Shown here one piece after another: positions 1 to 64,000 of a DNA stretch of 64,000 nt. The stretch is taken from assembly GCF_900091625.1 (NCBI RefSeq), contig NZ_FMIC01000002.1, positions 682,001 to 746,000 of the forward strand. The letters are read 5' to 3'. Source of the stretch: Micromonospora peucetia (GTDB lineage Bacteria; Actinomycetota; Actinomycetes; Mycobacteriales; Micromonosporaceae). The position numbers and the translations under genes were made by a program. Position 1 is the first letter of the stretch, and the number at the start of each line of letters is the position of its first letter. The notes below the pieces were generated by a model. It made no database searches. It was not told where the DNA came from and saw only the letters and a program-made list of their open reading frames with translations.

Positions 1-1122
1 GGCAAGGGCATCACCCCCGTGCACGCCGAGGTGAGCGCGCTGTGCGAGGCCATCGAGCGGCACAGCGCCTACTTCCACGGCGACGAGGCCTACGTCACCG
101 GCAGCTACACCGAGCTGGCCGACACCGCCGTGCACCCCGACCGCTGCCTGCTGTTCGACGAGCGGCAGTACGCCGACCGGGCACGCTGGAACGCCACCTG
201 CTCGCCGTTCCAGTATGTGTGCGCGCCGTTCGACGACGCGGCCGTGACGAGCTGGACCCCGGTGTGGTCGCTCACCGAGCAGCGGCACCGCCTGCTGCCC
301 ACCCCGATGCTCTACTTCAACGTGCCGGAGCAGCACGGCGGCATGTCGCTGTGCGCGGACTCCAACGGCAACGCGGCGGGCAGCAGTCTGGAGGACGCGC
401 TGCTCCAGGGCCTGCTGGAGCTGGTGGAACGCGACGCGGTGGCCCTCTGGTGGTACAACCGCACCCGGGCCCCCGCGGTCGACCTGGACAGCTTCGGCGA
501 CCGCTGGATCGACGAGCTGCGGGAGGTCTACGCGGGCCTGCACCGCGAGGTCTGGGTCCTGGACGTGTCGTCGGATGTCGGGATCCCCACCATGGCCGCG
601 CTGTCCCGGCGCACCGACAAGCGGTGCGAGGACATCATGTTCGGCTTCGGCGCACACCCGGATCCGCGGGCGGCGCTGGTCCGGGCCCTCACCGAGATGA
701 ACCAGTTGATGCCGACCGTCGCTGAGGTCGGTGGCGACGACGACGACCGGTACGGCTGGTCCGATCCCGACGCCGTGCGGTGGTGGCGCACCGCCACCTG
801 GGCCGGGGACGCCTACCTGCGGCCCGATCCCGCGGTGCCGGCCCGCCGGCTCGCCGACTACCGCCACACCCCGACGGACGACCTGCTCCAGGACGTCCGC
901 TCGGTACAGCATCGGCTGGAGGCACTGGGGCTCGACGTGCTCGTGCTCGACCAGACCCGTCCGGACGTCGGGCTTCCCGTGGTGAAGGCCATCGTGCCGG
1001 GGATGCGCGGCTTCTGGGCGAGGTTCGCGCCGGGCCGGCTGTTCGACGTCCCGGTGCGGCTCGGCCGGCTCGACCGCCCCACGAAGTACGAGAACCTCAA
1101 CCCGATACCACTTTTCGTGTAG
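1..1122 (+). CDS. YcaO-domain cyclodehydratase, 5' end cut by window edge
   Basis: The open frame enters from base 1 (GKGITPVHAEVSALCEAIER), so the true start lies upstream; a GTG at 19 is only the first internal start. The GKG..PV.AE.SALCEAIER segment is the nucleotide-binding signature of YcaO enzymes, which use ATP to cyclise Cys/Ser/Thr of precursor peptides to azolines in TOMM/LAP pathways. A second block, DALLQGLLELVERDAVALWW, is also typical. The C-terminus ends LNPIPLFV, a short form of the proline-rich tail often seen in azoline-forming YcaO proteins. A SagB-type dehydrogenase follows after 42 bp, supporting an azole-forming RiPP locus whose other genes and precursor are probably left of the window. 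A non-azoline YcaO role (thioamidation, amidine formation) is less likely next to SagB. Confidence 0.88.
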   Translation, partial: GKGITPVHAEVSALCEAIERHSAYFHGDEAYVTGSYTELADTAVHPDRCLLFDERQYADRARWNATCSPFQYVCAPFDDAAVTSWTPVWSLTEQRHRLLPTPMLYFNVPEQHGGMSLCADSNGNAAGSSLEDALLQGLLELVERDAVALWWYNRTRAPAVDLDSFGDRWIDELREVYAGLHREVWVLDVSSDVGIPTMAALSRRTDKRCEDIMFGFGAHPDPRAALVRALTEMNQLMPTVAEVGGDDDDRYGWSDPDAVRWWRTATWAGDAYLRPDPAVPARRLADYRHTPTDDLLQDVRSVQHRLEALGLDVLVLDQTRPDVGLPVVKAIVPGMRGFWARFAPGRLFDVPVRLGRLDRPTKYENLNPIPLFV

Positions 1123-1164
1123 AGCGGGCGTACGTGGCACCGCCACGCCCGTCAAGGAGCCAGG

Positions 1165-2634
1165 TTGCCATCCGACGCCGACACGTCCCACCCCGGACCG
1201 AGCCTGTCGCTGTGGTCCTTCCGGGACGACGTGACCATCGAGACGGCTGAGGACGGCAGTCTGACCGTCCTCAGCCGCTGGGGTGACGTCCCGGTGGGCC
1301 GGCCCGCGCCCTCGGTCGAGGAGGTCCTGCACCGCATGACCTACGGGCCGGTCGCGCTCGGCAACGTCGCCGGACTGGACCGGGACGTTCTCCGGTCGGT
1401 ATTCGACCGGCTGCCCGGCCGGATAGTCCGATCGCTCGGCTCGCGGGACTCGCCGGTTCCGCTGCTCTCCGTCCAGCCGGTGTCCCCGCTGGGGGTGTTC
1501 GAGCTGCCGGAGGTGGCCGGGGACCAACCGATCAGGCTGTCCCGGTTCGCGTTCGCCCACCAGCGGGAGGGCGAACTGGTGCTCGAGTCTCCGCTGTCGC
1601 ACCACCGGGTGGTGCTGCACCGGCCGCAGGCGTCGCTGGTGCTCGGCGCGCTCCCCCGCGCGACCACCAGCGTCGAGGTCGGGCGGAAGGTCGGCCTGGC
1701 GCTCCCGGTGGTGGCCGATGTCGTCGCCTACCTGGTCGGCGCGGGCATGGTCGCCGCCGGTGAGGCCGGCACGTCGCGGTTCCACGAGGACTCCGACCCC
1801 ACACTGCTGGTGTGGTCGCCGTACGACCTGCTGTTCCACTCGCGCAGCAGGCTCGGCACGCACGACGATCCCGCCGGTGCGACGTTCCGCCACGTCGCGA
1901 CCCTGCCGCCGCCGGCGGCGGCCAAGCCGGCGCCGGCGGGGCCACGGATCCCGATGTACCGGCCGCCCGTCCCGGTTCCGCACGGGATGCCCCTCACCGA
2001 GGCGGTCGACCGGCGCCGGTCGACCCGCGCGTTCGCCGACGCGGCGCCGTCGACCAGGGATCTCGGGGAGCTGCTGTTCCACGCGGCGCGGGTCCGGATG
2101 CAGACGGTGGCCACGGCTCCCGACAACGTGCGGTACACGGTGACGCGGCGTCCGTATCCCAGCGCGGGTTCGCTGTACGAACTGGAGCTGTACCTGACGG
2201 TGGACCGCTGCCCGGACCTGCGGCGCGGGATCTACCACTACAGCCCGATCGAACACGCGCTGACCCTCGTCAACGCCAACCCGGCCGACGTCGACGAGTT
2301 GCTCGACAACGCCCGGGTGTCCGTCGGCGGCCGGCGGCCCCCACCGGTGCTGATCACCATGACCGCGCGGGCGGACCGGCTGTCCTGGGTGTACGACAGC
2401 ATCTCCTACGCCACCACCCTGAAGCACGTCGGCATGCTCCAGCAGACGCTCTGCCTCGTCGCCACGATGCTCGGGCTCGCCACCTGCGCCCTCACCATGG
2501 GCGACGCCAGGCTTTCCGCATCGGCGTTCGGACTTGACTGGCCGGCGGAGGTCGGTGTCGGCGAATTCGCCATCGGACTACCCGAAAACGACATTTCCAG
2601 TAACGAGGAGCACCTGGGCGTACACGGAATGTGA
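1165..2634 (+). CDS. SagB-type FMN dehydrogenase (azoline to azole oxidation)
   Basis: The 489-residue protein starts at TTG 1165, preceded by AAGGAG five bases upstream. The N-terminal half (about 1-250) is the variable SagB extension. The C-terminal half is a nitroreductase fold with RRSTRAFADAAPS at about 285, the SAGSLYELELYLTV block and the helix HVGMLQQTLCLVATMLGLATC. SagB enzymes use FMN to oxidise azolines made by the YcaO partner to azoles. Its position directly behind the YcaO gene fits one operon. No E1-like partner or precursor peptide is visible near it inside the window. The last 50 bases before the stop are noticeably less GC-rich than the rest. Family assignment is secure; the substrate is unknown. 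Confidence 0.85.
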   Translation: MPSDADTSHPGPSLSLWSFRDDVTIETAEDGSLTVLSRWGDVPVGRPAPSVEEVLHRMTYGPVALGNVAGLDRDVLRSVFDRLPGRIVRSLGSRDSPVPLLSVQPVSPLGVFELPEVAGDQPIRLSRFAFAHQREGELVLESPLSHHRVVLHRPQASLVLGALPRATTSVEVGRKVGLALPVVADVVAYLVGAGMVAAGEAGTSRFHEDSDPTLLVWSPYDLLFHSRSRLGTHDDPAGATFRHVATLPPPAAAKPAPAGPRIPMYRPPVPVPHGMPLTEAVDRRRSTRAFADAAPSTRDLGELLFHAARVRMQTVATAPDNVRYTVTRRPYPSAGSLYELELYLTVDRCPDLRRGIYHYSPIEHALTLVNANPADVDELLDNARVSVGGRRPPPVLITMTARADRLSWVYDSISYATTLKHVGMLQQTLCLVATMLGLATCALTMGDARLSASAFGLDWPAEVGVGEFAIGLPENDISSNEEHLGVHGM

Positions 2635-2764
2635 ATGGGTCGGTCGGCCGCCCGCAAAAGGCTTTACGCTCCCTTGCGCGTGGCCCGCAGAATGAGCATT
2701 CATGATGCGTGCGGGCGCGTGATAGAACGGGGTTAATCGCGCCGGCCCAACGGGGGATGCCAAG

Positions 2765-3370
2765 TTGATCAAGGTGTTGTTGGCCGAGGACATGCACATG
2801 GTCCGTGATGCGCTGGTCGCGTTGCTCAACCTGGAGCCGGACATCGAGGTCGTCGCCGCGGTCGCCTCGGGCACGGAGATCCTGCCCATGGCGCAGCGGC
2901 TCCGACCCGACGTCGCCGTGATCGACATCGACCTGCCGGGCAAGGACGGGCTCTCCGCGATCGCCGACCTCCAGGCCCATCTGCCGGAGATCCGCACTCT
3001 GGTCCTGACCGCGCTCGGCCGGCCGGGCACCCTGCGCCGGGCGCTGTCCGCGAAGGCGACCGGCTTCCTGCTGAAGGACGCCCCGACCGAGCAGCTGGTC
3101 GAGGCCATCCGCAGCGTCGCCGCCGGCCGCCGGGTCGTCGACAGCCAGCTCGCGATGTCCGCCTGGGACAGCGCCGAGTGCCCGCTCACGGCGCGCGAGA
3201 CCGAGGTCCTCCGCCTCACGGCGGACGGGCTCCAGGCCGTCGACATCGCGGCGCAGATGTTCCTGTCAGTCGGTACCGTCCGCAACTATCTGACCACCAT
3301 CGTCAACAAGCTTGCCGCGCGGAACCGCGTCGACGCCATCCGGGTCGCCCGGGAGGCCGGCTGGCTGTGA
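2765..3370 (+). CDS. NarL/LuxR-family response regulator (DesR-like)
   Basis: The 201-residue regulator starts at TTG 2765, behind a GGGGGA site. The receiver domain (1-120) has the acidic pocket in LLAEDMH, the phospho-acceptor Asp in VIDIDLPGKDG and the conserved Lys in LLKDAP. The C-terminal LuxR helix-turn-helix runs from LTARETEVLRLTADG to VRNYLTTIVNKL. It would be phosphorylated by a DesK-type kinase and bind promoter DNA. The obvious partner is the convergent kinase gene, whose 3' end overlaps this gene by 105 bp on the other strand. Its 130 bp separation from sagB suggests its own promoter. The regulated operon cannot be named; the flanking RiPP and isonitrile operons are candidates. 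Confidence 0.88.
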   Translation: MIKVLLAEDMHMVRDALVALLNLEPDIEVVAAVASGTEILPMAQRLRPDVAVIDIDLPGKDGLSAIADLQAHLPEIRTLVLTALGRPGTLRRALSAKATGFLLKDAPTEQLVEAIRSVAAGRRVVDSQLAMSAWDSAECPLTARETEVLRLTADGLQAVDIAAQMFLSVGTVRNYLTTIVNKLAARNRVDAIRVAREAGWL

Positions 3371-4537
3371 CCGGGACGCCTGGTGGCGCTCCAGCCGCAG
3401 CGGCACCTTGGCCCGCAGCCGGAACAGGTCAGGCTGGTGGTCGACCGTCAACGAGCCGCCGATCTCCTGGGCGCGTACGGAAAGGTTGCGCAACCCGTTC
3501 CGACCGCTGCCGGGATCCCGGGGCGGCCCGACGGCCAGGTCGTCGTTCACGATCTCGATCCAGGCGTCGTCGTGCGTCTGCCGGATGGTGATGTCGCAGT
3601 GCTTGGCCTTGCTGTGCCGCAGGATGTTCGTCACCCCCTCCCGCAGCACCGTGGCGAGCACCGTGCTGACCTGGACCGGCAGGTCCAGGTGGTCGCTGTC
3701 CAGTCGCACCTGGATGTCGGCGGCGGACAGCACGGACACGGCGGACCGGCACTCCTCCTCCAGCGACAGCTCCCGGTAACCACTGGCGACGGTCCGCGCG
3801 TCGGAGAGGGCGACCCGCGAGATCTCCAGGATCTCCAGCAACTGGTCGCTCGCCTCCTGCGGCGACTTCTCCATCAGCCGGTGCACGAGCTCGATCTTGA
3901 GCGAGATCGCGGACAGGCTGTAGCCGAGCAGGTCGTGCAGGTCGCGGGCGAACCGCAGCCGCTCCCGCAGCACCGCCATCCGGGCGATCTCCGCGCGGCT
4001 CTCCTGCACCTCGACGACGAGCGCGGTCAGCCGGGACAGCCCGTACACCACGAGCCCCGTCGTGACGGTGGAGATCGAGGTGTAGAGCATGTCGATCGGC
4101 GCGCGGGTGAAGATCCACTGGGCGACAGCCATCGAGGCGACGATGAGGGAGAAGGTCACCCACGCCGTGACCGCCCGCAGCACGAGCAGCACGCTGCCGG
4201 CCAGGAAGCCCGGCATGCCGACCCACGCCTGACCGAAGGCCAGGATCGGCAGGTACACCAGCGCCACCTGGGTGGCCAGGACGCCGTAGCCCAGCGGCGT
4301 GCGCAGTCGCCCGTTGTCCCGGCCGTACCACAGCAGCTGCATCGCCATCAGGGCGGCGATGCACGCGAACGACAGCGCGATGGCGACCGGGTTGACCGGC
4401 AGCAACATGACGTGGAGAAAGCCGATGAGGCTGATGCTTGCGAAGACGGCGGTGACGACGCCCATCGCGAGACGGGGCGCCGGCAGCGGCGCCGTCTCCC
4501 GCGAGGATGAGCGCCCTGGTGTGAGGGAGAGGTTCAC
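3266..4537 (-). CDS. DesK-type sensor histidine kinase
   Basis: This membrane kinase has about five or six hydrophobic segments in the N-terminal half, then a HisKA_3 dimerisation box RLRFARDLHDLLGYSLSAIS with the phospho-acceptor His. The HATPase region has the N-box REGVTNILRHS and a G-box around GSGRNGLRNLSVRAQEIGG, so catalysis looks intact. The GTG at 4537 is preferred because CGGGAG lies 10 bases upstream; a GTG at 4669 would add 44 low-complexity residues but has its ribosome site one base away. The last 35 residues or so are encoded antisense to the response regulator gene and look like read-through sequence beyond the normal family end. It probably phosphorylates the convergent response regulator. 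Confidence 0.85.
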   Translation of the reverse strand: MNLSLTPGRSSSRETAPLPAPRLAMGVVTAVFASISLIGFLHVMLLPVNPVAIALSFACIAALMAMQLLWYGRDNGRLRTPLGYGVLATQVALVYLPILAFGQAWVGMPGFLAGSVLLVLRAVTAWVTFSLIVASMAVAQWIFTRAPIDMLYTSISTVTTGLVVYGLSRLTALVVEVQESRAEIARMAVLRERLRFARDLHDLLGYSLSAISLKIELVHRLMEKSPQEASDQLLEILEISRVALSDARTVASGYRELSLEEECRSAVSVLSAADIQVRLDSDHLDLPVQVSTVLATVLREGVTNILRHSKAKHCDITIRQTHDDAWIEIVNDDLAVGPPRDPGSGRNGLRNLSVRAQEIGGSLTVDHQPDLFRLRAKVPLRLERHQASRSQPAGLPGDPDGVDAVPRGKLVDDGGQIVADGTD

Positions 4538-4925
4538 GGCAGCAGCGCTCCCGGTTCCTCTAGCCCAACCGGCGTACGCCCAGAGGCCGGCTCGCCCCGC
4601 ACCCGGTCCGGCCGATCCCCCGTCGGCCGCGATGCCCGGTCCCGGGCGTCGATCCAACAACCACGACACACTCCCCAGTGATCGACCCGACGGCGGGAAT
4701 GGTCCTCGTCAGCTCGCAGAACCCGTGCCGTCGACGGACGCCGGCAGGGCGCCGAAGCTCACAGAGTCGTTACGCGAAGTAAACGTTTTTGAACAGACTC
4801 CCGGCCACGAATTGCGATGTGTCCTACGGACACCCTCCCCCTTGTGTGTCGACCTTTCCATATAAAAATGACGGTCGTCAAGCCGCTTTGCCTGGCTACC
4901 GCAGCACGAAAGGGTCCTAATCGAT

Positions 4926-4981
4926 GCTAGGGAACATTTGCCGCCGTCACGTCATATCCTCTAGTAGGGACATTTGACGCG
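4926..4981. repeat. Pair of direct repeats, possible regulator site
   Basis: TAGGGAACATTTGCCGC, beginning near 4927, and TAGGGACATTTGACGC, beginning near 4966, differ by one inserted base and one substitution, and their starts are about 39 bp apart. They sit in a locally AT-rich patch with no gene, upstream of a sigma-factor remnant. Two close copies of a 15-16 base word in 72% GC DNA are unlikely by chance and could be an activator or sigma-factor site, but no target gene is evident. Confidence 0.4.
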
Positions 4982-5005
4982 GGGGCCGCCGCTCGGCGTC
5001 GGGGC

Positions 5006-5132
5006 CTACCGGGGGACGGCCGGACGCCGTGGCGGGGCCTGCGCCAGCACCGATACGAGGTCGCGCCGAGCTCGCGCGACGCGGGCGCGGATCGTGCCGA
5101 TCGGGCAGCCCGCAGAGTTCGGCCGCCTCCGG
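5006..5132 (-). pseudogene. Remnant of an ECF sigma factor (region 4)
   Basis: On the minus strand one frame reads EAAELCGLP, and the next frame continues with PIGTIRARVARARRDLVSVL. Joined, they give the classic end of sigma region 4 of ECF sigma factors (EAAELCGLPIGTIRARVARARRDLV). The join needs removal of one C in the run at about 5108-5111, so the gene is frameshifted. No regions 2 and 3 were found upstream in any frame, so only the 3' tail survives. It is most likely a relic of a lost regulator, though a sequencing error plus a 5' deletion cannot be excluded. Confidence 0.5.
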
Positions 5133-5486
5133 TCGCCCCGCCCGACGGCCGGGGCCAGATCCGTGACCGCGCTTCGCCCAGTGACTCTGAGCTTTCTCCC
5201 GGTGACTCCGACATGAATTCCCGGCAACCGGACCGATTATGGGAAAGAACGCATTCCAGCGGCGGTCCAGCCGGCCTCCTCATGGGAAACCAGAATTCGT
5301 TGGAACCGTTTGACCAGCGGGTCTCGCGTCCCCAGCCCTCGTCCGGCCGCTGCCCACCGTCCGTCGCAGGGGGCAGGCGCGGCGGCGGCCGGGTGATCCT
5401 CCCGGGCCGGCGGACGCGCTGGCGCCGGTGGCCGGGGAAGACCCGTCGGCGGTACTGCCGACGCCCGCCCGGCCAGGGACGACCGC

Positions 5487-5517
5487 CGCCCGCCGCCCGG
5501 GTGCCGGGCGGCGGGCG
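5487..5517 (-). terminator. Hairpin terminator of the ABC/chalkophore operon
   Basis: A perfect 14 bp GC-only stem (5487-5500 with 5504-5517) closes on a GTG loop about 20 bases after the stop codon of the last gene of the long minus-strand operon. There is no T-run, as is common in actinobacterial terminators. Confidence 0.6.
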
Positions 5518-5536
5518 CGTCCGGTTCGCCCCGGGG

Positions 5537-6316
5537 TCAGCCCGCCCTGGCCAGCGGCCGGGCGCCGTACGTGACGCGGACGACCCCGTCGTCGTGACGC
5601 TCCGTCTCGGCGGTGACGCCGAAGACCCCGGACAGCACCTGGGGCGTGAGCGCGTCCAGCACCGGCCCCACCGCGACGACCTTCCCGCGGTCCAGCACGA
5701 CGAGGCGGTCGCAGCTGCGCACCGCGAGATCCAGGTCGTGCAGCACCGCCAGCGTGGTGACCCCCAGCGTGTGCACCAGTTCCAACAGCTCGAACCGGGC
5801 CCGGATGTCCAGGTGGTTGGTCGGCTCGTCGAGCACCAGGAGCTGCGGCTGCTGGGCGAGCGCCCTGGCGAGCAGCACCCGCTGCTTCTCGCCGCCGGAC
5901 AGCGAACCGTAGATCCGGTCCGCGTGCCCCAACATCCCGGTACGCTCCAACGCGTCGACGACGATGTCGTGGTCCTCGGCGGTCTCCCGGGCGAACACCC
6001 CCTTGTGTGGCGTCCGCCCCAGCGCGGCGACCTCCTGCACGGTCAGCCCCGGCGGCGTGGGGCTGTTCTGCAACACGGCTGCCGTCCGCCGCGCGGCGGC
6101 CCGCGCCGACAGCGACCAGACGTCCTCGTCGCCGAGCAGCACCTGGCCGTCAGTCGGGCGGACCGACCGGTAGATCGTCCGTAGGAGCGTGGACTTGCCG
6201 CTGCCGTTGGGCCCGATCAGGCCGACGACCTCGCCGGACGCGATGTCCAGGTTGACGTCGCGGAGGATCGGCGTACTGCCGATGGAGACGCAGACCCGCT
6301 GCACCTGAAGCTTCAT
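5537..6316 (-). CDS. FecE/FepC-type ABC transporter ATPase
   Basis: The 259-residue ATPase has Walker A GPNGSGKST (35-43), signature LSGGEKQR (about 138-145), Walker B LLVLDEPTNHLD and the switch His in LHDLDLAV. The sequence is of the iron-siderophore/cobalamin importer class. It energises import through the permease encoded just upstream, with which it overlaps by 4 bp (ATGA), so translation is coupled. It is the last gene of the minus-strand operon that carries the ScoE-like oxidase and NRPS, so it likely imports the metal-loaded product of that operon. Metal specificity (Fe or Cu) cannot be read from the ATPase. Confidence 0.9.
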   Translation of the reverse strand: MKLQVQRVCVSIGSTPILRDVNLDIASGEVVGLIGPNGSGKSTLLRTIYRSVRPTDGQVLLGDEDVWSLSARAAARRTAAVLQNSPTPPGLTVQEVAALGRTPHKGVFARETAEDHDIVVDALERTGMLGHADRIYGSLSGGEKQRVLLARALAQQPQLLVLDEPTNHLDIRARFELLELVHTLGVTTLAVLHDLDLAVRSCDRLVVLDRGKVVAVGPVLDALTPQVLSGVFGVTAETERHDDGVVRVTYGARPLARAG

Positions 6317-7413
6317 GAGTGGGACAGGCTCCTATCCCGGCGCATCAGCCAGATGAAGAACGGTGCGCCGAAGAGGGCGGTCAGGATGTTGAGGGGCAGT
6401 TCGTTCGGCGGGTCGACGGTCCGGCACAGCAGGTCGACGACCACGAGATAGAGCGCGCCGACGAGTGCCGCGAGGGGCAGGACCCGTCGGTGGTCCACGC
6501 CGAACGCGAGCCGTACCAGGTGCGGCACCATCAACCCGACGAAACCGATGCCGCCGGCCACGGCGATGAGCACGCCCGCGAGCAGCGCCGTCAGGACGAT
6601 CGACACGATCCGCAGCCGCTTGACGTCGATCCCGAGGGCGGTCGCCGACTCGTCGCCGGTGACGAGCGCGTTGAACTGTCGGGCGTACAGGGTCAGCAGC
6701 ACGGTCACCGCGAGGACGACCACGCCCGCGACCTGGAGTTGCTCCCAGCGGGCGCCCGCGACGCTACCGAGCAGCCAGAACATGATCTGGCGCATGTTGT
6801 TGGGCGTCGTCTGCAACTGGAGCAGGCTCGTGATCGACGTGAACACGTAGCTGATCGCGACCCCCGCGAGCACGAGCCGGACCGGGTTGAGCCGGCCGCG
6901 CTGCTGGCCCAGGCTGAACACCAGCGCCACCGCCAGCATCGCGCCGAGGAACGCCGCGCCCGACACCCCGAGTCCGCCGGCCGCGCCCGCGCCCAGCGCC
7001 ATCACGGTGACGGCGCCGACCGAGCCACCCGCCGACACCCCGAGGATGAAGGGATCGGCGAGCGGGTTGGCCACGAGGGCCTGCAACACGACGCCCGCGA
7101 CCGCGAGCCCGGCGCCGCACAGCGCCGCCAGCAGCACCCGTGGGATCCGGAAGGTCCAGACGATCTGGTCGTGCGCCGGGTCCACCGCCGGGGTCGACCC
7201 GGTCAGGTGTGCCCAGACGATCCGGCCGGTGTCGCCGACGGATACCTGAACCGACCCGACGGCCGCCGCGACGAGGATCATGATGACCAGCAGCAGGCCG
7301 AGCACGAGCAGGCACAGCGGGAGCGGTGCGCCGTGCAGCGGCGCCGGGCGGGCGGTCGTGCGCTTCGCCACGGCCTGCACCCGGCCGTTCGTGGAACGTG
7401 ACAAGGTGGCCAT
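6313..7413 (-). CDS. FecCD-family siderophore ABC permease
   Basis: The 366-residue membrane protein has about nine or ten hydrophobic segments. Family marks include RIPRVLLAALCGAGLAVAG, LQALVANPLADPFILGVS, the GIDV..LR cytoplasmic loop and GGIGFVGLMVPHLVR, which contacts the ATPase. ATG 7413 (MATLSRS) is taken as the start; the open frame runs on upstream through the binding-protein gene without homology. It would form the homodimeric channel of an iron-complex type importer. Only one permease gene is present. It lies 5 bp from the binding-protein gene and overlaps the ATPase gene. Confidence 0.9.
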   Translation of the reverse strand: MATLSRSTNGRVQAVAKRTTARPAPLHGAPLPLCLLVLGLLLVIMILVAAAVGSVQVSVGDTGRIVWAHLTGSTPAVDPAHDQIVWTFRIPRVLLAALCGAGLAVAGVVLQALVANPLADPFILGVSAGGSVGAVTVMALGAGAAGGLGVSGAAFLGAMLAVALVFSLGQQRGRLNPVRLVLAGVAISYVFTSITSLLQLQTTPNNMRQIMFWLLGSVAGARWEQLQVAGVVVLAVTVLLTLYARQFNALVTGDESATALGIDVKRLRIVSIVLTALLAGVLIAVAGGIGFVGLMVPHLVRLAFGVDHRRVLPLAALVGALYLVVVDLLCRTVDPPNELPLNILTALFGAPFFIWLMRRDRSLSHS

Positions 7414-7418
7414 GGCGG

Positions 7419-8447
7419 TCAGAACGCCTCGGGGTGCACGGCCCGCGCGATCTTCTCGACCGCCAGGTGGTTGCTGGGGCCGAGATAGATCGAGTCGGAC
7501 AACACCACGTAGCGGTTGTTCTTGGCCGCGTCCCACTGCGGGAACTGGGCGAGCAGCTTCCGCGCGTCCGCGTCCGGATCCTTCGACATGTAGTTCACGA
7601 CGAGCACGGCGTCCACGTCGGCCTTGGCGACCTGCTCGCGGGAGAGGTTGGCGAACATCTGGTCGGTCGCGCCCGCGAAGGCGTTCACCGCACCCGACCT
7701 GGCCATGATGTCGTTCCAGATCCCGTTGCCACCGACCGAGCTGAACTCCCCGCCCATCGCCATGCCGGGGACGATCAGCATGACCTTCTGCTTCGGCAGG
7801 TTCGCGGTCTTCGCCCCGACGCCGGCGATGTGCGCCCGGGAGTCGGCGATGATCTTCTCGGCGCGCTCGGACACCCCGAAGATGGTGCCGAGGTCGCGCA
7901 GCAGCCCGTAGCTGTCCTCGATGGTCGGCGTGCCGGTCACCGTGCCGACCTCGCCGCACGAGCTCTTCGGCGCGTACGTGTTGGCCCCGACAGCCGCGAG
8001 GTCGTCGCGGGTGGCGAAGCCGGCCTCGGCGCGGAAACCCCCGTCGTACGTGGAGATCACCAGATCCGGCGTCAGCCCGATCATGGCCTCGCGCGGGATG
8101 TCCGCCATGTCGTTGAGTTTGATGTTCCCCGTCGGCAGCTTCCTGAGCGCGTCGACCCGGCCGTCGATCTCCGAGGCGCCGTACGACTGCGCGTTGGCCA
8201 CGACGCGGTCGGCGACACCCAGCTCCAGCAGCGCGGAGGCCTCCGCGACCGAACCGCCGTTCATCACGACCACCCGGCTCGGCGGCCGGTCGTAGGTGTA
8301 CTTCTTGCCGCAGTTGGTGATCGTCACCGGGTAGCCGGCCGTCACCGGCTCGTTCGACAGCTCGGCCTCGCTCCTGACCGTCGTGCAGGCCGTCGAGAGA
8401 AGCAGGGCGGCGACCGCCGCCGCGAGGGGAAAACGCTTGAGTTTCAT
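7419..8447 (-). CDS. FepB/FecB-type substrate-binding lipoprotein
   Basis: The 342-residue protein has a lipoprotein signal (basic start MKLKR, hydrophobic core, lipobox LLSTAC with the lipid Cys near 21). The mature part is a TroA-like binding fold with PSRVVVMNGGSVAEASALLELG at the front and repeated Ala-rich helices. It would capture an extracellular metal complex and deliver it to the adjacent permease and ATPase. Start ATG 8447 overlaps the stop of the MFS gene by 4 bp. It contains many Met residues around PGMAMGGEF, which is compatible with, but not proof of, a copper complex ligand. Confidence 0.9.
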   Translation of the reverse strand: MKLKRFPLAAAVAALLLSTACTTVRSEAELSNEPVTAGYPVTITNCGKKYTYDRPPSRVVVMNGGSVAEASALLELGVADRVVANAQSYGASEIDGRVDALRKLPTGNIKLNDMADIPREAMIGLTPDLVISTYDGGFRAEAGFATRDDLAAVGANTYAPKSSCGEVGTVTGTPTIEDSYGLLRDLGTIFGVSERAEKIIADSRAHIAGVGAKTANLPKQKVMLIVPGMAMGGEFSSVGGNGIWNDIMARSGAVNAFAGATDQMFANLSREQVAKADVDAVLVVNYMSKDPDADARKLLAQFPQWDAAKNNRYVVLSDSIYLGPSNHLAVEKIARAVHPEAF

Positions 8448-9943
8448 CCGGTCCTCCGACTGGTTGACATGGCGACGGGCGTCGGCGCCGCCGCCCCTTC
8501 CGGTTCCGCTGGCGCGGGCACGGTCGCTGCCACGGCCGTTGGCCCGGGCAGGTGGTGCAGACGGACACTGACCAGGCCGGCGCAGGTCGCGGAAGCCGCG
8601 AGCAGGAGCGCGGTGGCCGCGAAGGCCGTCGCGTGGTCGGCGAAGGGCACGCCGGGGTCACCGGGCGTCGCGCCGAGCACGGTGCGGTACCAGACCCCCG
8701 CGACCGCGACCCCGAGCGCGAGGCCGAACTGGGTCACCGTGGTCGCCATGCCGGACGCGGCGCCCGCCTCGGCGGGCCTGACCCGGCCGAGGATCCCGGC
8801 CACCAGGGGCGAGACGACCAGGCCCTGCCCGAAGCCGGCCAGCGTGACCACCGCGACGAGCATGGGTGCCTGGGTGGACTCCGGTGCCTGGACGACCGCC
8901 GCGCTCGCCACCAGAACGGCGGCGAGCAGGCCGCAGCCCCAGACCGGGGTCGGCGACGAGACGAGGCGTCCCACCCGCCGGTTCGCCGCCGAGCCCAGCG
9001 AGAAGCCGATCCCGAGCGGCACGAACATCAGCGCCGCGGTGAGCGGCGTGAACCGCAGCCCGGTCTGTAGGTAGTAGGTGAACACGAGGAAGAGCCCCGA
9101 GTTCGTGGCGAACAGGGCCAGCACGGTCAGCAGGGACAGCCGCATCCCGGGGGCGGTGACGACCCGCGGCGGGAACAACGGATCGCCGCCGTCGCGGTAC
9201 AGGCGCCGCTGCTGGTTCACGAGCACCACGGACACGACGAGCGCGACCGGTACGCCGAGCCACAGCCACGCCGGGCCGCCCGGCCCGAAGACCAGCGGCA
9301 CGAGCAGGGCAGGTGCCGCCACGATGGTGAGCGCCGCGCCCGCGAGGTCGAGCCGGTGCGGCGCCTTCGGCACGGTACGCGGCAGGAGCCCGCCCAACGC
9401 CAGGATCGCGATCCCGACGGGCACGTTGACGAGCAGCGCCGGCCGCCAGCCGAGGCCGGCGATGTCCGCCTCGACGATGAGACCGCCGCCCGCGATGCCG
9501 CTGATCACGCCGAGGCCGATCACGACGCCGTAGACGCTGATGGCTTTCGCCAGCCGGTCCGGGTCCGGCACGGTGGCCCGGATGATCGCGAGCACCTGGG
9601 GGGCCATGAACGCCGCCGTGGCGCCCTGCAGGAACCGGGCCACGATGAGCAGGTCTGCGTCCGCTGCGATGCCGCACAGCAGCGAGGTGAGCGTGAAGCC
9701 CGCAACGCCCCAGAGGAACACCGTGCGGTGCCCGACGCGGTCGCCGAGCCGCGCGCCGGTGACCATCAGGGCCCCGAACGCGATCACGTACGCCGCGCCG
9801 ACGAACTGGATCTGGTCGAAGCCCGCGTCGAGGTCGCGCTGGATGGACGGGCTGGCCACGTTGACGACGAACCCGTCCACCTGGGTCATGAACGTCGCGG
9901 CGAGGAGCGCGCCGAGTCCGAGCCGTTCACGCCGTTTGCTCAT
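8444..9943 (-). CDS. MFS exporter, EmrB/QacA (DHA2) family
   Basis: The 499-residue protein has 12-14 predicted membrane segments. The start [23 protein letters not shown] contains the aspartate of motif D1 typical of DHA2 drug:H+ antiporters, and motif A is [14 protein letters not shown]. It sits between the NRPS gene and the importer genes, with 4 bp overlaps on both sides. The natural reading is that it exports the NRPS product, which is then re-imported with metal by the ABC system. Substrate is inference from context. Confidence 0.85.
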
Positions 9944-12900
9944 ACTGCCCTCCGAAGGTCGCCGACAGGTGGGATCACGGCGCCGACCCGCGCCAGGGGA
10001 CCGGCGGCGAGCATGCCGTCGTGGGTGCAGTCCAGCCGGTGCACGTCGATCCGCCCGTCGACGTGGGACTGCCAGCTCTCCGGCCCGGGCCAGTCCGGTG
10101 TCCTGCCTTCGGTCGCCTCGACGACCAGCACGTCGCCGGTGAGGCGCCGGGGCGTCCAGCCGGCGGCGAGCCGCGAGTTGCGCGCGAAGGCGTCGTACGC
10201 GAGGCGACGCTGTGCCTCGTCGAGGCCGCCCAGCACGGCCTGGCCGAGTACGGCGGCGGCCGCGTCGTGCTCACCGGGCGGTGGCAGGTCCCGCCAGGCG
10301 GCCGGGACCGGGAACGAGTCGAGCAGCACGAGCGGTGCCACCGACTCGCCGGACTCCGCGAGTTGGATGGCCGTCTCGTGGGCCACCAGGCCACCGAAGG
10401 AGGCGCCGAGCAGGTGGTAGGGCCCGACGGGTTGGATCTCGCGGATGCGGCGCACGTGGTCTGCGGCCAGGTCGGCGATGCTCGCGCACTCCCCGGCGGC
10501 GACCGACTGGAGCCCGTACACCGGGCGGTCGGGAAGGGTCGCCAGCAGCGCGGCGAACGACCACGCCAGCCCGGTGGCCGGCGCGACGCAGAACAGCGGC
10601 GGCCCACTCCCCCGCGTACGCAACGGGAGCAGCACCTCCGTCGAGCCACCGCTGGTGTCCGTGGCGAGCGCCGGCGCGAGCTTCGCGACGGTCGGTGCCT
10701 CGAACACCGTCCGGATGCTGATCTCCACGCCGAACTCCGCGCGTACCCGGCCCATCAGCCGGGCGACGAGCAGGGAGTGCCCGCCGAGCGAGAAGAAGTC
10801 GTCGTCGATGCCGACCTCGGGCAGGCCGAGCAGGTCGGCGAAGAGTCCGCACAGGACCGCCTCGCGGTGGTCGCGGGGCGCGCGGCCGTCGACCGTGGCG
10901 GTCAGCTCCGGCGCGGGCAGCGCCGCACGGTCGAGCTTGCCGTTCGTGGTACGCGGGATCGCCTCCAGCGCGACGAACGCGGGCGGCACCATGTAGTCGG
11001 GCAGCCGCTCCGCCACGAACTGCCGCAGCGCGGCGGGTTCCGGCGCGGCGTCGCCGACGGGCACGACGTAGCCGACGAGTCGCACCTGACCCGGCGTGTC
11101 CTCGCGCGGCACCACCGCCGCCTGGGCGACGCCGGGGTGCGCGAGCAGGACCGCCTCGATCTCCCCCGGCTCGATGCGGAAGCCCCGGATCTTGACCTGG
11201 TCGTCCGCGCGGCCGAGGAACTCCAGCGTGCCGTCGCGCCGCCAGCGGGCGAGGTCGCCGGTGCGGTACATCCGGCTGCCCGGGGACCCGAACGGGTCCT
11301 CGACGAACCGCTGCGCGGTCTGCTCCGGCCGGTCGTGGTAGCCACGGGCGACCGGTGCCCCGGCGAAGTACAGCTCGCCCACCGTGCCGGGCGGCACGAG
11401 CCGGCGTGCCGGGTCCAGCACGTACGCCCTGGTGTTGGTGAGCGGCCTGCCCACGATCGGCTCGGCGCTCTCCGCGAGCCGGCACCAGAGGGTGTCGACC
11501 GTGCACTCGGTGGGGCCGTACAGGTTGTAGACGGTCATGCCGGCGTCGCGCAGCGCCGCCCAGAGCGCGGGACCGGTGGCCTCGCCGCCGAGCGCGAGCA
11601 CGGCGGGCCGGCGCCGGTCGTCGTCGAGGAACCCGTTCGCCACCAGTTCCTCGGCGTACGTGGGGGTGATGTCCATGAAGTCGATCTCGTTGCGGGCGAC
11701 GTAGTCGAGCATCGAGGCGGGGTCGCGGCGCCGGTCGTCGTCGACGAAGTGCAGCTCGTGGCCGTCGAGCAGCCACAGCAGGCCCTCCCACGACGTGTCG
11801 AACGACAGCGACGCGGACAGCGCGGCCCGGCACACCCGGCCGCCGGCCGCCGGCCGGATCATCGTGTCGCGGTGGTGGTGGAAGAGGTTGACCAGGCCGC
11901 GGTGCTCGATCACGACGCCCTTCGGCACGCCGGTGGAGCCGGACGTGTAGATGAGGCAGGCCGCGTGCTCCGGCCCGAGGCCGGTGTCCGGCACGGGCGG
12001 GTCGGCCACCGCGGCCAGCTCGGCGGCGGTCGCGGCGGTGTCCACGAGCAGGACCGGGACCTCCACCTGCCGGTGGCCGGCCCAGAGCGCCTCGGTGGTG
12101 AGCACCACGACGGGTGCGCTGTCGGCGAGCATCGCCGCCACCCGCCGGACGGGCAGGTCCGGGTCGACTGGCACGTACGCGGCGCCGGCCCTGAGCACGG
12201 CGAGCAGCGCCACGATCGCCTCCGAGGTGCGGGGCAGCAGGAGCCCCACGTGCCGGTCGGGGCCCGCCCCCCGGGCGACGAGCAGGCTGGCCAGGCGGTC
12301 GACGCGGCGGTCGAGTTCGGCGAAGGTCAGCGTGGCGTCGCCGGCCACCAGCGCCGTACGGTCCGGTGTCGCGGCGGCCTGTGCCGCGAACAGCGCGGGT
12401 ACGGTCACCGCCGGCAGGGGTTTCGCCGTGTCGTTCCACTCCTCCAGCAGCAGCCGGCGCTCGCCGTCCAGGAGCAGGTCGACGTCGGCGACCGGCGTGT
12501 CGGCGGCGCCCGTCGCACGGCTCAGGAAGGCCAGGAACCGGGTCAGGTGACCGGCGAGTTCCTCTTCGTCGTAGCAGTTCGGGTTGGCGTCGAGGACGAC
12601 CCGCAGGCCGCTGCCGTCCGCCCGGTCGTACACGTGCACGACCAGGTCCTCGACGAGCCCGGCGCTGACGTTGTGCACGACGCCGCGAAGCCCGGCGAAG
12701 CGCAGGCCGTAGTCGAACGGCATGATGTTGACCGACGGCCCGAACAGCTTGCGCTCGCTGGCGACCATCCTGAGGTCGCGGCGCAGCTGCTCGTAGCGGT
12801 AGCGCAGGTGTGGACGCGCGGCCCGCAGCTCGGCCGCGACCTGCGCCGCGAGCCCCGCCAGCGTGGCGGTGGGCTCGACGCGGACCCACAGCGGCACGAC

Positions 12901-13770
12901 GTTGGTCACCATGCACGGCACCCGCAGCGACACCGAGCCGAGCCGGGACATGACGGGCAGCGCGAGGGTGAGCTCGTCCGCGCCGGTCATCCGGTGCAGG
13001 TAGGCCGCGAAGGCCGCGATGACGGTCTCGCTCCAGGTGGTTCCGGTGGCCCTGGCGACCGTCTTCAGCGCGTCGATGCCGGCGGCGTCGAGGTCCGCGC
13101 TGGCGCGCAGCACCGTCCGCGCCAGCTTCCCGCTGCGGCGGGCGAGCACCACCGGCGCCGGCCGGCCCTCCGCCCGCGACGTCCAGTGCTCGCGCGCGGC
13201 GGCGTACCTGTCCGAGTCGGCGTAGGCGCGATCCTCGTCGACGACGGCGGAGAGCGATCCGAACGTGCTGGTCGGGGGTTCACGCCCCTCGACGAGCGCG
13301 GTGTACAGCTCGGCCACCCGGCGGGCGACGAGGGACAGCCCGTACCCGTCCAGGGCGATGTGGTGCACGCGCTGGTACCACAGGAGATGGTCCGGGCCGA
13401 GGCGGAGGAACGCCTGCCGGAACAGCAGGTCCTTGCGCAGGTCGACGGGGGTGTCGAGGTCCGCGCGCATCCAGGCCGTCGCGGCGGCGGGCGGATCCGC
13501 CTCGGCGCTGGTGTCGACCAGGTGCAGCGGCCACGACCCGTCGTCGCGGGGGCGCTGCCACGGGCGCCCGTCGGCGTCCTCCTCGAACACGACGTTCAGC
13601 GCCTCGGCCTCGCCGACCGCCCCGCGCACCGCCGCCTCCAGCAGCCGCACGTCGACCGGGCCGCGGATCTCCACGTACTCGGCCGTGTTGAAGGCGGGGC
13701 TGTCCGGGTCGAACTGCTGGCCGGTCCAGATCCCCTCCTGCGCGGCGCCCAACGGCAACGGCTCAGCCAT
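9940..13770 (-). CDS. NRPS, C-A-T-TE (EntF-like architecture)
   Basis: About 1276 residues: condensation domain (1-430, HHIALDGYG), adenylation domain (about 460-960, [40 protein letters not shown]), carrier domain ([16 protein letters not shown]) and a C-terminal thioesterase (GASFGG nucleophile elbow, late CTHDGM). Order and sequence resemble enterobactin synthase EntF. A hand reading of the A-domain pocket against GrsA gives D-T-W-D-A-G-L-V-D-K. The acidic 278 residue suggests a basic or diamino acid such as Lys or Orn, the core amino acids of known isonitrile lipopeptides; this is tentative. Unlike known ScoE-linked synthetases, which as I recall end in a reductase, release here is by TE. 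ATG 13770 is chosen; GTG 13773 is equally possible. Confidence 0.9.
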
Positions 13771-13999
13771 CACTGCCCACCAGCAGCTTCACCCAGTGCT
13801 CGACCGTCGGCCGCTCGGCCAGGTCGACGAAGCTGACCTTGGCGCCGGCGTCGCGCCACCGCTCCATGAGCGTCATCAGCCGCACCGAGTCCAGGCCGCA
13901 GTCGAACAGGTCCTCCGTGTCGAAATTCTCGTCCGGGCGACGGTGGAGCAACTCGGCGACGTCCGCCCTGATCGTCGCCGCCGTCAACTGGTCTGCCAC
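13763..13999 (-). CDS. Free-standing carrier protein (ArCP/ACP-like)
   Basis: The 78-residue protein has the phosphopantetheine site in [20 protein letters not shown]. The DSVRLM form and the following W-R closely resemble the aryl carrier domain of EntB. Start GTG 13999 is set by GAGAGG six bases upstream; a longer frame upstream has no homology. Its stop overlaps the NRPS start by 8 bp. It most likely carries the acyl group that the oxidase converts to an isonitrile, or that the NRPS condensation domain transfers onto its amino acid. No adenylating ligase to load it is found in the operon, so loading may be done by the ketosynthase III or by an enzyme encoded elsewhere. Confidence 0.85.
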
Positions 14000-14092
14000 G
14001 TCATGCCTCTCGATCTCGTGCGAGGTGGACACCGGTGGGATCCGACGGTCGGCGCCGCCGGACCCCACCGCAGATCGAACGTCCGCGCGGGA

Positions 14093-14968
14093 CTAGGCCG
14101 CCGTGTCGACGTCGTCGTAGACGGTGACGCGGTAGGACACGGCCGGCTCCGGCGTCGCGGTGTGCAGCGCCCGGTGGATCAGGCTGCGGTTGTCCCAGAG
14201 GAGCATGTCGCCCTTCTCGAACGTCTGGAGGTGGATGTTCTCGTGCTCGTAGGTGCGGTCGAGCTGGCCGGTGGCCGTGAGCAGTTCCGTCAGCAGCTCC
14301 GACCGGTCGTTGCCGTCCGCGTCCTGTAGCGACAGGGTGAAGCCCTCGCTGACGTACAGCACGGTCTCGTCGGTGTGCGGGTGCGCGAACGCGAGCGGGC
14401 TCGTCACCGGCGGGGTCTTCGCGTTGACCTCGTCGATGATTTCCGAGATCGGCCGGTAGACGTCGGTCGGCCGGATCTTGAAGTACCGCAGCACGCTGTG
14501 CGTCGCCGTGGTGTCCTTGGCGGCCAGCTTCAGCTCCTCGGAGAGCTTCTCGTAGGCCGTCGCCATGTTGATGAAGTACGTGCCACGGTTCTTCGACGGC
14601 ACGACCTGTGGGTAGATCATGGTGATGTCGAACGGACGCGGCATGAACTGGTAGTCCGAGTGCCAGAACTTGCCGGTCTTCGGCACCCCGATCTGGCGGC
14701 CGTCCTCCTCCTTGACGTTGGAGGAGACGAACACCTCCTTCACCTCGGGGTGGTGGTAGACCGGCTCGTAGTACTCCGAGACCCGGCCCAGCCGCTCGCC
14801 GAGCGCCAGGAACTGCCGCGGCGACAGGTCCTGGTTCTTCAAAACGGCGATCTTGTTCGTGTAGATGGCCTTCTTCAGCTCGACGATCTCCTGTGGCGAA
14901 GCGGTTTCGGCGTCGAAACCCTCCACGATCACGCCGAACTTCCGGCCAGCCTGCGGGCTGATTTTCAT
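14093..14968 (-). CDS. Isonitrile-forming Fe(II)/2-oxoglutarate oxidase, ScoE/Rv0097 family
   Basis: The 291-residue protein is a TauD-fold enzyme with iron ligands H103, D105 ([13 protein letters not shown]) and H265 ([11 protein letters not shown]). Blocks [40 protein letters not shown] and TATGQLD match, from memory, M. tuberculosis Rv0097 and Streptomyces ScoE. Those enzymes turn an N-carboxymethyl beta-amino acid into a beta-isocyano acid. The ScoE active-site residues Y96, Y97, R157, K193, H299 and R310 correspond, with an almost constant offset, to Y66, Y67, R128, K164, H269 and R280. ATG 14968 is preferred (GAGGAG five bases upstream) over GTG 14974. It lies between the carrier protein and hydrolase genes. 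Confidence 0.88.
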
Positions 14969-15073
14969 TCGCACTCCTCTGAGCGGTGGTCCCGGAATCC
15001 GGGTACCTCAGTAGTCGCGTCCGGTCGGTCAACAGTTCCCGCCCCGACAGGTGTGCGGGGCCAGATTGCCAGC

Positions 15074-15919
15074 TCAATTACCATGCTGTGGGTTCACATT
15101 TCCGCGGGCTCCTCTGCGATTCTCGGCCTGCCTTTCCCGCAGCACCTGGGTGTGACAGGCGTGGATGACGGCAGCGGCACCGTGCGGGTCGTCGCGCACG
15201 ACGAAATGACCGCTGCCGGGAATGACGAAGTGCTGCGCCCTCGGGAGCACCTGCCGGGCCCGCAACGCGTCGCGCAGCGGGACCACGCGGTCCTGGTCGG
15301 CCCACACGAGGTTCACCGGCGTCGCGTCGTCGACGTTCGCGCGGAACGAGTAGAGCCCCGCGTACCGGCTCAGGGCGGACAGGTCACTGGTGATCATCGA
15401 CGTCACGTCGGCGGCGGCGACCTCCGCCCGGAGGGCGACGGGCCGCGCCGACACGCTGCCCATGACGAACCTGCGGACGATCCCCCTGCCGAGCAGCCGC
15501 CCGCGCGTCTTCGGCCCCACCGCGGCGGTCGCCCGCAGGATCGCGTGGGTCCGCACCACGCAGATCGAGGCGTGGCAGACCGCCCGGAACCCGATGCTGC
15601 ACAGGGCGGTCACCGCCGCGACGGGCACCCGGCGGGCCAGTTCGAGCGCGATCACCCCGCCGAGCGAGTGCCCGACCACGTGCGGCCTGCGCAGTCCCAG
15701 CGCGGCGATCCGCTCCGCCACGTACTCGGCGAGCCTCGGCACGACGTCACGGTCGTACGCGAGCCCCGGCACGCTCCCGTGGCCGGGCAGGTCGATCGCG
15801 ATGGTCCGGGCGAACCCCGGGATGCGTTCGACGACGGCATCCCAGCTCGCCCGGCCGAGACCGGCCGCGTGCAGCAGCAGCAGCTGAGGATCCTCCGCGA
15901 GCCGGCTCGGCTCGGCCAT
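15074..15919 (-). CDS. Alpha/beta hydrolase, possible thioesterase
   Basis: The 281-residue alpha/beta hydrolase has the nucleophile elbow VGHSLGG, an oxyanion segment LLLLHAAGLGRASWD, the acid in WADQDRVVPL and the catalytic His in GSGHFVV. Start ATG 15919 has GGAG eight bases upstream; GTG 15961 has no ribosome site. In characterised isonitrile lipopeptide loci a hot-dog thioesterase (ScoD/FcoT) releases the N-carboxymethyl amino acid. That gene is absent here, and this hydrolase could take the role, but this is inference. It is separated from the oxidase gene by about 105 bp and follows the copper ATPase gene. Confidence 0.7.
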   Translation of the reverse strand: MAEPSRLAEDPQLLLLHAAGLGRASWDAVVERIPGFARTIAIDLPGHGSVPGLAYDRDVVPRLAEYVAERIAALGLRRPHVVGHSLGGVIALELARRVPVAAVTALCSIGFRAVCHASICVVRTHAILRATAAVGPKTRGRLLGRGIVRRFVMGSVSARPVALRAEVAAADVTSMITSDLSALSRYAGLYSFRANVDDATPVNLVWADQDRVVPLRDALRARQVLPRAQHFVIPGSGHFVVRDDPHGAAAVIHACHTQVLRERQAENRRGARGNVNPQHGN

Positions 15920-15970
15920 GGTGCGGCTCCGTTCTTTCGGTACGGAAGTGCGGCTCGGCACGTGGACGCG

Positions 15971-18295
15971 TCAGGAGGCGGTGACCATCGCCTTGCGCGA
16001 CGCCTCGGCCGGCTCCGCCCGGTCCGGGAGTTCGTTGCCCGCGAGCGCCTTGAACCGCCGCAGCCGCAGGCTGTTCGACACCACGAACACCGAACTGCCG
16101 GCCATGATCAGACCCGCCAGCATCGGATTGAGCAGCCCGCTCGCCGCGAGCGGGATGGCCGCGACGTTGTACGCGAAGGCCCAGAACAGGTTGCCCTTGA
16201 TCGTGCCGAGGGTGCGGCGCGACAGCCGGATGGCGTCCGCGACCACCCGCAGGTCGCCGCGTACCACCGTCAGGTCGCCCGACTCGATCGCCACGTCGCT
16301 GCCGGTGCCCATCGCGATGCCCAGGTCGGCCTGCGCGAGCGCGGCGGCGTCGTTGACACCGTCGCCGACCATCGCGACGACCTTGCCGTCGGCCTGGAGC
16401 CGCTTGACCAGATCGACCTTCCCGGCGGGGAGCACGTCGGCGACCACGTCGTCGATCCCCACCTCCGCCGCGATCGCCGCCGCCACCGCGGCGTTGTCGC
16501 CGGTCAGCAGGATCGGGTGCAGCCCCAGCCGGGTGAACTGCGCGACCGCCGCCCGGCTGGTGGGCTTCACCCGGTCGGCCACGACGAGCATCCCCCGCAG
16601 GGCGCCGTCCCACCCGACCATCACCGACGTACGGCCCGCCGCGTCGGCCGTGGCCCTGGCGGCGGTCAACTCCGGGGGCAGTTCGGCCGCCCACGAGCCG
16701 AGCAGCGACGCCCGGCCGACGATGACCTCGTGCCCGTCGACCGTGCCACGCACGCCGACCCCCGTCTCGCTGGCGAAGTCGGCGACCGCGGGCAGTTCGC
16801 CGCACCGCTCCCGTGCGCCGGTGACGACGGCCCGGGCGATGGGGTGCTCCGACGCGCTCTCCAGTGCCCCCGCGAGCCGCAGCAGCTTCTCGTCGCTCTC
16901 CCCGTCGACGGGCACGACCGCCACGACGGACATCTCGCCGGTGGTCACCGTGCCGGTCTTGTCGAGCACGACGGTGTCGACGGACCGGGTGGACTCCAGC
17001 ACCTGCGGGCCCTTGATCAGGATGCCGAGCTGCGCGCCCCGCCCGGTGCCGACCAGCAGTGCGGTCGGCGTCGCCAGTCCCAACGCGCACGGGCAGGCGA
17101 TGATCAGGACGGCCACCGCCGCGGTGAACGCGGCTGCCGCCGGCTGGCCGGAGCCGAGCCAGTAGCCCAGGGTGGCGAGCGACAACGCGATCACCCCCGG
17201 CACGAACACCGCCGACACCTGGTCCGCGAGCCGCTGGACGGCGGCCTTGCCGGTCTGCGCCTCCTCGACCAGCTTGGCCATCTGCGCGAGCTGCGTCTCG
17301 CCGCCCACCCGTGTGGCGCGTACGACGAGCCGCCCGCCGGCGTTCACCGTGGCGCCGACGACCTCGTCCCCAGGCCCCACCTCGACGGGCACGGACTCGC
17401 CGGTCAGCATGCTCGCGTCGACCGCGGAGGAGCCCTCCTCCACGACGCCGTCGGTCGCCAGCTTCTCGCCCGGCCGCACGAGGAACCGGTCGCCGACCGC
17501 GAGCGCCGAGATCGGCACGATCACCTCGGCGCCGTCGCGCAGCACCGTGACGTCCTTGGCGCCCAGCGACAGCAGCGCGCGCAGCGCGGCGCCGGAGCGA
17601 CGCTTCGCCCGTGCCTCGAAGTACCGCCCGCAGAGGATGAAGAGGGTCACGCCGGCGGCGACCTCCAGGTACATGTTGCCCTCGCCGGGCGTGCGCTCCA
17701 GGGTGATCCGGAACGGGTGCCGCATGCCGGGCACCCCGGCGGTGCCGAGGAACAGCGTGTACAGCGACCACGCGAGCGCGGCGAGCGTGCCCACCGAGAC
17801 CAGCGTGTCCATCGAGGCGGCGGCGTGTCGGAGGTTGGCGAAGGCGGCCCGGTGGAACGGCCACGCCCCCCACACCACGACCGGCGCGGTCAGCGTCAGG
17901 CAGGCCCACTGCCAGTACTCGAACTGGAGCTGGGAGAACATCGACATCGCGATGACCGGCACCGCCAACACGGCGACGACCCAGAGGCGGTGCCGGGCCG
18001 CCCGCAGCTCACGGTCGTGCTCGGCCTCCTCCACGGCCGCCGGGTCCGGAGTGCCCGCCGTCGGCGCCGCGGGCGGCAGCACCGGCCGGGCAGTGAAGCC
18101 GATCTCCTCGACGGCGGCGATCACGTCCGCCTGCGAGATCTGGGCGGTGACCAGCACCTTCGCCTTCTCGGTGGCGTAGTTGACGGTCGCCTCCACCCCG
18201 TCGATCCCGTTGAGGCGCTTCTCGATGCGCGCCGCGCAGGCCGCGCACGTCATGCCGCCGATCAGCAGCTCCAGTTGGTTCTCAGCCGTGGCCAT
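15971..18295 (-). CDS. copA: Cu(I)-translocating P-type ATPase (CopA-like)
   Basis: The 774-residue P1B ATPase has one N-terminal metal-binding domain (GMTCAAC), the transmembrane CPC motif ([15 protein letters not shown]), phosphorylation site DKTGTVTTG, hinge [10 protein letters not shown] and the C-terminal helices [15 protein letters not shown] and [14 protein letters not shown]. The CPC, N-P and MxxSS residues define Cu(I) transporters. It exports cytoplasmic copper. Start ATG 18295 follows GGAGGAGGG by six bases. It overlaps the secreted protein gene by 14 bp and is followed by the isonitrile genes. Because isonitriles bind Cu(I) tightly, its presence inside the operon is the main evidence for a copper-related product. 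It may protect the cell or supply copper to secreted proteins. Confidence 0.93.
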
Positions 18296-19304
18296 GGGTG
18301 CCCTCCTCCGTACCGGCGCCGGTGGTGCCGCCGGGGGTGGTGCCGCCCGGGGCGACGCCACCGTTCCTCGCGGCCTCCTCGTTGCGGGCCTTGGCCGCCG
18401 CGAAGGCCTCCTCGGTCAGGCCGTGCGGCGGCGGGTTCGGACCGTTCACGCGCAGGGTGAACGCCGCCGTGCGCACCGTGCCCTGGTGCTGGAAGTCCAG
18501 GAACAGCCGGTAGTCGCCGAAGGTGGGCGCGGTGGCGTGGAAGACGATGTCCGGGCCGGGGGCGGTCTGCCCGTCACCCGGCGTGCCGTCGGGGTGGACG
18601 TGCAGGTACGCCATGTCGCCGTCGCGGAGCGCGACCAGGTGGCCGAAGGCACCCAGGTACGGCTCCAGGTCGGTGACCGGCTTGCCGTCCCTGGCGACGC
18701 TGAGCGTCAGCTTGCCGTCCCTGCCGGGGGTGAGCTCGCCACCGAGGGTCACCGTGTAGCCGTCCACCGACGTGGTGGTCGAGGGCGCGGGCAGCGCCTC
18801 CGGCCGGTAGTCACCCGAGACCGACACGTCCGCCCCGAGCGTCTCGCCGTGGATGCCCCACAGCGGCATGTAGTCGGCGAAGACCCGGTACTCGCCGGCC
18901 GCCGCGAAGGTCAGCGGCACCCGCCACACGCCGTCCGAGCCGAGGTTCGGGTGGACGTGCCGGAAGTTCGTCAGGTCCCGCCGCGCCACGATGAGGTGCA
19001 TCAGCTTCTCGTGCTGCGGCTTGTACTTCACCAGGGGCGTGCCGTCGTGTTGCAGGATCTGGAAGGCGAAGGTCTGTTTCGTCCCGGCCGGGACGTTGTC
19101 CGTGATCACCTTCAGGGTCATGCTCTCGTGGGAGACGGCCAGGCCACCCGGGCCTTCCTCCTCCTCGGCTGCGGCCGGCTTCGCCGCGGGTGCCGCGGGT
19201 GCCGCCGTTGGTGGGGGCCCGACCACGCGGCCTGCGGCGTAGGCGCTCCCGAGCACCAGCACCAGGGCGAGCGCGAACGCGCCGAGTTTCGTCAAGGTCT
19301 TCAT
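18282..19304 (-). CDS. Secreted histidine-containing protein, copper-associated
   Basis: The 340-residue protein has a signal peptide ([23 protein letters not shown]) and a Pro/Ala linker with an EEEE stretch. Two similar Ig-like or DUF-type beta repeats follow, each with an HVHP motif (NFRHVHPN and YLHVHPDG) next to H-L-(I/V) strands. The tail is Gly/Thr-rich and ends HGHG. Proteins of this kind are common beside actinobacterial copper ATPases; a periplasmic or surface copper-handling role is inferred from the paired His motifs and the neighbour. Start ATG 19304 has AGGACGG upstream. It overlaps copA by 14 bp, so the two are co-translated. No enzyme signature was seen. Confidence 0.75.
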
Positions 19305-19374
19305 GAGTAACCGTCCTGTGTCGACACGGTTGGCGTGGAAGCGGACAGGGATCGGGGGGTCGCACCGGGCGGGC

Positions 19375-20397
19375 TCACCGCTCACTCCCGGGCTCCGGGC
19401 CGGGCGCCCGGCCCCACCGCAGCAGGCATCCTCCGAACGACATCCCCCCGCCGAACGCCAGCAGGAGGACGAGATCGCCGTCACGGAGCAGTCCGGCCCG
19501 GTTGGCGTGGTCGAGGGTGAGTGGCACGGAGGCGCTGCCGACGTTCGCGTACTCCTCCACCGTGCGGTGCGTGTGCGCGGCGGTCAGCCCGCACGCGCGC
19601 ACCAGCTCGTCGAGGAGCAGACCGTTGGGCTGGTGCGGCACGACGTGCGCGACGTCTGCCGCACCGACGCCCGCCCTGGCCAGCAGCTTGTCCACGAACG
19701 GCGGGACCTCCTGCAGGACGATCCCGGTGACGCCCCGGCCGTGCATCCGGAAGAAGTGGCCGCCCTCCGCCACGGTCGTCGCCGACGCCGGCAGCCTGCT
19801 GCCGCCCGCCACCACCCGAATCAGGTCGCTGGCGTCTCCCCTGCTGGCCAGCTCGTACCCGACGACACCGCGCCCCGGTGGCACCGCCCCCACGACGGCC
19901 GCTCCCGCGCCGTCGCCGAACAGCACGGCGGTACGCCGGTCGTCGAAGTCCAGGATCCGCGAGTACACGTCGGCGCCGACCACCAGCGCGTGTGCGCCCG
20001 GCCGGTCCGCCACCAGCGCCTGTGCCAGCACCAGGGCGTGCACGAATCCGGCGCACACCGCGTTGACGTCGAAGCACGCGGCCCCGTACGCGCCGAGACG
20101 TTCCTGCACCAGGCAGGCCGTCGGCGGCTGCGGGTGATCCGGGGTCGACGTCGACACGACGAGGTAGTCGACGCGGTCGACGCCGAGGCCGGCGTCCCGC
20201 AGCGCACGGGCCGCGGCCCGTGCCGCGAGGTCGGAGGTGGCGTCCTCCGCCGCCGCGAAACGGCGCGAACGAATGGCGGTCTTGCGCACGATCCATTCCG
20301 GGCTCGCACCCGGTACCCGACGCGCGATTTCCTCGTTCGGCAATGCTCGCGCGGGCACCCAGGATCCGGTACCCAGAATTCCAACGGATGAGGACAC
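19375..20397 (-). CDS. 3-oxoacyl-ACP synthase III (FabH-like)
   Basis: The 340-residue ketosynthase III has the catalytic Cys in DVNAVCAGFVHAL, His in VPHQPNGLL and Asn in YANVGSASVP, with terminal GGGMSFGGCLLRW. All three catalytic residues are intact. Such enzymes condense an acyl-CoA with malonyl-ACP, or transfer acyl groups to carriers. Start GTG 20397 is chosen since GGAGG lies five bases upstream; TTG 20409 is an alternative. It is the first gene of the long minus-strand operon. In this context it could build or load the short acyl chain on the free carrier protein. This differs from known isonitrile pathways, which begin with a fatty acyl-AMP ligase. Confidence 0.85.
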   Translation of the reverse strand: MSSSVGILGTGSWVPARALPNEEIARRVPGASPEWIVRKTAIRSRRFAAAEDATSDLAARAAARALRDAGLGVDRVDYLVVSTSTPDHPQPPTACLVQERLGAYGAACFDVNAVCAGFVHALVLAQALVADRPGAHALVVGADVYSRILDFDDRRTAVLFGDGAGAAVVGAVPPGRGVVGYELASRGDASDLIRVVAGGSRLPASATTVAEGGHFFRMHGRGVTGIVLQEVPPFVDKLLARAGVGAADVAHVVPHQPNGLLLDELVRACGLTAAHTHRTVEEYANVGSASVPLTLDHANRAGLLRDGDLVLLLAFGGGMSFGGCLLRWGRAPGPEPGSER

Positions 20398-20785
20398 AGC
20401 AGCCTCCAAAGAGGAGAGGCATTTCGTGCCTGCAAATTAGCCCAGCCGAACCATCGACCGCAATCACATGAGCCACTCGCCGACGCGACCCGCCGCACAA
20501 ATTACCAAGCGATGGTGGAAACAATTTCGAGGCGATGGAACGCGCAATTTCCGGACCACCGAGGACTCTCCGCCGGCACCTCGGCGCACGGTTCACCCGT
20601 GCAGTTCCTCCCGGCCCGGACATGACAGGCGGGGATGGGATCCGGCGCGTCTCCGCCGCCATGCTGACGGCACGACCGACCGCGCGGCTCGGGCTGCGGT
20701 ACGGCCGGCGACCGCTGGGGCGGGCCGGTGGAAGCCGACGCCGGCGCCTCGTCGGGAACGACCAGGACCGGACGGAGGCCACCTG
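20398..20785. promoter_or_regulatory. 388 bp divergent intergenic region
   Basis: This separates the minus-strand metallophore operon from the plus-strand small ORF/kinase pair, so it should hold both promoters. The part from 20430 to 20560 is less GC-rich than its surroundings (for example CCGCACAAATTACCAAGCG). No clear palindrome or full -10/-35 pair was found by eye, and open frames here have no coding character. Confidence 0.5.
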
Positions 20786-21085
20786 ATGAAAGCGCAGCCC
20801 GTCGGGACGACCCACCCCGCGGCCGAGCCCGGCGGGTGGCAGCCGCCCGACGCGACGGTGCGGACGGATCCAGATCGGCGCAAGCGCACCGTGACGGATA
20901 CCATGCAGTACGTGGCGATCGGAGTCCCGGAGGCGACCATGCCGACCGCGCCGCCGTCCGCGCCGGCACGTCCGGCCACGCCGATCGTGCCGCTGCCGAC
21001 CGGCACGTACCGCGTCCGTCGACAGCCGGGGCGTGGGCCGGTGCCGACCGGCACGCACCGCGTCCGTCGGGAGCCGGGGCGATGA
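20786..21085 (+). CDS. Small 99-residue repeat peptide, unknown
   Basis: I do not recognise this gene. ATG 20786 has GGAGG seven bases upstream (GGAGGCCACCTGATG), and the stop overlaps the ATG of the kinase-like gene (ATGA), so the two are translationally coupled. The C-terminal third repeats itself: PTGTYRVRRQPGR then PTGTHRVRREPGR, separated by GPV. The rest is Pro/Thr/Ala-rich with a short hydrophobic stretch MQYVAIGVPEA. It has no signal peptide, Cys or membrane span. It could be a partner or regulator of the pseudokinase, or a basic peptide with another role. Coding is supported mainly by the ribosome site and coupling. Confidence 0.5.
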   Translation: MKAQPVGTTHPAAEPGGWQPPDATVRTDPDRRKRTVTDTMQYVAIGVPEATMPTAPPSAPARPATPIVPLPTGTYRVRRQPGRGPVPTGTHRVRREPGR

Positions 21086-22275
21086 CGGTCACCGGGACCA
21101 GGCCCGCCGGCCTGACGCGGGACCCCGCCACGCCGGCGCACGCCCTGTCGACCCCGGGCATGCGTCGGGCGAGGTGGTGCGTCCTGGCGGGCGCCGCGAG
21201 CGGAATCGCGACGTGCGTGCTGCTCGCGGCGCTGGAGATGCGCCGCGAACCCGATCCGCGGTGGACCGTGTCCGGCGCGGTCGGGTCACTGGTGCTGGTC
21301 GTGGCGCTGGCCGGGGCCCTGTACCGGTCGGTCATGCCGCGGCTGGCCGCGACGACCGGCCGGTGGCTGCTCGCCGGCTGTGCCGCCGCCGCCGGGCTGT
21401 CCGTGCCGCTGGTCGGGCCGGTCGGCGGCACCCCGGGGCGGAGCTGGGCGTTCCTGGGCGCGGCACTGGTCGGGGCCGCGCCACTGCTGCTGCCGGTCCG
21501 CTACGCGGCGACCCTCATGGCCGCGACGGCCCTGGTGTCCGCGGCGACGGCCTGGTGGTTCGGCGGGCCGGTGGGCGACGCGGTGACCGTCACGGTGGTG
21601 CTCGGGCTGTCGGTGGCGGTGTGGAACGTGCTGCACCTGTGGTTCTGGACGTTCCGCGCACAGGCCGGCGAGGGGCGTGCCGCGCTGGCCCGCCTGGCGG
21701 CGACCGAGGAACGGCTGCGGTGTGCCGGGGACGTGTACGCCCTGCTCGCGAACGAACTGTCGGCGATCGTCCTCAAGGCCGAGCTGGCGTCACGGCTGGC
21801 GCTGGTCGACGGGGAGCGGACCAGGAAGGAGGCCACCGAGATGCGGGTGCTCGCGGCGGCCGCGCTGGCCCGGATGCGCGAGGCCGTGCACGGCTACCGC
21901 AGCGTCGGCCTGCGTGAGCAGACGGACACGGTGGTACGGGTACTGGGGAACTCCGGCGTGCGGTGCACCGTGACGCTGCCGGAGCAGGACCTGCCGCCCG
22001 CGCTCGCCGAGCCACTGGTGTCCGTGCTGCGGGAGGCCGGCACCCACGTGCTGCGGCACGGCGGGGCACGGTGGTGCACCGTCGAGATCGTCCGCGCGGC
22101 GTCCACGGCACGGCTGACGGTGGTCAACGACGGCGCCGGCGACGAAGTTCCGGGCATCGACGGCAGCGGGCTGCCGGGACTCGCCGACCGCCTTCGGGAC
22201 GCGGGCGGCACGCTGCGCACCTGGCGGGAGGGCGACACGTTCACCGTGGAGGCCACCGTCCGCGCGGAGTCGTGA
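21082..22275 (+). CDS. Histidine kinase-like pseudokinase (DesK family, His lost)
   Basis: The 397-residue protein has five or six hydrophobic segments (about 30-200) and a HisKA_3/HATPase-like cytoplasmic part. The dimerisation box reads RLRCAGDVYALLANELSAIV, where kinases have RDLHDLL, so the phospho-acceptor His is Tyr. The N-box is REAGTHVLRHG, with His in place of the ATP/Mg-binding Asn. The G-box DGSGLPGLADRL is kept. Compare the intact kinase at 3266-4537. It is therefore probably catalytically dead and acts as a sensor that modulates another kinase or regulator. No response regulator gene is adjacent. Confidence 0.8.
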   Translation: MTVTGTRPAGLTRDPATPAHALSTPGMRRARWCVLAGAASGIATCVLLAALEMRREPDPRWTVSGAVGSLVLVVALAGALYRSVMPRLAATTGRWLLAGCAAAAGLSVPLVGPVGGTPGRSWAFLGAALVGAAPLLLPVRYAATLMAATALVSAATAWWFGGPVGDAVTVTVVLGLSVAVWNVLHLWFWTFRAQAGEGRAALARLAATEERLRCAGDVYALLANELSAIVLKAELASRLALVDGERTRKEATEMRVLAAAALARMREAVHGYRSVGLREQTDTVVRVLGNSGVRCTVTLPEQDLPPALAEPLVSVLREAGTHVLRHGGARWCTVEIVRAASTARLTVVNDGAGDEVPGIDGSGLPGLADRLRDAGGTLRTWREGDTFTVEATVRAES

Positions 22276-22299
22276 CCAACGGCCGGCGGTCCCGCACCC

Positions 22300-22346
22300 G
22301 GGCGGCGTTTCGTGCCCACCTCGGAGGTGGGCACGAAACGCCGCCC
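22300..22346. terminator. Bidirectional hairpin terminator
   Basis: A perfect 22 bp inverted repeat (22300-22321 and 22325-22346) with a CGG loop lies between the convergent kinase-like gene (stop 22275) and the IDI-like gene (stop 22352). It would end both transcripts. Confidence 0.75.
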
Positions 22347-22351
22347 GAAGC

Positions 22352-22936
22352 TCAGCCGATGGCCGTGAGCGCCCCGCCGGGCAGGAGGCACTCGTCGGCC
22401 GTGGGCCAACGCGTCGGATCGTCGCCCAGGGTGATGAGCTCGGCGACCTGGAGTCGGCACCACGGCGACACGGAGATGTCGCCCGTGCCCACCGCGTACA
22501 CGAAGTCCGCCCAGTCGACCCATTCGAAGTCGCCGATCGCGGCCGGGTCCGGGGTCGGACGTTCGTCGGTCACCACCCGGAACACCGGGGACACGGCGTT
22601 CTCCGCCACGCCGTTGTCCATCACCGCGCGGTACCGGAACGCGGGCAGGACCAGCTCCGGCGCGGGCGCCGCCAGGCCGAGCTCGGCACGCACCGTACGG
22701 GTCACCGCCGCGGGAACCGGCTCACCGGGCGCGGGGTGCCCGTAGCACGAATTCGTCCAGATCCCCGGCCAGGTGCGTGTCCGGTCACTGCGCATGGTGA
22801 GCAGCAGCTTCGCGTCGGTGGTGAAGACGTAACAGGAGAACGCCAGGTGCAACGGCGTACGCAGGTGGTGCACCGTCGCGCCCTCGGTGACGCCCACCGG
22901 CCGTCCCTCTTCGTCGAGCAGCACGACCTGCGCCAT
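22352..22936 (-). CDS. IDI-1-like Nudix protein with replaced catalytic residues
   Basis: The 194 residues align along their length with type 1 isopentenyl diphosphate isomerase (LHLAFSCYVF, WPGIWTNSCYGHP, RAELGL, ENAVSPVF, FEWVDWADF, SPWCRLQ). Against E. coli IDI recalled from memory, metal ligands H25, H32, H69 and E114 are kept as H23, H30, H67 and E112. The catalytic Cys67 position is Tyr65, with a Cys one residue earlier, and the catalytic Glu116 is Ala114. Normal allylic isomerisation should be impaired. In an operon with a prenyltransferase and isonitrile synthase it may act on a prenylated intermediate instead, for example as a proton-donating cyclase or isomerase. ATG 22936 follows GGGAGGG; the upstream TTG has no ribosome site. 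Confidence 0.8.
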   Translation of the reverse strand: MAQVVLLDEEGRPVGVTEGATVHHLRTPLHLAFSCYVFTTDAKLLLTMRSDRTRTWPGIWTNSCYGHPAPGEPVPAAVTRTVRAELGLAAPAPELVLPAFRYRAVMDNGVAENAVSPVFRVVTDERPTPDPAAIGDFEWVDWADFVYAVGTGDISVSPWCRLQVAELITLGDDPTRWPTADECLLPGGALTAIG

Positions 22937-22957
22937 GGTGTCCCTCCCCAACGGGAT

Positions 22958-23923
22958 TCAGCTTGCCTGGGCGAAGGCGGCGGCGATCACGGTTCCCCAT
23001 CCGGTGCTCGCCACCTGCAACGGCACCAGTTTCGCCCGGGGCCGCAGGAACGCCAGCGCGTCGGCGAGGGGCTTGCCGCGCACGCCACGCCAGGTTCCCG
23101 ACACGTGCACCAGCGCGAACGCGATGGCCGCGATCATCGGGACGGCGCCCCAGGTGAACCCGCCGATGGCGAGCACCGAAACGCACACCGTGGAGCCACC
23201 GACCGCGATCAGGCCGCTCGCGACCGCCATCGCGCGGGTCAGGCCCAGTGCGCGTACGCACGTGCGGATGTTGAAGGCGGCGTCCTCCGGCCAGTCCTCG
23301 GCGGTGTTGACCATGACGATGCCGACCTGGTTCAGGCCGAACCCAATGATCACGGCCAGCAGTGGCCACGACAGCTCACCGGGCACGGACCGTACGACGA
23401 CGAGCATCGGCAGCCAGATCAGCACCGCGGCGAGGCCGGGGATCTGCCCCACGCCGGAACTCTTCAGGTACACCGGTGGAATGGAGTACTGGGCGCCGAT
23501 CCAGAGGGTGAACGCGACCAGGGGCAGGATGTCCCAGTGCCCGGTGCGGAAGGTGAAGTAGGTCGCGAGGGCGAGCACGCCCGCGCCGGTGGCGGCGATC
23601 TGCCACCGCACGTTACGCAGCCCCAGCCCGTACACCGCCTGGGACAGCCAGGTCTTGTAGACGGCGTCGACGTCGCGGTCGGCGTACGCGTTGGTCATGT
23701 CGATGAAGTGCATGATGGACAGCGCCATCACGATCACCAGTGCGAAGTGGACCGACGCCAGGGTGCCCACGTCGTCGACCGACAGCAGCGACGGGATCGC
23801 GTAGATGGCCAGCATGACGGGCAGGAACTCGACCCGGCGGATGCGGATGGAATGGTAGATCGGGCGCCGCGCGATGGTCGCGGCCGGTGTGGGCGCGCCC
23901 GCGCGCGCCTCGTCGACGGTCAT
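22958..23923 (-). CDS. UbiA-family membrane prenyltransferase
   Basis: The 321-residue protein has about eight or nine hydrophobic segments. Aspartate-rich motif 1 is NAYADRDVD (NxxxDxxxD form), with motif 2 in NTAEDWPED; both bind prenyl diphosphate through Mg2+. UbiA enzymes move a prenyl group to an aromatic or similar acceptor in the membrane. ATG 23923 has GAAGGAAG upstream. It lies between the PvcB-like oxygenase and IDI-like genes in one operon, so the likely acceptor is the aromatic isonitrile made by the upstream enzymes. That logic recalls the cyanobacterial hapalindole pathway, where the prenyltransferase is of a different, soluble class. Acceptor and chain length are unknown. Confidence 0.85.
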   Translation of the reverse strand: MTVDEARAGAPTPAATIARRPIYHSIRIRRVEFLPVMLAIYAIPSLLSVDDVGTLASVHFALVIVMALSIMHFIDMTNAYADRDVDAVYKTWLSQAVYGLGLRNVRWQIAATGAGVLALATYFTFRTGHWDILPLVAFTLWIGAQYSIPPVYLKSSGVGQIPGLAAVLIWLPMLVVVRSVPGELSWPLLAVIIGFGLNQVGIVMVNTAEDWPEDAAFNIRTCVRALGLTRAMAVASGLIAVGGSTVCVSVLAIGGFTWGAVPMIAAIAFALVHVSGTWRGVRGKPLADALAFLRPRAKLVPLQVASTGWGTVIAAAFAQAS

Positions 23924-23969
23924 GGTGTCTTCCTTCGGAGTTGAGGGCCGTGAGCGCCCCCGACCGTGG

Positions 23970-24776
23970 TCAGAGGATCTGGATCCGCTGAAGGTGCCGG
24001 GAGGAGTTGCCGCGGAAGGCGTTGCGGCCGTGCAGCAGCGCCTGGTTGTCGACGGCGACGATGTCGCCGTCGGCCCACTCGTGGTGGTAGCAGACGTCCG
24101 GGTGGTGCAGCCGGTCGCGCAGGTCGACCATGAACGGCTCGGCCTCCTCCGCCGACCTGCCGCCGACGGAGACCCACACCGGGTTGCGGTAGCGCTCCGG
24201 ATCGAGCGGCTCGCCGTACCGCATGATCGTCTCGCCGGTTTCCGAGTGCGTGGTGAGCAGGGGCGACACCGTCTCGCCGCCGTAGTAGCCGAGCTTCTCC
24301 GTGCGGTAGCTGACCTCCGTCGCCGCCCACTCGCGCACCAGCTCCGGCGAGGCGCGCCGAATCACGTCGGTGCTGTCGGAGAACACCGTCTCGCCGCCGC
24401 CCCCGGGCACCGGCGCCTCGACGCACTGGAAGAGGAAGTACCGCGGCGCGGCCCGCGCGAACGCGCCGTCCCAGTGGAACGGCACGTCCGTGCGGCTGAA
24501 CAGGTAGTTCTTCGGTTCCTCCTGCACCACCAGGTCCAGGACGGCGCCGAAGTCCCAGGTCAGCACCTCGCCCCAGGTCTCGCAGTAGGTGAGCAGGTCC
24601 TCCCTGCTCAGCAGCGGGAAGCCGCGTAGCACGACCACCTTGGACTCGATGGTCCAGCGCTCCAGCGTCGCGGGCGCGATGTCCCGCAGGTCTGCGCCGT
24701 CGTGCTGCGCCGTCACCAGCGTGCCGAACGGTGCCAGCGGCGTCCGGTCGACGCGCAACTCGCCTGCCGTGGTCAT
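23970..24776 (-). CDS. PvcB/IsnB-type Fe(II)/2-oxoglutarate oxygenase
   Basis: The 268-residue TauD-fold enzyme has iron ligands H101 and D103 (FHWDGAF) and H249 (LLHGRNAF), and a 2-oxoglutarate-binding Arg at 260 or 264. Features such as YLFSRTDVPFHWDG, GGGGETVFSD and HHEWADGDIVAVDN fit the partner enzymes of isonitrile synthases. These enzymes desaturate or decarboxylate the isocyano amino acid, commonly to a vinyl isonitrile. Its ATG overlaps the stop of the IsnA gene by 4 bp, a pairing that is itself diagnostic. It is not close to the ScoE-like enzyme at 14093-14968, which lacks these motifs. Confidence 0.82.
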   Translation of the reverse strand: MTTAGELRVDRTPLAPFGTLVTAQHDGADLRDIAPATLERWTIESKVVVLRGFPLLSREDLLTYCETWGEVLTWDFGAVLDLVVQEEPKNYLFSRTDVPFHWDGAFARAAPRYFLFQCVEAPVPGGGGETVFSDSTDVIRRASPELVREWAATEVSYRTEKLGYYGGETVSPLLTTHSETGETIMRYGEPLDPERYRNPVWVSVGGRSAEEAEPFMVDLRDRLHHPDVCYHHEWADGDIVAVDNQALLHGRNAFRGNSSRHLQRIQIL

Positions 24777-25759
24777 GACGCGATCTCCTCCTGCCGGAAG
24801 TGGGGGTTGACGTAGTGGCTCGGCCGGCCGTTGCGCCAGACGAGCGAGGCCCGGTCGCTCTCGGCCTGGCTGCGCTTGACCAGCGTCAGGGTGAGGCCGT
24901 CGTCGAGGACGACGCCGTGCCACGGCGTCAGCCAGCTGTCCCTGGTACGGATGAGGTGTAGGCCGATCTTCTCGGCGTGCCGGGGCTGCGGGTGGATGGA
25001 CAGCCGCAGCGAGTCGGGGAACATGGTGCCGACCAGGTCTCCCCAGGCCCTGCTGCGCTGGATCATCTGGTAGGCGAACTCCTTGCAGTGCTCGCGCAGC
25101 TTGGTCCGGCTCAGGCCGGGGTGCAGCGGGGCCTGGTCCTCGAGCATGAAACGGTGCATGCCGTTGAACAGCGACCGGGCGCCCAGGTCGGTCAGCACCT
25201 CGGCCCGGATGTCCGCCAGGGGCGTGGCGTACCCGTCGAGGAGCAGCCGGCGCATCTCGTCGTAGGACATCGCCCCGAACGCGTCGTCGAGGGAGTACAT
25301 CGACACCGAGGACGCGCCGGTCTGGTCGATGATGCGTTGCAGCTCCGTGCGGTACGCGGTCACGTCCTCGTCGGGGATGCCGAGCAGGTCGGAGAAGACG
25401 TGGCCGTCGGAGCAGATGAGGATGCGCGCGCCCGTCGGGTGGTAGTGGCTGACCTGCTCGCAGAAGGACTGGAGGAACTCGACGGAGATCCGCTCACCGA
25501 GGTCGGGCAGCGAACCGACCACCTTCTCCGGGTTGCGCGACTTCGCGGGGAACGCCGGCAGCACGAAGTGCAGCGGTTCGCCGCTGCGTACGTAGTGGCC
25601 CACCCGCTCCTCGTGCGTCGCGAAGCAGTCGTCGCACGGCTGCCCTCCGCACGGGTCGTCGGCGTGCTCGAGACGGCGGAAGCGGAAGACCAGTTCGAGT
25701 ATCTGCCGGGCGAGCGTACGCTCGCGGCCATCGACCTGTTCGTCCTCGGCAACGGTCAT
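24773..25759 (-). CDS. PvcA/IsnA-family isonitrile synthase
   Basis: The 328-residue protein carries the family hallmarks LPAFPAKSRNPEKVVGSLPD (about 67-86) and RILICSDGHVFSDLLG (about 112-127), plus SRAWGDLVGTMFPDSLRLSIH and TPWHGVV near the C-terminus. PvcA/IsnA enzymes build an isonitrile on the amino group of Tyr or Trp with ribulose 5-phosphate as carbon donor. An early Cys cluster (CGGQPCDDC, about 37-45) is present. ATG 25759 overlaps the LAL regulator stop by 4 bp and has only a weak ribosome site, so it is probably translated by coupling. The amino acid substrate (Tyr or Trp) cannot be decided by eye. Confidence 0.92.
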   Translation of the reverse strand: MTVAEDEQVDGRERTLARQILELVFRFRRLEHADDPCGGQPCDDCFATHEERVGHYVRSGEPLHFVLPAFPAKSRNPEKVVGSLPDLGERISVEFLQSFCEQVSHYHPTGARILICSDGHVFSDLLGIPDEDVTAYRTELQRIIDQTGASSVSMYSLDDAFGAMSYDEMRRLLLDGYATPLADIRAEVLTDLGARSLFNGMHRFMLEDQAPLHPGLSRTKLREHCKEFAYQMIQRSRAWGDLVGTMFPDSLRLSIHPQPRHAEKIGLHLIRTRDSWLTPWHGVVLDDGLTLTLVKRSQAESDRASLVWRNGRPSHYVNPHFRQEEIAS

Positions 25760-28503
25760 GTCGTGTCCGATCGCATCGTGGTTTCCTTGTCGCCGGAGGG
25801 CGGGCCGACCGGGGCGACGCGCCGGCGCCTCGCGCCTCGCGCGCCCCTCGGCGGGTCGATGTTCACCAGCTCCGTACGCGTGCTGATCTTCAATTTCCGG
25901 TAGGCCCGCGTCAGGTGCTGCTCGACCGTGCTGACGGTGATGAACAACCTGTCGCCGATCTCCCGGTTGGTGTGCCCGCGGGCGGCCAGGTTCACGACCC
26001 TGCGCTCGGCGTCGGTGAGGGTGGCGAGCCCGTCCCTCGCGCCGGCCACCCCGGAGTCGAGGTTGTCGTCGGAGGGCTTGAGCTTGCGCCGCAGCAGCTC
26101 GGCGTGGCAGCCCTCGGCGAGCTGGAGGGCGTGGGCGCCCATCATCTTTGCGCGTCCGAACTCGCCGAGCGCGTGCCCGGTCTGGCTCAGGTCGGCGAAG
26201 ACGTGCGCGAGTTCGTGCCGGTCCCCGCTGGCGTGCAGCAGGTCCATCGCCTCGCGCAGCATCACCTGGCGTTGCTTGGGCGCGTACGCCGCCGCCAGCG
26301 CGCGCAGCCCCATGCCCTTGGCGCGCGGGGCGTCGCCACCCGGCAGCGCCAGGTGTTCGGTGACCAGTTTCCGGGCCCGTTCGGGCCGGCCCATCCGCAC
26401 GTAGAGCCGGGCGAGGTCGACCCGCCACGGCAGCGCGGAAGGATGGTCGGCGCCCCAGTCCACGGCGAGCTGGCCGGTGGTCTGGAAGTCGGCGAGCGCG
26501 GCGTGCCGCCGGTCCACGGCGTCGTAGTAGACGCCCCGGGCCCGCAGGTACTGCGGCCAGAACAGGCTCTGGCGCATCGCGGCCGGCGTCGACTCCCGCA
26601 GGACCGCCTCGGCCCGGGCGAGCTGCCCGGTCATCGTGCAGGCGAGGACCAGGTGCGCGAACGGCGAGCCGACGGCGACGCCCCAGGCGGCGGGCGGCAT
26701 CGTGGCCAGTGCGTCGCGCGCGTGCCGCTCGGCGGCGGCGAGGTCGCCGCGACACAGGGCGACGGCGGCCCGCACGTCGGCCAGGACGGCCCGCCAGCTC
26801 GTGATCTCGTGCGCCTCGGCCTCCTCGGCCAGCTTCTCGCACCAGTCGCCGGCCCGGTCGAGGTGGTCGGCGTGGATCAGCACCCGCAGCGCGTGCCATA
26901 CCGACACCAGAAGGGAGTCACCGGGGCGGGCGCGTTGCAGCACCTCCTCGGCGCGATCGACCGCCGCGTCCGGCCCGCGGTCACCGGGCTCGTCGCCGCC
27001 GTGCGGGTGGCAGTGGCGCAGCCACTCACGGGTGGCGAGGTGGTCGGCGCCGAGGTCCGGATCCGGGTGCGTGCTGAGGTCACCCACCCCGCTGAGCACC
27101 TCCGCCGCCTCGTCGTACCTGCCCTGCCAGGCGAGCGACCGGGCAAGCAGGAGCGTGTCGGCCTCGTCGAGGAGTCCGGCGCGACCGGCCCGCGCCAGCG
27201 ACGACAGGTGACGCGGAACCGCCTCGGGGTCACCGCGCCAGTGCACCCGGACGAGGGCCGCCTCCACGGCGGCCCGCTCGCGACCGTCCTCGGTGGATCT
27301 CAGCGCCAGTTCCAGGCAGTCGACCGCGTGTCGGGCGGCGCCGCCCGCGACGGCCTCCCCGGCCGCCGCGACCAGCACGGGCGTGGCCCAGGACTCGGCC
27401 GGCTCACCGACGCCCACCAGGTGTACGGCCACCTCGGCGGCGGACGCGCCCTCCTCGTGGAGCAGGCGCGCGGCCCGCGACCGCAGTCCCGACTGCGTCG
27501 GCGGCGGGCAGTCGTCGAGCACCGCGGCGCGCACCGCCGGATGGTGGTATGAGTGCCCCTCGGTGAGGCCCGCCTCGGCGAGCGCGCCGAGCGCCTGCCG
27601 GGTGGTCGCCGCGCACAGGCCCACCAGCCCGGTGACGAGCCCGGCGGACGTGGACGGGCCGACGATCGCGAGAGCGCGGGCGACGTCGAGCAACCGGGGG
27701 TCGCTGCGGTGCAGGCAGGCGAGCGCCGCCTGGACGAACGACTCACCCACCGTCGGCGCCAGCTCCCCGTCGGCGCCGGTGAGGGCGTCGTCGAGCAGCG
27801 CGTGTACGAGCATCGGGTTGCCGCCGCTGACGGCGTGCGCCGACGCGGCGAACCGCCGGGCGTCCTCCGGCCGGATCCGCTCGGCGAGCAGTCGCCCGAC
27901 GCCGTCGGGCGACAGCGGGAGCAGCCGGAGGTGACGGCAGTGCGGTTGCCGCGTGAGTTCCGCACGGAAGGCCGCCGCCTCGGGCCGCGCGCCGACGCAT
28001 CCGCTCAGCACGAGCAGCACCCGCGCGAAGCGGATGCGCCGTTGCAGGTACAGCAGCGCCTGCAACGACAGGGAGTCCGCGAACTGGACGTCGTCGACGA
28101 GCACCACCAGGGGCCGGTCGGCGGCGACGTCGAGGAGGACCTGGCAGACGTCCTCCAGCAGTTGCGCGTCGGCGTGCCGCAGGGCGGGGGTGTCCGGGTC
28201 ACCCGCCGGCCCGGTGTCGCGCCGCAGCAGCGGCAGGTGGCCGGTCGAGGTGGTCTGGGCCCGGAGGCTGTGGAACAGCTGCCCCACCACCCCCAGGGCG
28301 ATCATGCTCTCCGCGACCGAACAGGCCGCGGTCAGCACGAGCGCGCCGTCGCCGGCGGCCACCTCGGCGACGGCGTTCACCAGGCGGGTCTTCCCGCTGG
28401 CGACGCCGCCGTCGACCAGCGCGACCCGCCCCTGGCCCGCGGCGGCCGTCGCGTACGTCCCGGCCAGGTCGGTCAGCAGGTGTTCTCTCTCGATCAGTGC
28501 CAT
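25756..28503 (-). CDS. LAL-type LuxR regulator with ATPase domain
   Basis: The 915-residue protein has Walker A GGVASGKT near the N-terminus (about 32-39), a Walker B region VVLVDDVQFAD and a long helical middle part. It ends in a C-terminal LuxR helix-turn-helix (LTDAERRVVNLAARGHTNRE to VEQHLTRAYRKL). Large LAL regulators are pathway-specific activators in actinobacterial clusters. ATG 28503 sits five bases after AGAGGTGA, better than the GTG three codons earlier. It lies inside the isonitrile-terpenoid operon, directly in front of and overlapping the isnA-like gene, so it probably controls that operon. The ligand is unknown. Confidence 0.9.
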   Translation of the reverse strand: MALIEREHLLTDLAGTYATAAAGQGRVALVDGGVASGKTRLVNAVAEVAAGDGALVLTAACSVAESMIALGVVGQLFHSLRAQTTSTGHLPLLRRDTGPAGDPDTPALRHADAQLLEDVCQVLLDVAADRPLVVLVDDVQFADSLSLQALLYLQRRIRFARVLLVLSGCVGARPEAAAFRAELTRQPHCRHLRLLPLSPDGVGRLLAERIRPEDARRFAASAHAVSGGNPMLVHALLDDALTGADGELAPTVGESFVQAALACLHRSDPRLLDVARALAIVGPSTSAGLVTGLVGLCAATTRQALGALAEAGLTEGHSYHHPAVRAAVLDDCPPPTQSGLRSRAARLLHEEGASAAEVAVHLVGVGEPAESWATPVLVAAAGEAVAGGAARHAVDCLELALRSTEDGRERAAVEAALVRVHWRGDPEAVPRHLSSLARAGRAGLLDEADTLLLARSLAWQGRYDEAAEVLSGVGDLSTHPDPDLGADHLATREWLRHCHPHGGDEPGDRGPDAAVDRAEEVLQRARPGDSLLVSVWHALRVLIHADHLDRAGDWCEKLAEEAEAHEITSWRAVLADVRAAVALCRGDLAAAERHARDALATMPPAAWGVAVGSPFAHLVLACTMTGQLARAEAVLRESTPAAMRQSLFWPQYLRARGVYYDAVDRRHAALADFQTTGQLAVDWGADHPSALPWRVDLARLYVRMGRPERARKLVTEHLALPGGDAPRAKGMGLRALAAAYAPKQRQVMLREAMDLLHASGDRHELAHVFADLSQTGHALGEFGRAKMMGAHALQLAEGCHAELLRRKLKPSDDNLDSGVAGARDGLATLTDAERRVVNLAARGHTNREIGDRLFITVSTVEQHLTRAYRKLKISTRTELVNIDPPRGARGARRRRVAPVGPPSGDKETTMRSDTT

Positions 28504-28548
28504 GTGGGTCACCTCTGGACACTCCTGAGGCTCGGGTCGACCGGCGAC

Positions 28549-29340
28549 TCACCCCGGTTGTTCGGCGTGGGCGAACGTGCCGCCGCCGCGCGAAGCCGGG
28601 TTGAGTGACCTGGTGTGCGCCCTGATGCTGCGCAGCACCGCGGACATGTTGTCGTTGAGATAGAAGTGACCGCCCGGGTGGACGACGAACTCGAATCCCG
28701 CATCGGTGTGTTCCTGCCACGCCCGCGCCTCGTCGACCGTCACCCGCGGGTCGCTGTCGCCGACGTGGGCGACGATCGGGCAGTCCAGTCGTGGCCCGGG
28801 CCGGTACTCGTAGGTCTCGGCTGCGGTGTAGTCGGAGCGGATGGCCGGAAGCACCATCTGCAGCACGTCCTCGTCCTCGAGCAACGCGTTGTCGGTGCCC
28901 GCCAGGGCGCGTACTTCGGCGATCAGGCCGGCGTCGTCCCGTAGGTGGGTCCGCTCCACCTTGCGCAGGTGCGGCGCCCGCCTGCCGGAGACGAACAGCG
29001 CGGTCGGGCTGACACCGGCCCGCCGCAGCCGCAGCGCGACCTCGAACCCGAGGGTCGCGCCGAGGCTGTGGCCGAACACGGTGACCGGCCGGTCGACCAG
29101 TGGTAGCAGCGCCGCCACCAGTCGGTCCGCGATCTCGTGGGCCGAGGTGAGGCCCGGCTCCCGCAACCGGTCCTGGCGACCGGGGTACTGGACGGCGAGC
29201 ACGTCGACCTCGGGTGCGAGCGCCCTGGCCACCCGGACGAACCAACTCGCCGAGCCGCCCGCGTGCGGCAGGCACAGCAGCCTGGTCGCCGCCGCGTCCG
29301 CCGGGTGGAACCGGCGCACCCACAGGTCGGTGTCTGTCAT
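28549..29340 (-). CDS. Type II thioesterase (GrsT/RifR-like)
   Basis: The 263-residue alpha/beta hydrolase has the typical start WVRRFHPADAAATRLLCLPH, AGGSASWF oxyanion region, nucleophile GHSLGATLGFE, acid near GDSDPRV and His in HPGGHFYLND. Type II thioesterases remove wrong or stalled acyl groups from carrier domains of NRPS/PKS systems. ATG 29340 follows GGGGGA. It sits between a 57-residue peptide gene and the LAL regulator, in a transcription unit that has no NRPS. It may therefore serve the NRPS of the neighbouring operons, or act on a carrier-bound precursor not recognised here. Confidence 0.88.
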   Translation of the reverse strand: MTDTDLWVRRFHPADAAATRLLCLPHAGGSASWFVRVARALAPEVDVLAVQYPGRQDRLREPGLTSAHEIADRLVAALLPLVDRPVTVFGHSLGATLGFEVALRLRRAGVSPTALFVSGRRAPHLRKVERTHLRDDAGLIAEVRALAGTDNALLEDEDVLQMVLPAIRSDYTAAETYEYRPGPRLDCPIVAHVGDSDPRVTVDEARAWQEHTDAGFEFVVHPGGHFYLNDNMSAVLRSIRAHTRSLNPASRGGGTFAHAEQPG

Positions 29341-29399
29341 CTCGTTCCCCCGCGAATCAGCTCGTGGTCGCCGGTGCCGGTGCCGGTTGGCCGGCTCCG

Positions 29400-29573
29400 T
29401 CAGCGGCCCGCGTCCGCCCGGGCCTCGCTCCAGCTGATGGTGGTGGGCCGGACCGCGGCCAGGTCGCTGGTGGTCCAGCTGTCCAGGACGTCGATTCGGA
29501 CGTCGCCGTCCGTCGGAGCGTCGGCGCCGTCGAAGAAGAAGGCATTGAGAATCTCGGTCGCGTTGACAGACAT
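29400..29573 (-). CDS. 57-residue acidic peptide, unknown; first gene of operon
   Basis: I do not recognise this protein. ATG 29573 has GAGAGG about nine bases upstream, and the frame stays open for 57 codons. The sequence begins MSVNATEILNAFFFDGADAP, is acidic in the middle (TDGDVRIDVLD) and ends with a Ser/Thr/Trp-rich part: SWTTSDLAAVRPTTISWSEA. It has no Cys, signal peptide or membrane span. Gene size, first-gene position and the leader-like then Ser/Thr-rich layout could fit a ribosomal peptide precursor. A YcaO/SagB pair lies 27 kb away at the left edge, but no modifying enzyme is adjacent. It could equally be a small accessory protein of the thioesterase or isonitrile pathway. Confidence 0.6.
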   Translation of the reverse strand: MSVNATEILNAFFFDGADAPTDGDVRIDVLDSWTTSDLAAVRPTTISWSEARADAGR

Positions 29574-30143
29574 GGGAGTCCCCTCTCGCACAGCTTGGCC
29601 GGTGGTGCGGAACGCCACTTAAACCTCCTGTACGGGGGCCTGTTCCAACAAGGTCTCCGCTCATCGTCTGCGCGAAGGTTCATCACAGCGCAATCGTGAA
29701 TCGCTCATACCCGTCACCCACGGCAGGCTCGATGACGCTTGTCAATACCCGATCCGGTCCACCCCGTGTCGGATGCGTTTCGGCAGGGCGTTTCTGCCGC
29801 CGCTCCCTGCCACGGGAAGCCCTGCACGGCAGGGGGCAACCACGCTCGGCCGGCTGGCGGAACGGGCCGACGGAATTGCTCCCCACGGATCGCGGTAACG
29901 ATCTTCCCCGAGCTCACGGGCACTGTTCCCCGTCCGGCCCTGCGCGATTCACCCGGCTCGGATGACGCCCTCACGCCCCACCACCCACCCACAATGCCTG
30001 ACCAGCAACTCCACAACCACCACCCAATAACCCACACCATGCACCCCACACCTCCTACGGGGTGCCCTAGGGGTGCCCACCCAATGACCACCAATGGGAA
30101 CCTCAAACCCCACCAACAACACACCACACCCGGAGCACACCCC
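29574..30143. promoter_or_regulatory. 570 bp divergent region with SARP-type repeats
   Basis: It separates the minus-strand isonitrile-terpenoid operon from the plus-strand SARP gene. From about 29960 the plus strand becomes strikingly G-poor and rich in C and A (runs such as CCACCACCCACCCACA), a bias that continues through the SARP gene. The interval contains the 11 bp-spaced repeats at 30059-30078. Both promoters should lie here; no full consensus was identified by eye. Confidence 0.5.
30059..30078. promoter_or_regulatory. Tandem GGGGTGCCC repeats spaced 11 bp (SARP-like site)
   Basis: GGGGTGCCC occurs at 30059-30067 and again at 30070-30078, a centre spacing of 11 bp, one helical turn. 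SARP activators bind short direct repeats with 11 bp period upstream of promoters. The site is 66 bp before the SARP start codon and is a marked island of G in a G-poor stretch. Autoregulation is inferred. Confidence 0.45.
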
Positions 30144-30923
30144 ATGAAATTCTCAGTCCTCGGCACCACCGAAGTCACCCACCACAACCACCACCTCGAA
30201 CTCGGCGGAATCAGACAACGCGCAATCCTCGGCTACCTCATCCTCAACGCCAACAAAGTCGTCGCCACCAGCCAAATCCTCAACGCCATGTGGAACGGCA
30301 ACCCACCCCCCACCGCCCGCAAAATGGTCCAGAACGCCGTCTCCGGCATCCGCCGCATCCTCACCACCAACACCGACCCCACCACCACCCCCCACCTCCG
30401 CACCCACCCACCCGGCTACCAACTCCGCATCGACACCGAAACCATCGACCTCTACCAATTCCGCCGACTCGTCCGCGAAGGACGCCACGCCACCACCAAC
30501 AACAACCACACCCACGCCGCCCACACCCTCCACCAAGCACTCAACCTCTGGCGCGGACGAGCCCTCGCCGACCTCGTCGAAACCGGCACCAACTGGTCAG
30601 AACTCGCCGCCATCGAAGACGAACGACTCTCCGCACTCGAAGACCGCCTCGACGCCGAACTCCACTGCGGCAAACACCGCGAAATCACCCCCGAACTCGA
30701 AATACTCACCACCACCGAACCCCTACGCGAACGCCTCTGCCACCAATTCATGCTCGCCCTCTACCGCAGCGGACGCCAAGTCGACGCCCTCCGCGTCTAC
30801 CGACGCACCCGCGAAGCCCTCATCGACAACCTCGGCCTCGAACCCGGCCGCCACCTCCAAGAACTCCAACAACGCATCCTCGAACACGACGCAAAAATCC
30901 AAACCCCCGTACTCATCGGCTGA
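30144..30923 (+). CDS. SARP-family transcriptional activator
   Basis: The 259-residue protein has an OmpR-type winged helix at 1-95 (MKFSVLGTTEV, RQRAILGYLILNANKVV, MWNGNPPPTARKMVQNAVS, GYQLRI) and a bacterial transcription activation domain (DLYQFRRLVREG, ALNLWRG, LTTTEPLRERLCHQFMLALY, LGLEPGRHLQELQQRIL). It matches AfsR/DnrI/RedD-type regulators without the ATPase part. ATG 30144 is chosen because homology begins there; CGGAG lies nine to ten bases upstream. Codon use is abnormal for the window: third positions are nearly all C, G is avoided on the plus strand, and His, Thr and Asn are over-represented. This may indicate recent acquisition or strand-specific mutation. Confidence 0.88.
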   Translation: MKFSVLGTTEVTHHNHHLELGGIRQRAILGYLILNANKVVATSQILNAMWNGNPPPTARKMVQNAVSGIRRILTTNTDPTTTPHLRTHPPGYQLRIDTETIDLYQFRRLVREGRHATTNNNHTHAAHTLHQALNLWRGRALADLVETGTNWSELAAIEDERLSALEDRLDAELHCGKHREITPELEILTTTEPLRERLCHQFMLALYRSGRQVDALRVYRRTREALIDNLGLEPGRHLQELQQRILEHDAKIQTPVLIG

Positions 30924-31052
30924 CCCGACCCGCCGGCTCCGCTGCCGACCCCGCGTCTCCCGTGCCAGCCACGGCTGCGAACCCCTGCGCCGCCCTACGT
31001 GACGCGGACACGCCGACCGACGACCGCAGTAGCGGCGACAGTCCCCGGACGC

Positions 31053-31110
31053 GACCAGGCGCAGTGGCTCCCGACGGTTCGCCGACCGTCGGGAGCCACT
31101 GCGCCTGGTC
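31053..31110. terminator. Long bidirectional hairpin terminator
   Basis: A perfect 26 bp inverted repeat (31053-31078 and 31085-31110) with a six-base loop TCGCCG lies between the convergent SARP (stop 30923) and P450 (stop 31163) genes. No T-run follows. Confidence 0.75.
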
Positions 31111-31162
31111 CAGTCCCCACCGCTGCCCGGCCCACGTCCGGACCGGGTGACCCGGTCGCCGC

Positions 31163-32395
31163 CTACCGGTGGTTCAGCAGCACCGGCAGCGACGCCACGT
31201 CGTTCGCCATGAACGAGCGCAGCGGCTGGATCTCCTCCGGCGGCACGGCCAGCGCGAGGCGCGGGAAGCGTGCGAACAGCGCTGGCACCGCCACGGCCGC
31301 CTCCAGTCGCGCCAGCCGGGCGCCGGGGCAGAAGTGCGGGCCCGCCCCGAACGCGAGGTGCTCCTTGTCCTCCCGGTCGATGTCGAACACCCCCGGATTG
31401 TCATGAACGGCCGGGTCGCGCCCGTGCGCCAGGTAGCTGATGAGGATGGCGTCGCCCGCCCGGATGACGGTCCCCTCGCCGAGGTCGATGTCCTCCTTCG
31501 CCCAACGCATCGGCAGCGCTGCCACCGGGCAGTGCGCCCGCAGCGCCTCCTCGATCGCGTCCGGCCAGCGGGCCGGGTCGGCCGTCAGGGTCGCCAGTTG
31601 GTCCGGGTTGGCGAGCAGCTCGCGGACCGTGTGGTCGATCAGCGTCACGGTCGTCTGGCTGCCACCACCGATGAGCAGCAGCAGCATGTCGACCAGCTCC
31701 TGCTCGCTGAGCGGCTCCTCACCCTCCACCCGGGCCGCCATCAGGAAGCTCGTGAGGTCGTCCGACGGTTCGCGGCGCTTGAGATCGATCAGCGTACGCA
31801 TGGCGACGTTCATGTCGACGTAGACCGCGGCCGACTCCTCCTCCGGCACGTTGTCGGTGTTGAGCACCACCCGCAGGATGCGCAGCACCTCGGGCCGCAG
31901 GTCGTCCGGCACGCCGAAGAGGTCGCAGATCACCCTGGTGGGCAACTGTTGGGAGTAGATCGTGTGCAGGTCGACCGGCTCGTCCGGCGGGCGCGTCGCC
32001 AGGTCGTCGAGCAGCCGCCGGGCGACGAGTTCCACGTGCGGGCGCATCGCGTCGATCCGCTTCGGCGTCAGCGCCGGCGCCACGAGCTGCCGCAGGCGCT
32101 GGTGCTCGCGGCCCTCCGCCGTGGACATGGACTCGACGTCCACCCACGGCGACAGCCACTTGATCTCACCGGGGGTGTAGCTGGGCACGTTCTTCGTGAC
32201 GTTGCGGGAAACCCCGGGATGGGTCAGCAGGCGCCGGACCACGTCGCCGCGGGTGATCGACCAGGCCAACATGCCTTCCGGCAGCTCGACGGCCACCGCG
32301 GGACCGGCCGCGCGAAGCTCGTCGATCTGCGCGTACAGGCACTTGCCGCCGCGACTGTCGATCTGGGTGGTGGGGGCAGCGCTGAAGTCGACCAT
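31163..32395 (-). CDS. Cytochrome P450
   Basis: The 410-residue bacterial P450 has the haem-binding loop FGAGPHFCPGARLARLE, the ExxR pair in EEALR and the I-helix LLLIGGGSQTTVTLI. The I-helix normally reads (A/G)Gx(D/E)T; here the acidic residue that helps proton delivery is Gln (GGSQT). This is uncommon and found in some P450s with altered oxygen chemistry. ATG 32395 has AGGAGG about seven bases upstream. It is divergent from the hydroxyacyl-CoA dehydrogenase gene. It probably oxidises a pathway intermediate or a carrier-bound amino acid; the substrate is unknown. No ferredoxin gene is near. Confidence 0.92.
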   Translation of the reverse strand: MVDFSAAPTTQIDSRGGKCLYAQIDELRAAGPAVAVELPEGMLAWSITRGDVVRRLLTHPGVSRNVTKNVPSYTPGEIKWLSPWVDVESMSTAEGREHQRLRQLVAPALTPKRIDAMRPHVELVARRLLDDLATRPPDEPVDLHTIYSQQLPTRVICDLFGVPDDLRPEVLRILRVVLNTDNVPEEESAAVYVDMNVAMRTLIDLKRREPSDDLTSFLMAARVEGEEPLSEQELVDMLLLLIGGGSQTTVTLIDHTVRELLANPDQLATLTADPARWPDAIEEALRAHCPVAALPMRWAKEDIDLGEGTVIRAGDAILISYLAHGRDPAVHDNPGVFDIDREDKEHLAFGAGPHFCPGARLARLEAAVAVPALFARFPRLALAVPPEEIQPLRSFMANDVASLPVLLNHR

Positions 32396-32634
32396 AGTGC
32401 GCCTCCTACGATGATGAGGGAACGCAAAAAAAGGTAACTGTCGATCGGGAACTGTCGGGTAACAGCCTTCTCGCACCCGCCACGAATTCGACTGGACAAA
32501 GGCGCAGGTCATTGCGTCGGGCCGGCGGACCACCCTATCGTTCTTCCATCACACTTGTCATGGAGCGGCGATCCCGCCCTACTCACCGAATTCCGCAGAA
32601 ACCCAATTGTTCACGCGTGTGCGGAGGCAGAAAC

Positions 32635-33498
32635 ATGGACAGGATTCGCCGGGTCGGCGTCGTCGGGTGCGGGGTCATGGGCGCCGGGGTCGCCGAGACG
32701 TGCGCGAGAGCCGGGTTGGACGTGCTCGTCGCGGTGTCGCGACCGGCCTCCGTCGCACCGGGCCGGGCGCGGCTGACCGCGTCGCTGGACCGCGCGGTGG
32801 GCCGGGGCAAGCTGAGCGAGGCGGACCGGGACGCGGAACTGGCCCGCGTGTCCTTCACCGCCGACCTGACCGACTTCGCCGACCGCCAGTTGGTGATCGA
32901 GGCCGCGTCGGAACAGGAGTCGATCAAGCTCGACGTGTTCGCCACGCTCGACAAGGTCGTCGAGGACGAGGACGCGATCCTCGGCTCGAACACGTCCTCC
33001 CTGCCGATCGTGAAGCTCGGTGGCGTCACCGCCAGGCCCGAGCAGGTGGTCGGCATCCACTTCTTCAACCCCGCGCCGGTGCTCCCACTCGTGGAGGTCG
33101 TCGGCTCGGTGCGCACCGACGCCCGGACCATCGACACCGTCGACGCGTTCGTCACCGACGTGCTCGGCAAGCAGGTGGTCCGCGCCAAGGACCGCGCGGG
33201 CTTCGTGGTGAACGCGCTGCTGATCCCCTACCTGCTCTCCGCCGTCCGGATGCTGGAGTCCGGAATGGCGACGGTGACCGACATCGACAAGGCGATGACG
33301 CTCGGCTGCGCGCACCCGATGGGCCCGCTGCGTCTCGTCGACCTGATCGGGCTCGACATCGTGGCCGCGATCAGTGAGTCGCTGTACCGGGAGTTCCGGG
33401 AGCCGCACTACTCGCCGCCGCCGCTGCTCGCCCGGATGGTGGCCGGCGGCATGATCGGCAAGAAGTGCGGCCGGGGCTTCTACGAGTACGGGCGATGA
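32635..33498 (+). CDS. 3-hydroxyacyl-CoA dehydrogenase (FadB2/Hbd-like)
   Basis: The 287-residue NAD-dependent enzyme has the nucleotide fold GVVGCGVMGAGVAE at the start, the family block IGIHFFNPAP (here VVGIHFFNPAPVLPLVE) and the C-terminal DKAMTLGCAHPMGPLRLVDLI. It reduces 3-oxoacyl-CoA or oxidises 3-hydroxyacyl-CoA. ATG 32635 follows GCGGAGGC. It is one base from the PNPOx-like gene, so the two are an operon, divergent from the P450. Together with the acyl-CoA dehydrogenase at 34653 it could supply a short acyl unit, for instance a butyryl- or crotonyl-type starter for the isonitrile acid. That link is inference. Confidence 0.88.
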   Translation: MDRIRRVGVVGCGVMGAGVAETCARAGLDVLVAVSRPASVAPGRARLTASLDRAVGRGKLSEADRDAELARVSFTADLTDFADRQLVIEAASEQESIKLDVFATLDKVVEDEDAILGSNTSSLPIVKLGGVTARPEQVVGIHFFNPAPVLPLVEVVGSVRTDARTIDTVDAFVTDVLGKQVVRAKDRAGFVVNALLIPYLLSAVRMLESGMATVTDIDKAMTLGCAHPMGPLRLVDLIGLDIVAAISESLYREFREPHYSPPPLLARMVAGGMIGKKCGRGFYEYGR

Positions 33499-33499
33499 G

Positions 33500-33988
33500 A
33501 TGGACCCCGTCGACCGTCTGCACCGCGTCCTCGCCGACGCGAAGTACCTGTCCCTGTCCACCGTGACCCCCGACCGGCGGCCGTGGACGGCGGTGCTCCA
33601 GTACGCGTGGCTGCCCGACCCGCTCCGCTTCCTGTTCGGCTCCGCGACGCAGTCCCGGCACAGCAGGCACGTGGCGGCCCGCCCGACGGTGAGCGGAGCC
33701 CTCTTCGTCACCGGCGACGGCGGGCTCACCGAGGTCGACGGCGCCCAGTTCACCGGCACCTGCCGGGAGCTGACCCCCGACGAGGTGCACGCACACCACG
33801 CGACGTTCTACGACGCCCTGCTGCCGGACGACACCAGCAGGGCGGAGTACACGTTGCCGGTGTCGGCCCTGCTGCCGCCGGCGGAGCACCGCATCTACCA
33901 GGTCTCGGTGGACCGCGTGTGGCTCGTCGACACCAGCACCTGGCTGGAGGACCGGATCGACCGCCGGATCGAGGTGGACCTGCCGTGA
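33500..33988 (+). CDS. PNPOx-like flavin/F420-binding protein
   Basis: The 162-residue protein fits the pyridoxamine-phosphate-oxidase-like split beta-barrel family: SLSTVTPDRRPWTAVLQYAW at the front, then FLFGSATQSRHSRHVAARPT, a typical cofactor-binding turn. Members use FMN, F420 or haem to reduce or oxidise small molecules. ATG 33500 begins one base after the preceding stop. The reaction is unknown; it may act with the dehydrogenase encoded just before it. The length is normal for the family. Confidence 0.75.
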   Translation: MDPVDRLHRVLADAKYLSLSTVTPDRRPWTAVLQYAWLPDPLRFLFGSATQSRHSRHVAARPTVSGALFVTGDGGLTEVDGAQFTGTCRELTPDEVHAHHATFYDALLPDDTSRAEYTLPVSALLPPAEHRIYQVSVDRVWLVDTSTWLEDRIDRRIEVDLP

Positions 33989-34016
33989 CCGGGCGGGTCC
34001 ACCCCGACCTCGGGGG

Positions 34017-34649
34017 TCACTCGGCCATCGTCGCCCAGAACATCGCCTCGTAGGCGTGCACCATTCGCGCCGCGCGCAGGGCCTCCACCGGGTCGTCGCC
34101 CGTGGCCAGGCCGGTCGACACCACCTCGGCCGCCTGCTCCAGCACCTCGTCCGGCGTCTCGGCGAAGTAGCGGAAGTGGGCGACCGCCTCGTCGGAGAAC
34201 CCGTACCGCGCCTGGAGGGCGTCGGCCACCCGGGCGTAGAACCCGCCGGACTCCTCGACGTTGACCAGCAGGGCCAGCGGGATCGCCGACCGCGGCCCGA
34301 ACACGGCGGTCCGGACGACGAATGAGGGGTACGCCTGGGCCAGCGGTCGCGGCTCGTGCGCCCGCAGTTCCTTCTCCCCCAGGCCCACCACGGCCGCGAA
34401 GTCCGGCAGCAGGCGCAGCGCCTCCTCCTCGGCGCCCGCCATCGCCAGGAACAGCGGCTCGGGGAAGCGGGCCGCCAGGAACGCGAAGCTGCTCCGGTCG
34501 CTGGACACCAGGTGGAACAGCTCGCCGGCCAGGGCGCGCAGCCGGCCGGCCGACACCTCACCCCGCTCCAACTGCTCCAGGAACCGGTTGGGCGCCAGCT
34601 CCAGCGACCGCCGCCCCTGTGCCACCAGCTCTGCCACATGCTCGTCCAC
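34017..34649 (-). CDS. TENA/haem-oxygenase-like protein, possible diiron oxidase
   Basis: The 210-residue all-helical protein is of the TENA/PqqC/haem-oxygenase fold. An ExxH pair occurs in LAGELFHLVSSDRSS (about 42-56), and a late helix MVHAYEAMFWATM has His and Glu. Haem-oxygenase-like diiron oxidases (UndA, SznF, BesC relatives) use such residues to cleave C-C or C-N bonds, but the full ligand set was not established here. GTG 34649 is preceded by GGAGGTGA, which includes the stop of the acyl-CoA dehydrogenase gene, so translation is tightly coupled. Substrate is unknown. A non-catalytic or thiaminase-like role is the alternative. Confidence 0.65.
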   Translation of the reverse strand: MDEHVAELVAQGRRSLELAPNRFLEQLERGEVSAGRLRALAGELFHLVSSDRSSFAFLAARFPEPLFLAMAGAEEEALRLLPDFAAVVGLGEKELRAHEPRPLAQAYPSFVVRTAVFGPRSAIPLALLVNVEESGGFYARVADALQARYGFSDEAVAHFRYFAETPDEVLEQAAEVVSTGLATGDDPVEALRAARMVHAYEAMFWATMAE

Positions 34650-34652
34650 TAG

Positions 34653-36377
34653 TCACCTCCGAATCGTGCGGTGCAGGTTCGGGCGGGTCGCCGGCCCCGG
34701 TGCGGGCTCGGCGATCCACGGCCCCTCGATGGACGCGTCGAGCACGCCCTCCTCCAACCAGGTGAAGCTGCCGCCCAGCACCCGCCGGGCGATCACGACG
34801 TCATCCGAGTCGGTGTTGGTCCACAGCCGCCGGCACAGTTCGGCCACCCGCTGGCGGGACTGGCGGCAGAACGCGTCGGCCAGCTCGCCCGCCGTACCGC
34901 CGAGCGCCCTGGCGTACACGCAGGCGGCGGTCATCGCGTACAGCTCGGCGGCGACGTCCACGACGCGGCCGAGGAACAGCTGCCGCTCGGCCACCGCCTC
35001 GCCCCACCGCTCCCGGCCGTCGGCGAGGTGCCGGGCCAGCTCGGCACCTGTCGCGTCGACGAACGACAGGTGCCCGGCCAGGTCACCGAAGCCGGCCGGC
35101 GGCGCGAACGGCGTGGACCGGTCGGCCGGACCCTCCTCGTCGGCCAGCGCGTCGGTCCCGACGAACACCCGCAGCGCCTCGCTGGAGCCGTCGAAGATCC
35201 GGCCGATGCGCAGGTCCCGGAACAGCTGCTCGACGGGGACGCCACGCTCACCGCGCGCGGCGGCCGACTCCGCGGTCTCGTACCCGCGACCGCCCCGGAT
35301 CTGCATGAGCTCGTCGGCGATCCGCCACGCCTGCTCCGACGCGAACAGCTTCGCGAGCTCGGCCTCCGTGTGCGTGTCCAGCAGGCCGGCGTCGGCGTGC
35401 CGGCCGGACACCTCGACCATGGCCTCCAGGGCGAAGGCGGTCGCCGCGATGTAGGCGATCTTGCCCGCCACCGCCTCGTGCTCCCCGATCGGCCGGTTCC
35501 ACTGCACGCGGACGCCCGACCACTCGCGGGCGATCTTCAGGCTCCACTTGGCCGCGGCGGCGCAGACGGCGGGCATCGACAGCCGGCCGGTGTCCTGCGC
35601 GGCGAGCGCCACCTGGAGCCCCTGTCCTTCCGGCCCGATCCGGCGGCTCGCGGGCACCACGACCCGGTGCAGCCGGACGACCCCGTTCTCCAGGCCGCGC
35701 AGGCCCAGGAAGGAGCTGCGATGCTCCACCGTCACCCCCGGCGCGGCGGCCTCCACCACGAACGCGGACATGCCTCCCGGGCCGCTCTCCGACGGCGGGA
35801 CCAGGGCCATCACCACGATCAGGTCGGCGATGGTGCCGTTGGTCGTCCACAGCTTCACCCCGTCGAGCAGGTAGCCGCCGTCGTCGGTGGGGGTGGCGGT
35901 GGTCCGCATCCGGAAGGGGTCGTTGCCGATGTCCGGCTCGGTGAGGGCGAAGGCGGAGATCTCGCGTACGCACCTCGGCAGCAGCTCCCGCTTCTGCGCG
36001 TCGGTGCCGAACAGCCGCAGCGGCTGGATGAGGCCGATCGCCTGGTGCGCGGCGAGCAGTTCGCCGAGCGAGGAGTGTGCGCTACTGACGATCATCAGCG
36101 CCCGGTGGTAGCAGACCCCCGGCAGGCCGAGCCCGCCGTACTCCCGGGGAAGCTTGATGGCGAACGCGCCGAGGTCGCGCAGGCCGTCGACCACCTCGTC
36201 GGGGATCCGGTCCTCGCGCTCGATCAGCCGGCCGTCCACCTTGTCCACGCAGAACGCGCGCAGTCGCCCGAGGAACGCCTCGGCGTCGGCGTCGAGCCCG
36301 GCGTCGGGCAGCGGGTCGAGCAGGTCGACGCGCAGCCTGCCGCGCAGGAGTTCGGTGCCGAAACTCGGCCTGGACAT
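34653..36377 (-). CDS. Acyl-CoA dehydrogenase family protein
   Basis: The 574-residue flavoprotein has the N-terminal helical part, the flavin-binding FALTEPDIGNDPFRM and KLWTTNG, and the C-terminal QIRGGRGYET. About 150 extra C-terminal residues make it longer than typical 380-residue members. The catalytic base loop, usually YEGT, reads RIFDGSSEALR, with Asp instead of Glu. ATG 36377 follows GGAGGG. It dehydrogenates an acyl-CoA or acyl-carrier substrate, or acts as a flavin oxygenase/N-oxidase as some BGC members do. It is co-translated with the TENA-like gene; the pair likely acts on one intermediate. Confidence 0.85.
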   Translation of the reverse strand: MSRPSFGTELLRGRLRVDLLDPLPDAGLDADAEAFLGRLRAFCVDKVDGRLIEREDRIPDEVVDGLRDLGAFAIKLPREYGGLGLPGVCYHRALMIVSSAHSSLGELLAAHQAIGLIQPLRLFGTDAQKRELLPRCVREISAFALTEPDIGNDPFRMRTTATPTDDGGYLLDGVKLWTTNGTIADLIVVMALVPPSESGPGGMSAFVVEAAAPGVTVEHRSSFLGLRGLENGVVRLHRVVVPASRRIGPEGQGLQVALAAQDTGRLSMPAVCAAAAKWSLKIAREWSGVRVQWNRPIGEHEAVAGKIAYIAATAFALEAMVEVSGRHADAGLLDTHTEAELAKLFASEQAWRIADELMQIRGGRGYETAESAAARGERGVPVEQLFRDLRIGRIFDGSSEALRVFVGTDALADEEGPADRSTPFAPPAGFGDLAGHLSFVDATGAELARHLADGRERWGEAVAERQLFLGRVVDVAAELYAMTAACVYARALGGTAGELADAFCRQSRQRVAELCRRLWTNTDSDDVVIARRVLGGSFTWLEEGVLDASIEGPWIAEPAPGPATRPNLHRTIRR

Positions 36378-36426
36378 CGTTGCCCTCCCTGGACGACGGG
36401 TGCTTCGGATCGGAACCGGACGCCGG

Positions 36427-36461
36427 CCACGTCCGCCGCGCCCGGAGGCGGGCGGACGTGG
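36427..36461 (-). terminator. Hairpin after the peptide-aldehyde operon
   Basis: An 11 bp perfect stem (36427-36437 with 36451-36461), extended by CGCC/GGCG inside the loop, lies 64 bases beyond the stop of the methyltransferase gene and ahead of the acyl-CoA dehydrogenase start. It probably separates the two transcripts. Confidence 0.5.
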
Positions 36462-36524
36462 TCCGTCCTCGACGTGGGGCCGGGGCGCGTCCGTCGACGG
36501 GCCCGGACACCCGGCCTGCCCGGG

Positions 36525-37574
36525 TCAGCTCGCCGGCACGGCCTTGATCAGGGAGAGTGGGCCGGCGGCGCCGTGTCCGCACCACTCGACGGTGAAGCCG
36601 GTGTCGGCCAGCAGGGCCCGGAACTCGCTCTCGGTCCGTTCCCGGCCGCCCGCGGTCACCAACATGTTGATGTCCGTGTAGAACATCACCGGGTTGTCGG
36701 TGTTCGCGGTGTCCGGCAGCACCGACCCGACGATCAGCAGGGTCGCGTCGGCGGGCATCTGCGCGCGCACCGTGCTCAGCAGCTTCCGGGCGTTCTCGTC
36801 GTCCCAGTCCTGGAAGACGCTCTTGATGACGTACAGCTCGCCGTCGCCCGGGACCGACGAGAAGAAGTCACCCGCCACGATCTCGCAGCGGTCTGACACG
36901 CCGGCTGCGGCGAGTACGCCGGCGGCCTCGGCCACGCCCGCGGCGCTGTCGAAGCACACCCCGCTCAGGTGCTGGTGGGTGCCGAGGATCGCGGCGAGCA
37001 ACGTCCCGTCGCCGCCGCCGACGTCCACGACGGTACGGATGCCGGAGTAGTCGTACCCGTCGGCGACGAGTTGGGCGGATGCCCTCGACTCCTGCCCCAT
37101 CGCCACGTTGAACAGCGCGGACAGCTCGGGCTGCTCGGCGAGGTGCTCGTAGGCGTTCTTGCCGTACACGTGGTCGAAGGCGCACTCGCCGGTCAGCACG
37201 GTGTGCTTCACCTGCTGCCAGGACGCGAACAGCGTGGGGTTGGTGAAGAACCGGGTGAACGCCCACAGCGAGTTCGGCGAGTCGGTGCGCAGCTGCTCGC
37301 CCACCTCGGTGAGGCGGAACTCGCCCGGCGACGGCTCGGCCAGCAGGCCGACGGCCACGAGGGTCCGCAGCAACCGGTGCAGCGACGGCGCGTGGGTGCC
37401 CGTCGCCTCGGCGAGCTGCGCGCTCGTGACGCGGCCGTCGTGGATGTGGTCGGCGAGCTTCAGCTCGGCGGCGAGCGCGAGCGACTGCGAGGCCATGTAC
37501 CCGCCGATGATCTCGATCAGCGCGGCACGGTTGCGGATCTTGGAGTCCTGGGTGGCCGGAACGGTGCTGGTCAT
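36525..37574 (-). CDS. SAM-dependent O-methyltransferase family protein
   Basis: The 349-residue protein has an N-terminal winged-helix dimerisation domain (GYMASQSLALAAELKLADHI, LHRLLRTLVAVGLL) and a C-terminal Rossmann domain with VVDVGGGDGTLLAAIL, GDFFSSVPGDGELYVIKSVF and DWDDENARKLL. This layout is that of small-molecule O-methyltransferases of the acetylserotonin/hydroxyneurosporene type. Some BGC members have other roles, including amide bond formation or decarboxylation. ATG 37574 overlaps the acetyltransferase stop by 4 bp. It is the last gene of the A-T-R operon. What it modifies is unknown; a peptide or its precursor is the natural guess. Confidence 0.85.
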   Translation of the reverse strand: MTSTVPATQDSKIRNRAALIEIIGGYMASQSLALAAELKLADHIHDGRVTSAQLAEATGTHAPSLHRLLRTLVAVGLLAEPSPGEFRLTEVGEQLRTDSPNSLWAFTRFFTNPTLFASWQQVKHTVLTGECAFDHVYGKNAYEHLAEQPELSALFNVAMGQESRASAQLVADGYDYSGIRTVVDVGGGDGTLLAAILGTHQHLSGVCFDSAAGVAEAAGVLAAAGVSDRCEIVAGDFFSSVPGDGELYVIKSVFQDWDDENARKLLSTVRAQMPADATLLIVGSVLPDTANTDNPVMFYTDINMLVTAGGRERTESEFRALLADTGFTVEWCGHGAAGPLSLIKAVPAS

Positions 37575-38314
37575 GAGGCATGCCTTTCCGCGAGGGGGTG
37601 TCGGACCCAGACGTTGGGTTCGACGTAGACGGCGTGGTCGTGGTCGACGTTCACCTCGACCGGAGTCAGGGCACTCGGCACGACGACCGGTCCGCTGGTG
37701 TCGAAGGGCAGCCCGGTCCAGGCGCGCCACTGCGCGAGGCTGCCGGAGATCGTCATGGAGGCCGGGCAGACCTTGAGGATCTGCCCGCCCGCCCGGACGT
37801 GGACGCGCAGCCACGGGTCGGCCGGCAGCCCGTCGTCGCGGGTCCGGGCGACGTACCCGGTCATCGGCTCGTGGGGCTCGGCGTGCTTGCCGCTGGGCCG
37901 GACCGGACCGACGACGTCGCGGTACCCGTGCCGGCGGGCGTTGTCCGCGACCGCCGCCAGGATGCGCCCTGACATGTTCCGGGCCTGCATGCCCGGCACC
38001 ACGGCTATCTCCAGTGCGCACAGCGCGGTGAGATCACGGCCGGCGGAGGTGTCGAGCATGCTCATCCCCAGCACCGCGTCCCAGCCGGTGTCGGGCAGGC
38101 TCGCCGGGTCGCCGTCCCACCCGAACGGCACGCTGGCCGCCCGGGCCACCACCGTGTCGTCGGAGTCGACGACGACGAGCTGGTGCTCCGGGTACCGGTC
38201 GAAGGCCCAGCCGATCACCATCGGCTCGGGCGGGATGTACTCGGGCCACGAGGCCTCCATGTCCAGCATCCCGTCCCGCAGGTCCGGTCGCTCCGCGAGT
38301 GTCAGCACGCGCAT
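37571..38314 (-). CDS. GNAT-like N-acyltransferase
   Basis: The 247-residue protein shows GNAT-like features: the beta-strand ALCALEIAVVPGMQARNMSG followed by helix RILAAVADNARRHGYRDVVG, resembling the acetyl-CoA loop and motif A. The C-terminal part is less typical (WLRVHVRAGGQILKVCPASM). ATG 38314 follows GGAGGTGA five bases upstream, in place of GTG 38323. In this operon it would N-acylate the peptide assembled by the synthetase and the tRNA transferase homologue, as in N-acetylated peptide aldehydes. Donor and acceptor are not shown by the sequence. Confidence 0.7.
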   Translation of the reverse strand: MRVLTLAERPDLRDGMLDMEASWPEYIPPEPMVIGWAFDRYPEHQLVVVDSDDTVVARAASVPFGWDGDPASLPDTGWDAVLGMSMLDTSAGRDLTALCALEIAVVPGMQARNMSGRILAAVADNARRHGYRDVVGPVRPSGKHAEPHEPMTGYVARTRDDGLPADPWLRVHVRAGGQILKVCPASMTISGSLAQWRAWTGLPFDTSGPVVVPSALTPVEVNVDHDHAVYVEPNVWVRHPLAERHAS

Positions 38315-38332
38315 GTGGGTCACCTCCGTCGG

Positions 38333-39091
38333 TCAGGCGGCCAGGCTGCGCGCGGGCAGCGGGTCCGCGGGCATGGCGCAGTTGTCGTCGGCGTGCTTAC
38401 GCAGCAGCGCCAGGTATTCGACACGGGGCACCGCGACCGCGCCGATGAGCTTCGCGTGGTCGCCGTCGTGCTGGACGTCGACCGCCACGCCGCCGCTGTC
38501 CGCGACGCGCCGCACCAGGCATGCGACCGCGACCTTCGCCGCGCCGCTGCGCAGGGCGAACTGGGAGTCGGCGCTGAACACGCCGCCGATCCGTACGCCG
38601 AAGGTGCCGCCGACCAGCTCGTCGCCCTCCCACACCTCGACGCTGTGCGCGTGCCCCGCCGCGTGCAGCTCGTGCAGGGTCGACACGAGCCGGTCGGTTA
38701 GCCACCGGGGCTCGCGGTCCACGCGGCAGTGCTGGACCACCCGTTCGAAGCAGGCGTCGAGCGTCGTCGTCCACTCGACCTTGTTGCGCAACTGCCGGCG
38801 CAGGCTGCGCTGGATGCGCGCCCGGTCGACGGGGATCACCGGACGCGGGTCGGGTGAGCACCAGGCCACGGCGTACGGATCGACGCTCCCGGCGAGCACC
38901 GCGATCCGTCCGGCGGCGACGTCCGACTCGTAGGCGAACTCGCTGACGATCTTCCGCTCCTCGGTGTCGGCCGGGAACGGGAACAGCCCGTGCCGGTACG
39001 CGTCGAGCAGCGCCGTCGCGGACAGGTCGTCGCCGAACGCGACCGGGCCCTCGGCGGGGGCGTCGATGAGGTCGAGCGTCTCCCAGCCCAT
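38333..39091 (-). CDS. Leucyl/phenylalanyl-tRNA transferase (Aat) homologue
   Basis: The 252-residue protein matches Aat through its length: HGLFPFP near 35, AWCSPDPRPVIP, RSLRRQLR, the WLT block, LHELHAAGHAHSVEVWEGDE, LVGGTFGV and the late VDVQHDGDHAKLIGA. Aat moves Leu, Phe or Met from aminoacyl-tRNA to N-terminal Arg or Lys of proteins. The Gln that orients the peptide is kept (VDVQ); the E. coli ESMF Glu is Asp here (ADSQF). The gene overlaps the A-T-R gene by one base (TGATG) and is followed by the acetyltransferase. It probably transfers an amino acid from tRNA to the amino acid held by the A-T-R enzyme instead of taking part in protein degradation. Confidence 0.88.
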   Translation of the reverse strand: MGWETLDLIDAPAEGPVAFGDDLSATALLDAYRHGLFPFPADTEERKIVSEFAYESDVAAGRIAVLAGSVDPYAVAWCSPDPRPVIPVDRARIQRSLRRQLRNKVEWTTTLDACFERVVQHCRVDREPRWLTDRLVSTLHELHAAGHAHSVEVWEGDELVGGTFGVRIGGVFSADSQFALRSGAAKVAVACLVRRVADSGGVAVDVQHDGDHAKLIGAVAVPRVEYLALLRKHADDNCAMPADPLPARSLAA

Positions 39092-42000
39092 CACGCGGCC
39101 CGCAGGAACTCGGTGCGGGTCAGGTAGCCGATGTAGCGGTCGAGCATCTGCGCGTCCACCGTCGGGATCTCGATGCCGCTGCCGCGCAGCGCGTGCTCCA
39201 CGTTGGTGCGGGAGAACGCGGGGAACGTCGTCTCCAGGTACATCTCCGCCACGCTCATCCGGCCCGTCGCGCAGCGGTCGATGAACAGCGGCGCGAAGGG
39301 CGTCATCGGGTGGTCGGGCTGTTCGACCGCGACCCGCACCATCTCGTCGAGCCATTCGGCCCACGGCACCTCGCGGATGTCGTGCCCGTGCGCCCGCAGG
39401 CGCTGCACGAGGACGGAGATGTTGACCTTTCCGGGATTGGTGAGGTGGTACACCTCGCCGGTGGGCCGGGACATCCTCGCGATGTGCGCGACGGCGGCGG
39501 CGAACACGTCGACCGGTGTGTAGTCCAGCGGCAGTTCGGCGACCGGGGCCGTGCCGGTGTCCACCACGAACTTCTTCATGGCGCACATCTCGGTGGCGAT
39601 GTTCCACGCGCCGTTGACCCGGTCGCCGGAGATGTCGGCGGCCCGGTAGATCGCCACCGGCAGCCCCCGCTCCGCCGCCCGGTGCAGCAGCGCCTCCGCG
39701 ACCCACTTGCTCTCCACGTACCCGACGGAGAGGTGGTCGGCGTACGCCAGCGGGGTGTCCTCGCCGACGTGCCGGACGCCGGCGGTGCCGAAGCCCGCGA
39801 CGACCGCCATGGTCGACGTGTAGTGGACCGGGACGTTGCGGTGCCGCGCGGCCATCCGGATGATCTCGCGGGTGCCGTCGACGTTCGCCGGCCGCATGTG
39901 CGAGTACGGGTAGATGAAGTTGACGGTCCCGCCTGGGTGGTGGATGACGTCGACCGTGCGCGCCAGCTCGTCGAAGGTCGCCTCGGACAGGCCGAGCCCG
40001 GGTTTCGCGAGGTCGCCGGGGACGGCGACGATCCGGCCCGTCGCCCGGTGACCGGCGAGGTCCTCGCCGAAGTAGTGCCGCGCGTTGGCCTGGATGCGGG
40101 CCAACGCCTGCTCCGGCCCGTCGGCGCGGACGAGGCAGTGCACCACGGCGTCCGTGCTGGTCAGCAGCTCCCGCAGCAGGTAGATGCCCAGGAAGCCGGT
40201 GGCGCCGGTGAGGAAGACGTGGCGGGGGTCCTGCCAGTGCGGCTCGTCGGGCAGGTCCCGCCGGATCGGGACGTCCAGCTCCGTCTCGGCGGCGAAGTCC
40301 ACCCGCTTGCGGGTGTCGTCGCCGGCGAGCGTGCCTTCCCGGGCCTCGCGCACCGCCCGCGCCAGGCCGCGCGGTGTCGCGTCCTCCAGCAGCAGCCGGA
40401 TCAGCGGACGCACCTGGGTGATGAGCACACCGAAGGAGCCCCGGATCTTCGCGAGCAGTTCGGCGGCGAGGATGGAGTTGCCGCCCTGCGCGAAGAAGTT
40501 GTCGTCGGGGAGCACCCGGGGCACGCCGAGCACCTGCCCCCAGAGCCGGGCGACGCCGCGCTCGACCAGGTCGACGGATGCGTCGTCCGTGACGTCCGAC
40601 GCGACCGCCGCGGCCCGTGGCACGGGCAGCGCGGCGAGGTCGACCTTGCCGTTGGACTTCAGCGGCAGCTCGTCGAGGGCGACGAATGCCGTCGGCACCA
40701 TGTAGTCGGGCAGGTGGCGGCCGGTGAACTCGCGCAGCTGCGCGACGTCCAGGGGCTGTGGGCCGGTGTGGTACGCGACCAGCCGCCGCTGGCCGTTGTG
40801 TTCGTACGTGGTGACGGCGACGGTGTCGACACCGTCGTGCGCGGCCAGCGTCGCCTCGATCTCGCCGGGCTCCACCCGGAACCCGCGGATCTTGACCTGC
40901 CGGTCGATGCGCCCGATTACTTCGAGGTTGCCCTCGGCGGTCCAGGCACCCAGGTCGCCGGTCCGGTACATCCGCGCACCGGGATCGGCGGCGAACGGGT
41001 CAGCCCGGAAGCGTCCGGCGTCGTCCTCGGTCAGGTAGCCGCGTGCCACGCCGCGACCGCCGATGTGGATCTCACCGCGCTCGCCGGTGGCGACCGGCCG
41101 GCCCCGCTCGTCCAGGACGTACACGGCGGTGCCGGGCAGCGGCCGGCCGACCGGGGCCGCGCCGCGGGCAGGCAGCACGTCGGCGGTCAGCTCCATCAGG
41201 CAGGAGGTGATCGTGGTCTCCGTGAGCCCGTAGGCGTTGACCAGCCGTACCCCGGGCATCAGCTCCAGCGCCGTGCGACAGTCCTCCGCGTTGACCGCCT
41301 CGCCACCCACGATCGCCAGCCGTACCGGCAGGTCAGCGGTCCCCGGGGCGACCTCGGCGAGGAATCGGCGCCAGTACGCGGGGGTCAGGTCCATCACGGT
41401 GACCCCGTAGTGCCGCAGCCGCTCCGGCAGTTCGCTGGGCGCCCAGGCCAGGTCGGGCAGCACGAGCGTCGCGCCGCCGAGCAGTGCGACCGTGATCTGC
41501 TCGATGGAGGTGTCGAAGGAGAGCGCGCCGAACTGCAGCACCCGGTCGTCGGGGGTGACGCCGTAGCGGCCGGCCAACTCCCCGCACAGGTGGCTCAGCG
41601 AGTCGTGGTTCACCACGACGCCCTTCGGCGCGCCCGTGGAACCCGACGTGTAGATGATGTAGGCGGCGTCCCCGCCGCCCACCGCCACGTCGGGGGCGGT
41701 CGCGACGCCGTCCGCTCCGGTCACGGTGAGTGCCGTGACGGGCAGGTCGGCGAACCGCGCCACGTCCCGCTGGTGGGTGATGACGGTCGCGCAGTCGGTC
41801 TCCTTCACGAACGCCTCGACCCGGCTGTCCGGCAGCGTCGGCTCCACGGGCAGGTAGGCCGCGCCCGCCTTCCAGATGGCGAGCAGGCCGACGATGGCGT
41901 CGACCGAGCGCTCCAGGTGGACCATGACCACACGGTCGGCGCCGACACCCTCGTCGACGAGGCGGCGGGCCAGGCCGTTGGCCCGGCGTTCCAGGTCCGC

Positions 42001-42105
42001 ATAGCTGATGCGCACGTCGCCCTGCACGACCGCGGTCCGGTCGGGCTGCGACGCCGCGCGGACGGCGATCAGTTCGTGAACATGCGGTTGCGTACGGATG
42101 TTCAT
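39091..42105 (-). CDS. NRPS-like A-T-R synthetase (aldehyde-releasing)
   Basis: The 1004-residue enzyme has an adenylation domain (1-520; [15 protein letters not shown] at 150-164, NAYGLTETT, YRTGDLGAW, KSNGKVDLA), one carrier domain (NFFAQGGNSILAAELL) and a C-terminal thioester reductase (FLTGATGFLGIYLLREL, YVESKW active-site Tyr/Lys). There is no condensation domain. The NADPH-dependent R domain releases the bound acyl group as an aldehyde or alcohol. A hand-read specificity code is D-T-E-D-I-G-A-I-T-K; the acidic E239 and D278 suggest a basic side chain such as Arg, which is tentative. ATG 42105 follows GAGGG. With the Aat homologue one base away, the logical product is an N-aminoacylated basic amino aldehyde. 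Confidence 0.9.
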   Translation of the reverse strand: MNIRTQPHVHELIAVRAASQPDRTAVVQGDVRISYADLERRANGLARRLVDEGVGADRVVMVHLERSVDAIVGLLAIWKAGAAYLPVEPTLPDSRVEAFVKETDCATVITHQRDVARFADLPVTALTVTGADGVATAPDVAVGGGDAAYIIYTSGSTGAPKGVVVNHDSLSHLCGELAGRYGVTPDDRVLQFGALSFDTSIEQITVALLGGATLVLPDLAWAPSELPERLRHYGVTVMDLTPAYWRRFLAEVAPGTADLPVRLAIVGGEAVNAEDCRTALELMPGVRLVNAYGLTETTITSCLMELTADVLPARGAAPVGRPLPGTAVYVLDERGRPVATGERGEIHIGGRGVARGYLTEDDAGRFRADPFAADPGARMYRTGDLGAWTAEGNLEVIGRIDRQVKIRGFRVEPGEIEATLAAHDGVDTVAVTTYEHNGQRRLVAYHTGPQPLDVAQLREFTGRHLPDYMVPTAFVALDELPLKSNGKVDLAALPVPRAAAVASDVTDDASVDLVERGVARLWGQVLGVPRVLPDDNFFAQGGNSILAAELLAKIRGSFGVLITQVRPLIRLLLEDATPRGLARAVREAREGTLAGDDTRKRVDFAAETELDVPIRRDLPDEPHWQDPRHVFLTGATGFLGIYLLRELLTSTDAVVHCLVRADGPEQALARIQANARHYFGEDLAGHRATGRIVAVPGDLAKPGLGLSEATFDELARTVDVIHHPGGTVNFIYPYSHMRPANVDGTREIIRMAARHRNVPVHYTSTMAVVAGFGTAGVRHVGEDTPLAYADHLSVGYVESKWVAEALLHRAAERGLPVAIYRAADISGDRVNGAWNIATEMCAMKKFVVDTGTAPVAELPLDYTPVDVFAAAVAHIARMSRPTGEVYHLTNPGKVNISVLVQRLRAHGHDIREVPWAEWLDEMVRVAVEQPDHPMTPFAPLFIDRCATGRMSVAEMYLETTFPAFSRTNVEHALRGSGIEIPTVDAQMLDRYIGYLTRTEFLRAA

Positions 42106-42344
42106 GTTTTCCCTCGGGTGTGAGCACGGTCGTACCCGTGGATTACCTGCCACTGACCCATCGAATTCGTAAGGGGGACACTACTGCCCGAAGGCGGTTC
42201 CCCCGACTACCAGAATGAGCACGGGCCGAATTGGAACTACTCATCAGAGTAGTCATTCAGGTGTGGTCGAATCCTCGTCGAATTCAGCTTGGACGGCACC
42301 GGGAAACGCGATGCCACGGCGATGCCGCAACAGCCGGACCGCCC
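42106..42344. promoter_or_regulatory. Upstream region of the A-T-R operon
   Basis: This 239 bp gap between the A-T-R start and the stop of the LuxR-type gene must hold the promoter of the A-T-R/aat operon. It is less GC-rich around 42150-42290. GGAACTACTCATCAGAGTAG near 42234 contains the imperfect palindrome CTACTCATCAGAGTAG, a possible operator. Confidence 0.45.
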
Positions 42345-43274
42345 CTACGCCGCGGAGGAGACCGGCACGTGACGGACGAGTTCCGCCCGCGAGGAGATGC
42401 CCAGCCGGCGGAACATGCCACGCAGGTGGTAGTTGACGGTGTGCGGCGACAGCCGTACCCGGGTCGCGATCTGCCGGTTGGTCATGCCCTCGGCTACGAG
42501 TCGCGCGATGGCCCGCTCGACGCCGCTGAACGACTCCCACGCGCCGCTGCCGTCGGGACGGCGCTCCCTGGCGACAGACGTCGAGCGCAGCCCGATCCTG
42601 CGCCGCAGGTCGGCGGGCACCACGGGCTCCGCCGCCGGGTCGGCCGCCCGGGGCGCGCCGGTCACGGCCCGCCGTCGGCGGAGCCGGTCGCGGTCGGTGT
42701 GCAGTGCCTGCCGCACGGCGGGCGGCAGGGCGTCGAGCACCGCCCACCACACCAGTTCGTGCCGGAATGCGAGGTCGTCGCCCGCCCAGTCGAGCAGGCC
42801 GGCGTCGAGCAGCGCGTCCAGGTCCGGCAGCATCTGGGCGGTGTTCCGCCCGGTCATCGCCGCCAGTTCCGCCAGCTGACAGGACCGGCCGAGCACGGCG
42901 GCCACCCGCAGCAGCTGCCAGGATCCGGTCGGCGTGCCGCGCAGCGTGGCCCGGACCAGGCCCTGGACCCGCTCCGGCGTCCGCGCCCGCCCCGGCCCGT
43001 CGGTGACACCCTCGGCGCGGACCCCGTCGAGCAGCTCGGCCAGCAGCAGCGGGTTCCCCTCCGCGGCGGCGACGAGCACGCGCACGGCCGGTTCCACCAC
43101 GACTCCCAGCGTGTCGGCGACGAGCCGACCCACGGCTTTCCCGGACAGCGCTCCCACCCCGGCGAGCGTCCCGACCATCTGCGACAACTGCTCGTCCTCG
43201 TACAGCACGACATAATCGTGCACATGAATGTCTGCCGGCCTCAACGTCGCCTTACCGCCAGGTATGGCGAGCAA
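42345..43274 (-). CDS. LuxR-family regulator, N-terminally short LAL
   Basis: The 309-residue protein ends with a LuxR helix-turn-helix (FSGVERAIARLVAEGMTNRQ to VNYHLRGMFRRL). Ahead of it is the middle part of LAL proteins, with the GNPLLLAELL motif that follows the ATPase core. The Walker A/B domain itself is missing, so it is one third of a full LAL regulator. The TTG start at 43274 has no good ribosome site; an internal GTG near 43208 is an alternative. It may be a 5'-deleted LAL gene that still binds DNA. It follows ispH and precedes the A-T-R operon on the same strand, and could control the latter. Confidence 0.7.
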   Translation of the reverse strand: MLAIPGGKATLRPADIHVHDYVVLYEDEQLSQMVGTLAGVGALSGKAVGRLVADTLGVVVEPAVRVLVAAAEGNPLLLAELLDGVRAEGVTDGPGRARTPERVQGLVRATLRGTPTGSWQLLRVAAVLGRSCQLAELAAMTGRNTAQMLPDLDALLDAGLLDWAGDDLAFRHELVWWAVLDALPPAVRQALHTDRDRLRRRRAVTGAPRAADPAAEPVVPADLRRRIGLRSTSVARERRPDGSGAWESFSGVERAIARLVAEGMTNRQIATRVRLSPHTVNYHLRGMFRRLGISSRAELVRHVPVSSAA

Positions 43275-43424
43275 TTACCCGCACGTGGGGGAAGCGTTAC
43301 CACGACGGCTTGGCGGCCGGCACCCCGGGATTGTTTCGGTCAATGTGACGACATAACGAGAGAGGCGACAGTTGTGTAACCCGTGGTGATCCAGGATTTC
43401 GTACCCGCTCCCACATCAGCACCG

Positions 43425-44369
43425 TCAGAGGGAGCGTACGGCGCCCGGCATGGTGAACTCGATGGTCTCGCGGGCGACCTCACGCTCCACGACGGTCACC
43501 GGCCCGCGCGCCCGCAGCGCCTCGACCACCCCCGAGACCAGATGCGGTGGGGCGGACGCGCCTGCGGTGACGCCGACCGTGGCGACGCCCGTCAGCCACT
43601 CCGGCCGGATTCCCGTTGCGTCCTCGATGAGGTGGGCCGGCCGGCCCGCGCGGCGGGCCAGCTCGACGAGCCGCTGCGTGTTCGCCGAATTCGTCGAGCC
43701 GACCACGAGCACGAGGTCGGACTCCTCGGCGACGGCCCGCAACGCCGCCTGCCGGTTCGTCGAGGCGTAGCAGATGTCGGCCGAGGACGGCCCGCGCAAC
43801 GCGGGGAACCGCTCACGCAGCACGTCGAGCACCTCGGTGGTCTCGTCCACGGCGAGCGTGGTCTGGGTCAGGTACGACACGCGCCGCGGGTCGGCGACCT
43901 CGACCGTGCGCGCGTCCTCCAGCGACTGCACGAGCAACATCCGGTCCGGCGCCTCGCCCAGGGTGCCCTCGGTCTCCTCGTGCCCCGCGTGCCCCACGAG
44001 GAGCACGGTGTCCCCACGGTCGGCGTACCGGCGCGCCTCCGTGTGCACCTTCGCCACCAGCGGGCACGTCGCGTCGAACACCTCCAGGCCGAGCCGGGCG
44101 GCCTCGGCGCGCACCACGGGCGACACCCCGTGCGCCGAGAACACCACCGTCGCGCCGGCCGGCACCTCGTCGAGTTCCTCGACGAACACGGCGCCACGCG
44201 ACTCCAGGTCGGCGACGACGTGCGCGTTGTGGACGATCTGTTTCCGGACGTACACCGGGCTGCCCCGGCTGGTGATCGCACGCTCGACGATCTCGATGGC
44301 ACGTTCGACACCGGCGCAGAACGCACGCGGTGCCGCGAGCAGTACCGTTACAGACTCGGCTACGGACAT
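43425..44369 (-). CDS. ispH: 4-hydroxy-3-methylbut-2-enyl diphosphate reductase
   Basis: The 314-residue IspH/LytB has the three iron-sulfur cluster Cys residues in [18 protein letters not shown] and [11 protein letters not shown], plus the His motifs QIVHNAHV and GHAGHEE and the TNS motif [12 protein letters not shown]. It makes IPP and DMAPP from HMBPP, the last MEP-pathway step. ATG 44369 follows AAGGAG. No other MEP gene is nearby, so this looks like a pathway-dedicated extra copy. It could raise prenyl diphosphate supply for the UbiA prenyltransferase at 22958-23923. Whether another ispH exists in the genome is not visible here. Confidence 0.93.
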
Positions 44370-44479
44370 CGCGCACTCCTTCCCACGTATCTCCGCAGTA
44401 TCGAGCCGCGTCCTCGCAATCCGGTGGCGTCCGGGTGGAGCCCCGGCGACGCCGCCCGCCGGAGCCGGGCCCTACCCCG

Positions 44480-45064
44480 CTATCCGTCGACGCGGTAGGC
44501 GGCGAGGACCGTCTCGGAAATGAGGCGCGGGGCGTCCGTCCGGTCCACCTGCCCGTTGGCCACGTCGACGGCGGCGCCCTTCATGATGTGGTGCAGGACA
44601 CTGGTCAGCCAGCTCGCCGGAAGGTCGGCCCGGAACACTCCCTCATCCTGACCGCGGCGAATCAGCTGGTCGACGCGCCGCGCCGGCTCGGCGTGCAGCT
44701 CGTGCACGCGCCCGGGCGGCAACGACGCCTGCGCCGCCTCCAGGACGGCGCTCGACTGGGCGATCAGCAGCCAGGTCGACCGGATCAGGACACGCAGCGC
44801 GTCGCGCGGGTCACCGGTCAGGTCGAGGCCCGCCAGGAGTTCCTCCCCCTCGACCAGCACCCGGGTCAGCGCGGCCTCGACCAGGACGTCCCGGGACGGG
44901 AAGTGACCGTAGAGGGTCACCCGACCCACCCCCGCCGTCTGCGCGATCGCGCTCACGCTCGCGTGGGGGTCGCGGCTCAGGCAGCTCACCGCCGCCTCCA
45001 GGATCCTCTCCACGTTGTGCTGGGCGTCGGCCCGGCGGGTCGGCTTGGCCAGTGGGCGAGTCAT
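44480..45064 (-). CDS. TetR-family repressor
   Basis: The 194-residue regulator has the N-terminal TetR helix-turn-helix (VERILEAAVSCLSRDPHAS, VGRVTLYGHFPSRDVLVEAA) and a helical ligand domain. ATG 45064 follows GGAG nine bases upstream. It is divergent from an MFS exporter gene with a 93 bp shared region that contains a clear inverted repeat. The standard arrangement is repression of both itself and the exporter until an inducer binds. The inducer is unknown, possibly one of the local products. Confidence 0.9.
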   Translation of the reverse strand: MTRPLAKPTRRADAQHNVERILEAAVSCLSRDPHASVSAIAQTAGVGRVTLYGHFPSRDVLVEAALTRVLVEGEELLAGLDLTGDPRDALRVLIRSTWLLIAQSSAVLEAAQASLPPGRVHELHAEPARRVDQLIRRGQDEGVFRADLPASWLTSVLHHIMKGAAVDVANGQVDRTDAPRLISETVLAAYRVDG

Positions 45065-45080
45065 GGAAATTCTCCTAAGT

Positions 45081-45124
45081 CGAACACGCGTGCATGAGTT
45101 AGTGTGTCTCCGTAACTCGAACAC
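45081..45124. promoter_or_regulatory. tetR/MFS operator region
   Basis: Two signals lie between the divergent genes: the inverted repeat GAGTTA (45096-45101) / TAACTC (45113-45118), and a direct repeat CGAACAC at 45081-45087 and 45118-45124. The inverted repeat is the likely TetR operator. Confidence 0.5.
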
Positions 45125-45157
45125 TACCGTTCAACTTGACGGAGGAGCCTGGCAGCC

Positions 45158-46549
45158 ATGGCAGAACCTGTGACCGCAACCGAGACCCCCACGCCCGAGA
45201 GTCCGCACCCGCAGCGCTGGCGGATCCTGGGCCTCGTCGGCATCGCCCAGCTGATGCTGATCCTGGACGTCACCGTCGTCGCGGTCGCCCTGCCGCACAT
45301 GGGGTCGGATCTGGGGTTGGGGCGGGAAGCCCTCACCTGGGTGGTGAGTGGATACACCCTCGCCTTCGGCGGCCTGCTGCTGCTCGGTGGCCGCGCCGCA
45401 GACCTGTTCGGCGCCCGACGCCTCGTCCTCGCGGGGCTCCTGCTGTTCAGCGTCGCGTCCCTGGTCGCGGGTCTGGCGACCAGCGGCTCCATGCTCCTGG
45501 GCGGTCGCGTCGGGCAGGGTGTCGCCGCGGCGATCCTCTCCCCCGCCGCCCTGTCCCTCGTCGTCACCATCTTCGACGGCGACGAGCGCAACAAGGCGCT
45601 CGGCATCTGGTCGGCGCTCGGCGGCGGCGGCGCCGCCCTCGGCGTCCTCCTCGGCGGCCTGCTCACCGCCGGGCCGGGCTGGCCCTGGGTGTTCTTCATC
45701 AACGTGCCGGTCGGGATCATCCTGCTGCTGGCCCTCCGGATGCAGCTTCCGCCCCAGGCACCCACCGGTGCGACGGCCCGACTCGACGTGCCCGGCGCGG
45801 TGCTGGTGACGGCGGCCACCGGATCGCTGATCTACGCGTTGATCCGGGCCGGCGACATCGGCTGGGGCAGCCCCACGATCCTGCTGCTGCTGGCGGCCTC
45901 CGTGCTGCTCTACGCCGCGTTCGTCGTCCGCCAGCGCCTCGCCGCGAGCCCGCTGATGGACCTACGGCTCCTGCTCCGCCGGCCGGTGGCGGTCGGTGCG
46001 CTGCTGATCCTCGTCGCGACCGCGCTGATGATCACCGTCTTCTTCCTGGGCACGTTCTACCTCCAGGGCTACCAGGGCTACGGCGCCCTGCGCACCGGGC
46101 TGCTCTTCCTGCCCGTGGCGGTCGCGACCATGCTCGGCGCGAACGCCGCCGGCCGCATCATCGGTCGCATCGGGGCGCGCACCCTCGGCGTCCTGGGACT
46201 GCTCGTCGCGGCGGCGGGCATGGCGGTCCCCGCCGTCGTCGACGGGACGGTGGCCCTGGTGATCGGCGTGAGCGTCGCCGCCTCCGGCACCGGCGTCATC
46301 TTCGTCGTGGCCTCCGCCACCGCCCTCGGCCAGGTCGCGCCGCACGAAGCCGGCCTCGCGTCCGGCATCGTCAGCACCTTCCACGAGTTCGGCGCCTCGC
46401 TCGGTGCCGCCGTCGTGTCGAGCATGGCCGCGGTGAGCATCGCGGGCACCAGCACCATCGGCTTCTCCCGCGGCTTCACCACCGGCGCCGTCATCGCCGT
46501 CGCCGCCGCGGTACTGGCCTTCGTCCTCACCCCCCGGCCGGCCCACTGA
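45158..46549 (+). CDS. MFS exporter, DHA2 family
   Basis: The 463-residue protein has 14 hydrophobic segments. Motif D1-like ILDVTVVAVALPHMG opens the first helix, motif A is GGRAADLFGARRLV, and motif C is GGGGAALGVLLGGLL. ATG 45158 has GGAGGAG ten bases upstream. It is of the drug:H+ antiporter 2 type and is under the divergent TetR gene. It may export one of the neighbouring natural products and so provide self-protection, or be a general drug pump. Both flanks differ in theme (biosynthesis left, sugar use right), and it marks the end of the biosynthetic region. Confidence 0.9.
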   Translation: MAEPVTATETPTPESPHPQRWRILGLVGIAQLMLILDVTVVAVALPHMGSDLGLGREALTWVVSGYTLAFGGLLLLGGRAADLFGARRLVLAGLLLFSVASLVAGLATSGSMLLGGRVGQGVAAAILSPAALSLVVTIFDGDERNKALGIWSALGGGGAALGVLLGGLLTAGPGWPWVFFINVPVGIILLLALRMQLPPQAPTGATARLDVPGAVLVTAATGSLIYALIRAGDIGWGSPTILLLLAASVLLYAAFVVRQRLAASPLMDLRLLLRRPVAVGALLILVATALMITVFFLGTFYLQGYQGYGALRTGLLFLPVAVATMLGANAAGRIIGRIGARTLGVLGLLVAAAGMAVPAVVDGTVALVIGVSVAASGTGVIFVVASATALGQVAPHEAGLASGIVSTFHEFGASLGAAVVSSMAAVSIAGTSTIGFSRGFTTGAVIAVAAAVLAFVLTPRPAH

Positions 46550-46650
46550 CCCCGGCCCGGTGGCCGGCGGGGGCCCGCCCACCGGCCACCGGGTCGGACA
46601 CCATCACGGCCCGGGGACCAACCGGCCGTACGCCTCGACAGCGGCGGGCC

Positions 46651-46687
46651 CGGTCACCGGTACGGCCGACAGCCGTACCGGTGACCG
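46651..46687. terminator. Bidirectional hairpin terminator
   Basis: A perfect 16 bp stem (46651-46666 with 46672-46687), loop CGACA, lies between the convergent MFS gene (stop 46549) and the GH89 gene (stop 46689). Confidence 0.65.
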
Positions 46688-46688
46688 G

Positions 46689-48836
46689 TCAGTGTCCGAG
46701 CCGGTCGAGGATCCGGGCCGCCACGTCGAGGGTGTTCCCCTCGGGTGCGGCGGGACAGCCCCCGATCGCCCCCCGCCAGGACTCCTCGTGCGCGACGACG
46801 CGGGCGCGCAGGACCTCGACGTCCGGCTCCCCCGCCGTCGCCGCCGACTGGGCCAGCCAGGTCGCCCACAGCTCCCACCGGGGCAGGTAGTAGTCCCGGA
46901 CGAGGCCGGCCCAGTGGCGGCCGGAGTAGTCGTGCAGCCCGCTCGTCTGGTGTCCCCAGACGGAGACGAGACTGCGGGCGTCGCGCTCCATGACGTCGGC
47001 CTCGGCCGGCGACCCGCCCCACGCGCGGGCATCGTCGATCCACCGGCCGACGCGCGACTCGGCGCGGGTGCCGGCGAGTTCGTCGAGGTCGAGCAGATCC
47101 GTCCGGAACCGGGCGAAGTGGTCCAGGACCCCGGCTGCGTCCCGCTCGGCGAAGGCCGCCAGCATGCCACGGATGTGGATCCGGGATCCCTGTGCCAGCA
47201 CGTGGCCGACCAGGTCGACGACGTCCCGCCCGACCTGGTCCGGGACGCCCGCCTCCGGCGCGCGGCCGAGAAGCAGCCGCGCGGCGGTGGCGATCCCCGG
47301 CAGGGCGCCGAGCACCGTCGGGTCGTTCTCGGCGTCGATGTTCGCCGACTGCCGTTGTGGCTCCGCGTCCTGCGCGACGAACTCGCCGGCCAGCCGCTGG
47401 GCCGCGAACGGCGCCTCGGCCGACCACGGCCGGGCGATGACTGGAGACGGGATGGACCGGGTGCGCCCCGGTCCGTAGAGCGTGTCGGCCAGGATCCGCC
47501 AGGCCCGGGCGAAGTCGTCGTGCCCGCACGCGTAGCGCTGCCGGGCGAACGAGCGCAGCCAGTCGGCCAGCTGCGGAACGTCCCAGGCCAGGTCGGTGGC
47601 CAGCTCGTAGAAGACGGTGTTGTTCTCGATCGCCTCCGGCGCGAGCCCGATGCCCACGAGCTGGGCCGGCTGCGTACGCCGCAGCTCGTCGACGTCGCGG
47701 CGCAGCCCGCTCAGGTCGCCGAAGAGCGCGAACCGACCGCCGAAGTTGTGGATGGCGCACCAGACCCAGCGCCGTCCGAACATGCCGTCGCGGCGCCACA
47801 TGGGTGCGTGCTCGCCCCACAGGTCCAGCAGGAGGAGCCGCTCGTCGGGGACGTCGGAGAGGAACGCGCGCACCCGTTCCGGCCGCCAGAACTCGCGCTG
47901 GTAGTGGAACGGCCAGCCCTGGAGCACCCAGGTCGCCTCCGGGTCGCTGTCCGCCATCGCCCGGTAGACGGCCCGGCCGACCGACGCCAGGTAGTCGGGC
48001 TCGCCGGACGGCGGCACCGACTCGATGAACGGGTCGACGGCATAGTGGTGGTCGGTGCCGAACAGCTCCCGCTGGATGCTCAGGAACTCGGCGGTCAACG
48101 ACGCGAACCGCTCGCTGTCGGGACTGAGGATCGGGGTGAGCCAGCCCTGCCACTCGATCTCACCGGCCGACGGGTCGGCCAGCTCCGGAGGTACGTGCCC
48201 GGCGAACATCGGCAGGACCGGTGTCATGCCCAGCGCGCGTTGCCGCTCGAGGATCCGCCGCGCCAGCTCGACGTGGCGGTCGATCCAGCTCGACGGCAGC
48301 GGTCCGCCGAACGAGTTGGTGTTGCCCATCCACGTCCACGGGAAGTGCGCCGCGCTGCCGATCCACGCGTCGATCCGGGCCGCGTCGAGCCCGGCCCGCC
48401 GGAACATCTCCGCCAGCACCGCCTCGTGGCCGACCTGCATGAGCGGGTGGGTGACGCCGTGCAGCGCCATCCAGTCGATCTCCTGCTGCCAACGGTCCCA
48501 GTCCCAGAACGCCGTCGAGTAGCCGGAGGTCACGGCGTTGAGGTAGTAGCGGACCGGGAACGGGCTGGTCAGCCGGGTCGGGGGCGCGTCCGGCCAGCGC
48601 TCCGGCCGGGGCTCCAGCCGGGGCTGTTCCCAGGTCACCTGCCGGCCGACGTACGCCTTCAGGTACTGCCCGAACGCGGACGCCGCGGCGACGGGGTCCG
48701 ACCCGCGCAGCGTCAGGATGCCGTCGCGGCACTCGTATCCGGCGACGGCGGCGTCATCGCCGGCGGGAACCCGCTCCACCCGTACGTCGTCGGCCGTCCC
48801 GGCGACGCGAGCCACGAGGTAACGAACCTCGTCCAT
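46689..48836 (-). CDS. Alpha-N-acetylglucosaminidase (GH89, NAGLU-like)
   Basis: The 715-residue protein has GH89 blocks: RYYLNAVTSGYSTAFWDWDR, EIDWMALHGVTHPL, DPFIESVPPSG (probable catalytic Glu), WVWCAIHNFGG and ENNTVFYEL. GH89 enzymes release alpha-linked N-acetylglucosamine. No signal peptide is seen, so it acts in the cytoplasm on an imported sugar. It is the last gene of an operon with a secreted phosphodiesterase, a binding protein, two permeases and a MocA-type oxidoreductase; its start is 4 bp from the oxidoreductase stop. The operon reads as uptake and breakdown of an alpha-GlcNAc-containing glycan or glycoside. Confidence 0.9.
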   Translation of the reverse strand: MDEVRYLVARVAGTADDVRVERVPAGDDAAVAGYECRDGILTLRGSDPVAAASAFGQYLKAYVGRQVTWEQPRLEPRPERWPDAPPTRLTSPFPVRYYLNAVTSGYSTAFWDWDRWQQEIDWMALHGVTHPLMQVGHEAVLAEMFRRAGLDAARIDAWIGSAAHFPWTWMGNTNSFGGPLPSSWIDRHVELARRILERQRALGMTPVLPMFAGHVPPELADPSAGEIEWQGWLTPILSPDSERFASLTAEFLSIQRELFGTDHHYAVDPFIESVPPSGEPDYLASVGRAVYRAMADSDPEATWVLQGWPFHYQREFWRPERVRAFLSDVPDERLLLLDLWGEHAPMWRRDGMFGRRWVWCAIHNFGGRFALFGDLSGLRRDVDELRRTQPAQLVGIGLAPEAIENNTVFYELATDLAWDVPQLADWLRSFARQRYACGHDDFARAWRILADTLYGPGRTRSIPSPVIARPWSAEAPFAAQRLAGEFVAQDAEPQRQSANIDAENDPTVLGALPGIATAARLLLGRAPEAGVPDQVGRDVVDLVGHVLAQGSRIHIRGMLAAFAERDAAGVLDHFARFRTDLLDLDELAGTRAESRVGRWIDDARAWGGSPAEADVMERDARSLVSVWGHQTSGLHDYSGRHWAGLVRDYYLPRWELWATWLAQSAATAGEPDVEVLRARVVAHEESWRGAIGGCPAAPEGNTLDVAARILDRLGH

Positions 48837-48839
48837 CTG

Positions 48840-50174
48840 TCACAGCTCCTCGACGGTGTGGTTCAGCCGCGACCGCTCGGCGGCGAAGGCGACGAAGTGG
48901 CTCTCCACGCTCTCCTCCAACGAGCTCGGCGCCGCGTCGACGTCGTCGCCGGACAGCCAGCTCCGGACCCGCCCGGTGAAGTCGAGCATCAGTCCGGCGT
49001 CGCCGCCGCCGTGCCCGGAGAAGGCCTCGATGACCTCGTCGACCACGCCCTGGCTGCCGCTGCCGACCTGGAACGTCTCGTCGGCCTGCCGCCCCTCCAC
49101 GTTGGGCGGGGTGTCGGCGAAGGTCGCCAGGCTGATCCGTCCGGAACGCATGTCCGCGGTGATCTGCCCGTGGCTGCCCATCAGCGTGAGCGTCCGGGTG
49201 TTCCACGCGGTGAACGCCGAGACCACCAGTGAGGCCGTGACGCCGTTGCCGAACCGCAGCGCAGCCGTCTGGTGGTCGACGACGTCGTTGTCCATCCGGT
49301 AGACGCACCGGCCGTAGTCGGTCAGCCGCAGGGCACGCCGGCGGCCGGCCACGCTCGTGTCGTTGGTGACGACCGTGACGGGCGGCCCGTCGACGTCGGC
49401 GAGCTGGTCGACGTAGAGGCGTTCGGCGTTGTACGGGCAGGTGTCGGCGACAGCACAGCCGTCGACGCAGCGCTCGGTCGAGCCCTTCGGCGCGTTTTCG
49501 ACCCGGAAGTGGCGGCGTTCGCCGAACGAGGCGACCGTGGTGCACGGCGCCCCGACCAGCCACCGGAGGATGTCGATGTCGTGGCACGCCTTCGCCAGCA
49601 GCATCGGGCTCGACTGGTCGGCGCGGTGCCAGTTGCCGCGTACGTAGCTGTGCGCGAAGTGCCAGTACGCGATGTTCTCGATGTGCGAGATGCCCTGCAG
49701 ATCGCCGATCCTGCCCTCGTCGAGCAGGCGGCGCAGGGTCTGGAAGAACGGGGTGTAGCGCAGCACGTGGGCGACGGTGACCGTGCCGGCGCTGTCGCGG
49801 GCGGCGGCGGTCAGCCGGTCCAGGTCCTCGGCGGTCGGCGCGATGGGCTTCTCGAGCAGGACGTGGTGCCCCAGTTCGAGGGCGCGGAGGGTGGGATCGA
49901 CGTGGTCGCGGTCCGGCGTCGCGACGATGACCGCGTCCCACGGCCCCCGGGTCGAGAGCGCCTGCTGCCAGCCCGTGAACCGTCGGGCCGCCGGGATGGC
50001 GTGGGCGTCACCCAGGCCGTCGCGGCGCTCCGCGTCGGGCTCGGCGACCGCGACGACCCGGGCCGCCTCGGGGTGCTCCAGGCACCACTGGGCGTACGCG
50101 TGCGCGCCGCGCCCTCCCGCGCCGAGCACGAGCAGTCGCACTGGACCCGATCCCGGTGACACAGGGTCTGTCAC
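48840..50174 (-). CDS. Gfo/Idh/MocA-family oxidoreductase
   Basis: The 444-residue enzyme has the NAD(P)-binding start LLVLGAGGRGAHAYAQW, the EKPIAPTAEDLDRL block with catalytic Lys, and the CHDIDILRWLVG motif. An insertion with four Cys (CVDGCAVADTCPYN) resembles a metal-binding segment of some subfamilies. It oxidises or reduces a sugar or inositol hydroxyl. GTG 50174 is preferred (AAAGGA eight bases upstream); ATG 50183 has its site too close, and GTG 50198 would overlap the permease stop as GTGA. It works with the GH89 enzyme on the imported sugar. Confidence 0.88.
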   Translation of the reverse strand: MTDPVSPGSGPVRLLVLGAGGRGAHAYAQWCLEHPEAARVVAVAEPDAERRDGLGDAHAIPAARRFTGWQQALSTRGPWDAVIVATPDRDHVDPTLRALELGHHVLLEKPIAPTAEDLDRLTAAARDSAGTVTVAHVLRYTPFFQTLRRLLDEGRIGDLQGISHIENIAYWHFAHSYVRGNWHRADQSSPMLLAKACHDIDILRWLVGAPCTTVASFGERRHFRVENAPKGSTERCVDGCAVADTCPYNAERLYVDQLADVDGPPVTVVTNDTSVAGRRRALRLTDYGRCVYRMDNDVVDHQTAALRFGNGVTASLVVSAFTAWNTRTLTLMGSHGQITADMRSGRISLATFADTPPNVEGRQADETFQVGSGSQGVVDEVIEAFSGHGGGDAGLMLDFTGRVRSWLSGDDVDAAPSSLEESVESHFVAFAAERSRLNHTVEEL

Positions 50175-50194
50175 GTCGATCATCCTTTCGATGT

Positions 50195-51055
50195 TCACTT
50201 GTCCGCCCCGGAGGTGAGGCCGGAGACGATGTAGCGCTGGGCGAGGAAGAAGATGACGATGACCGGCACGGTCACCGCGATGGATCCGGCCAGCAGCACG
50301 GTCACCGGCACCTGGAAGTCGGTGAGCTGGGCGAGACCGAGCGGAGCCGTCCACCGGGAACGGTCCTGGACGAGGAACAGCAACGCGTAGAAGTACTCGT
50401 TCCAGGCGATCATGAACACGTAGATGGCGGTCGCTATGACACCGGGCAGCGCGATCGGCAGCACCACCTTGCGCAGCATCGTCGGCAGCGAGCATCCGTC
50501 GAGCAGCGCAGCCTCCTCGACGCTCTCCGGCAGGGCGAGGAAGTAGTTGCGCATCATGTACAGCGCGACGGGGACGGTGGCGGCGACATAGATGACGAGC
50601 AGCCCGACGAGCGACCTGGAGAGTCCCAACCGGCTCAGGATGACGAACTTCGGCACCGCGAGCACGATGCCCGGGAACAGGTAGACGGCGAGGATGATCC
50701 CGCTCGTGAAGCGGCGGCCCCGGTACCGCAGGCGCGCGACGGCGTACGCCCCGAAGATGCACGCCACGATCGACACCGCGACGGTGGCGAGGGCGACCAC
50801 GAGGGAGTTGAGCACGAACCGGCCGAGCCCGAAGCCACCCGCCGACTCGTCCTTCATCGCCGTGACGTAGCTGGACAGGTCGATCTCGCCGAACCCGGGG
50901 ACGATGTCGAGGGGTTCCAGCAGCACCGCCGAGTACGGCCGCACCGAGAGCAGCGCCCCGTAGAGCACCGGACCCACGGCGCAGACGAGCGCGACGGTGA
51001 TGAGCGTCCACCGCAGGACGTTGACCGGGCGCGAGGACCGCATCGCCGAACTCAC
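50195..51055 (-). CDS. Carbohydrate ABC permease (MalG/UgpE type)
   Basis: The 286-residue membrane protein has six hydrophobic segments and the ATPase-contact EAA loop EEAALLDGCSLPTMLRKVVLPIA. It is the second permease of a CUT1-type sugar importer. GTG 51055 is chosen since AAGGAG lies five bases upstream and it overlaps the first permease stop (GTGA). No ATPase gene is present in the operon; CUT1 systems of actinobacteria usually borrow a shared MsiK ATPase encoded elsewhere. Confidence 0.9.
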   Translation of the reverse strand: MSSAMRSSRPVNVLRWTLITVALVCAVGPVLYGALLSVRPYSAVLLEPLDIVPGFGEIDLSSYVTAMKDESAGGFGLGRFVLNSLVVALATVAVSIVACIFGAYAVARLRYRGRRFTSGIILAVYLFPGIVLAVPKFVILSRLGLSRSLVGLLVIYVAATVPVALYMMRNYFLALPESVEEAALLDGCSLPTMLRKVVLPIALPGVIATAIYVFMIAWNEYFYALLFLVQDRSRWTAPLGLAQLTDFQVPVTVLLAGSIAVTVPVIVIFFLAQRYIVSGLTSGADK

Positions 51056-52008
51056 AACGACTCCTTCCGCCGGGAAATCAGGACGTAGCCGGCCAGCAGC
51101 ACGCAGAGGATCAGCGACATGAGCAGTCCGTAGGCTGCGGCGCTGCCGATGTCGGAGCGGGTGACCAGTTCGGTGTAGACCTTGATCGCCATGACCTGGG
51201 TGCCGCCGGCGCCCTCGGTCAGCAGGTAGACGTCGTTGAAGTTCTGGAACGACCAGATGAACCGGATGAGCAGCAACAGCAGGATCACCCCCCGCAGTTG
51301 GGGGAGGATGACGTGGCGCAGGTTCTGCCACCTGGAGGCCCCGTCCAGTGCCGCGGCCTCCTCGATCCCGCCCGGCACGCTCTGCAGCCGCGCGGTGACG
51401 AAGAGGAAGGCGAGCGGGAACGACTTCCAGATCTCGAAGGCGACCACGACCAGCAGCGACACCGGTACGGACAGGCCCGCCACGTCGGTCGAGGTGGTGC
51501 TGAGGAAGCCGATGGGGCTCTGCCAGCCGAGGTACTCCTGGCCGAACGCGTTGACGATGCCGTACTGCGGGTTGAGCATCGTGCGCCAGATCATCGCCGC
51601 CGCGATGACCGGCAGCACGTACGGGATCAGCAGCAGCGCGCGGACCAGCCCCCGGCCGCGGAAGGGGCGGCGCATTGCGAGAGCGAGGGCCATTCCGACG
51701 AGGATGGACCCGATCGTGGTCAACGTCGCGTAGGCGACGGTGGTCCAGAGCGCACCCCAGAACGCGTCCGACTGCCAGGCGTCGACGATGTTGTCGAAGG
51801 TCCACTCGATGGTGGACGGTGACAACCGGGGAATGTCGATCAGTCTCGTGTCGGAGAACCCGAAGATGACGACCAGGACGAACGGGAGCAGGACGACCAG
51901 GGCGAGCAGCAGCAGCGTCGGGCCGGTGAGGAGCTGACCGTTGAGGTTCTCCCGCTGGGAGCGGCTGAGCCGCTCCCAGCGGGAAGACCGCACTGTCGGC
52001 CTGCTCAC
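51052..52008 (-). CDS. Carbohydrate ABC permease (MalF/UgpA type)
   Basis: The 318-residue membrane protein has six main hydrophobic segments, the EAA loop EEAAALDGASRWQNLRHVILP and the FNDVYLLTEGAGG block typical of CUT1 permeases. It pairs with the following permease. GTG 52008 overlaps the binding-protein stop as GTGA. Codons 9-20 form a perfect 16 bp stem-loop in the mRNA (51950-51984), which may lower permease expression relative to the binding protein. Confidence 0.9.
   Translation of the reverse strand: MSRPTVRSSRWERLSRSQRENLNGQLLTGPTLLLLALVVLLPFVLVVIFGFSDTRLIDIPRLSPSTIEWTFDNIVDAWQSDAFWGALWTTVAYATLTTIGSILVGMALALAMRRPFRGRGLVRALLLIPYVLPVIAAAMIWRTMLNPQYGIVNAFGQEYLGWQSPIGFLSTTSTDVAGLSVPVSLLVVVAFEIWKSFPLAFLFVTARLQSVPGGIEEAAALDGASRWQNLRHVILPQLRGVILLLLLIRFIWSFQNFNDVYLLTEGAGGTQVMAIKVYTELVTRSDIGSAAAYGLLMSLILCVLLAGYVLISRRKESL
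51950..51984 (-). promoter_or_regulatory. mRNA hairpin inside the permease start
   Basis: TCCCGCTGGGAGCGGC and its exact reverse complement (51950-51965, 51969-51984) are separated by a TGA loop (plus strand). The structure lies 24-58 bases after the permease start codon, just downstream of the binding-protein gene. In ABC operons such stems often protect the upstream message and reduce downstream expression; here it is within coding sequence. Confidence 0.5.
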
Positions 52009-53378
52009 AGTTCGGCCTGGACCTTCTTGACCTGCTCCGCCATCCCCTTCGTCACCTGAGCGGGCGACTCCCCGGCGTAGAGACGCTCAAGGAACTGCGC
52101 GAGCACGCCCTGCGCGGTGACCGCCCCCGCCAGCGGCGAGTCCTTCGTACCCATGCCCCACAGGCCCACGGCGTTCATGCCGTCACGGATCTGGGTGACC
52201 ATCTCCGGGCCGTACAGCTCGGCGACGGAGCTCTTGGCCTCCGGCCCGATGCCGAGCTTGCCCCAGGCGTCGAGGTAGGCGTTCGGGTCGGCCTTGGTCC
52301 CGTTGCGCAGCGGAATCCGGCCCTCGGTCGCCGAGGCGACCGTGTCCGAGTAGCCGTCCTCCAGCATGAACTTGATGAACTCCTTCGCACCGGCCGTGTT
52401 GGCGCCCTCGGGGATGCCGTAGCCGAGCGTCGCGCCGTACTGCGCCGGGTGGTTCCGGTCGAGCACCGTGATGAACCCCGAGTTCTTGGAGAGGAACGTC
52501 GGGTCGGCCTTGCACTGCGTGCAGGTCGGCGGGTTCGCCTTGTCCAGGCCGGCCAGCTCGTCGAGGATGTGGGTCGAGAAGAGCAGCATCGAGGACTTGC
52601 CGGCGAGGTACGCCGCCCGGGCGCTGGTCACGTCGAAGTCGCCCTGCCTGCTGGAGTCGCGCAGGACCTTGAACAGCTCGGCGGCCCGGGTGCACTCGGG
52701 CGAGTCGATGGTGACCGCGCCCTCCCGTACGAGCTGGCAGCCCGCGCTCTGGAACATCGAGTAGATGCCCTCGGTGCCCGACGCGGTGCCGGACTGGGTG
52801 CCCAGGGCGATACCGGTCACGCCGGTCGCCTTCATCGTGGTGGCGGCCGTCGCCACCTCTTCGAGGTTGGTGGGCACCTTGACGTTGGCCGCCTGGAGGA
52901 GGTCCTTGCGGTAGACCAGGAGGTGCACCCAGCCGTCACTCGGCACGGCGCCGGCCTTGCCGTCCAGGCTGAACGCCTTCAGGGCGTTCGCGTTGAACGT
53001 CTCGGCGCCGAGGTCGCTGACGACCTCCTCGGCGGCCTTCGTGTTCAGCAGCCCCTGGGATCGCCAGGCGGCCGTGGAGTTGGAACTGTGCAGCATCACG
53101 TCGGGCACGTCCCCGGAGGCGGCACCGGTCGCCAGCGACTGCTGCTGGTCGGTCTCGCTGAGCGGCACGACCTTGACCTTGATGCCGGTCTTCTCGGTGA
53201 ACCGGGCCGCGACCTTCTCCTGCGCCGCGACCCGCTGCGGGGTCGTCTGCGGCGTCCAGAAGGTGATCTCCTTGGCCTTCTCGGCCTCGGACTCGGACCC
53301 GCCGCACGCGACGAGTGTGCTGAGCGCGGTCGCGGCGGCGATCGCCACCGCCAACCGGCGCTTTGTCAGGTGGCCCAT
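52005..53378 (-). CDS. Sugar ABC transporter substrate-binding lipoprotein
   Basis: The 457-residue protein has a lipoprotein signal (MGHLTKRRLAVAIAAATALS then lipobox TLVAC, Cys near 25) and a family 1 binding-protein fold (EITFWTPQT, FTEKTGIKVKVV, DVPDVMLHSSNSTAAW, GTLGYGIPEGANTAGAKEF region). It captures an oligosaccharide or glycoside for the two permeases. ATG 53378 follows GAGGAGAG. It lies 35 bp from the secreted phosphodiesterase gene, so it is probably in the same transcript. A Cys pair (TCTQC) in the middle may form a disulfide. Confidence 0.9.
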   Translation of the reverse strand: MGHLTKRRLAVAIAAATALSTLVACGGSESEAEKAKEITFWTPQTTPQRVAAQEKVAARFTEKTGIKVKVVPLSETDQQQSLATGAASGDVPDVMLHSSNSTAAWRSQGLLNTKAAEEVVSDLGAETFNANALKAFSLDGKAGAVPSDGWVHLLVYRKDLLQAANVKVPTNLEEVATAATTMKATGVTGIALGTQSGTASGTEGIYSMFQSAGCQLVREGAVTIDSPECTRAAELFKVLRDSSRQGDFDVTSARAAYLAGKSSMLLFSTHILDELAGLDKANPPTCTQCKADPTFLSKNSGFITVLDRNHPAQYGATLGYGIPEGANTAGAKEFIKFMLEDGYSDTVASATEGRIPLRNGTKADPNAYLDAWGKLGIGPEAKSSVAELYGPEMVTQIRDGMNAVGLWGMGTKDSPLAGAVTAQGVLAQFLERLYAGESPAQVTKGMAEQVKKVQAEL

Positions 53379-53413
53379 TTTCTGTCTCTCCTCGATCTGC
53401 GTTGTGACGGCGG

Positions 53414-54751
53414 TCAGGACCGCTTGATTGCCCCGCGCATGACGCGCCCCTGCGAGTTCGCCGGCGGCTGCACGCCGAGCAGGGCGCTGATGGTGGCGGC
53501 CACGTCGACCAGGCCGACGTTGCGCAGCGGGACGCCGCGGCGGACCCCGGCGCCGGAGAGCACCATCGGGACCTGCGCCTCCGGCAGCGCGCCGTGCGAG
53601 GCGCGCGGGGCGCCGTCGACGAGCGTGGACAGGTGGTACGGCTCGACCGGCTCGACGACGAGGTCACCGAGCTTGTCGCTGGCGTTCAGCCGGCGCAGGT
53701 CCTGCTGGTCGCGGACGGCGGCGATCCCCGGGATGTCCCTGATGAGCTTGGCGATGCGGCGCGCGTTCTTCGCCGTGTCCGCCCCGCCGCGCAGGGTGAT
53801 GTCGGCGGTACGCGGCGACGCGACGATGACGATCTCGCTCGTCGGGTCCGGCACGCCGCCCGAGGAGGAGATCACCTGGACCTTGAAGCCCGTCCCGGAC
53901 AGCCGGTCGAGCACCTCGGGCAGCAGCGGAATGGTCCACTCCCGGGCGCCGTGGTCGGCGGTGACGAGGAAGGCCGTCCGGTCCAGGATGCCGGCCTCGC
54001 GGGCGGCGTCGCGGACCCGCCCGATCTGGGCGTCCACCCGGGCCAGGGCGGCCGGCAGGTCGGGGTCGGAGAAGCCGTCGTCGTGCAGCGCGCCGTCGAC
54101 GTCGTCGCAGTAGACGGTGATCAGGTCCGGGATCGCGGCCGGGTCGACCATCGTGCCGCCGGAGTTGACCGGCTCGCCACGCAGCAGCGCGATCGCCTGG
54201 TCGGCGCGGGCCTCGCAGTTTCCGCCCGGCTGGGTGTACAGCGCGGCGGGGTCACCGTACGTGGCGCCGTAGTTCTGCACCGCGTACCACTGGAGGTAGG
54301 CGGAGGTGCGGTCCTGCCGCTTCAGCGAGTGGGCGATCGTCTCGACGCCGGGCTCGATGTACCGCTCCTGGGAGACGCCACGATCGGACTCGTGGTTGTA
54401 GTAGTAGCCGGTGTTGCGGTGCACGGCCGGGTACGCCCCGGTCGCGGTCGTCGTCCGCGACGAGTTGGAGTACGACGAGTAGGACCCGTCGGCCACGCCG
54501 TACGTGCCGGCCTCGATCAGCGCCCGGAGGTTCGGCAGCTCCGCCAGGTCGGCGTAGCGACCGTTGAGGAAGCGCGGGTCGAACCCGTCGAAGTCGAACA
54601 TGATCACGTGCTGTGCGGGTCGCGTCCCGCTCGCCGTCGCGGCCGGCGAGGACACTGCCGGAGTCGCCGGTAGTGCCGTCGCCGCGAGCACTACGACCGC
54701 GCCCGCCGCGACGGCCTTGACCGCGCTCGAACGCCTGATCGGATGCGTCAC
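53414..54751 (-). CDS. Secreted alkaline-phosphatase-fold phosphodiesterase
   Basis: The 445-residue protein has a signal peptide (SSAVKAVAAGAVVVLAATA, Ala-rich cleavage) and a type I phosphodiesterase/nucleotide pyrophosphatase fold. Marks are metal site VIMFDFDGFDPRFL, nucleophile region SNSSRTTTATGAYP, YCDDVDGALHDDGF and VTADHGAREW, with the late ASHGALPEAQVPM. The nucleophile appears to be Thr or Ser in the SRTTTATG stretch. It hydrolyses a phosphate or sulfate ester outside the cell. GTG 54751 has GAGGAGG six bases upstream. As first gene of the sugar operon it may release the glycan that is then imported; the exact substrate is unknown. Confidence 0.82.
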   Translation of the reverse strand: MTHPIRRSSAVKAVAAGAVVVLAATALPATPAVSSPAATASGTRPAQHVIMFDFDGFDPRFLNGRYADLAELPNLRALIEAGTYGVADGSYSSYSNSSRTTTATGAYPAVHRNTGYYYNHESDRGVSQERYIEPGVETIAHSLKRQDRTSAYLQWYAVQNYGATYGDPAALYTQPGGNCEARADQAIALLRGEPVNSGGTMVDPAAIPDLITVYCDDVDGALHDDGFSDPDLPAALARVDAQIGRVRDAAREAGILDRTAFLVTADHGAREWTIPLLPEVLDRLSGTGFKVQVISSSGGVPDPTSEIVIVASPRTADITLRGGADTAKNARRIAKLIRDIPGIAAVRDQQDLRRLNASDKLGDLVVEPVEPYHLSTLVDGAPRASHGALPEAQVPMVLSGAGVRRGVPLRNVGLVDVAATISALLGVQPPANSQGRVMRGAIKRS

Positions 54752-54819
54752 CTTCTGCCTCCTCGAACCCTAGGACCCGTGGGCGAGAGTCTGCCGGAGA
54801 CACGAGGGAGATTGTCAAG

Positions 54820-54834
54820 ATCTCAGTGTGAGAT
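54820..54834. promoter_or_regulatory. Palindromic operator at the asnC-type start
   Basis: ATCTCAGTGTGAGAT is a perfect palindrome with a GTG centre. It overlaps the first base of the regulator start codon at 54833 and lies about 70 bp from the divergent phosphodiesterase start. It is well placed for autoregulation and control of the sugar operon. Confidence 0.5.
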
Positions 54835-55930
54835 GCAAGATACCCGCATGGCAAACCTCTCTGGTGACGGGAACGGTCGATCCTTGGACGAACTCGACCG
54901 GCAGATCGTCGGCGCCCTGCTCGCTCATCCGCGGGCCACCCACGCACAGATCGGCGAGGCGGTGTTCACCTCGGAGGCGACCGTCTCCCGGCGGGTCCCG
55001 CGGCTGCTCCGCAGCGGCGCGGTACGGATCATCGGGGTCATGGACGGCGAGGCGACCCGCCGGGCGCGATCGTTGTTCGTCCGACTGCGCTGCCGCCCGG
55101 ACGCCGCCGGCCGCTCCGCCGAGCACCTGGCCCGCTGGCAGGAGTGCGGGTCGGTCAAGCTGCTCACGGGCACCGTCGACTGCCTGGCCGAGGTCTCCTA
55201 CACCTCCAACGAGCACCTGCTCCAGCTCATGTTCGAGCAACTGCCCGGCCTGGACGGCGTTCTCGCCATCTGGAGCAACCAGGTGATCCGCAGGTTCTCC
55301 ACGCCGCACAACTGGAGCCCGCAACTGCTGCCGGCGGAGGTCGTCGACGAACTGCGGTCGCAGCGGACGGATCAGTGGAACGAACACACACCCGTCGAAA
55401 CGCCGTCGCGGCTCAGCCGGCTCGACGAGCTGATCATCGCCGGCCTCGCCACGGAAGGCCGGCAGGGCTGGCAGCAGCTCGCCGAGCGGTGCGGCGCGAG
55501 CCCCGCCACCGTCCGGCGGCGGGCCGAGGCGATGATGGCGGCGGGCTTCCTGCGCATGCGAACGGTCGTCGAACCCAACGTCGTCGGGCTCGCGGTGAAC
55601 GCGTTCATCACCCTCAGCGTCAACCCCGCGCAGCTCGGGCAGGCCGGCGAACTGCTCGCCGCGCACCCCGCCGTACTCATGATCGCCGCGACGACCGGAG
55701 ACCGGAACCTGTGCGGCGAGATCGCGCTGGAGAGCGACGCCGCGCTGTACGAGTTCCTGTCCCGCACGATCGGCCAGTTGCCCGGCCTGCAACACGCGGA
55801 CGTGGCCGTCGCCCTGCGTTCCGTCAAGCGGGCCGGAATGGTCCTGCCGGCCACGCCCCGGCCCCGAGGTGATCCGTCCGGGGATGCGGGCGCCACCCGG
55901 TCGGCGCGCATCCGCGTGGACCAGGCGTAG
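54833..55930 (+). CDS. Double-module Lrp/AsnC-family regulator
   Basis: The 365-residue protein has two tandem AsnC units: helix-turn-helix 1 (LDELDRQIVGALLAHPRATH, VSRRVPRLLRSGAV) with a ligand domain, then helix-turn-helix 2 (LSRLDELIIAGLATEGRQGW, TVRRRAEAMMAAGFLRM) with a second ligand domain, roughly twice the normal length. It is divergent from the sugar operon and probably represses it. ATG 54833 lies in a palindrome and lacks a ribosome site; ATG 54848 is the alternative. A leaderless message is possible. Such double regulators in actinomycetes often control sugar or amino sugar genes. Confidence 0.85.
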   Translation: MQDTRMANLSGDGNGRSLDELDRQIVGALLAHPRATHAQIGEAVFTSEATVSRRVPRLLRSGAVRIIGVMDGEATRRARSLFVRLRCRPDAAGRSAEHLARWQECGSVKLLTGTVDCLAEVSYTSNEHLLQLMFEQLPGLDGVLAIWSNQVIRRFSTPHNWSPQLLPAEVVDELRSQRTDQWNEHTPVETPSRLSRLDELIIAGLATEGRQGWQQLAERCGASPATVRRRAEAMMAAGFLRMRTVVEPNVVGLAVNAFITLSVNPAQLGQAGELLAAHPAVLMIAATTGDRNLCGEIALESDAALYEFLSRTIGQLPGLQHADVAVALRSVKRAGMVLPATPRPRGDPSGDAGATRSARIRVDQA

Positions 55931-55998
55931 GCGGTGCCCGAATCCGGTGGTGAAGCCCGAGCATGGCCCGGGCGTGGGATCACCCCGGCCTCCGGCGC

Positions 55999-57294
55999 TC
56001 ATGCCGCACTCCCTCCCCGGCCCTCCTCGACCTGGACGGGAACGGTGCTGACCTCGAGGACGGCGAGGGCATCCGCACCGGCCCGTCGGGCCTCGGCGAC
56101 GGTCCGGCCGATCGTGGCCACCCTGGCGGCCGCGTCCGGCAGGGAAACCAGTTCCCCCACCTGGTCTCCCTCGGCGACGGAGACCTCCAGGGCCAGGACA
56201 CCGGCCCGGGCCCGTGCGGCCTCGGCGCCGGTGACCGCCGTCACCCGCCCTGGCCGGACCCGCTTGGTCAGCATCATCGCGGCCGATTGCGGCCGGGCCG
56301 GCGGTGCCACGTCCAGCGGCTCGCCGGACATCACGGCCAGGTACGCCGCGACGATGTCGTAGGAGTAGGCGTACCCGATCATCACCATGATCTGGTTGCC
56401 GGCGAGGCGACCCGCGCACTCCACCAGCCGGGCTACGCCGTCCTCCAGGATCCACTCGCTGTGGATGAAACCCGTGTCGAAGTCGACGGCGGCGACCAGC
56501 CGCTCCGCTGCCGCGACCAGGGTGGCGTACCGCGCCGGCGGCAGGTCCGGATCGATGGTCTCGGTCATCGGCACCGGATGCGAGCCCGAGGCGACGTCGG
56601 TGGCGACGACGGTACGGAAGAGCACCTCTCCCCGGCGGACCAGCAGGTTCACGTTGAACTGCCGCCCGGCCATGCGCCGTTCGACCAGGTAGGACTCGGC
56701 CGTCGGCGCACGCGTGCTGCTGTGCGCCGGTCGGGCGACCATCCGCTCCCAGCCCGCCGCGACCTCGGCGGCGCCCGCGACGACCTGCACCCCGGAGGAT
56801 CCCGCCCGCGCGGTCGGCTTGAGCACCAGTCCGCCGGGGACCCGCTCGGCGAAGGCCACCGCGTCGGCGGCCGAGCGGACACGCCGCCATTGCGGGCCGG
56901 CGACGCCACCGGCCTCCGCCACCTGGCGGAGCAGGAACTTGTCGTAGAGGATCTCCGCCGCGGCCGGTCCGGCGCCGGGCAGGCCGAGGCGCTGGGCCAG
57001 CCGTGCCGCGAACGCCATCCCCGCGTCGTCGACCGGGACGACCGCCCGGATCGGCAGGTCCGGATGCCAGACGTGGAACAGGTCGGCCGCCAGCGGGCGG
57101 CGGAAGTCCAGTTCGTACAGGTCGTACTCGGGGCAGTGGGCGGCGAGATGCTCGCGGGCGCCCCGGGCGTACGCCACGGCCGGCTCCTCGACGATGATCA
57201 CCCGCAGGTCGCCGAGGGTACGGCGCAGCAACGGCAGCCAACCCGGCAGGTACCCGACGAGGATCAGGGCCGGCCGATCGTCCGGACTGGTCAC
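55999..57294 (-). CDS. ATP-grasp ligase
   Basis: The 431-residue protein has the ATP-grasp core: LYDKFLLRQVAEAGGVAGP, GGLVLKPTARAGSSGVQVV (nucleotide-binding Lys and loop), YLVERRMAGRQFNVNLLVRR, and the metal-binding GFIHSEWILEDGVARLVECA with LAGNQI. Members ligate a carboxylate to an amine or thiol with ATP, often forming a dipeptide. GTG 57294 overlaps the NRPS stop (GTGA). It probably joins an amino acid to the NRPS product or makes an unusual dipeptide building block. No substrate can be named. Confidence 0.87.
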   Translation of the reverse strand: MTSPDDRPALILVGYLPGWLPLLRRTLGDLRVIIVEEPAVAYARGAREHLAAHCPEYDLYELDFRRPLAADLFHVWHPDLPIRAVVPVDDAGMAFAARLAQRLGLPGAGPAAAEILYDKFLLRQVAEAGGVAGPQWRRVRSAADAVAFAERVPGGLVLKPTARAGSSGVQVVAGAAEVAAGWERMVARPAHSSTRAPTAESYLVERRMAGRQFNVNLLVRRGEVLFRTVVATDVASGSHPVPMTETIDPDLPPARYATLVAAAERLVAAVDFDTGFIHSEWILEDGVARLVECAGRLAGNQIMVMIGYAYSYDIVAAYLAVMSGEPLDVAPPARPQSAAMMLTKRVRPGRVTAVTGAEAARARAGVLALEVSVAEGDQVGELVSLPDAAARVATIGRTVAEARRAGADALAVLEVSTVPVQVEEGRGGSAA

Positions 57295-60200
57295 CGGGGA
57301 TTCTCCTCTCTCGATGGCTTGGTTCCGACCCGGTCGATGGCCGCCGCCAGCGATCGGACGGTCGGATTCTGGAACAGGGTGGCCAGCCCGACCGGAGCAC
57401 CCAGGGCACGGCTGAGCCGGGCCTCCACCTCGATCAGCCTGAGCGACGAACCACCGGCATCGAAGAAGTTGACATCCGGTCCGAGGGTGTCGCGGTCCAG
57501 GGCGGCGGCGCAGACCCGCTCGACCAGCGACACCATGGGCCCGTCGGCCCGTACGGTGGCCTTGGCAGCGATCGCGCGCAGCGCGGCGACGTCCGGCTTG
57601 CCGTTCGGGGTGAGCGGCATGGCCGCCAGGATCCGCAGGTCGGCGGGGTGCATGGTGGCCGGCAGCAGGTCGGCGAGGTGCCCGCGCAGCCCGTCCCCGG
57701 TCAGCTCCGGTGACCCGGCGACGTACGCGGTGACCCCGTCGGGCTCGTCGGCGAGCACAAGGCAGTCGGTCACGTCGGGGTGCTCCCGCAGCACCGCCTC
57801 GATCTCGTCCAGCTCGACCCGGGTGCCGTTGAGGCTGACCTGCCGGTCGGCCCGGCCCCGGAACTCGATGGTGCCGTCCGGCCGGGCCAGCCCGAGGTCC
57901 CCGGTCCGGTAGACCCGCACCCCGTCCTCGCCGTGCGGGTCCGGCCCGAACCGGTGGGCCGTGCCGGTCGGGTCCCCCGGATACCCGAGGGCCAGGTACG
58001 GGCTGCGGACCCGGATCTCACCCACCGCGTTGACCGGCACCGGACGCCCGTCGTCGTCGGTGAGCAGGATCTCGGCGGTGGGCGAGGTCGGACCGACCAG
58101 CGCCCGACTGTCGGTGGTCTCCCGGGACCGGGGGTGGCCGTGGTCGATGGTGGCGGCCACCTGGGGCGTCTCGGTGGCACCGTAGTGCGACACCACCCGC
58201 GCCCCGGGACAGAGCTGGGCGACACCGGCGACGTCCCGAGCGTCCACCGCGCCGCCGCCGAAGGCGACCAGCCGGACGTCGACGAGCCGGAGGCCAGCCG
58301 CCTGACCCGCCGCGACGAGCAGCCGCCCCAGGGCGGGACTCAGGTGCAGAACGGTGATCCGCCGGTCGGCGAGCCAGCGGACCAGCGCGGTCGGCGACGC
58401 CGCCTCCGAGGCTGCCGGCAGGTGCACCGGCGCACCCACCGCCACCGCTACCAGCACCTCACGGAGCAGGGGGTCATGGCCGACCCCGGCGAGCGCGGAG
58501 AACCGGTCCTCCCCGGTCAGCCGGTACGCGGCCGGGTACCACTGGAGCAGGGCCGCCAGCGGGGCCGCCGAGGCGGCCACCGCCCGGGGACGACCGGTGC
58601 TGCCGGAGGTGAACGCGAGGTAGGCCGTCCCGGCCGGCAGCGATCCCGTACCGGACACCGGTGCCGCCGCGGCCGGAGCCGCCGGGGTGCCGGTGGCCTG
58701 GTCGAGGCGCACGACCGGGCGGTCGCCGGTGGCATCGACCACGATCGGATCGCCGGCGGCGGCCAGCATCCGCTCTCGGCGGACCGCCGGCAGGTCAGCG
58801 TCGACCAGCAGGAACGTCCTGGCTCCGGCCAGCACGGCCACCAGGGCAGCGACCAGCGCCGGACTCCGGCCACCCAGCACCGCCACCGCACGCCGCCGCC
58901 CAGGGTCGACGCGGTCCAGCGCCGTTGCGAAGTCGACGACGGCCGCGGCGAGCCCGTCGCCTGTCACCGTCCCGTCGCCGGCCAGGACCGCGGGGCGGTT
59001 CCCGGTGCGGCGCAGCGCGGCCAGCAGGGTCCGCCCCAGTTCCGCCGCGGACGAGGTGACCGGCGGGTACGCCCCCCAGGGGGACCGTACCGTGCTCGCG
59101 CCGGCCCGTCCGACATCGCCGAGCAGCCGGCCGGCGTCGCGAGGAAGGTCAGCGAGCACCCGGACGCAGTCGACGGCCAGTGCCTCGATCTGGTCGTGCT
59201 CGAACAGGTCCAGGTCGTAGACCAGCTCCAGCCCCACGCCGTCGCGGTCGTCGGTGAAGTACGCCGAGATGTCGAACAACGCCCCCGGCATCGGCGGGGT
59301 GAGCACCTCGACGGCGGTCCCGGGGCCGAGGTCCAGCGGCGTCGCCGGATACGACAGCAGGTTGCACCAGATCTGGAAGATCGGGTTGGCCGAGGCGACC
59401 CGGGGCGGGGCGAGTTCCCGCACCAGCTCGTCGAAGGGCACGTGCCGGTGGGCCAGGGCCGAGGCGACCTCGGCGGCCACCATGCGCAGGTTGTCCCGCA
59501 CCGACCGGTTGCGGTCCACGGCCAGGCGAAGGACCAGCGAGTTGTTGTAGAAGCCCACCGAGTCGGCCAGGTCGGCGTCGTCCCGGTCCGCGACCGGGGT
59601 GCCGATGACCAGGTCGTCCTGCCCGGTGTACCGGTTGAGCACCGTCGCCAGGCCCAGGGCGAGCAGGGGGAACAGCGGCACCCGGCTACGTACCGCGAGG
59701 TCGCGCAGCTCGCCGGCCACCTGTTCGGGGAGCCGGTGGGCCACCCGACCGGCCCGGAACCGGGGGGTGACCGGGCGGCGGCGGACGAACGGCAGCCGGA
59801 CCGGCTCGGGCAGGTCGGCCAGCCGCTTGCGCCACCAGGCGAGTTCCGACTCGACCACGGCCCGGTGCTCCGGGGACCGGGCGGCGGCGGCGACCGCGGG
59901 GAACTGCACCGGCTCGCGGAGACTCTCGCCCCGGTACGCCCGACCGATGTCGCGCTGCACCACCTCGATGGACCAGCCGTCGACCACGATGTGGTGCCCG
60001 ACCAGGGCGAGCAGGCAGGTGTCCGCTCCGGTGACCAGCACCTCCGCCCGGAACAGGGGGCCGGTGTCCAGCCGGAACGGGCGGCGCACCACCTCATCCG
60101 CCCAGTTCTCGACGGTGCTGGTGGGGTCGGCCACCACCAGGCCGCCGGCCTCCGGCGGGTCCGCCACCAGTTGGACCGGCCGGGCGGCGACCATTCCGAC

Positions 60201-62165
60201 CCGGGTACGCAGGGCGGCGTGTCTGCCCAGCACGGTGGCGACCGCGCGGTCGAGCCGATCGAGGTCGACCGGACCGTGCAGGCGCAGCAGTGCCGGGACG
60301 TGGTAGGCGGCGCAGTGCGGGTACATCTGGTGAAGCAGGAACAGCCCCTCCTGCTGGGGAGCCAGCGGGGCGCTGCGACGGGCACCGGTGACCGGGTGGG
60401 CGGGGCGGGGCGGCGCGGGAGCGGCGGGCCGCACGTCCAGGAGGGCGGCGAACCCGCCGACGGTGGGTTCGGCGAGCACGTCGGCGACGGTGACGGCCAG
60501 CCCGGTCTCCCGGGCCACCCGCCCGGCGACGACCATCGCGGACAGGGAGTGCCCGCCGTGCGCGGCGAACTCGCTGTCCACGCTGAGGTCACGAGCCCCG
60601 AAGACCTCCGTCCAGAGCCGGGCGACGTAGCGTTCCCGGTCGGTCATCGGCGGCGCGGCAGAGCCGGCGGGGGCGGGGTCGACCGGGACCGTACGGCCGG
60701 TGCGGAGCAGGGCGGAAACAGCTGCCCGGTCGACCTTGCCGCCGGCGTTGCGAGGCAGCGTCGCCAGGACCACCAGGTCGGTGGGTACGGCCACGGCCGG
60801 CAGGACGTCGGCCAGGGCGGCGCGCCAGGCACCGGGGTCGGGTTGCCCGGTGACCCCCGCCACGACCGTGTCGTCGCGGATCAGCGCCACCGCGTCGGTC
60901 ACCCCGGGCAGCCGGCGCAACGCGTGCTCGATCTCGCCCAGCTCGATCCGTACTCCCCGGATCTTCACCTGCTGGTCCCGGCGGCCGTGGTACGCCAGGA
61001 CCCCGTCGGGCAGCCACCGCACCAGGTCACCGGTGCGGTACGCCCGCCCGCCCGGCCCGGCGCCGGCATCCGGCACGAACGCCAGGGCGGTCGCCGCCGG
61101 CCGTCCCAGGTATCCCCAGGCGACCTGGGGCCCGCAGAGGAGCAGCTCACCCAGTTCCTGCGGCCCCGCCTCGCGCAGCAACGGGTCGACCACCCGGACG
61201 CGGACGCCGGACAGGGGCCGGCCGATCACCGGTTGGTCCGCCGCACCGACCCGGGCCACCACCGCGTTCACGGTGCACTCGGTCGGCCCGTAGACGTTGT
61301 ACGCCCTCGTCCCGGCCCGGGCGGCCAACTCCGCCCACAGTCCGTCCCCGATGGCCTCGCCGCCGACCAGGATGCGCAGGTCCCCGCACTGGTCCAGGTA
61401 TGGCAGCAGGGCCCGCAGGTGGGTGGGGGTGATGTCGAAATCGGTGACCTCGCGGGTGCGTAGCACCTCGGCGAACGCGGCCGGGTCGAGCCGCTCGGCC
61501 TCGCGGAGCAGCACCACGGTGTCCCCGCGCAGCAGCCGCGACCACTGCTGGACCGAGGCGTCGAAGGAGAGGCTGGCGTTCCACGCCACCACGTCGTGCC
61601 CCGGCCCGAAGGCCCCGCACGCGAGGAGTCCACCCGCCAGCGCCAAGACCGCCCCGTGCGGCACCATCGCCCCCTTCGGACGACCGGTGGTTCCGGAGGT
61701 GAACACCACGTACGCCAGGTCGGCGGCGGTGATCTCGGGCAGCCGGGCGAGCGCGTCGGCGTCGGCGGTGACTTCCCCGCGCAACGCAGCGGCCAGGTCC
61801 GGCACCACGACGTCCGGGCCGGTCGGGGTGCCCGGTTCGGTGATCAGAAGGGTGACCCCCGCCTCCGCCAGGACCGCTGCCTGGCGCCGGGCCGGATGCG
61901 CCGGGTCCACCGGCACGTACGCCGCCCCCGCCCGCAGCACCCCGAACAGGGCCACCACCATGTCGACGGACCGGTCGAGGCGGATGCCCACCACGTCGCC
62001 CCGGCCCACCTCGTAGCCGGCCAGGGCGACGGCCACCGCGTCGACCCGCCGGCCGAGTTCGGCGTACGTGACAGCGTCGTCGGCGACGACCAGCGCCGTG
62101 CGGTCGGGGTGGGCGGCCACGGCGCGGCACAGGGCGGCGGGGATCCCGGCGGGGACGGCTTCCAT
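57291..62165 (-). CDS. NRPS, A-T-C-A-T
   Basis: The 1624-residue synthetase has A1 (1-500; FTSGTTGRPKGAMVPHG, NVYGPTECT, YRTGDLVRW, RNAGGKVDRA), T1 (FAAHGGHSLSAMVVA), C (about 600-1010; GHHIVVDGWS), A2 (about 1030-1500) and T2 (FFDAGGSSLRLIEVE near 1573). It ends without TE or R. A hand-read A1 code is D-A-Q-D-L-G-V-V-N-K, one residue from the known Gln code DAQDLGVVDK, so Gln or Glu is predicted. A2 is divergent: its A3 loop is TSGSTGRPRAVAA (Lys-Gly lost), A4 reads GVGHDPLLREVL and A8 QVSLNGTRVELDEIE, though the A10 Lys (NGKPD) remains. Release may use the type II TE or the ATP-grasp enzyme. Confidence 0.9.
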   Translation of the reverse strand: MEAVPAGIPAALCRAVAAHPDRTALVVADDAVTYAELGRRVDAVAVALAGYEVGRGDVVGIRLDRSVDMVVALFGVLRAGAAYVPVDPAHPARRQAAVLAEAGVTLLITEPGTPTGPDVVVPDLAAALRGEVTADADALARLPEITAADLAYVVFTSGTTGRPKGAMVPHGAVLALAGGLLACGAFGPGHDVVAWNASLSFDASVQQWSRLLRGDTVVLLREAERLDPAAFAEVLRTREVTDFDITPTHLRALLPYLDQCGDLRILVGGEAIGDGLWAELAARAGTRAYNVYGPTECTVNAVVARVGAADQPVIGRPLSGVRVRVVDPLLREAGPQELGELLLCGPQVAWGYLGRPAATALAFVPDAGAGPGGRAYRTGDLVRWLPDGVLAYHGRRDQQVKIRGVRIELGEIEHALRRLPGVTDAVALIRDDTVVAGVTGQPDPGAWRAALADVLPAVAVPTDLVVLATLPRNAGGKVDRAAVSALLRTGRTVPVDPAPAGSAAPPMTDRERYVARLWTEVFGARDLSVDSEFAAHGGHSLSAMVVAGRVARETGLAVTVADVLAEPTVGGFAALLDVRPAAPAPPRPAHPVTGARRSAPLAPQQEGLFLLHQMYPHCAAYHVPALLRLHGPVDLDRLDRAVATVLGRHAALRTRVGMVAARPVQLVADPPEAGGLVVADPTSTVENWADEVVRRPFRLDTGPLFRAEVLVTGADTCLLALVGHHIVVDGWSIEVVQRDIGRAYRGESLREPVQFPAVAAAARSPEHRAVVESELAWWRKRLADLPEPVRLPFVRRRPVTPRFRAGRVAHRLPEQVAGELRDLAVRSRVPLFPLLALGLATVLNRYTGQDDLVIGTPVADRDDADLADSVGFYNNSLVLRLAVDRNRSVRDNLRMVAAEVASALAHRHVPFDELVRELAPPRVASANPIFQIWCNLLSYPATPLDLGPGTAVEVLTPPMPGALFDISAYFTDDRDGVGLELVYDLDLFEHDQIEALAVDCVRVLADLPRDAGRLLGDVGRAGASTVRSPWGAYPPVTSSAAELGRTLLAALRRTGNRPAVLAGDGTVTGDGLAAAVVDFATALDRVDPGRRRAVAVLGGRSPALVAALVAVLAGARTFLLVDADLPAVRRERMLAAAGDPIVVDATGDRPVVRLDQATGTPAAPAAAAPVSGTGSLPAGTAYLAFTSGSTGRPRAVAASAAPLAALLQWYPAAYRLTGEDRFSALAGVGHDPLLREVLVAVAVGAPVHLPAASEAASPTALVRWLADRRITVLHLSPALGRLLVAAGQAAGLRLVDVRLVAFGGGAVDARDVAGVAQLCPGARVVSHYGATETPQVAATIDHGHPRSRETTDSRALVGPTSPTAEILLTDDDGRPVPVNAVGEIRVRSPYLALGYPGDPTGTAHRFGPDPHGEDGVRVYRTGDLGLARPDGTIEFRGRADRQVSLNGTRVELDEIEAVLREHPDVTDCLVLADEPDGVTAYVAGSPELTGDGLRGHLADLLPATMHPADLRILAAMPLTPNGKPDVAALRAIAAKATVRADGPMVSLVERVCAAALDRDTLGPDVNFFDAGGSSLRLIEVEARLSRALGAPVGLATLFQNPTVRSLAAAIDRVGTKPSREENPR

Positions 62166-62170
62166 CCGGC

Positions 62171-63118
62171 TCAGCCCGCGAAGTCCAGGCTGACCTTGCC
62201 GGTCGTGACCCGCCCCCGCATGTCGGCCACGGCCCGCGCGACCTCGGTGTACGGGTACGACTGGCCCGTCTCCAGGTCGAGCTGCCCCTTCTTGATCATT
62301 CCGAACAGTCCCACGATGGTCTCCGGGAACACCTCGTTGCGCTCCGTTACCAGGTTGTACGCGGAGAAGCCCGCGACACTACGGGTGCCGGCCATCAGCG
62401 ACTCGGGCCGGATCGGGGTGCTCGCCTCCCCCGAGGTCGAGCCGTAGACCACCATCCGCCCGCAGGACGCCAGCGCGGCGAGGGCCGAGTCGAGCTGCGG
62501 GCCGCCGTGCATCTCCAGGATCACGTCGACCAGGCGACCTCCGTTCGCCTCGATCAGGGCCGCGCCGAGGTCGGTGCTGGTGGAGTCCACCGTCACGTCG
62601 GCGCCCAGGGCGGCGGCCTGCGCACGCTTCTCCGGAGTGGACGCCGCGCCGATCACCCGGCGTGCCCCCCACGCCTTGGCCAGTTGCACGGCGATCGACC
62701 CGACGCCACCGGCGGCGGCCATCACCGCGACGGTGTCCCGGCGGGTGATCCGGGCCATGGTCCGCAGCAGGTGCCAGGCGGTGAACCCCTGGGTGGCCAC
62801 CGCGAGTGCGGCCCGGTCGGAGACGAAGTCGGGCACCTCCATGACCTGTTCGGCGACGAACAGCTCCGCCCAGGCCCCGAACCTGGCCCGGCCCAGCATC
62901 CGGCGGCCGTCGGCGGTGGTCCCGACCGCCTCGATCCCGGGGTGGTACGGCAGCGGCGGGTTGAACGAGTAGCTGCCCTCGACGATGTGGACGTCGGAGA
63001 AGTTGATGCCCGCGCTACGAACGCGGAGCAGGGTGTGATGGCCGGCGGCGACCGGATCCGGAACGTCGCGGATTTCCAGGCCGCCGGGACCGTGACTGGT
63101 CAGCGAGATGGCGTGCAC
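62171..63118 (-). CDS. Zinc-independent quinone oxidoreductase (MDR family)
   Basis: The 315-residue medium-chain reductase has INFSDVHIVEGSY and PYHPGIEAVGTT in the catalytic domain and the NADPH fold VMAAAGGVGSIAVQLAKAWG. No structural or catalytic zinc Cys set is visible. It reduces a quinone or an activated double bond (enoyl reductase chemistry). ATG 63118 overlaps the thioesterase 3' end by 19 bp, and its stop is 6 bp from the NRPS start. In this operon it may reduce a double bond in a peptide building block or product. Confidence 0.88.
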   Translation of the reverse strand: MHAISLTSHGPGGLEIRDVPDPVAAGHHTLLRVRSAGINFSDVHIVEGSYSFNPPLPYHPGIEAVGTTADGRRMLGRARFGAWAELFVAEQVMEVPDFVSDRAALAVATQGFTAWHLLRTMARITRRDTVAVMAAAGGVGSIAVQLAKAWGARRVIGAASTPEKRAQAAALGADVTVDSTSTDLGAALIEANGGRLVDVILEMHGGPQLDSALAALASCGRMVVYGSTSGEASTPIRPESLMAGTRSVAGFSAYNLVTERNEVFPETIVGLFGMIKKGQLDLETGQSYPYTEVARAVADMRGRVTTGKVSLDFAG

Positions 63119-63852
63119 GAAACTTCTCCTTGTCGTGGTGTCGCGGGTGGGGCATCGGCGCGGCGGGGCACGGCGGCCAGCACGTCACGGACGATGCGCA
63201 GCACTTCCGCGCGGGCGGTGTGGACGAAGAAGTGCCCGCCGGGGAGGAACCGTTCGGCGGGTGGCGCGACGGTGTGGGTACGCCACCCGTCGGCCTGGTA
63301 GTCGGTGACCGAGGTGTCGCTGACCCCGCGCAGCACCGTCACCGGAAGGTCCAGCGGCGGCAGCGGGTCCACGGTCCAGGTCTCCAGGACCTGGAAGTCG
63401 GCGCGCAGGATCGGGGTGAACACGGCCAACAGCTCGGGGCTGGCCAGCAGTTCCGGAGGCATTCCGTCGTAGTCGGCGGTACGTTGCAGCAGGGCGTCGT
63501 CGCTGAGCAGGTGCACCAGGTCGGTGAGGTCCCGGCGGCAGGGGCTGCCGGCTCCGGAGACGATCAGAGCGGCTGGCGGCACGCCCTCCCGACGCAGCTC
63601 ACGGGCCAGTCCGAAGGCGACCAGCGCGCCCAGGCTGTGCCCGAACAGCACCACCGGCCGGGGTCGCAACGCGGCGACCTGCGGGGTCAGCCCACGCAGG
63701 ATCTCGGTCATCGAGGTCAGCGCCGGTTTGCCGAACAACTGCTCCCGGCCCGGGAGCAGGACGGTGGTGACCGCGGCCAGGTCCGCCAGCTCGGGGCCCC
63801 AGTTCCGGAACGGCGCGACGCCACTGCCGGCGTACGGGGCGACGACCAGCAC
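63100..63852 (-). CDS. Type II thioesterase, apparent 5' frameshift
   Basis: The 250 residues cover a type II thioesterase: VVAPYAGSGVAPFRNWGPEL, nucleophile FGHSLGALVAFGLAREL, ILRADFQVLETW and terminal His in LPGGHFFVHT. The frame can only start at GTG 63852, which has no ribosome site and drops the usual first 20 residues. A GTG at 63902 overlaps the upstream stop (GTGA) but reads in another frame (MTAARLVPRQ). Adding one base in the C5 run at about 63876-63880 would join it to RPPPGAADDRPVLVVAP and restore a full-length enzyme. This is either a sequence error or a broken gene. It would edit misloaded carrier domains of the NRPS. Confidence 0.8.
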   Translation of the reverse strand: MLVVAPYAGSGVAPFRNWGPELADLAAVTTVLLPGREQLFGKPALTSMTEILRGLTPQVAALRPRPVVLFGHSLGALVAFGLARELRREGVPPAALIVSGAGSPCRRDLTDLVHLLSDDALLQRTADYDGMPPELLASPELLAVFTPILRADFQVLETWTVDPLPPLDLPVTVLRGVSDTSVTDYQADGWRTHTVAPPAERFLPGGHFFVHTARAEVLRIVRDVLAAVPRRADAPPATPRQGEVSCTPSR

Positions 63853-63898
63853 CGGGCGGTCGTCGGCGGCGCCTGGCGGGGGACGAGACGGGCGGCAG

Positions 63899-64000
63899 TC
63901 ACGGTTGCGCTCCAGGGGACGAGGAGTGTCCGTTGCCGGCGGTTCGCTGGTCGACGCAGGTGATCCGGAACTCGGCGGTGTACCGGCGACCCGCGGCGTC
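63899..64000 (-). CDS. 3' end of an unidentified gene, cut by window edge
   Basis: From the right edge one minus-strand frame reads DAAGRRYTAEFRITCVDQRT and ends with GAQP and a stop at 63899-63901, which overlaps GTG 63902 (GTGA). Only 33 residues are visible, too few to name a family. Its coupling to the thioesterase suggests it is the preceding gene of the same operon. Confidence 0.5.
   Translation of the reverse strand, partial: DAAGRRYTAEFRITCVDQRTAGNGHSSSPGAQP

Follow-up and report, generated by a model that had tools for sequence, protein, structure and literature searches.

A split candidate chalkophore pathway within a dual-route isonitrile supercluster of Micromonospora peucetia

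Gene content of the locus

The window, a stretch of 64,000 nucleotides from Micromonospora peucetia, contains a minus-strand run of 11 genes between positions 5537 and 20397, in which neighbours overlap by 4–14 bp or are separated by gaps of at most 99 bp. Domain profiles and gene spacing bear out this operon much as a sequence-only reading had described it, with the following parts.

5537..6316, minus: FecE-type ABC importer ATPase (PF00005, 119 bits; 80–93% identity in 7 relatives)
6313..7422, minus: FecCD-type permease (PF01032, 319.5 bits)
7419..8447, minus: FecB-type substrate-binding protein (Peripla_BP_2; PF01497, 70 bits)
8444..9943, minus: MFS exporter, DHA2-like (PF07690, 131 bits; TIGR00711, 135 bits, cut-off of 230 not reached)
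9940..13773, minus: NRPS, C-A-T-TE (nearest NCBIfam model MxcG, below cut-off)
13763..14068, minus: stand-alone acyl carrier protein (ACP; PF00550, 41.5 bits)
14093..14974, minus: ScoE-type (3R)-3-[(carboxymethyl)amino]fatty acid oxygenase/decarboxylase, predicted to be isonitrile-forming (TauD fold; NF049937; match to ScoE, 6dch)
15074..15919, minus: alpha/beta hydrolase (PF12697, 80.5 bits)
15971..18295, minus: Cu(I) P1B-type ATPase (TIGR01511, 524 bits, cut-off 397)
18282..19304, minus: secreted HVHP-motif protein adjoining the Cu-ATPase (motif; no family match)
19375..20397, minus: ketosynthase III (KSIII; PF08541, PF08545)

Judged from its N terminus, the substrate-binding protein is probably a lipoprotein, and the hydrolase is possibly an editing thioesterase. 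Alignments show that the KSIII retains its Cys, His and Asn.

Type I polyketide synthase (PKS) genes and YcaO/SagB genes are interwoven with the isonitrile genes in a conserved supercluster. The sequence-only reading was silent on a PvcA-type isonitrile synthase that lies 10 kb from the operon with PvcB and UbiA. The neighbouring genes include the following.

19..1122, plus: YcaO (SagD-family) azoline-forming enzyme (TIGR03604, 261 bits, cut-off 219)
1165..2634, plus: SagB-type peptide dehydrogenase (TIGR03605, 149 bits, cut-off 78)
2765..3370, plus: NarL-type response regulator (by eye; 97% identity over 201 aa in genomes G103, G031, G083 and G120)
3266..4669, minus: histidine kinase (HisKA_3, 56.6 bits)
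20728..22275, plus: histidine kinase homologue (HisKA_3, 30 bits)
22352..22951, minus: type I isopentenyl-diphosphate isomerase (IDI) homologue, altered Cys motif (NF002995, 203 bits, cut-off 127)
22958..23923, minus: UbiA-family prenyltransferase (PF01040, 40.3 bits, cut-off 34.2)
23970..24776, minus: PvcB/IsnB-type Fe/2OG oxygenase (169 bits to 7tcl, 151 bits to PvcB 3eat)
24773..25759, minus: PvcA-type isonitrile synthase, the second isonitrile route (PF05141, 263 bits, cut-off 26.4; 250 bits to PvcA 3e59)
25756..28512, minus: LAL-type LuxR regulator (PF13191, PF00196)
28549..29664, minus: type II thioesterase (PF00975, 184 bits)
32512..33498, plus: 3-hydroxyacyl-CoA dehydrogenase (PF02737, PF00725)

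An open reading frame at 2578–3285 on the minus strand was rejected as a response regulator, being the opposite strand of the regulator at 2765–3370. The kinase homologue at 20728..22275 has Tyr in place of the HisKA_3 motif His, as does its counterpart in G031; that in G161 has His. An A-T-reductase protein is encoded at 39091. No convincing conserved small open reading frame that could be a RiPP precursor for YcaO/SagB was found in the three gaps searched.

An oxidase of the ScoE group

The oxidase matches ScoE (6dch) with 428 bits and 67% identity, compared with 74 bits for TauD, and its 464.9 bits exceed the 400-bit cut-off of the NF049937 equivalog. Fifteen of the 16 positions compared with ScoE are kept: Y96, Y97, Y101, H132, D134, R157, K193, R195, D198, R201, E209, H295, H299 and R310, together with position 158, which is Gly both in the oxidase and in the printed ScoE chain; R298 of ScoE is replaced by Leu. 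These positions cover the 2-His-1-Asp triad and the residues that bind substrate and cosubstrate (CABA and alphaKG). The binding residues are taken from PMC7949033, which gives Asn158, whereas the printed chain has no Asn there. In a tree whose outgroup comprises one TauD from the same genome and the PvcB of the window, both on long branches, the oxidase falls with ScoE and apart from TauD. On the bit scores, the equivalog cut-off and the tree, we reject an ordinary TauD; the grouping that the sequence-only reading had named as refuting its proposal did not appear. By homology, the oxidase belongs to the ScoE group, and isonitrile formation is predicted.

Candidate pathway genes beyond the window edge

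The gene set had looked non-standard for seeming to have neither an acyl-AMP ligase nor a hot-dog thioesterase, but this is an artefact of where the window ends. Both genes lie in the same genome, 2.5–4.7 kb to the left of the window (which starts at contig position 682001) and about 17 kb from scoE: a ScoC-type ligase at 677262–678830 and a ScoD/FcoT-type thioesterase at 678867–679460 (contig coordinates). The thioesterase scores 192 bits against PF10862 (FcoT; cut-off 27) and 210 bits against NF049938 (ScoD; cut-off 250). The ligase has 59–63% identity to ligases next to ScoE in eight loci from Kutzneria, Actinokineospora and relatives (L011–L018), and reaches 270 of the 726 bits required by the FadD10 equivalog. 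Both shortfalls against NCBIfam models count against a chalkophore. Among 160 genomes of the genus, seven have a ScoE gene (at least 430 bits), and the same seven have an FcoT/ScoD gene.

The KSIII and the hydrolase had been proposed to stand in for ScoC and ScoD. That idea is discarded, because both genes are present at the window edge and the KSIII co-occurs with both in L011–L018.

Comparison with other ScoE loci

Among 29 named actinobacterial ScoE loci, the importer adjoins scoE in 19 and the Cu-ATPase in 10; the alpha/beta hydrolase occurs at three. All eight of the L011–L018 clusters, which are of the KSIII-ScoE-ScoD-ScoC-ACP-NRPS kind, share KSIII, ScoE, ACP and NRPS with the window, and five (L011–L015) also have an importer. 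These clusters are compact and have no Cu-ATPase in the flanks fetched, whereas the window operon includes one. A relative of the 3-hydroxyacyl-CoA dehydrogenase adjoins the KSIII in Actinophytocola oryzae (G179), where the reading frames overlap by 4 bp.

The C-A-T synthetase ends in a thioesterase (TE) in the window, L009, L010 and L018, and in a reductase in L011 and L014. The adenylation signature of the window NRPS resembles those of two reductase-ended relatives, and is similar to those of the L011–L018 clusters where these were read. The TE ending noted earlier is not unique, and neither is the KSIII; both are found at other loci.

With the sco/sfa and nrp-type diisonitrile lipopeptide clusters, the locus shares the ScoE equivalog, a C-A-T synthetase, copper genes nearby and a stand-alone ACP, an element of diisonitrile chalkophore clusters, as well as a candidate FcoT-type glycyltransferase and a candidate acyl ligase, both of which score under their NCBIfam cut-offs. 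Another such element, the terminal reductase, is replaced by the TE, which counts against the chalkophore reading. Unlike in those clusters, the genes here are divided between two sites some 17 kb from each other. The scoE operon also includes KSIII, hydrolase, FecBCD and Cu-ATPase genes, and PvcA, PKS and YcaO genes surround it.

Copper genes

The Cu-ATPase falls short of the E. coli CopA equivalog cut-off (515 versus 1316 bits) and has a 72% paralogue elsewhere in the genome. Homologues of the HVHP protein occur in 152 of 160 genomes of the genus; searches of Pfam, NCBIfam and PDB sequences gave no match to the protein itself (PDB up to E = 10). The ATPase and HVHP genes thus duplicate a copper pair found across the genus, and may therefore signify protection rather than acquisition.

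A second isonitrile route

PvcA and ScoE are linked in four of the seven ScoE genomes of the genus and in one Saccharothrix metagenome-assembled genome. Strain C31, by contrast, has no pvcA. The pair of PvcA and a PvcB-type oxygenase is common to pvc/isn clusters of the paerucumarin, rhabduscin and hapalindole type. The window differs in that UbiA and IDI homologues adjoin the pair and in that PvcA remains below the cut-off of the L-tyrosine-specific equivalog NF045653 (252.8 versus 600 bits). At the places of K107 and N188, the two product-class residues according to PMC9467999, the window PvcB has Ala and Gly in a hand-read alignment, with Lys or Arg one place on.

The azole-peptide (LAP-type) cluster of Rhodococcus erythropolis/qingshengii resembles the combination in the window in having genes similar to SF2768; in the excerpt of PMC7358434 consulted, only 11% of its genes are SF2768-similar and neither PvcA nor a PKS is placed there.

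Alternative products

Alternatively, ScoD, ScoE and ScoC may supply an isonitrile acyl starter to the type I PKS, with a polyketide or polyketide–peptide hybrid released by the C-A-T-TE protein and the copper genes protecting the producer or loading copper. This is possible, if doubtful. ScoD, ScoC and PKS1 are contiguous, with gaps of 5–36 bp, within a PKS operon; all four PKS proteins carry the docking domain PF08990 at the N terminus, domain scans of the four revealed no loading module, and the last domain of PKS4 was read by eye as an ACP, with no thioesterase after it. In genome G134, a 100-kb stretch encodes PKS, ScoC, ScoD, ScoE and PvcA. Within it the window NRPS, FecE and KSIII have only distant matches (27–37%), and the window substrate-binding protein, FecCD and Cu-ATPase have none; this gene content and the placement of ScoD-ScoC in the PKS operon mean that ScoE may serve a polyketide. 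(A reported TGA in the G134 ScoE is its natural stop, and we rejected a pseudogene.) However, ScoC, ScoD, ScoE and the importer are all retained in A. algeriensis and A. oryzae, neither of which has a PvcA match in its genome or a PKS in the fetched stretches, so ScoD and ScoC need not serve a PKS. The similarity of the adenylation signature to those of compact, uncharacterized ScoE clusters also argues against a PKS starter.

We consider it very unlikely that the FcoT enzyme makes a β-amino-acid starter for a cremimycin-like macrolactam (as CmiS1 does), with the ScoE operon a mere neighbour. Against the PDB, the FcoT protein scores highest with the SAV606 entries 5wsy and 5wsx (164 bits, above the 98 bits of Rv0098). 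Thioesterases of the CmiS1/SAV606 type supply macrolactam PKSs with N-carboxymethyl-3-amino fatty acids (PMC11284099). Nevertheless, no member of the FAD glycine-oxidase (CmiS2) family was seen among the proteins scanned, a subset of the genes, and FcoT accompanies ScoE in all seven genomes.

FecBCD importers usually serve siderophores. Although the operon includes such an importer and an NRPS resembling MxcG and EntF (below cut-offs), an iron or other-metal siderophore operon with a chance ScoE homologue is very unlikely, given the Cu-ATPase within it and no catecholate or hydroxamate enzyme among its 11 genes.

Proposed pathway and its meaning

We favour, with a probability of about 0.6, a split isonitrile-peptide chalkophore pathway within a dual-route isonitrile supercluster. 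One half, the minus-strand operon, would contribute the carrier and the oxidase together with assembly, transport and copper functions; the other half, with a SARP regulator, the ScoD-type enoyl-ACP glycyltransferase and the ScoC-type acyl ligase, would lie about 17 kb away, past the left edge of the window. Two parts of the original proposal of a copper-binding isonitrile peptide that is made, exported and re-imported have good support: family membership, active-site residues and the conservation of synteny speak for isonitrile chemistry and for a copper link. Export, re-import and a function in copper handling enter as predictions.

From gene content, family membership and conservation, we infer the reactions, product, copper binding and import as follows. 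KSIII and the 3-hydroxyacyl dehydrogenase would provide a 3-hydroxyacyl chain, which a putative dehydratase step would convert to an enoyl thioester. The FcoT/ScoD enzyme would add glycine and hydrolyse the thioester, ScoE would oxidize the N-carboxymethyl group to the isonitrile, and ScoC would put the isonitrile acid back onto the ACP. The C-A-T-TE synthetase would then acylate a diamino acid, probably lysine, with release by its thioesterase. The MFS protein would export the product, the FecBCD importer would return the copper complex to the cell, and the Cu(I) ATPase and HVHP protein would handle the copper.

At least one further product probably comes from the PvcA/PvcB/UbiA, type I PKS and YcaO/SagB genes. 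It is conceivable, if improbable, that PvcA/PvcB and ScoD/ScoE each place an isonitrile on one prenylated polyketide–peptide to give a mixed di-isonitrile copper ligand. We know of no earlier case in which the PvcA and ScoE routes work together, and such a ligand would, if real, be the first known to us. Among the titles and abstract openings listed in searches of open-licence literature, none describes a PvcA-plus-ScoE cluster.

This gene set provides a candidate importer for isonitrile chalkophores and, in the KSIII and dehydrogenase, a candidate source of the acyl chain. It also offers a natural cluster in which both known isonitrile-forming chemistries are adjacent, which allows a study in a soil genus of whether they are used together or separately.

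A conserved ScoE operon

Eleven genes form a single operon, with neighbours either overlapping by 4–14 bp or separated by no more than 99 bp:

5537–20397, minus strand: eleven-gene operon

The operon encodes KSIII, an HVHP protein, a Cu-ATPase, an alpha/beta hydrolase, a ScoE-type oxidase (ScoE being an isonitrile-forming oxygenase), an ACP, an NRPS, an MFS protein, a FecB-type substrate-binding protein (SBP), FecCD and FecE. Pfam bears out the domains of all of these except the HVHP protein, which has no Pfam match. The order of all eleven genes is identical in a Saccharothrix MAG (L009/G161), a member of another family, and the ScoE gene is 81–93% identical across its seven nearest relatives; the operon is therefore a conserved unit.

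The oxidase scores 428 bits against ScoE (6dch) versus 74 against TauD, and with 464.9 bits it passes the 400-bit cut-off of the ScoE equivalog. It is identical to ScoE at 192 of 286 aligned positions and agrees at 15 of 16 checked positions (the exception is R298, here Leu), most of which are named in PMC7949033 and which include the iron triad. A 40-row tree places the oxidase in a clade of eight (support 100/97), hereafter group A, with the compared genomes G083, G103 and G031 and the loci of Micromonospora sp. C31 (L008), the Saccharothrix MAG (L009), A. algeriensis (L010) and Actinophytocola oryzae (L029).

The gap at 4670–5536 contains a fragment (5006–5227, minus) that by eye resembles an ECF sigma factor end, with a longer version in A. 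oryzae (L029 5297–5872). At 20728–22275, a histidine kinase homologue has Tyr for the motif His, as in G031; the His is present in G161.

ScoC- and ScoD-type genes outside the window

The sequence-only reading took the enzyme set to be non-standard, with neither an acyl-AMP ligase (the ScoC type) nor a hot-dog thioesterase (the ScoD type, an FcoT-type glycyltransferase). The only FcoT thioesterase domain match in the genome (G000:C2:678912–679361) lies left of the window start (682001), in this series on the same contig:

G000:C2 641382–677256, minus strand: four PKS genes (PKS1–PKS4)
G000:C2 677262–678830, minus strand: acyl ligase (ScoC type)
G000:C2 678867–679460, minus strand: FcoT (ScoD type)
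G000:C2 679495–680523, minus strand: SARP regulator

That claim therefore falls, whereas the finding of a candidate copper-linked isonitrile operon is real, on a changed argument. The ligase is 59–63% identical to those adjoining scoE in loci L011–L018. Counting against the assignment, the FcoT protein scores 210 bits against NCBIfam ScoD, under the cut-off of 250, and the ligase 270 bits against the FadD10 family, under the cut-off of 726.

ScoE matches at E 1e-3 occur in 43 of 160 genomes of the genus, Micromonospora, but only seven score at least 430 bits (next score, 110). FcoT matches occur in the same seven of the 160 (two with additional short fragments), a co-occurrence with a hypergeometric probability of 2e-12, relatedness ignored. 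FcoT lies inside the fetched flanks in 24 of 29 named ScoE loci. In four others (L008, L009, L010 and L029) it is found elsewhere in the genome: L008, L009 and L010 have it 17–18 kb from scoE, and L029 has it on a separate contig; the fifth, L028, is a 5.5-kb contig, and the genome-wide count covers the other four. Also left of the window, an NRPS gene in two overlapping frames adjoins a TauD-family gene (L055 7432–12254); the compared genome G134 has 63–65% relatives of both.

Recurrent partners, synthetase and copper genes

Counts for the named ScoE loci, 29 in all, cover flanks of at most 10 kb, several of them truncated. An importer, counted as SBP plus permease or ATPase, is present in 19, Cu-ATPase and KSIII in 10 each, HVHP in 4 and the alpha/beta hydrolase in 3. 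The FecBCD importer and KSIII are thus recurrent ScoE partners; KSIII does not substitute for ScoC or ScoD. The congener G156 has a compact form, with FcoT directly adjoining ScoE (KSIII, 38%; FecE, 47%).

Six synthetases were examined: those of the window, L009, L010 and L018 end in a thioesterase and those of L011 and L014 in a reductase. A-domain signature positions were read by script using PheA numbering. The first eight places agree in the window, L009, L010, L011 and L014, with the ninth unaligned in three; L018 differs at two places by script, yet by eye its motif ALGGEA is the same. The acidic residues of the signature would be compatible with a side chain that is basic, for example lysine. 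A free-standing A-T-reductase NRPS without a condensation domain (39091–42153) is 92% identical in G031 and G120.

An adjacent Cu-ATPase and HVHP paralogue pair lies at 1.511–1.515 Mb in the same genome (72% identity for the ATPase, with a single in-frame TGA reported, and 53% for the HVHP protein). Of the 160 genomes of the genus, 152 have an HVHP homologue: this is a common copper-handling pair that was duplicated into the operon.

Probable pathway and proposed acyl chain source

We favour a chalkophore-type isonitrile peptide pathway split over two operons (probability about 0.6). According to PMC9600254, homologous clusters are induced by copper starvation and give resistance to it; PMC9147137 links CtpB to copper-poor growth, and the passages of PMC12140626 on import, uptake and transporters name no chalkophore importer.

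The main alternative, an isonitrile polyketide made using the PKS, is the less probable account. It draws on G134, in which ScoC, ScoD, ScoE, PvcA and PKS lie within 100 kb, the window NRPS, FecE and KSIII are only distantly matched, and the stretch has no match to the window SBP, FecCD or Cu-ATPase. In A. algeriensis (G162), PvcA is unmatched genome-wide and PKS is unmatched over the 60 kb fetched, so ScoC, ScoD and ScoE need neither there. That the FcoT enzyme is used as in the cremimycin pathway (PMC11284099) is less likely.

A. oryzae (G179) groups SARP, ScoD, ScoC, thioesterase, SARP, KSIII and 3-hydroxyacyl-CoA dehydrogenase genes, the ORFs of the last two with a 4-bp overlap; the 40 kb fetched there contain nothing that matches a PKS. 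The same dehydrogenase occurs in the window:

32512–33498: 3-hydroxyacyl-CoA dehydrogenase

Together these suggest that KSIII and the dehydrogenase would feed ScoD. Near the A. algeriensis isonitrile cluster, L010 132–806 encodes a protein that by eye resembles DJ-1/PfpI-type isonitrile hydratases.

A second isonitrile route

The window also carries the PvcA/PvcB route:

24773–25759: PvcA-family isonitrile synthase (263 bits to the family; 250 bits to PvcA 3e59)

Its score is under the tyrosine-specific cut-off. It is followed by a PvcB-type oxygenase, a UbiA and an IDI homologue. By hand reading of the structure-match alignment, PvcB has neither residue signature, vinyl isonitrile or isocyanoacrylate, of the classes described in PMC9467999.

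Nine of the 160 genomes of the genus have a PvcA match, which in one is a fragment. Four of the seven ScoE genomes of the genus have it (G000, the genome studied here, G083, G103 and G134), and it was not found in G120, G031 or G156; this overlap (4 shared of 7 and 8) has a hypergeometric probability of 9e-5 with three close kin treated as independent. PvcA lies 10 kb from scoE in G000, G083 and G103 and 47 kb away in G134, where it adjoins ScoC–ScoD. The PvcA–PvcB–UbiA cassette (22958–25759) is present in G000, G083, G103 and G161; in G120 and G031 its neighbours are there but the cassette is missing. These two retain the LuxR-type regulator (LAL) and IDI without the genes between, and G161 has the full LAL–PvcA–PvcB–UbiA–UbiA–IDI arrangement, so parsimony favours loss in G120 and G031.

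The tandem UbiA genes of the Saccharothrix MAG (L109 17166–19111), adjoining PvcA/PvcB, are 52% and 81% identical to the window UbiA. The IDI homologue (22352–22951) has SCYGHP where G161 has TCHGHP and G134 SCCGHP; in E. coli IDI the corresponding SVCGHP motif contains the catalytic Cys. The homologue may be inactive or altered in function.

Beyond these relatives, the distribution of PvcA speaks against PvcA–ScoE linkage as a general rule. PvcA is in none of the 29 named loci within flanks of up to 10 kb. Genome-wide (28 of the 29 loci, L028 excluded; 27 genomes), it matches in seven, one by fragments only, at 13 kb from scoE in G161, megabases away in G163 and outside the 10-kb flanks in the remainder. 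Among 397 genomes sampled across the order (ScoE, E 1e-60; PvcA, E 1e-40), ScoE occurs in 19, PvcA in 14 and both only in G000 and G288; in G288 they are 1.1 Mb apart.

A dual-route supercluster

On the G161 contig the complete set is flanked by two PKS genes, a relative of PKS4 (53% identity) on one side and a relative of PKS1 (75%) on the opposite side. This speaks for a single cluster, although unrelated type I PKSs can reach 53%. YcaO, SagB and a leader-binding protein are present in all eight group A genomes; the neighbourship of azole-peptide and isonitrile genes has precedent in a Rhodococcus LAP-type cluster for which PMC7358434 lists SF2768-like genes. Searches of open-licence literature gave no sign of a published description of such a dual-route arrangement. 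The locus belongs to a conserved supercluster in which the two known routes to isonitriles occur together.
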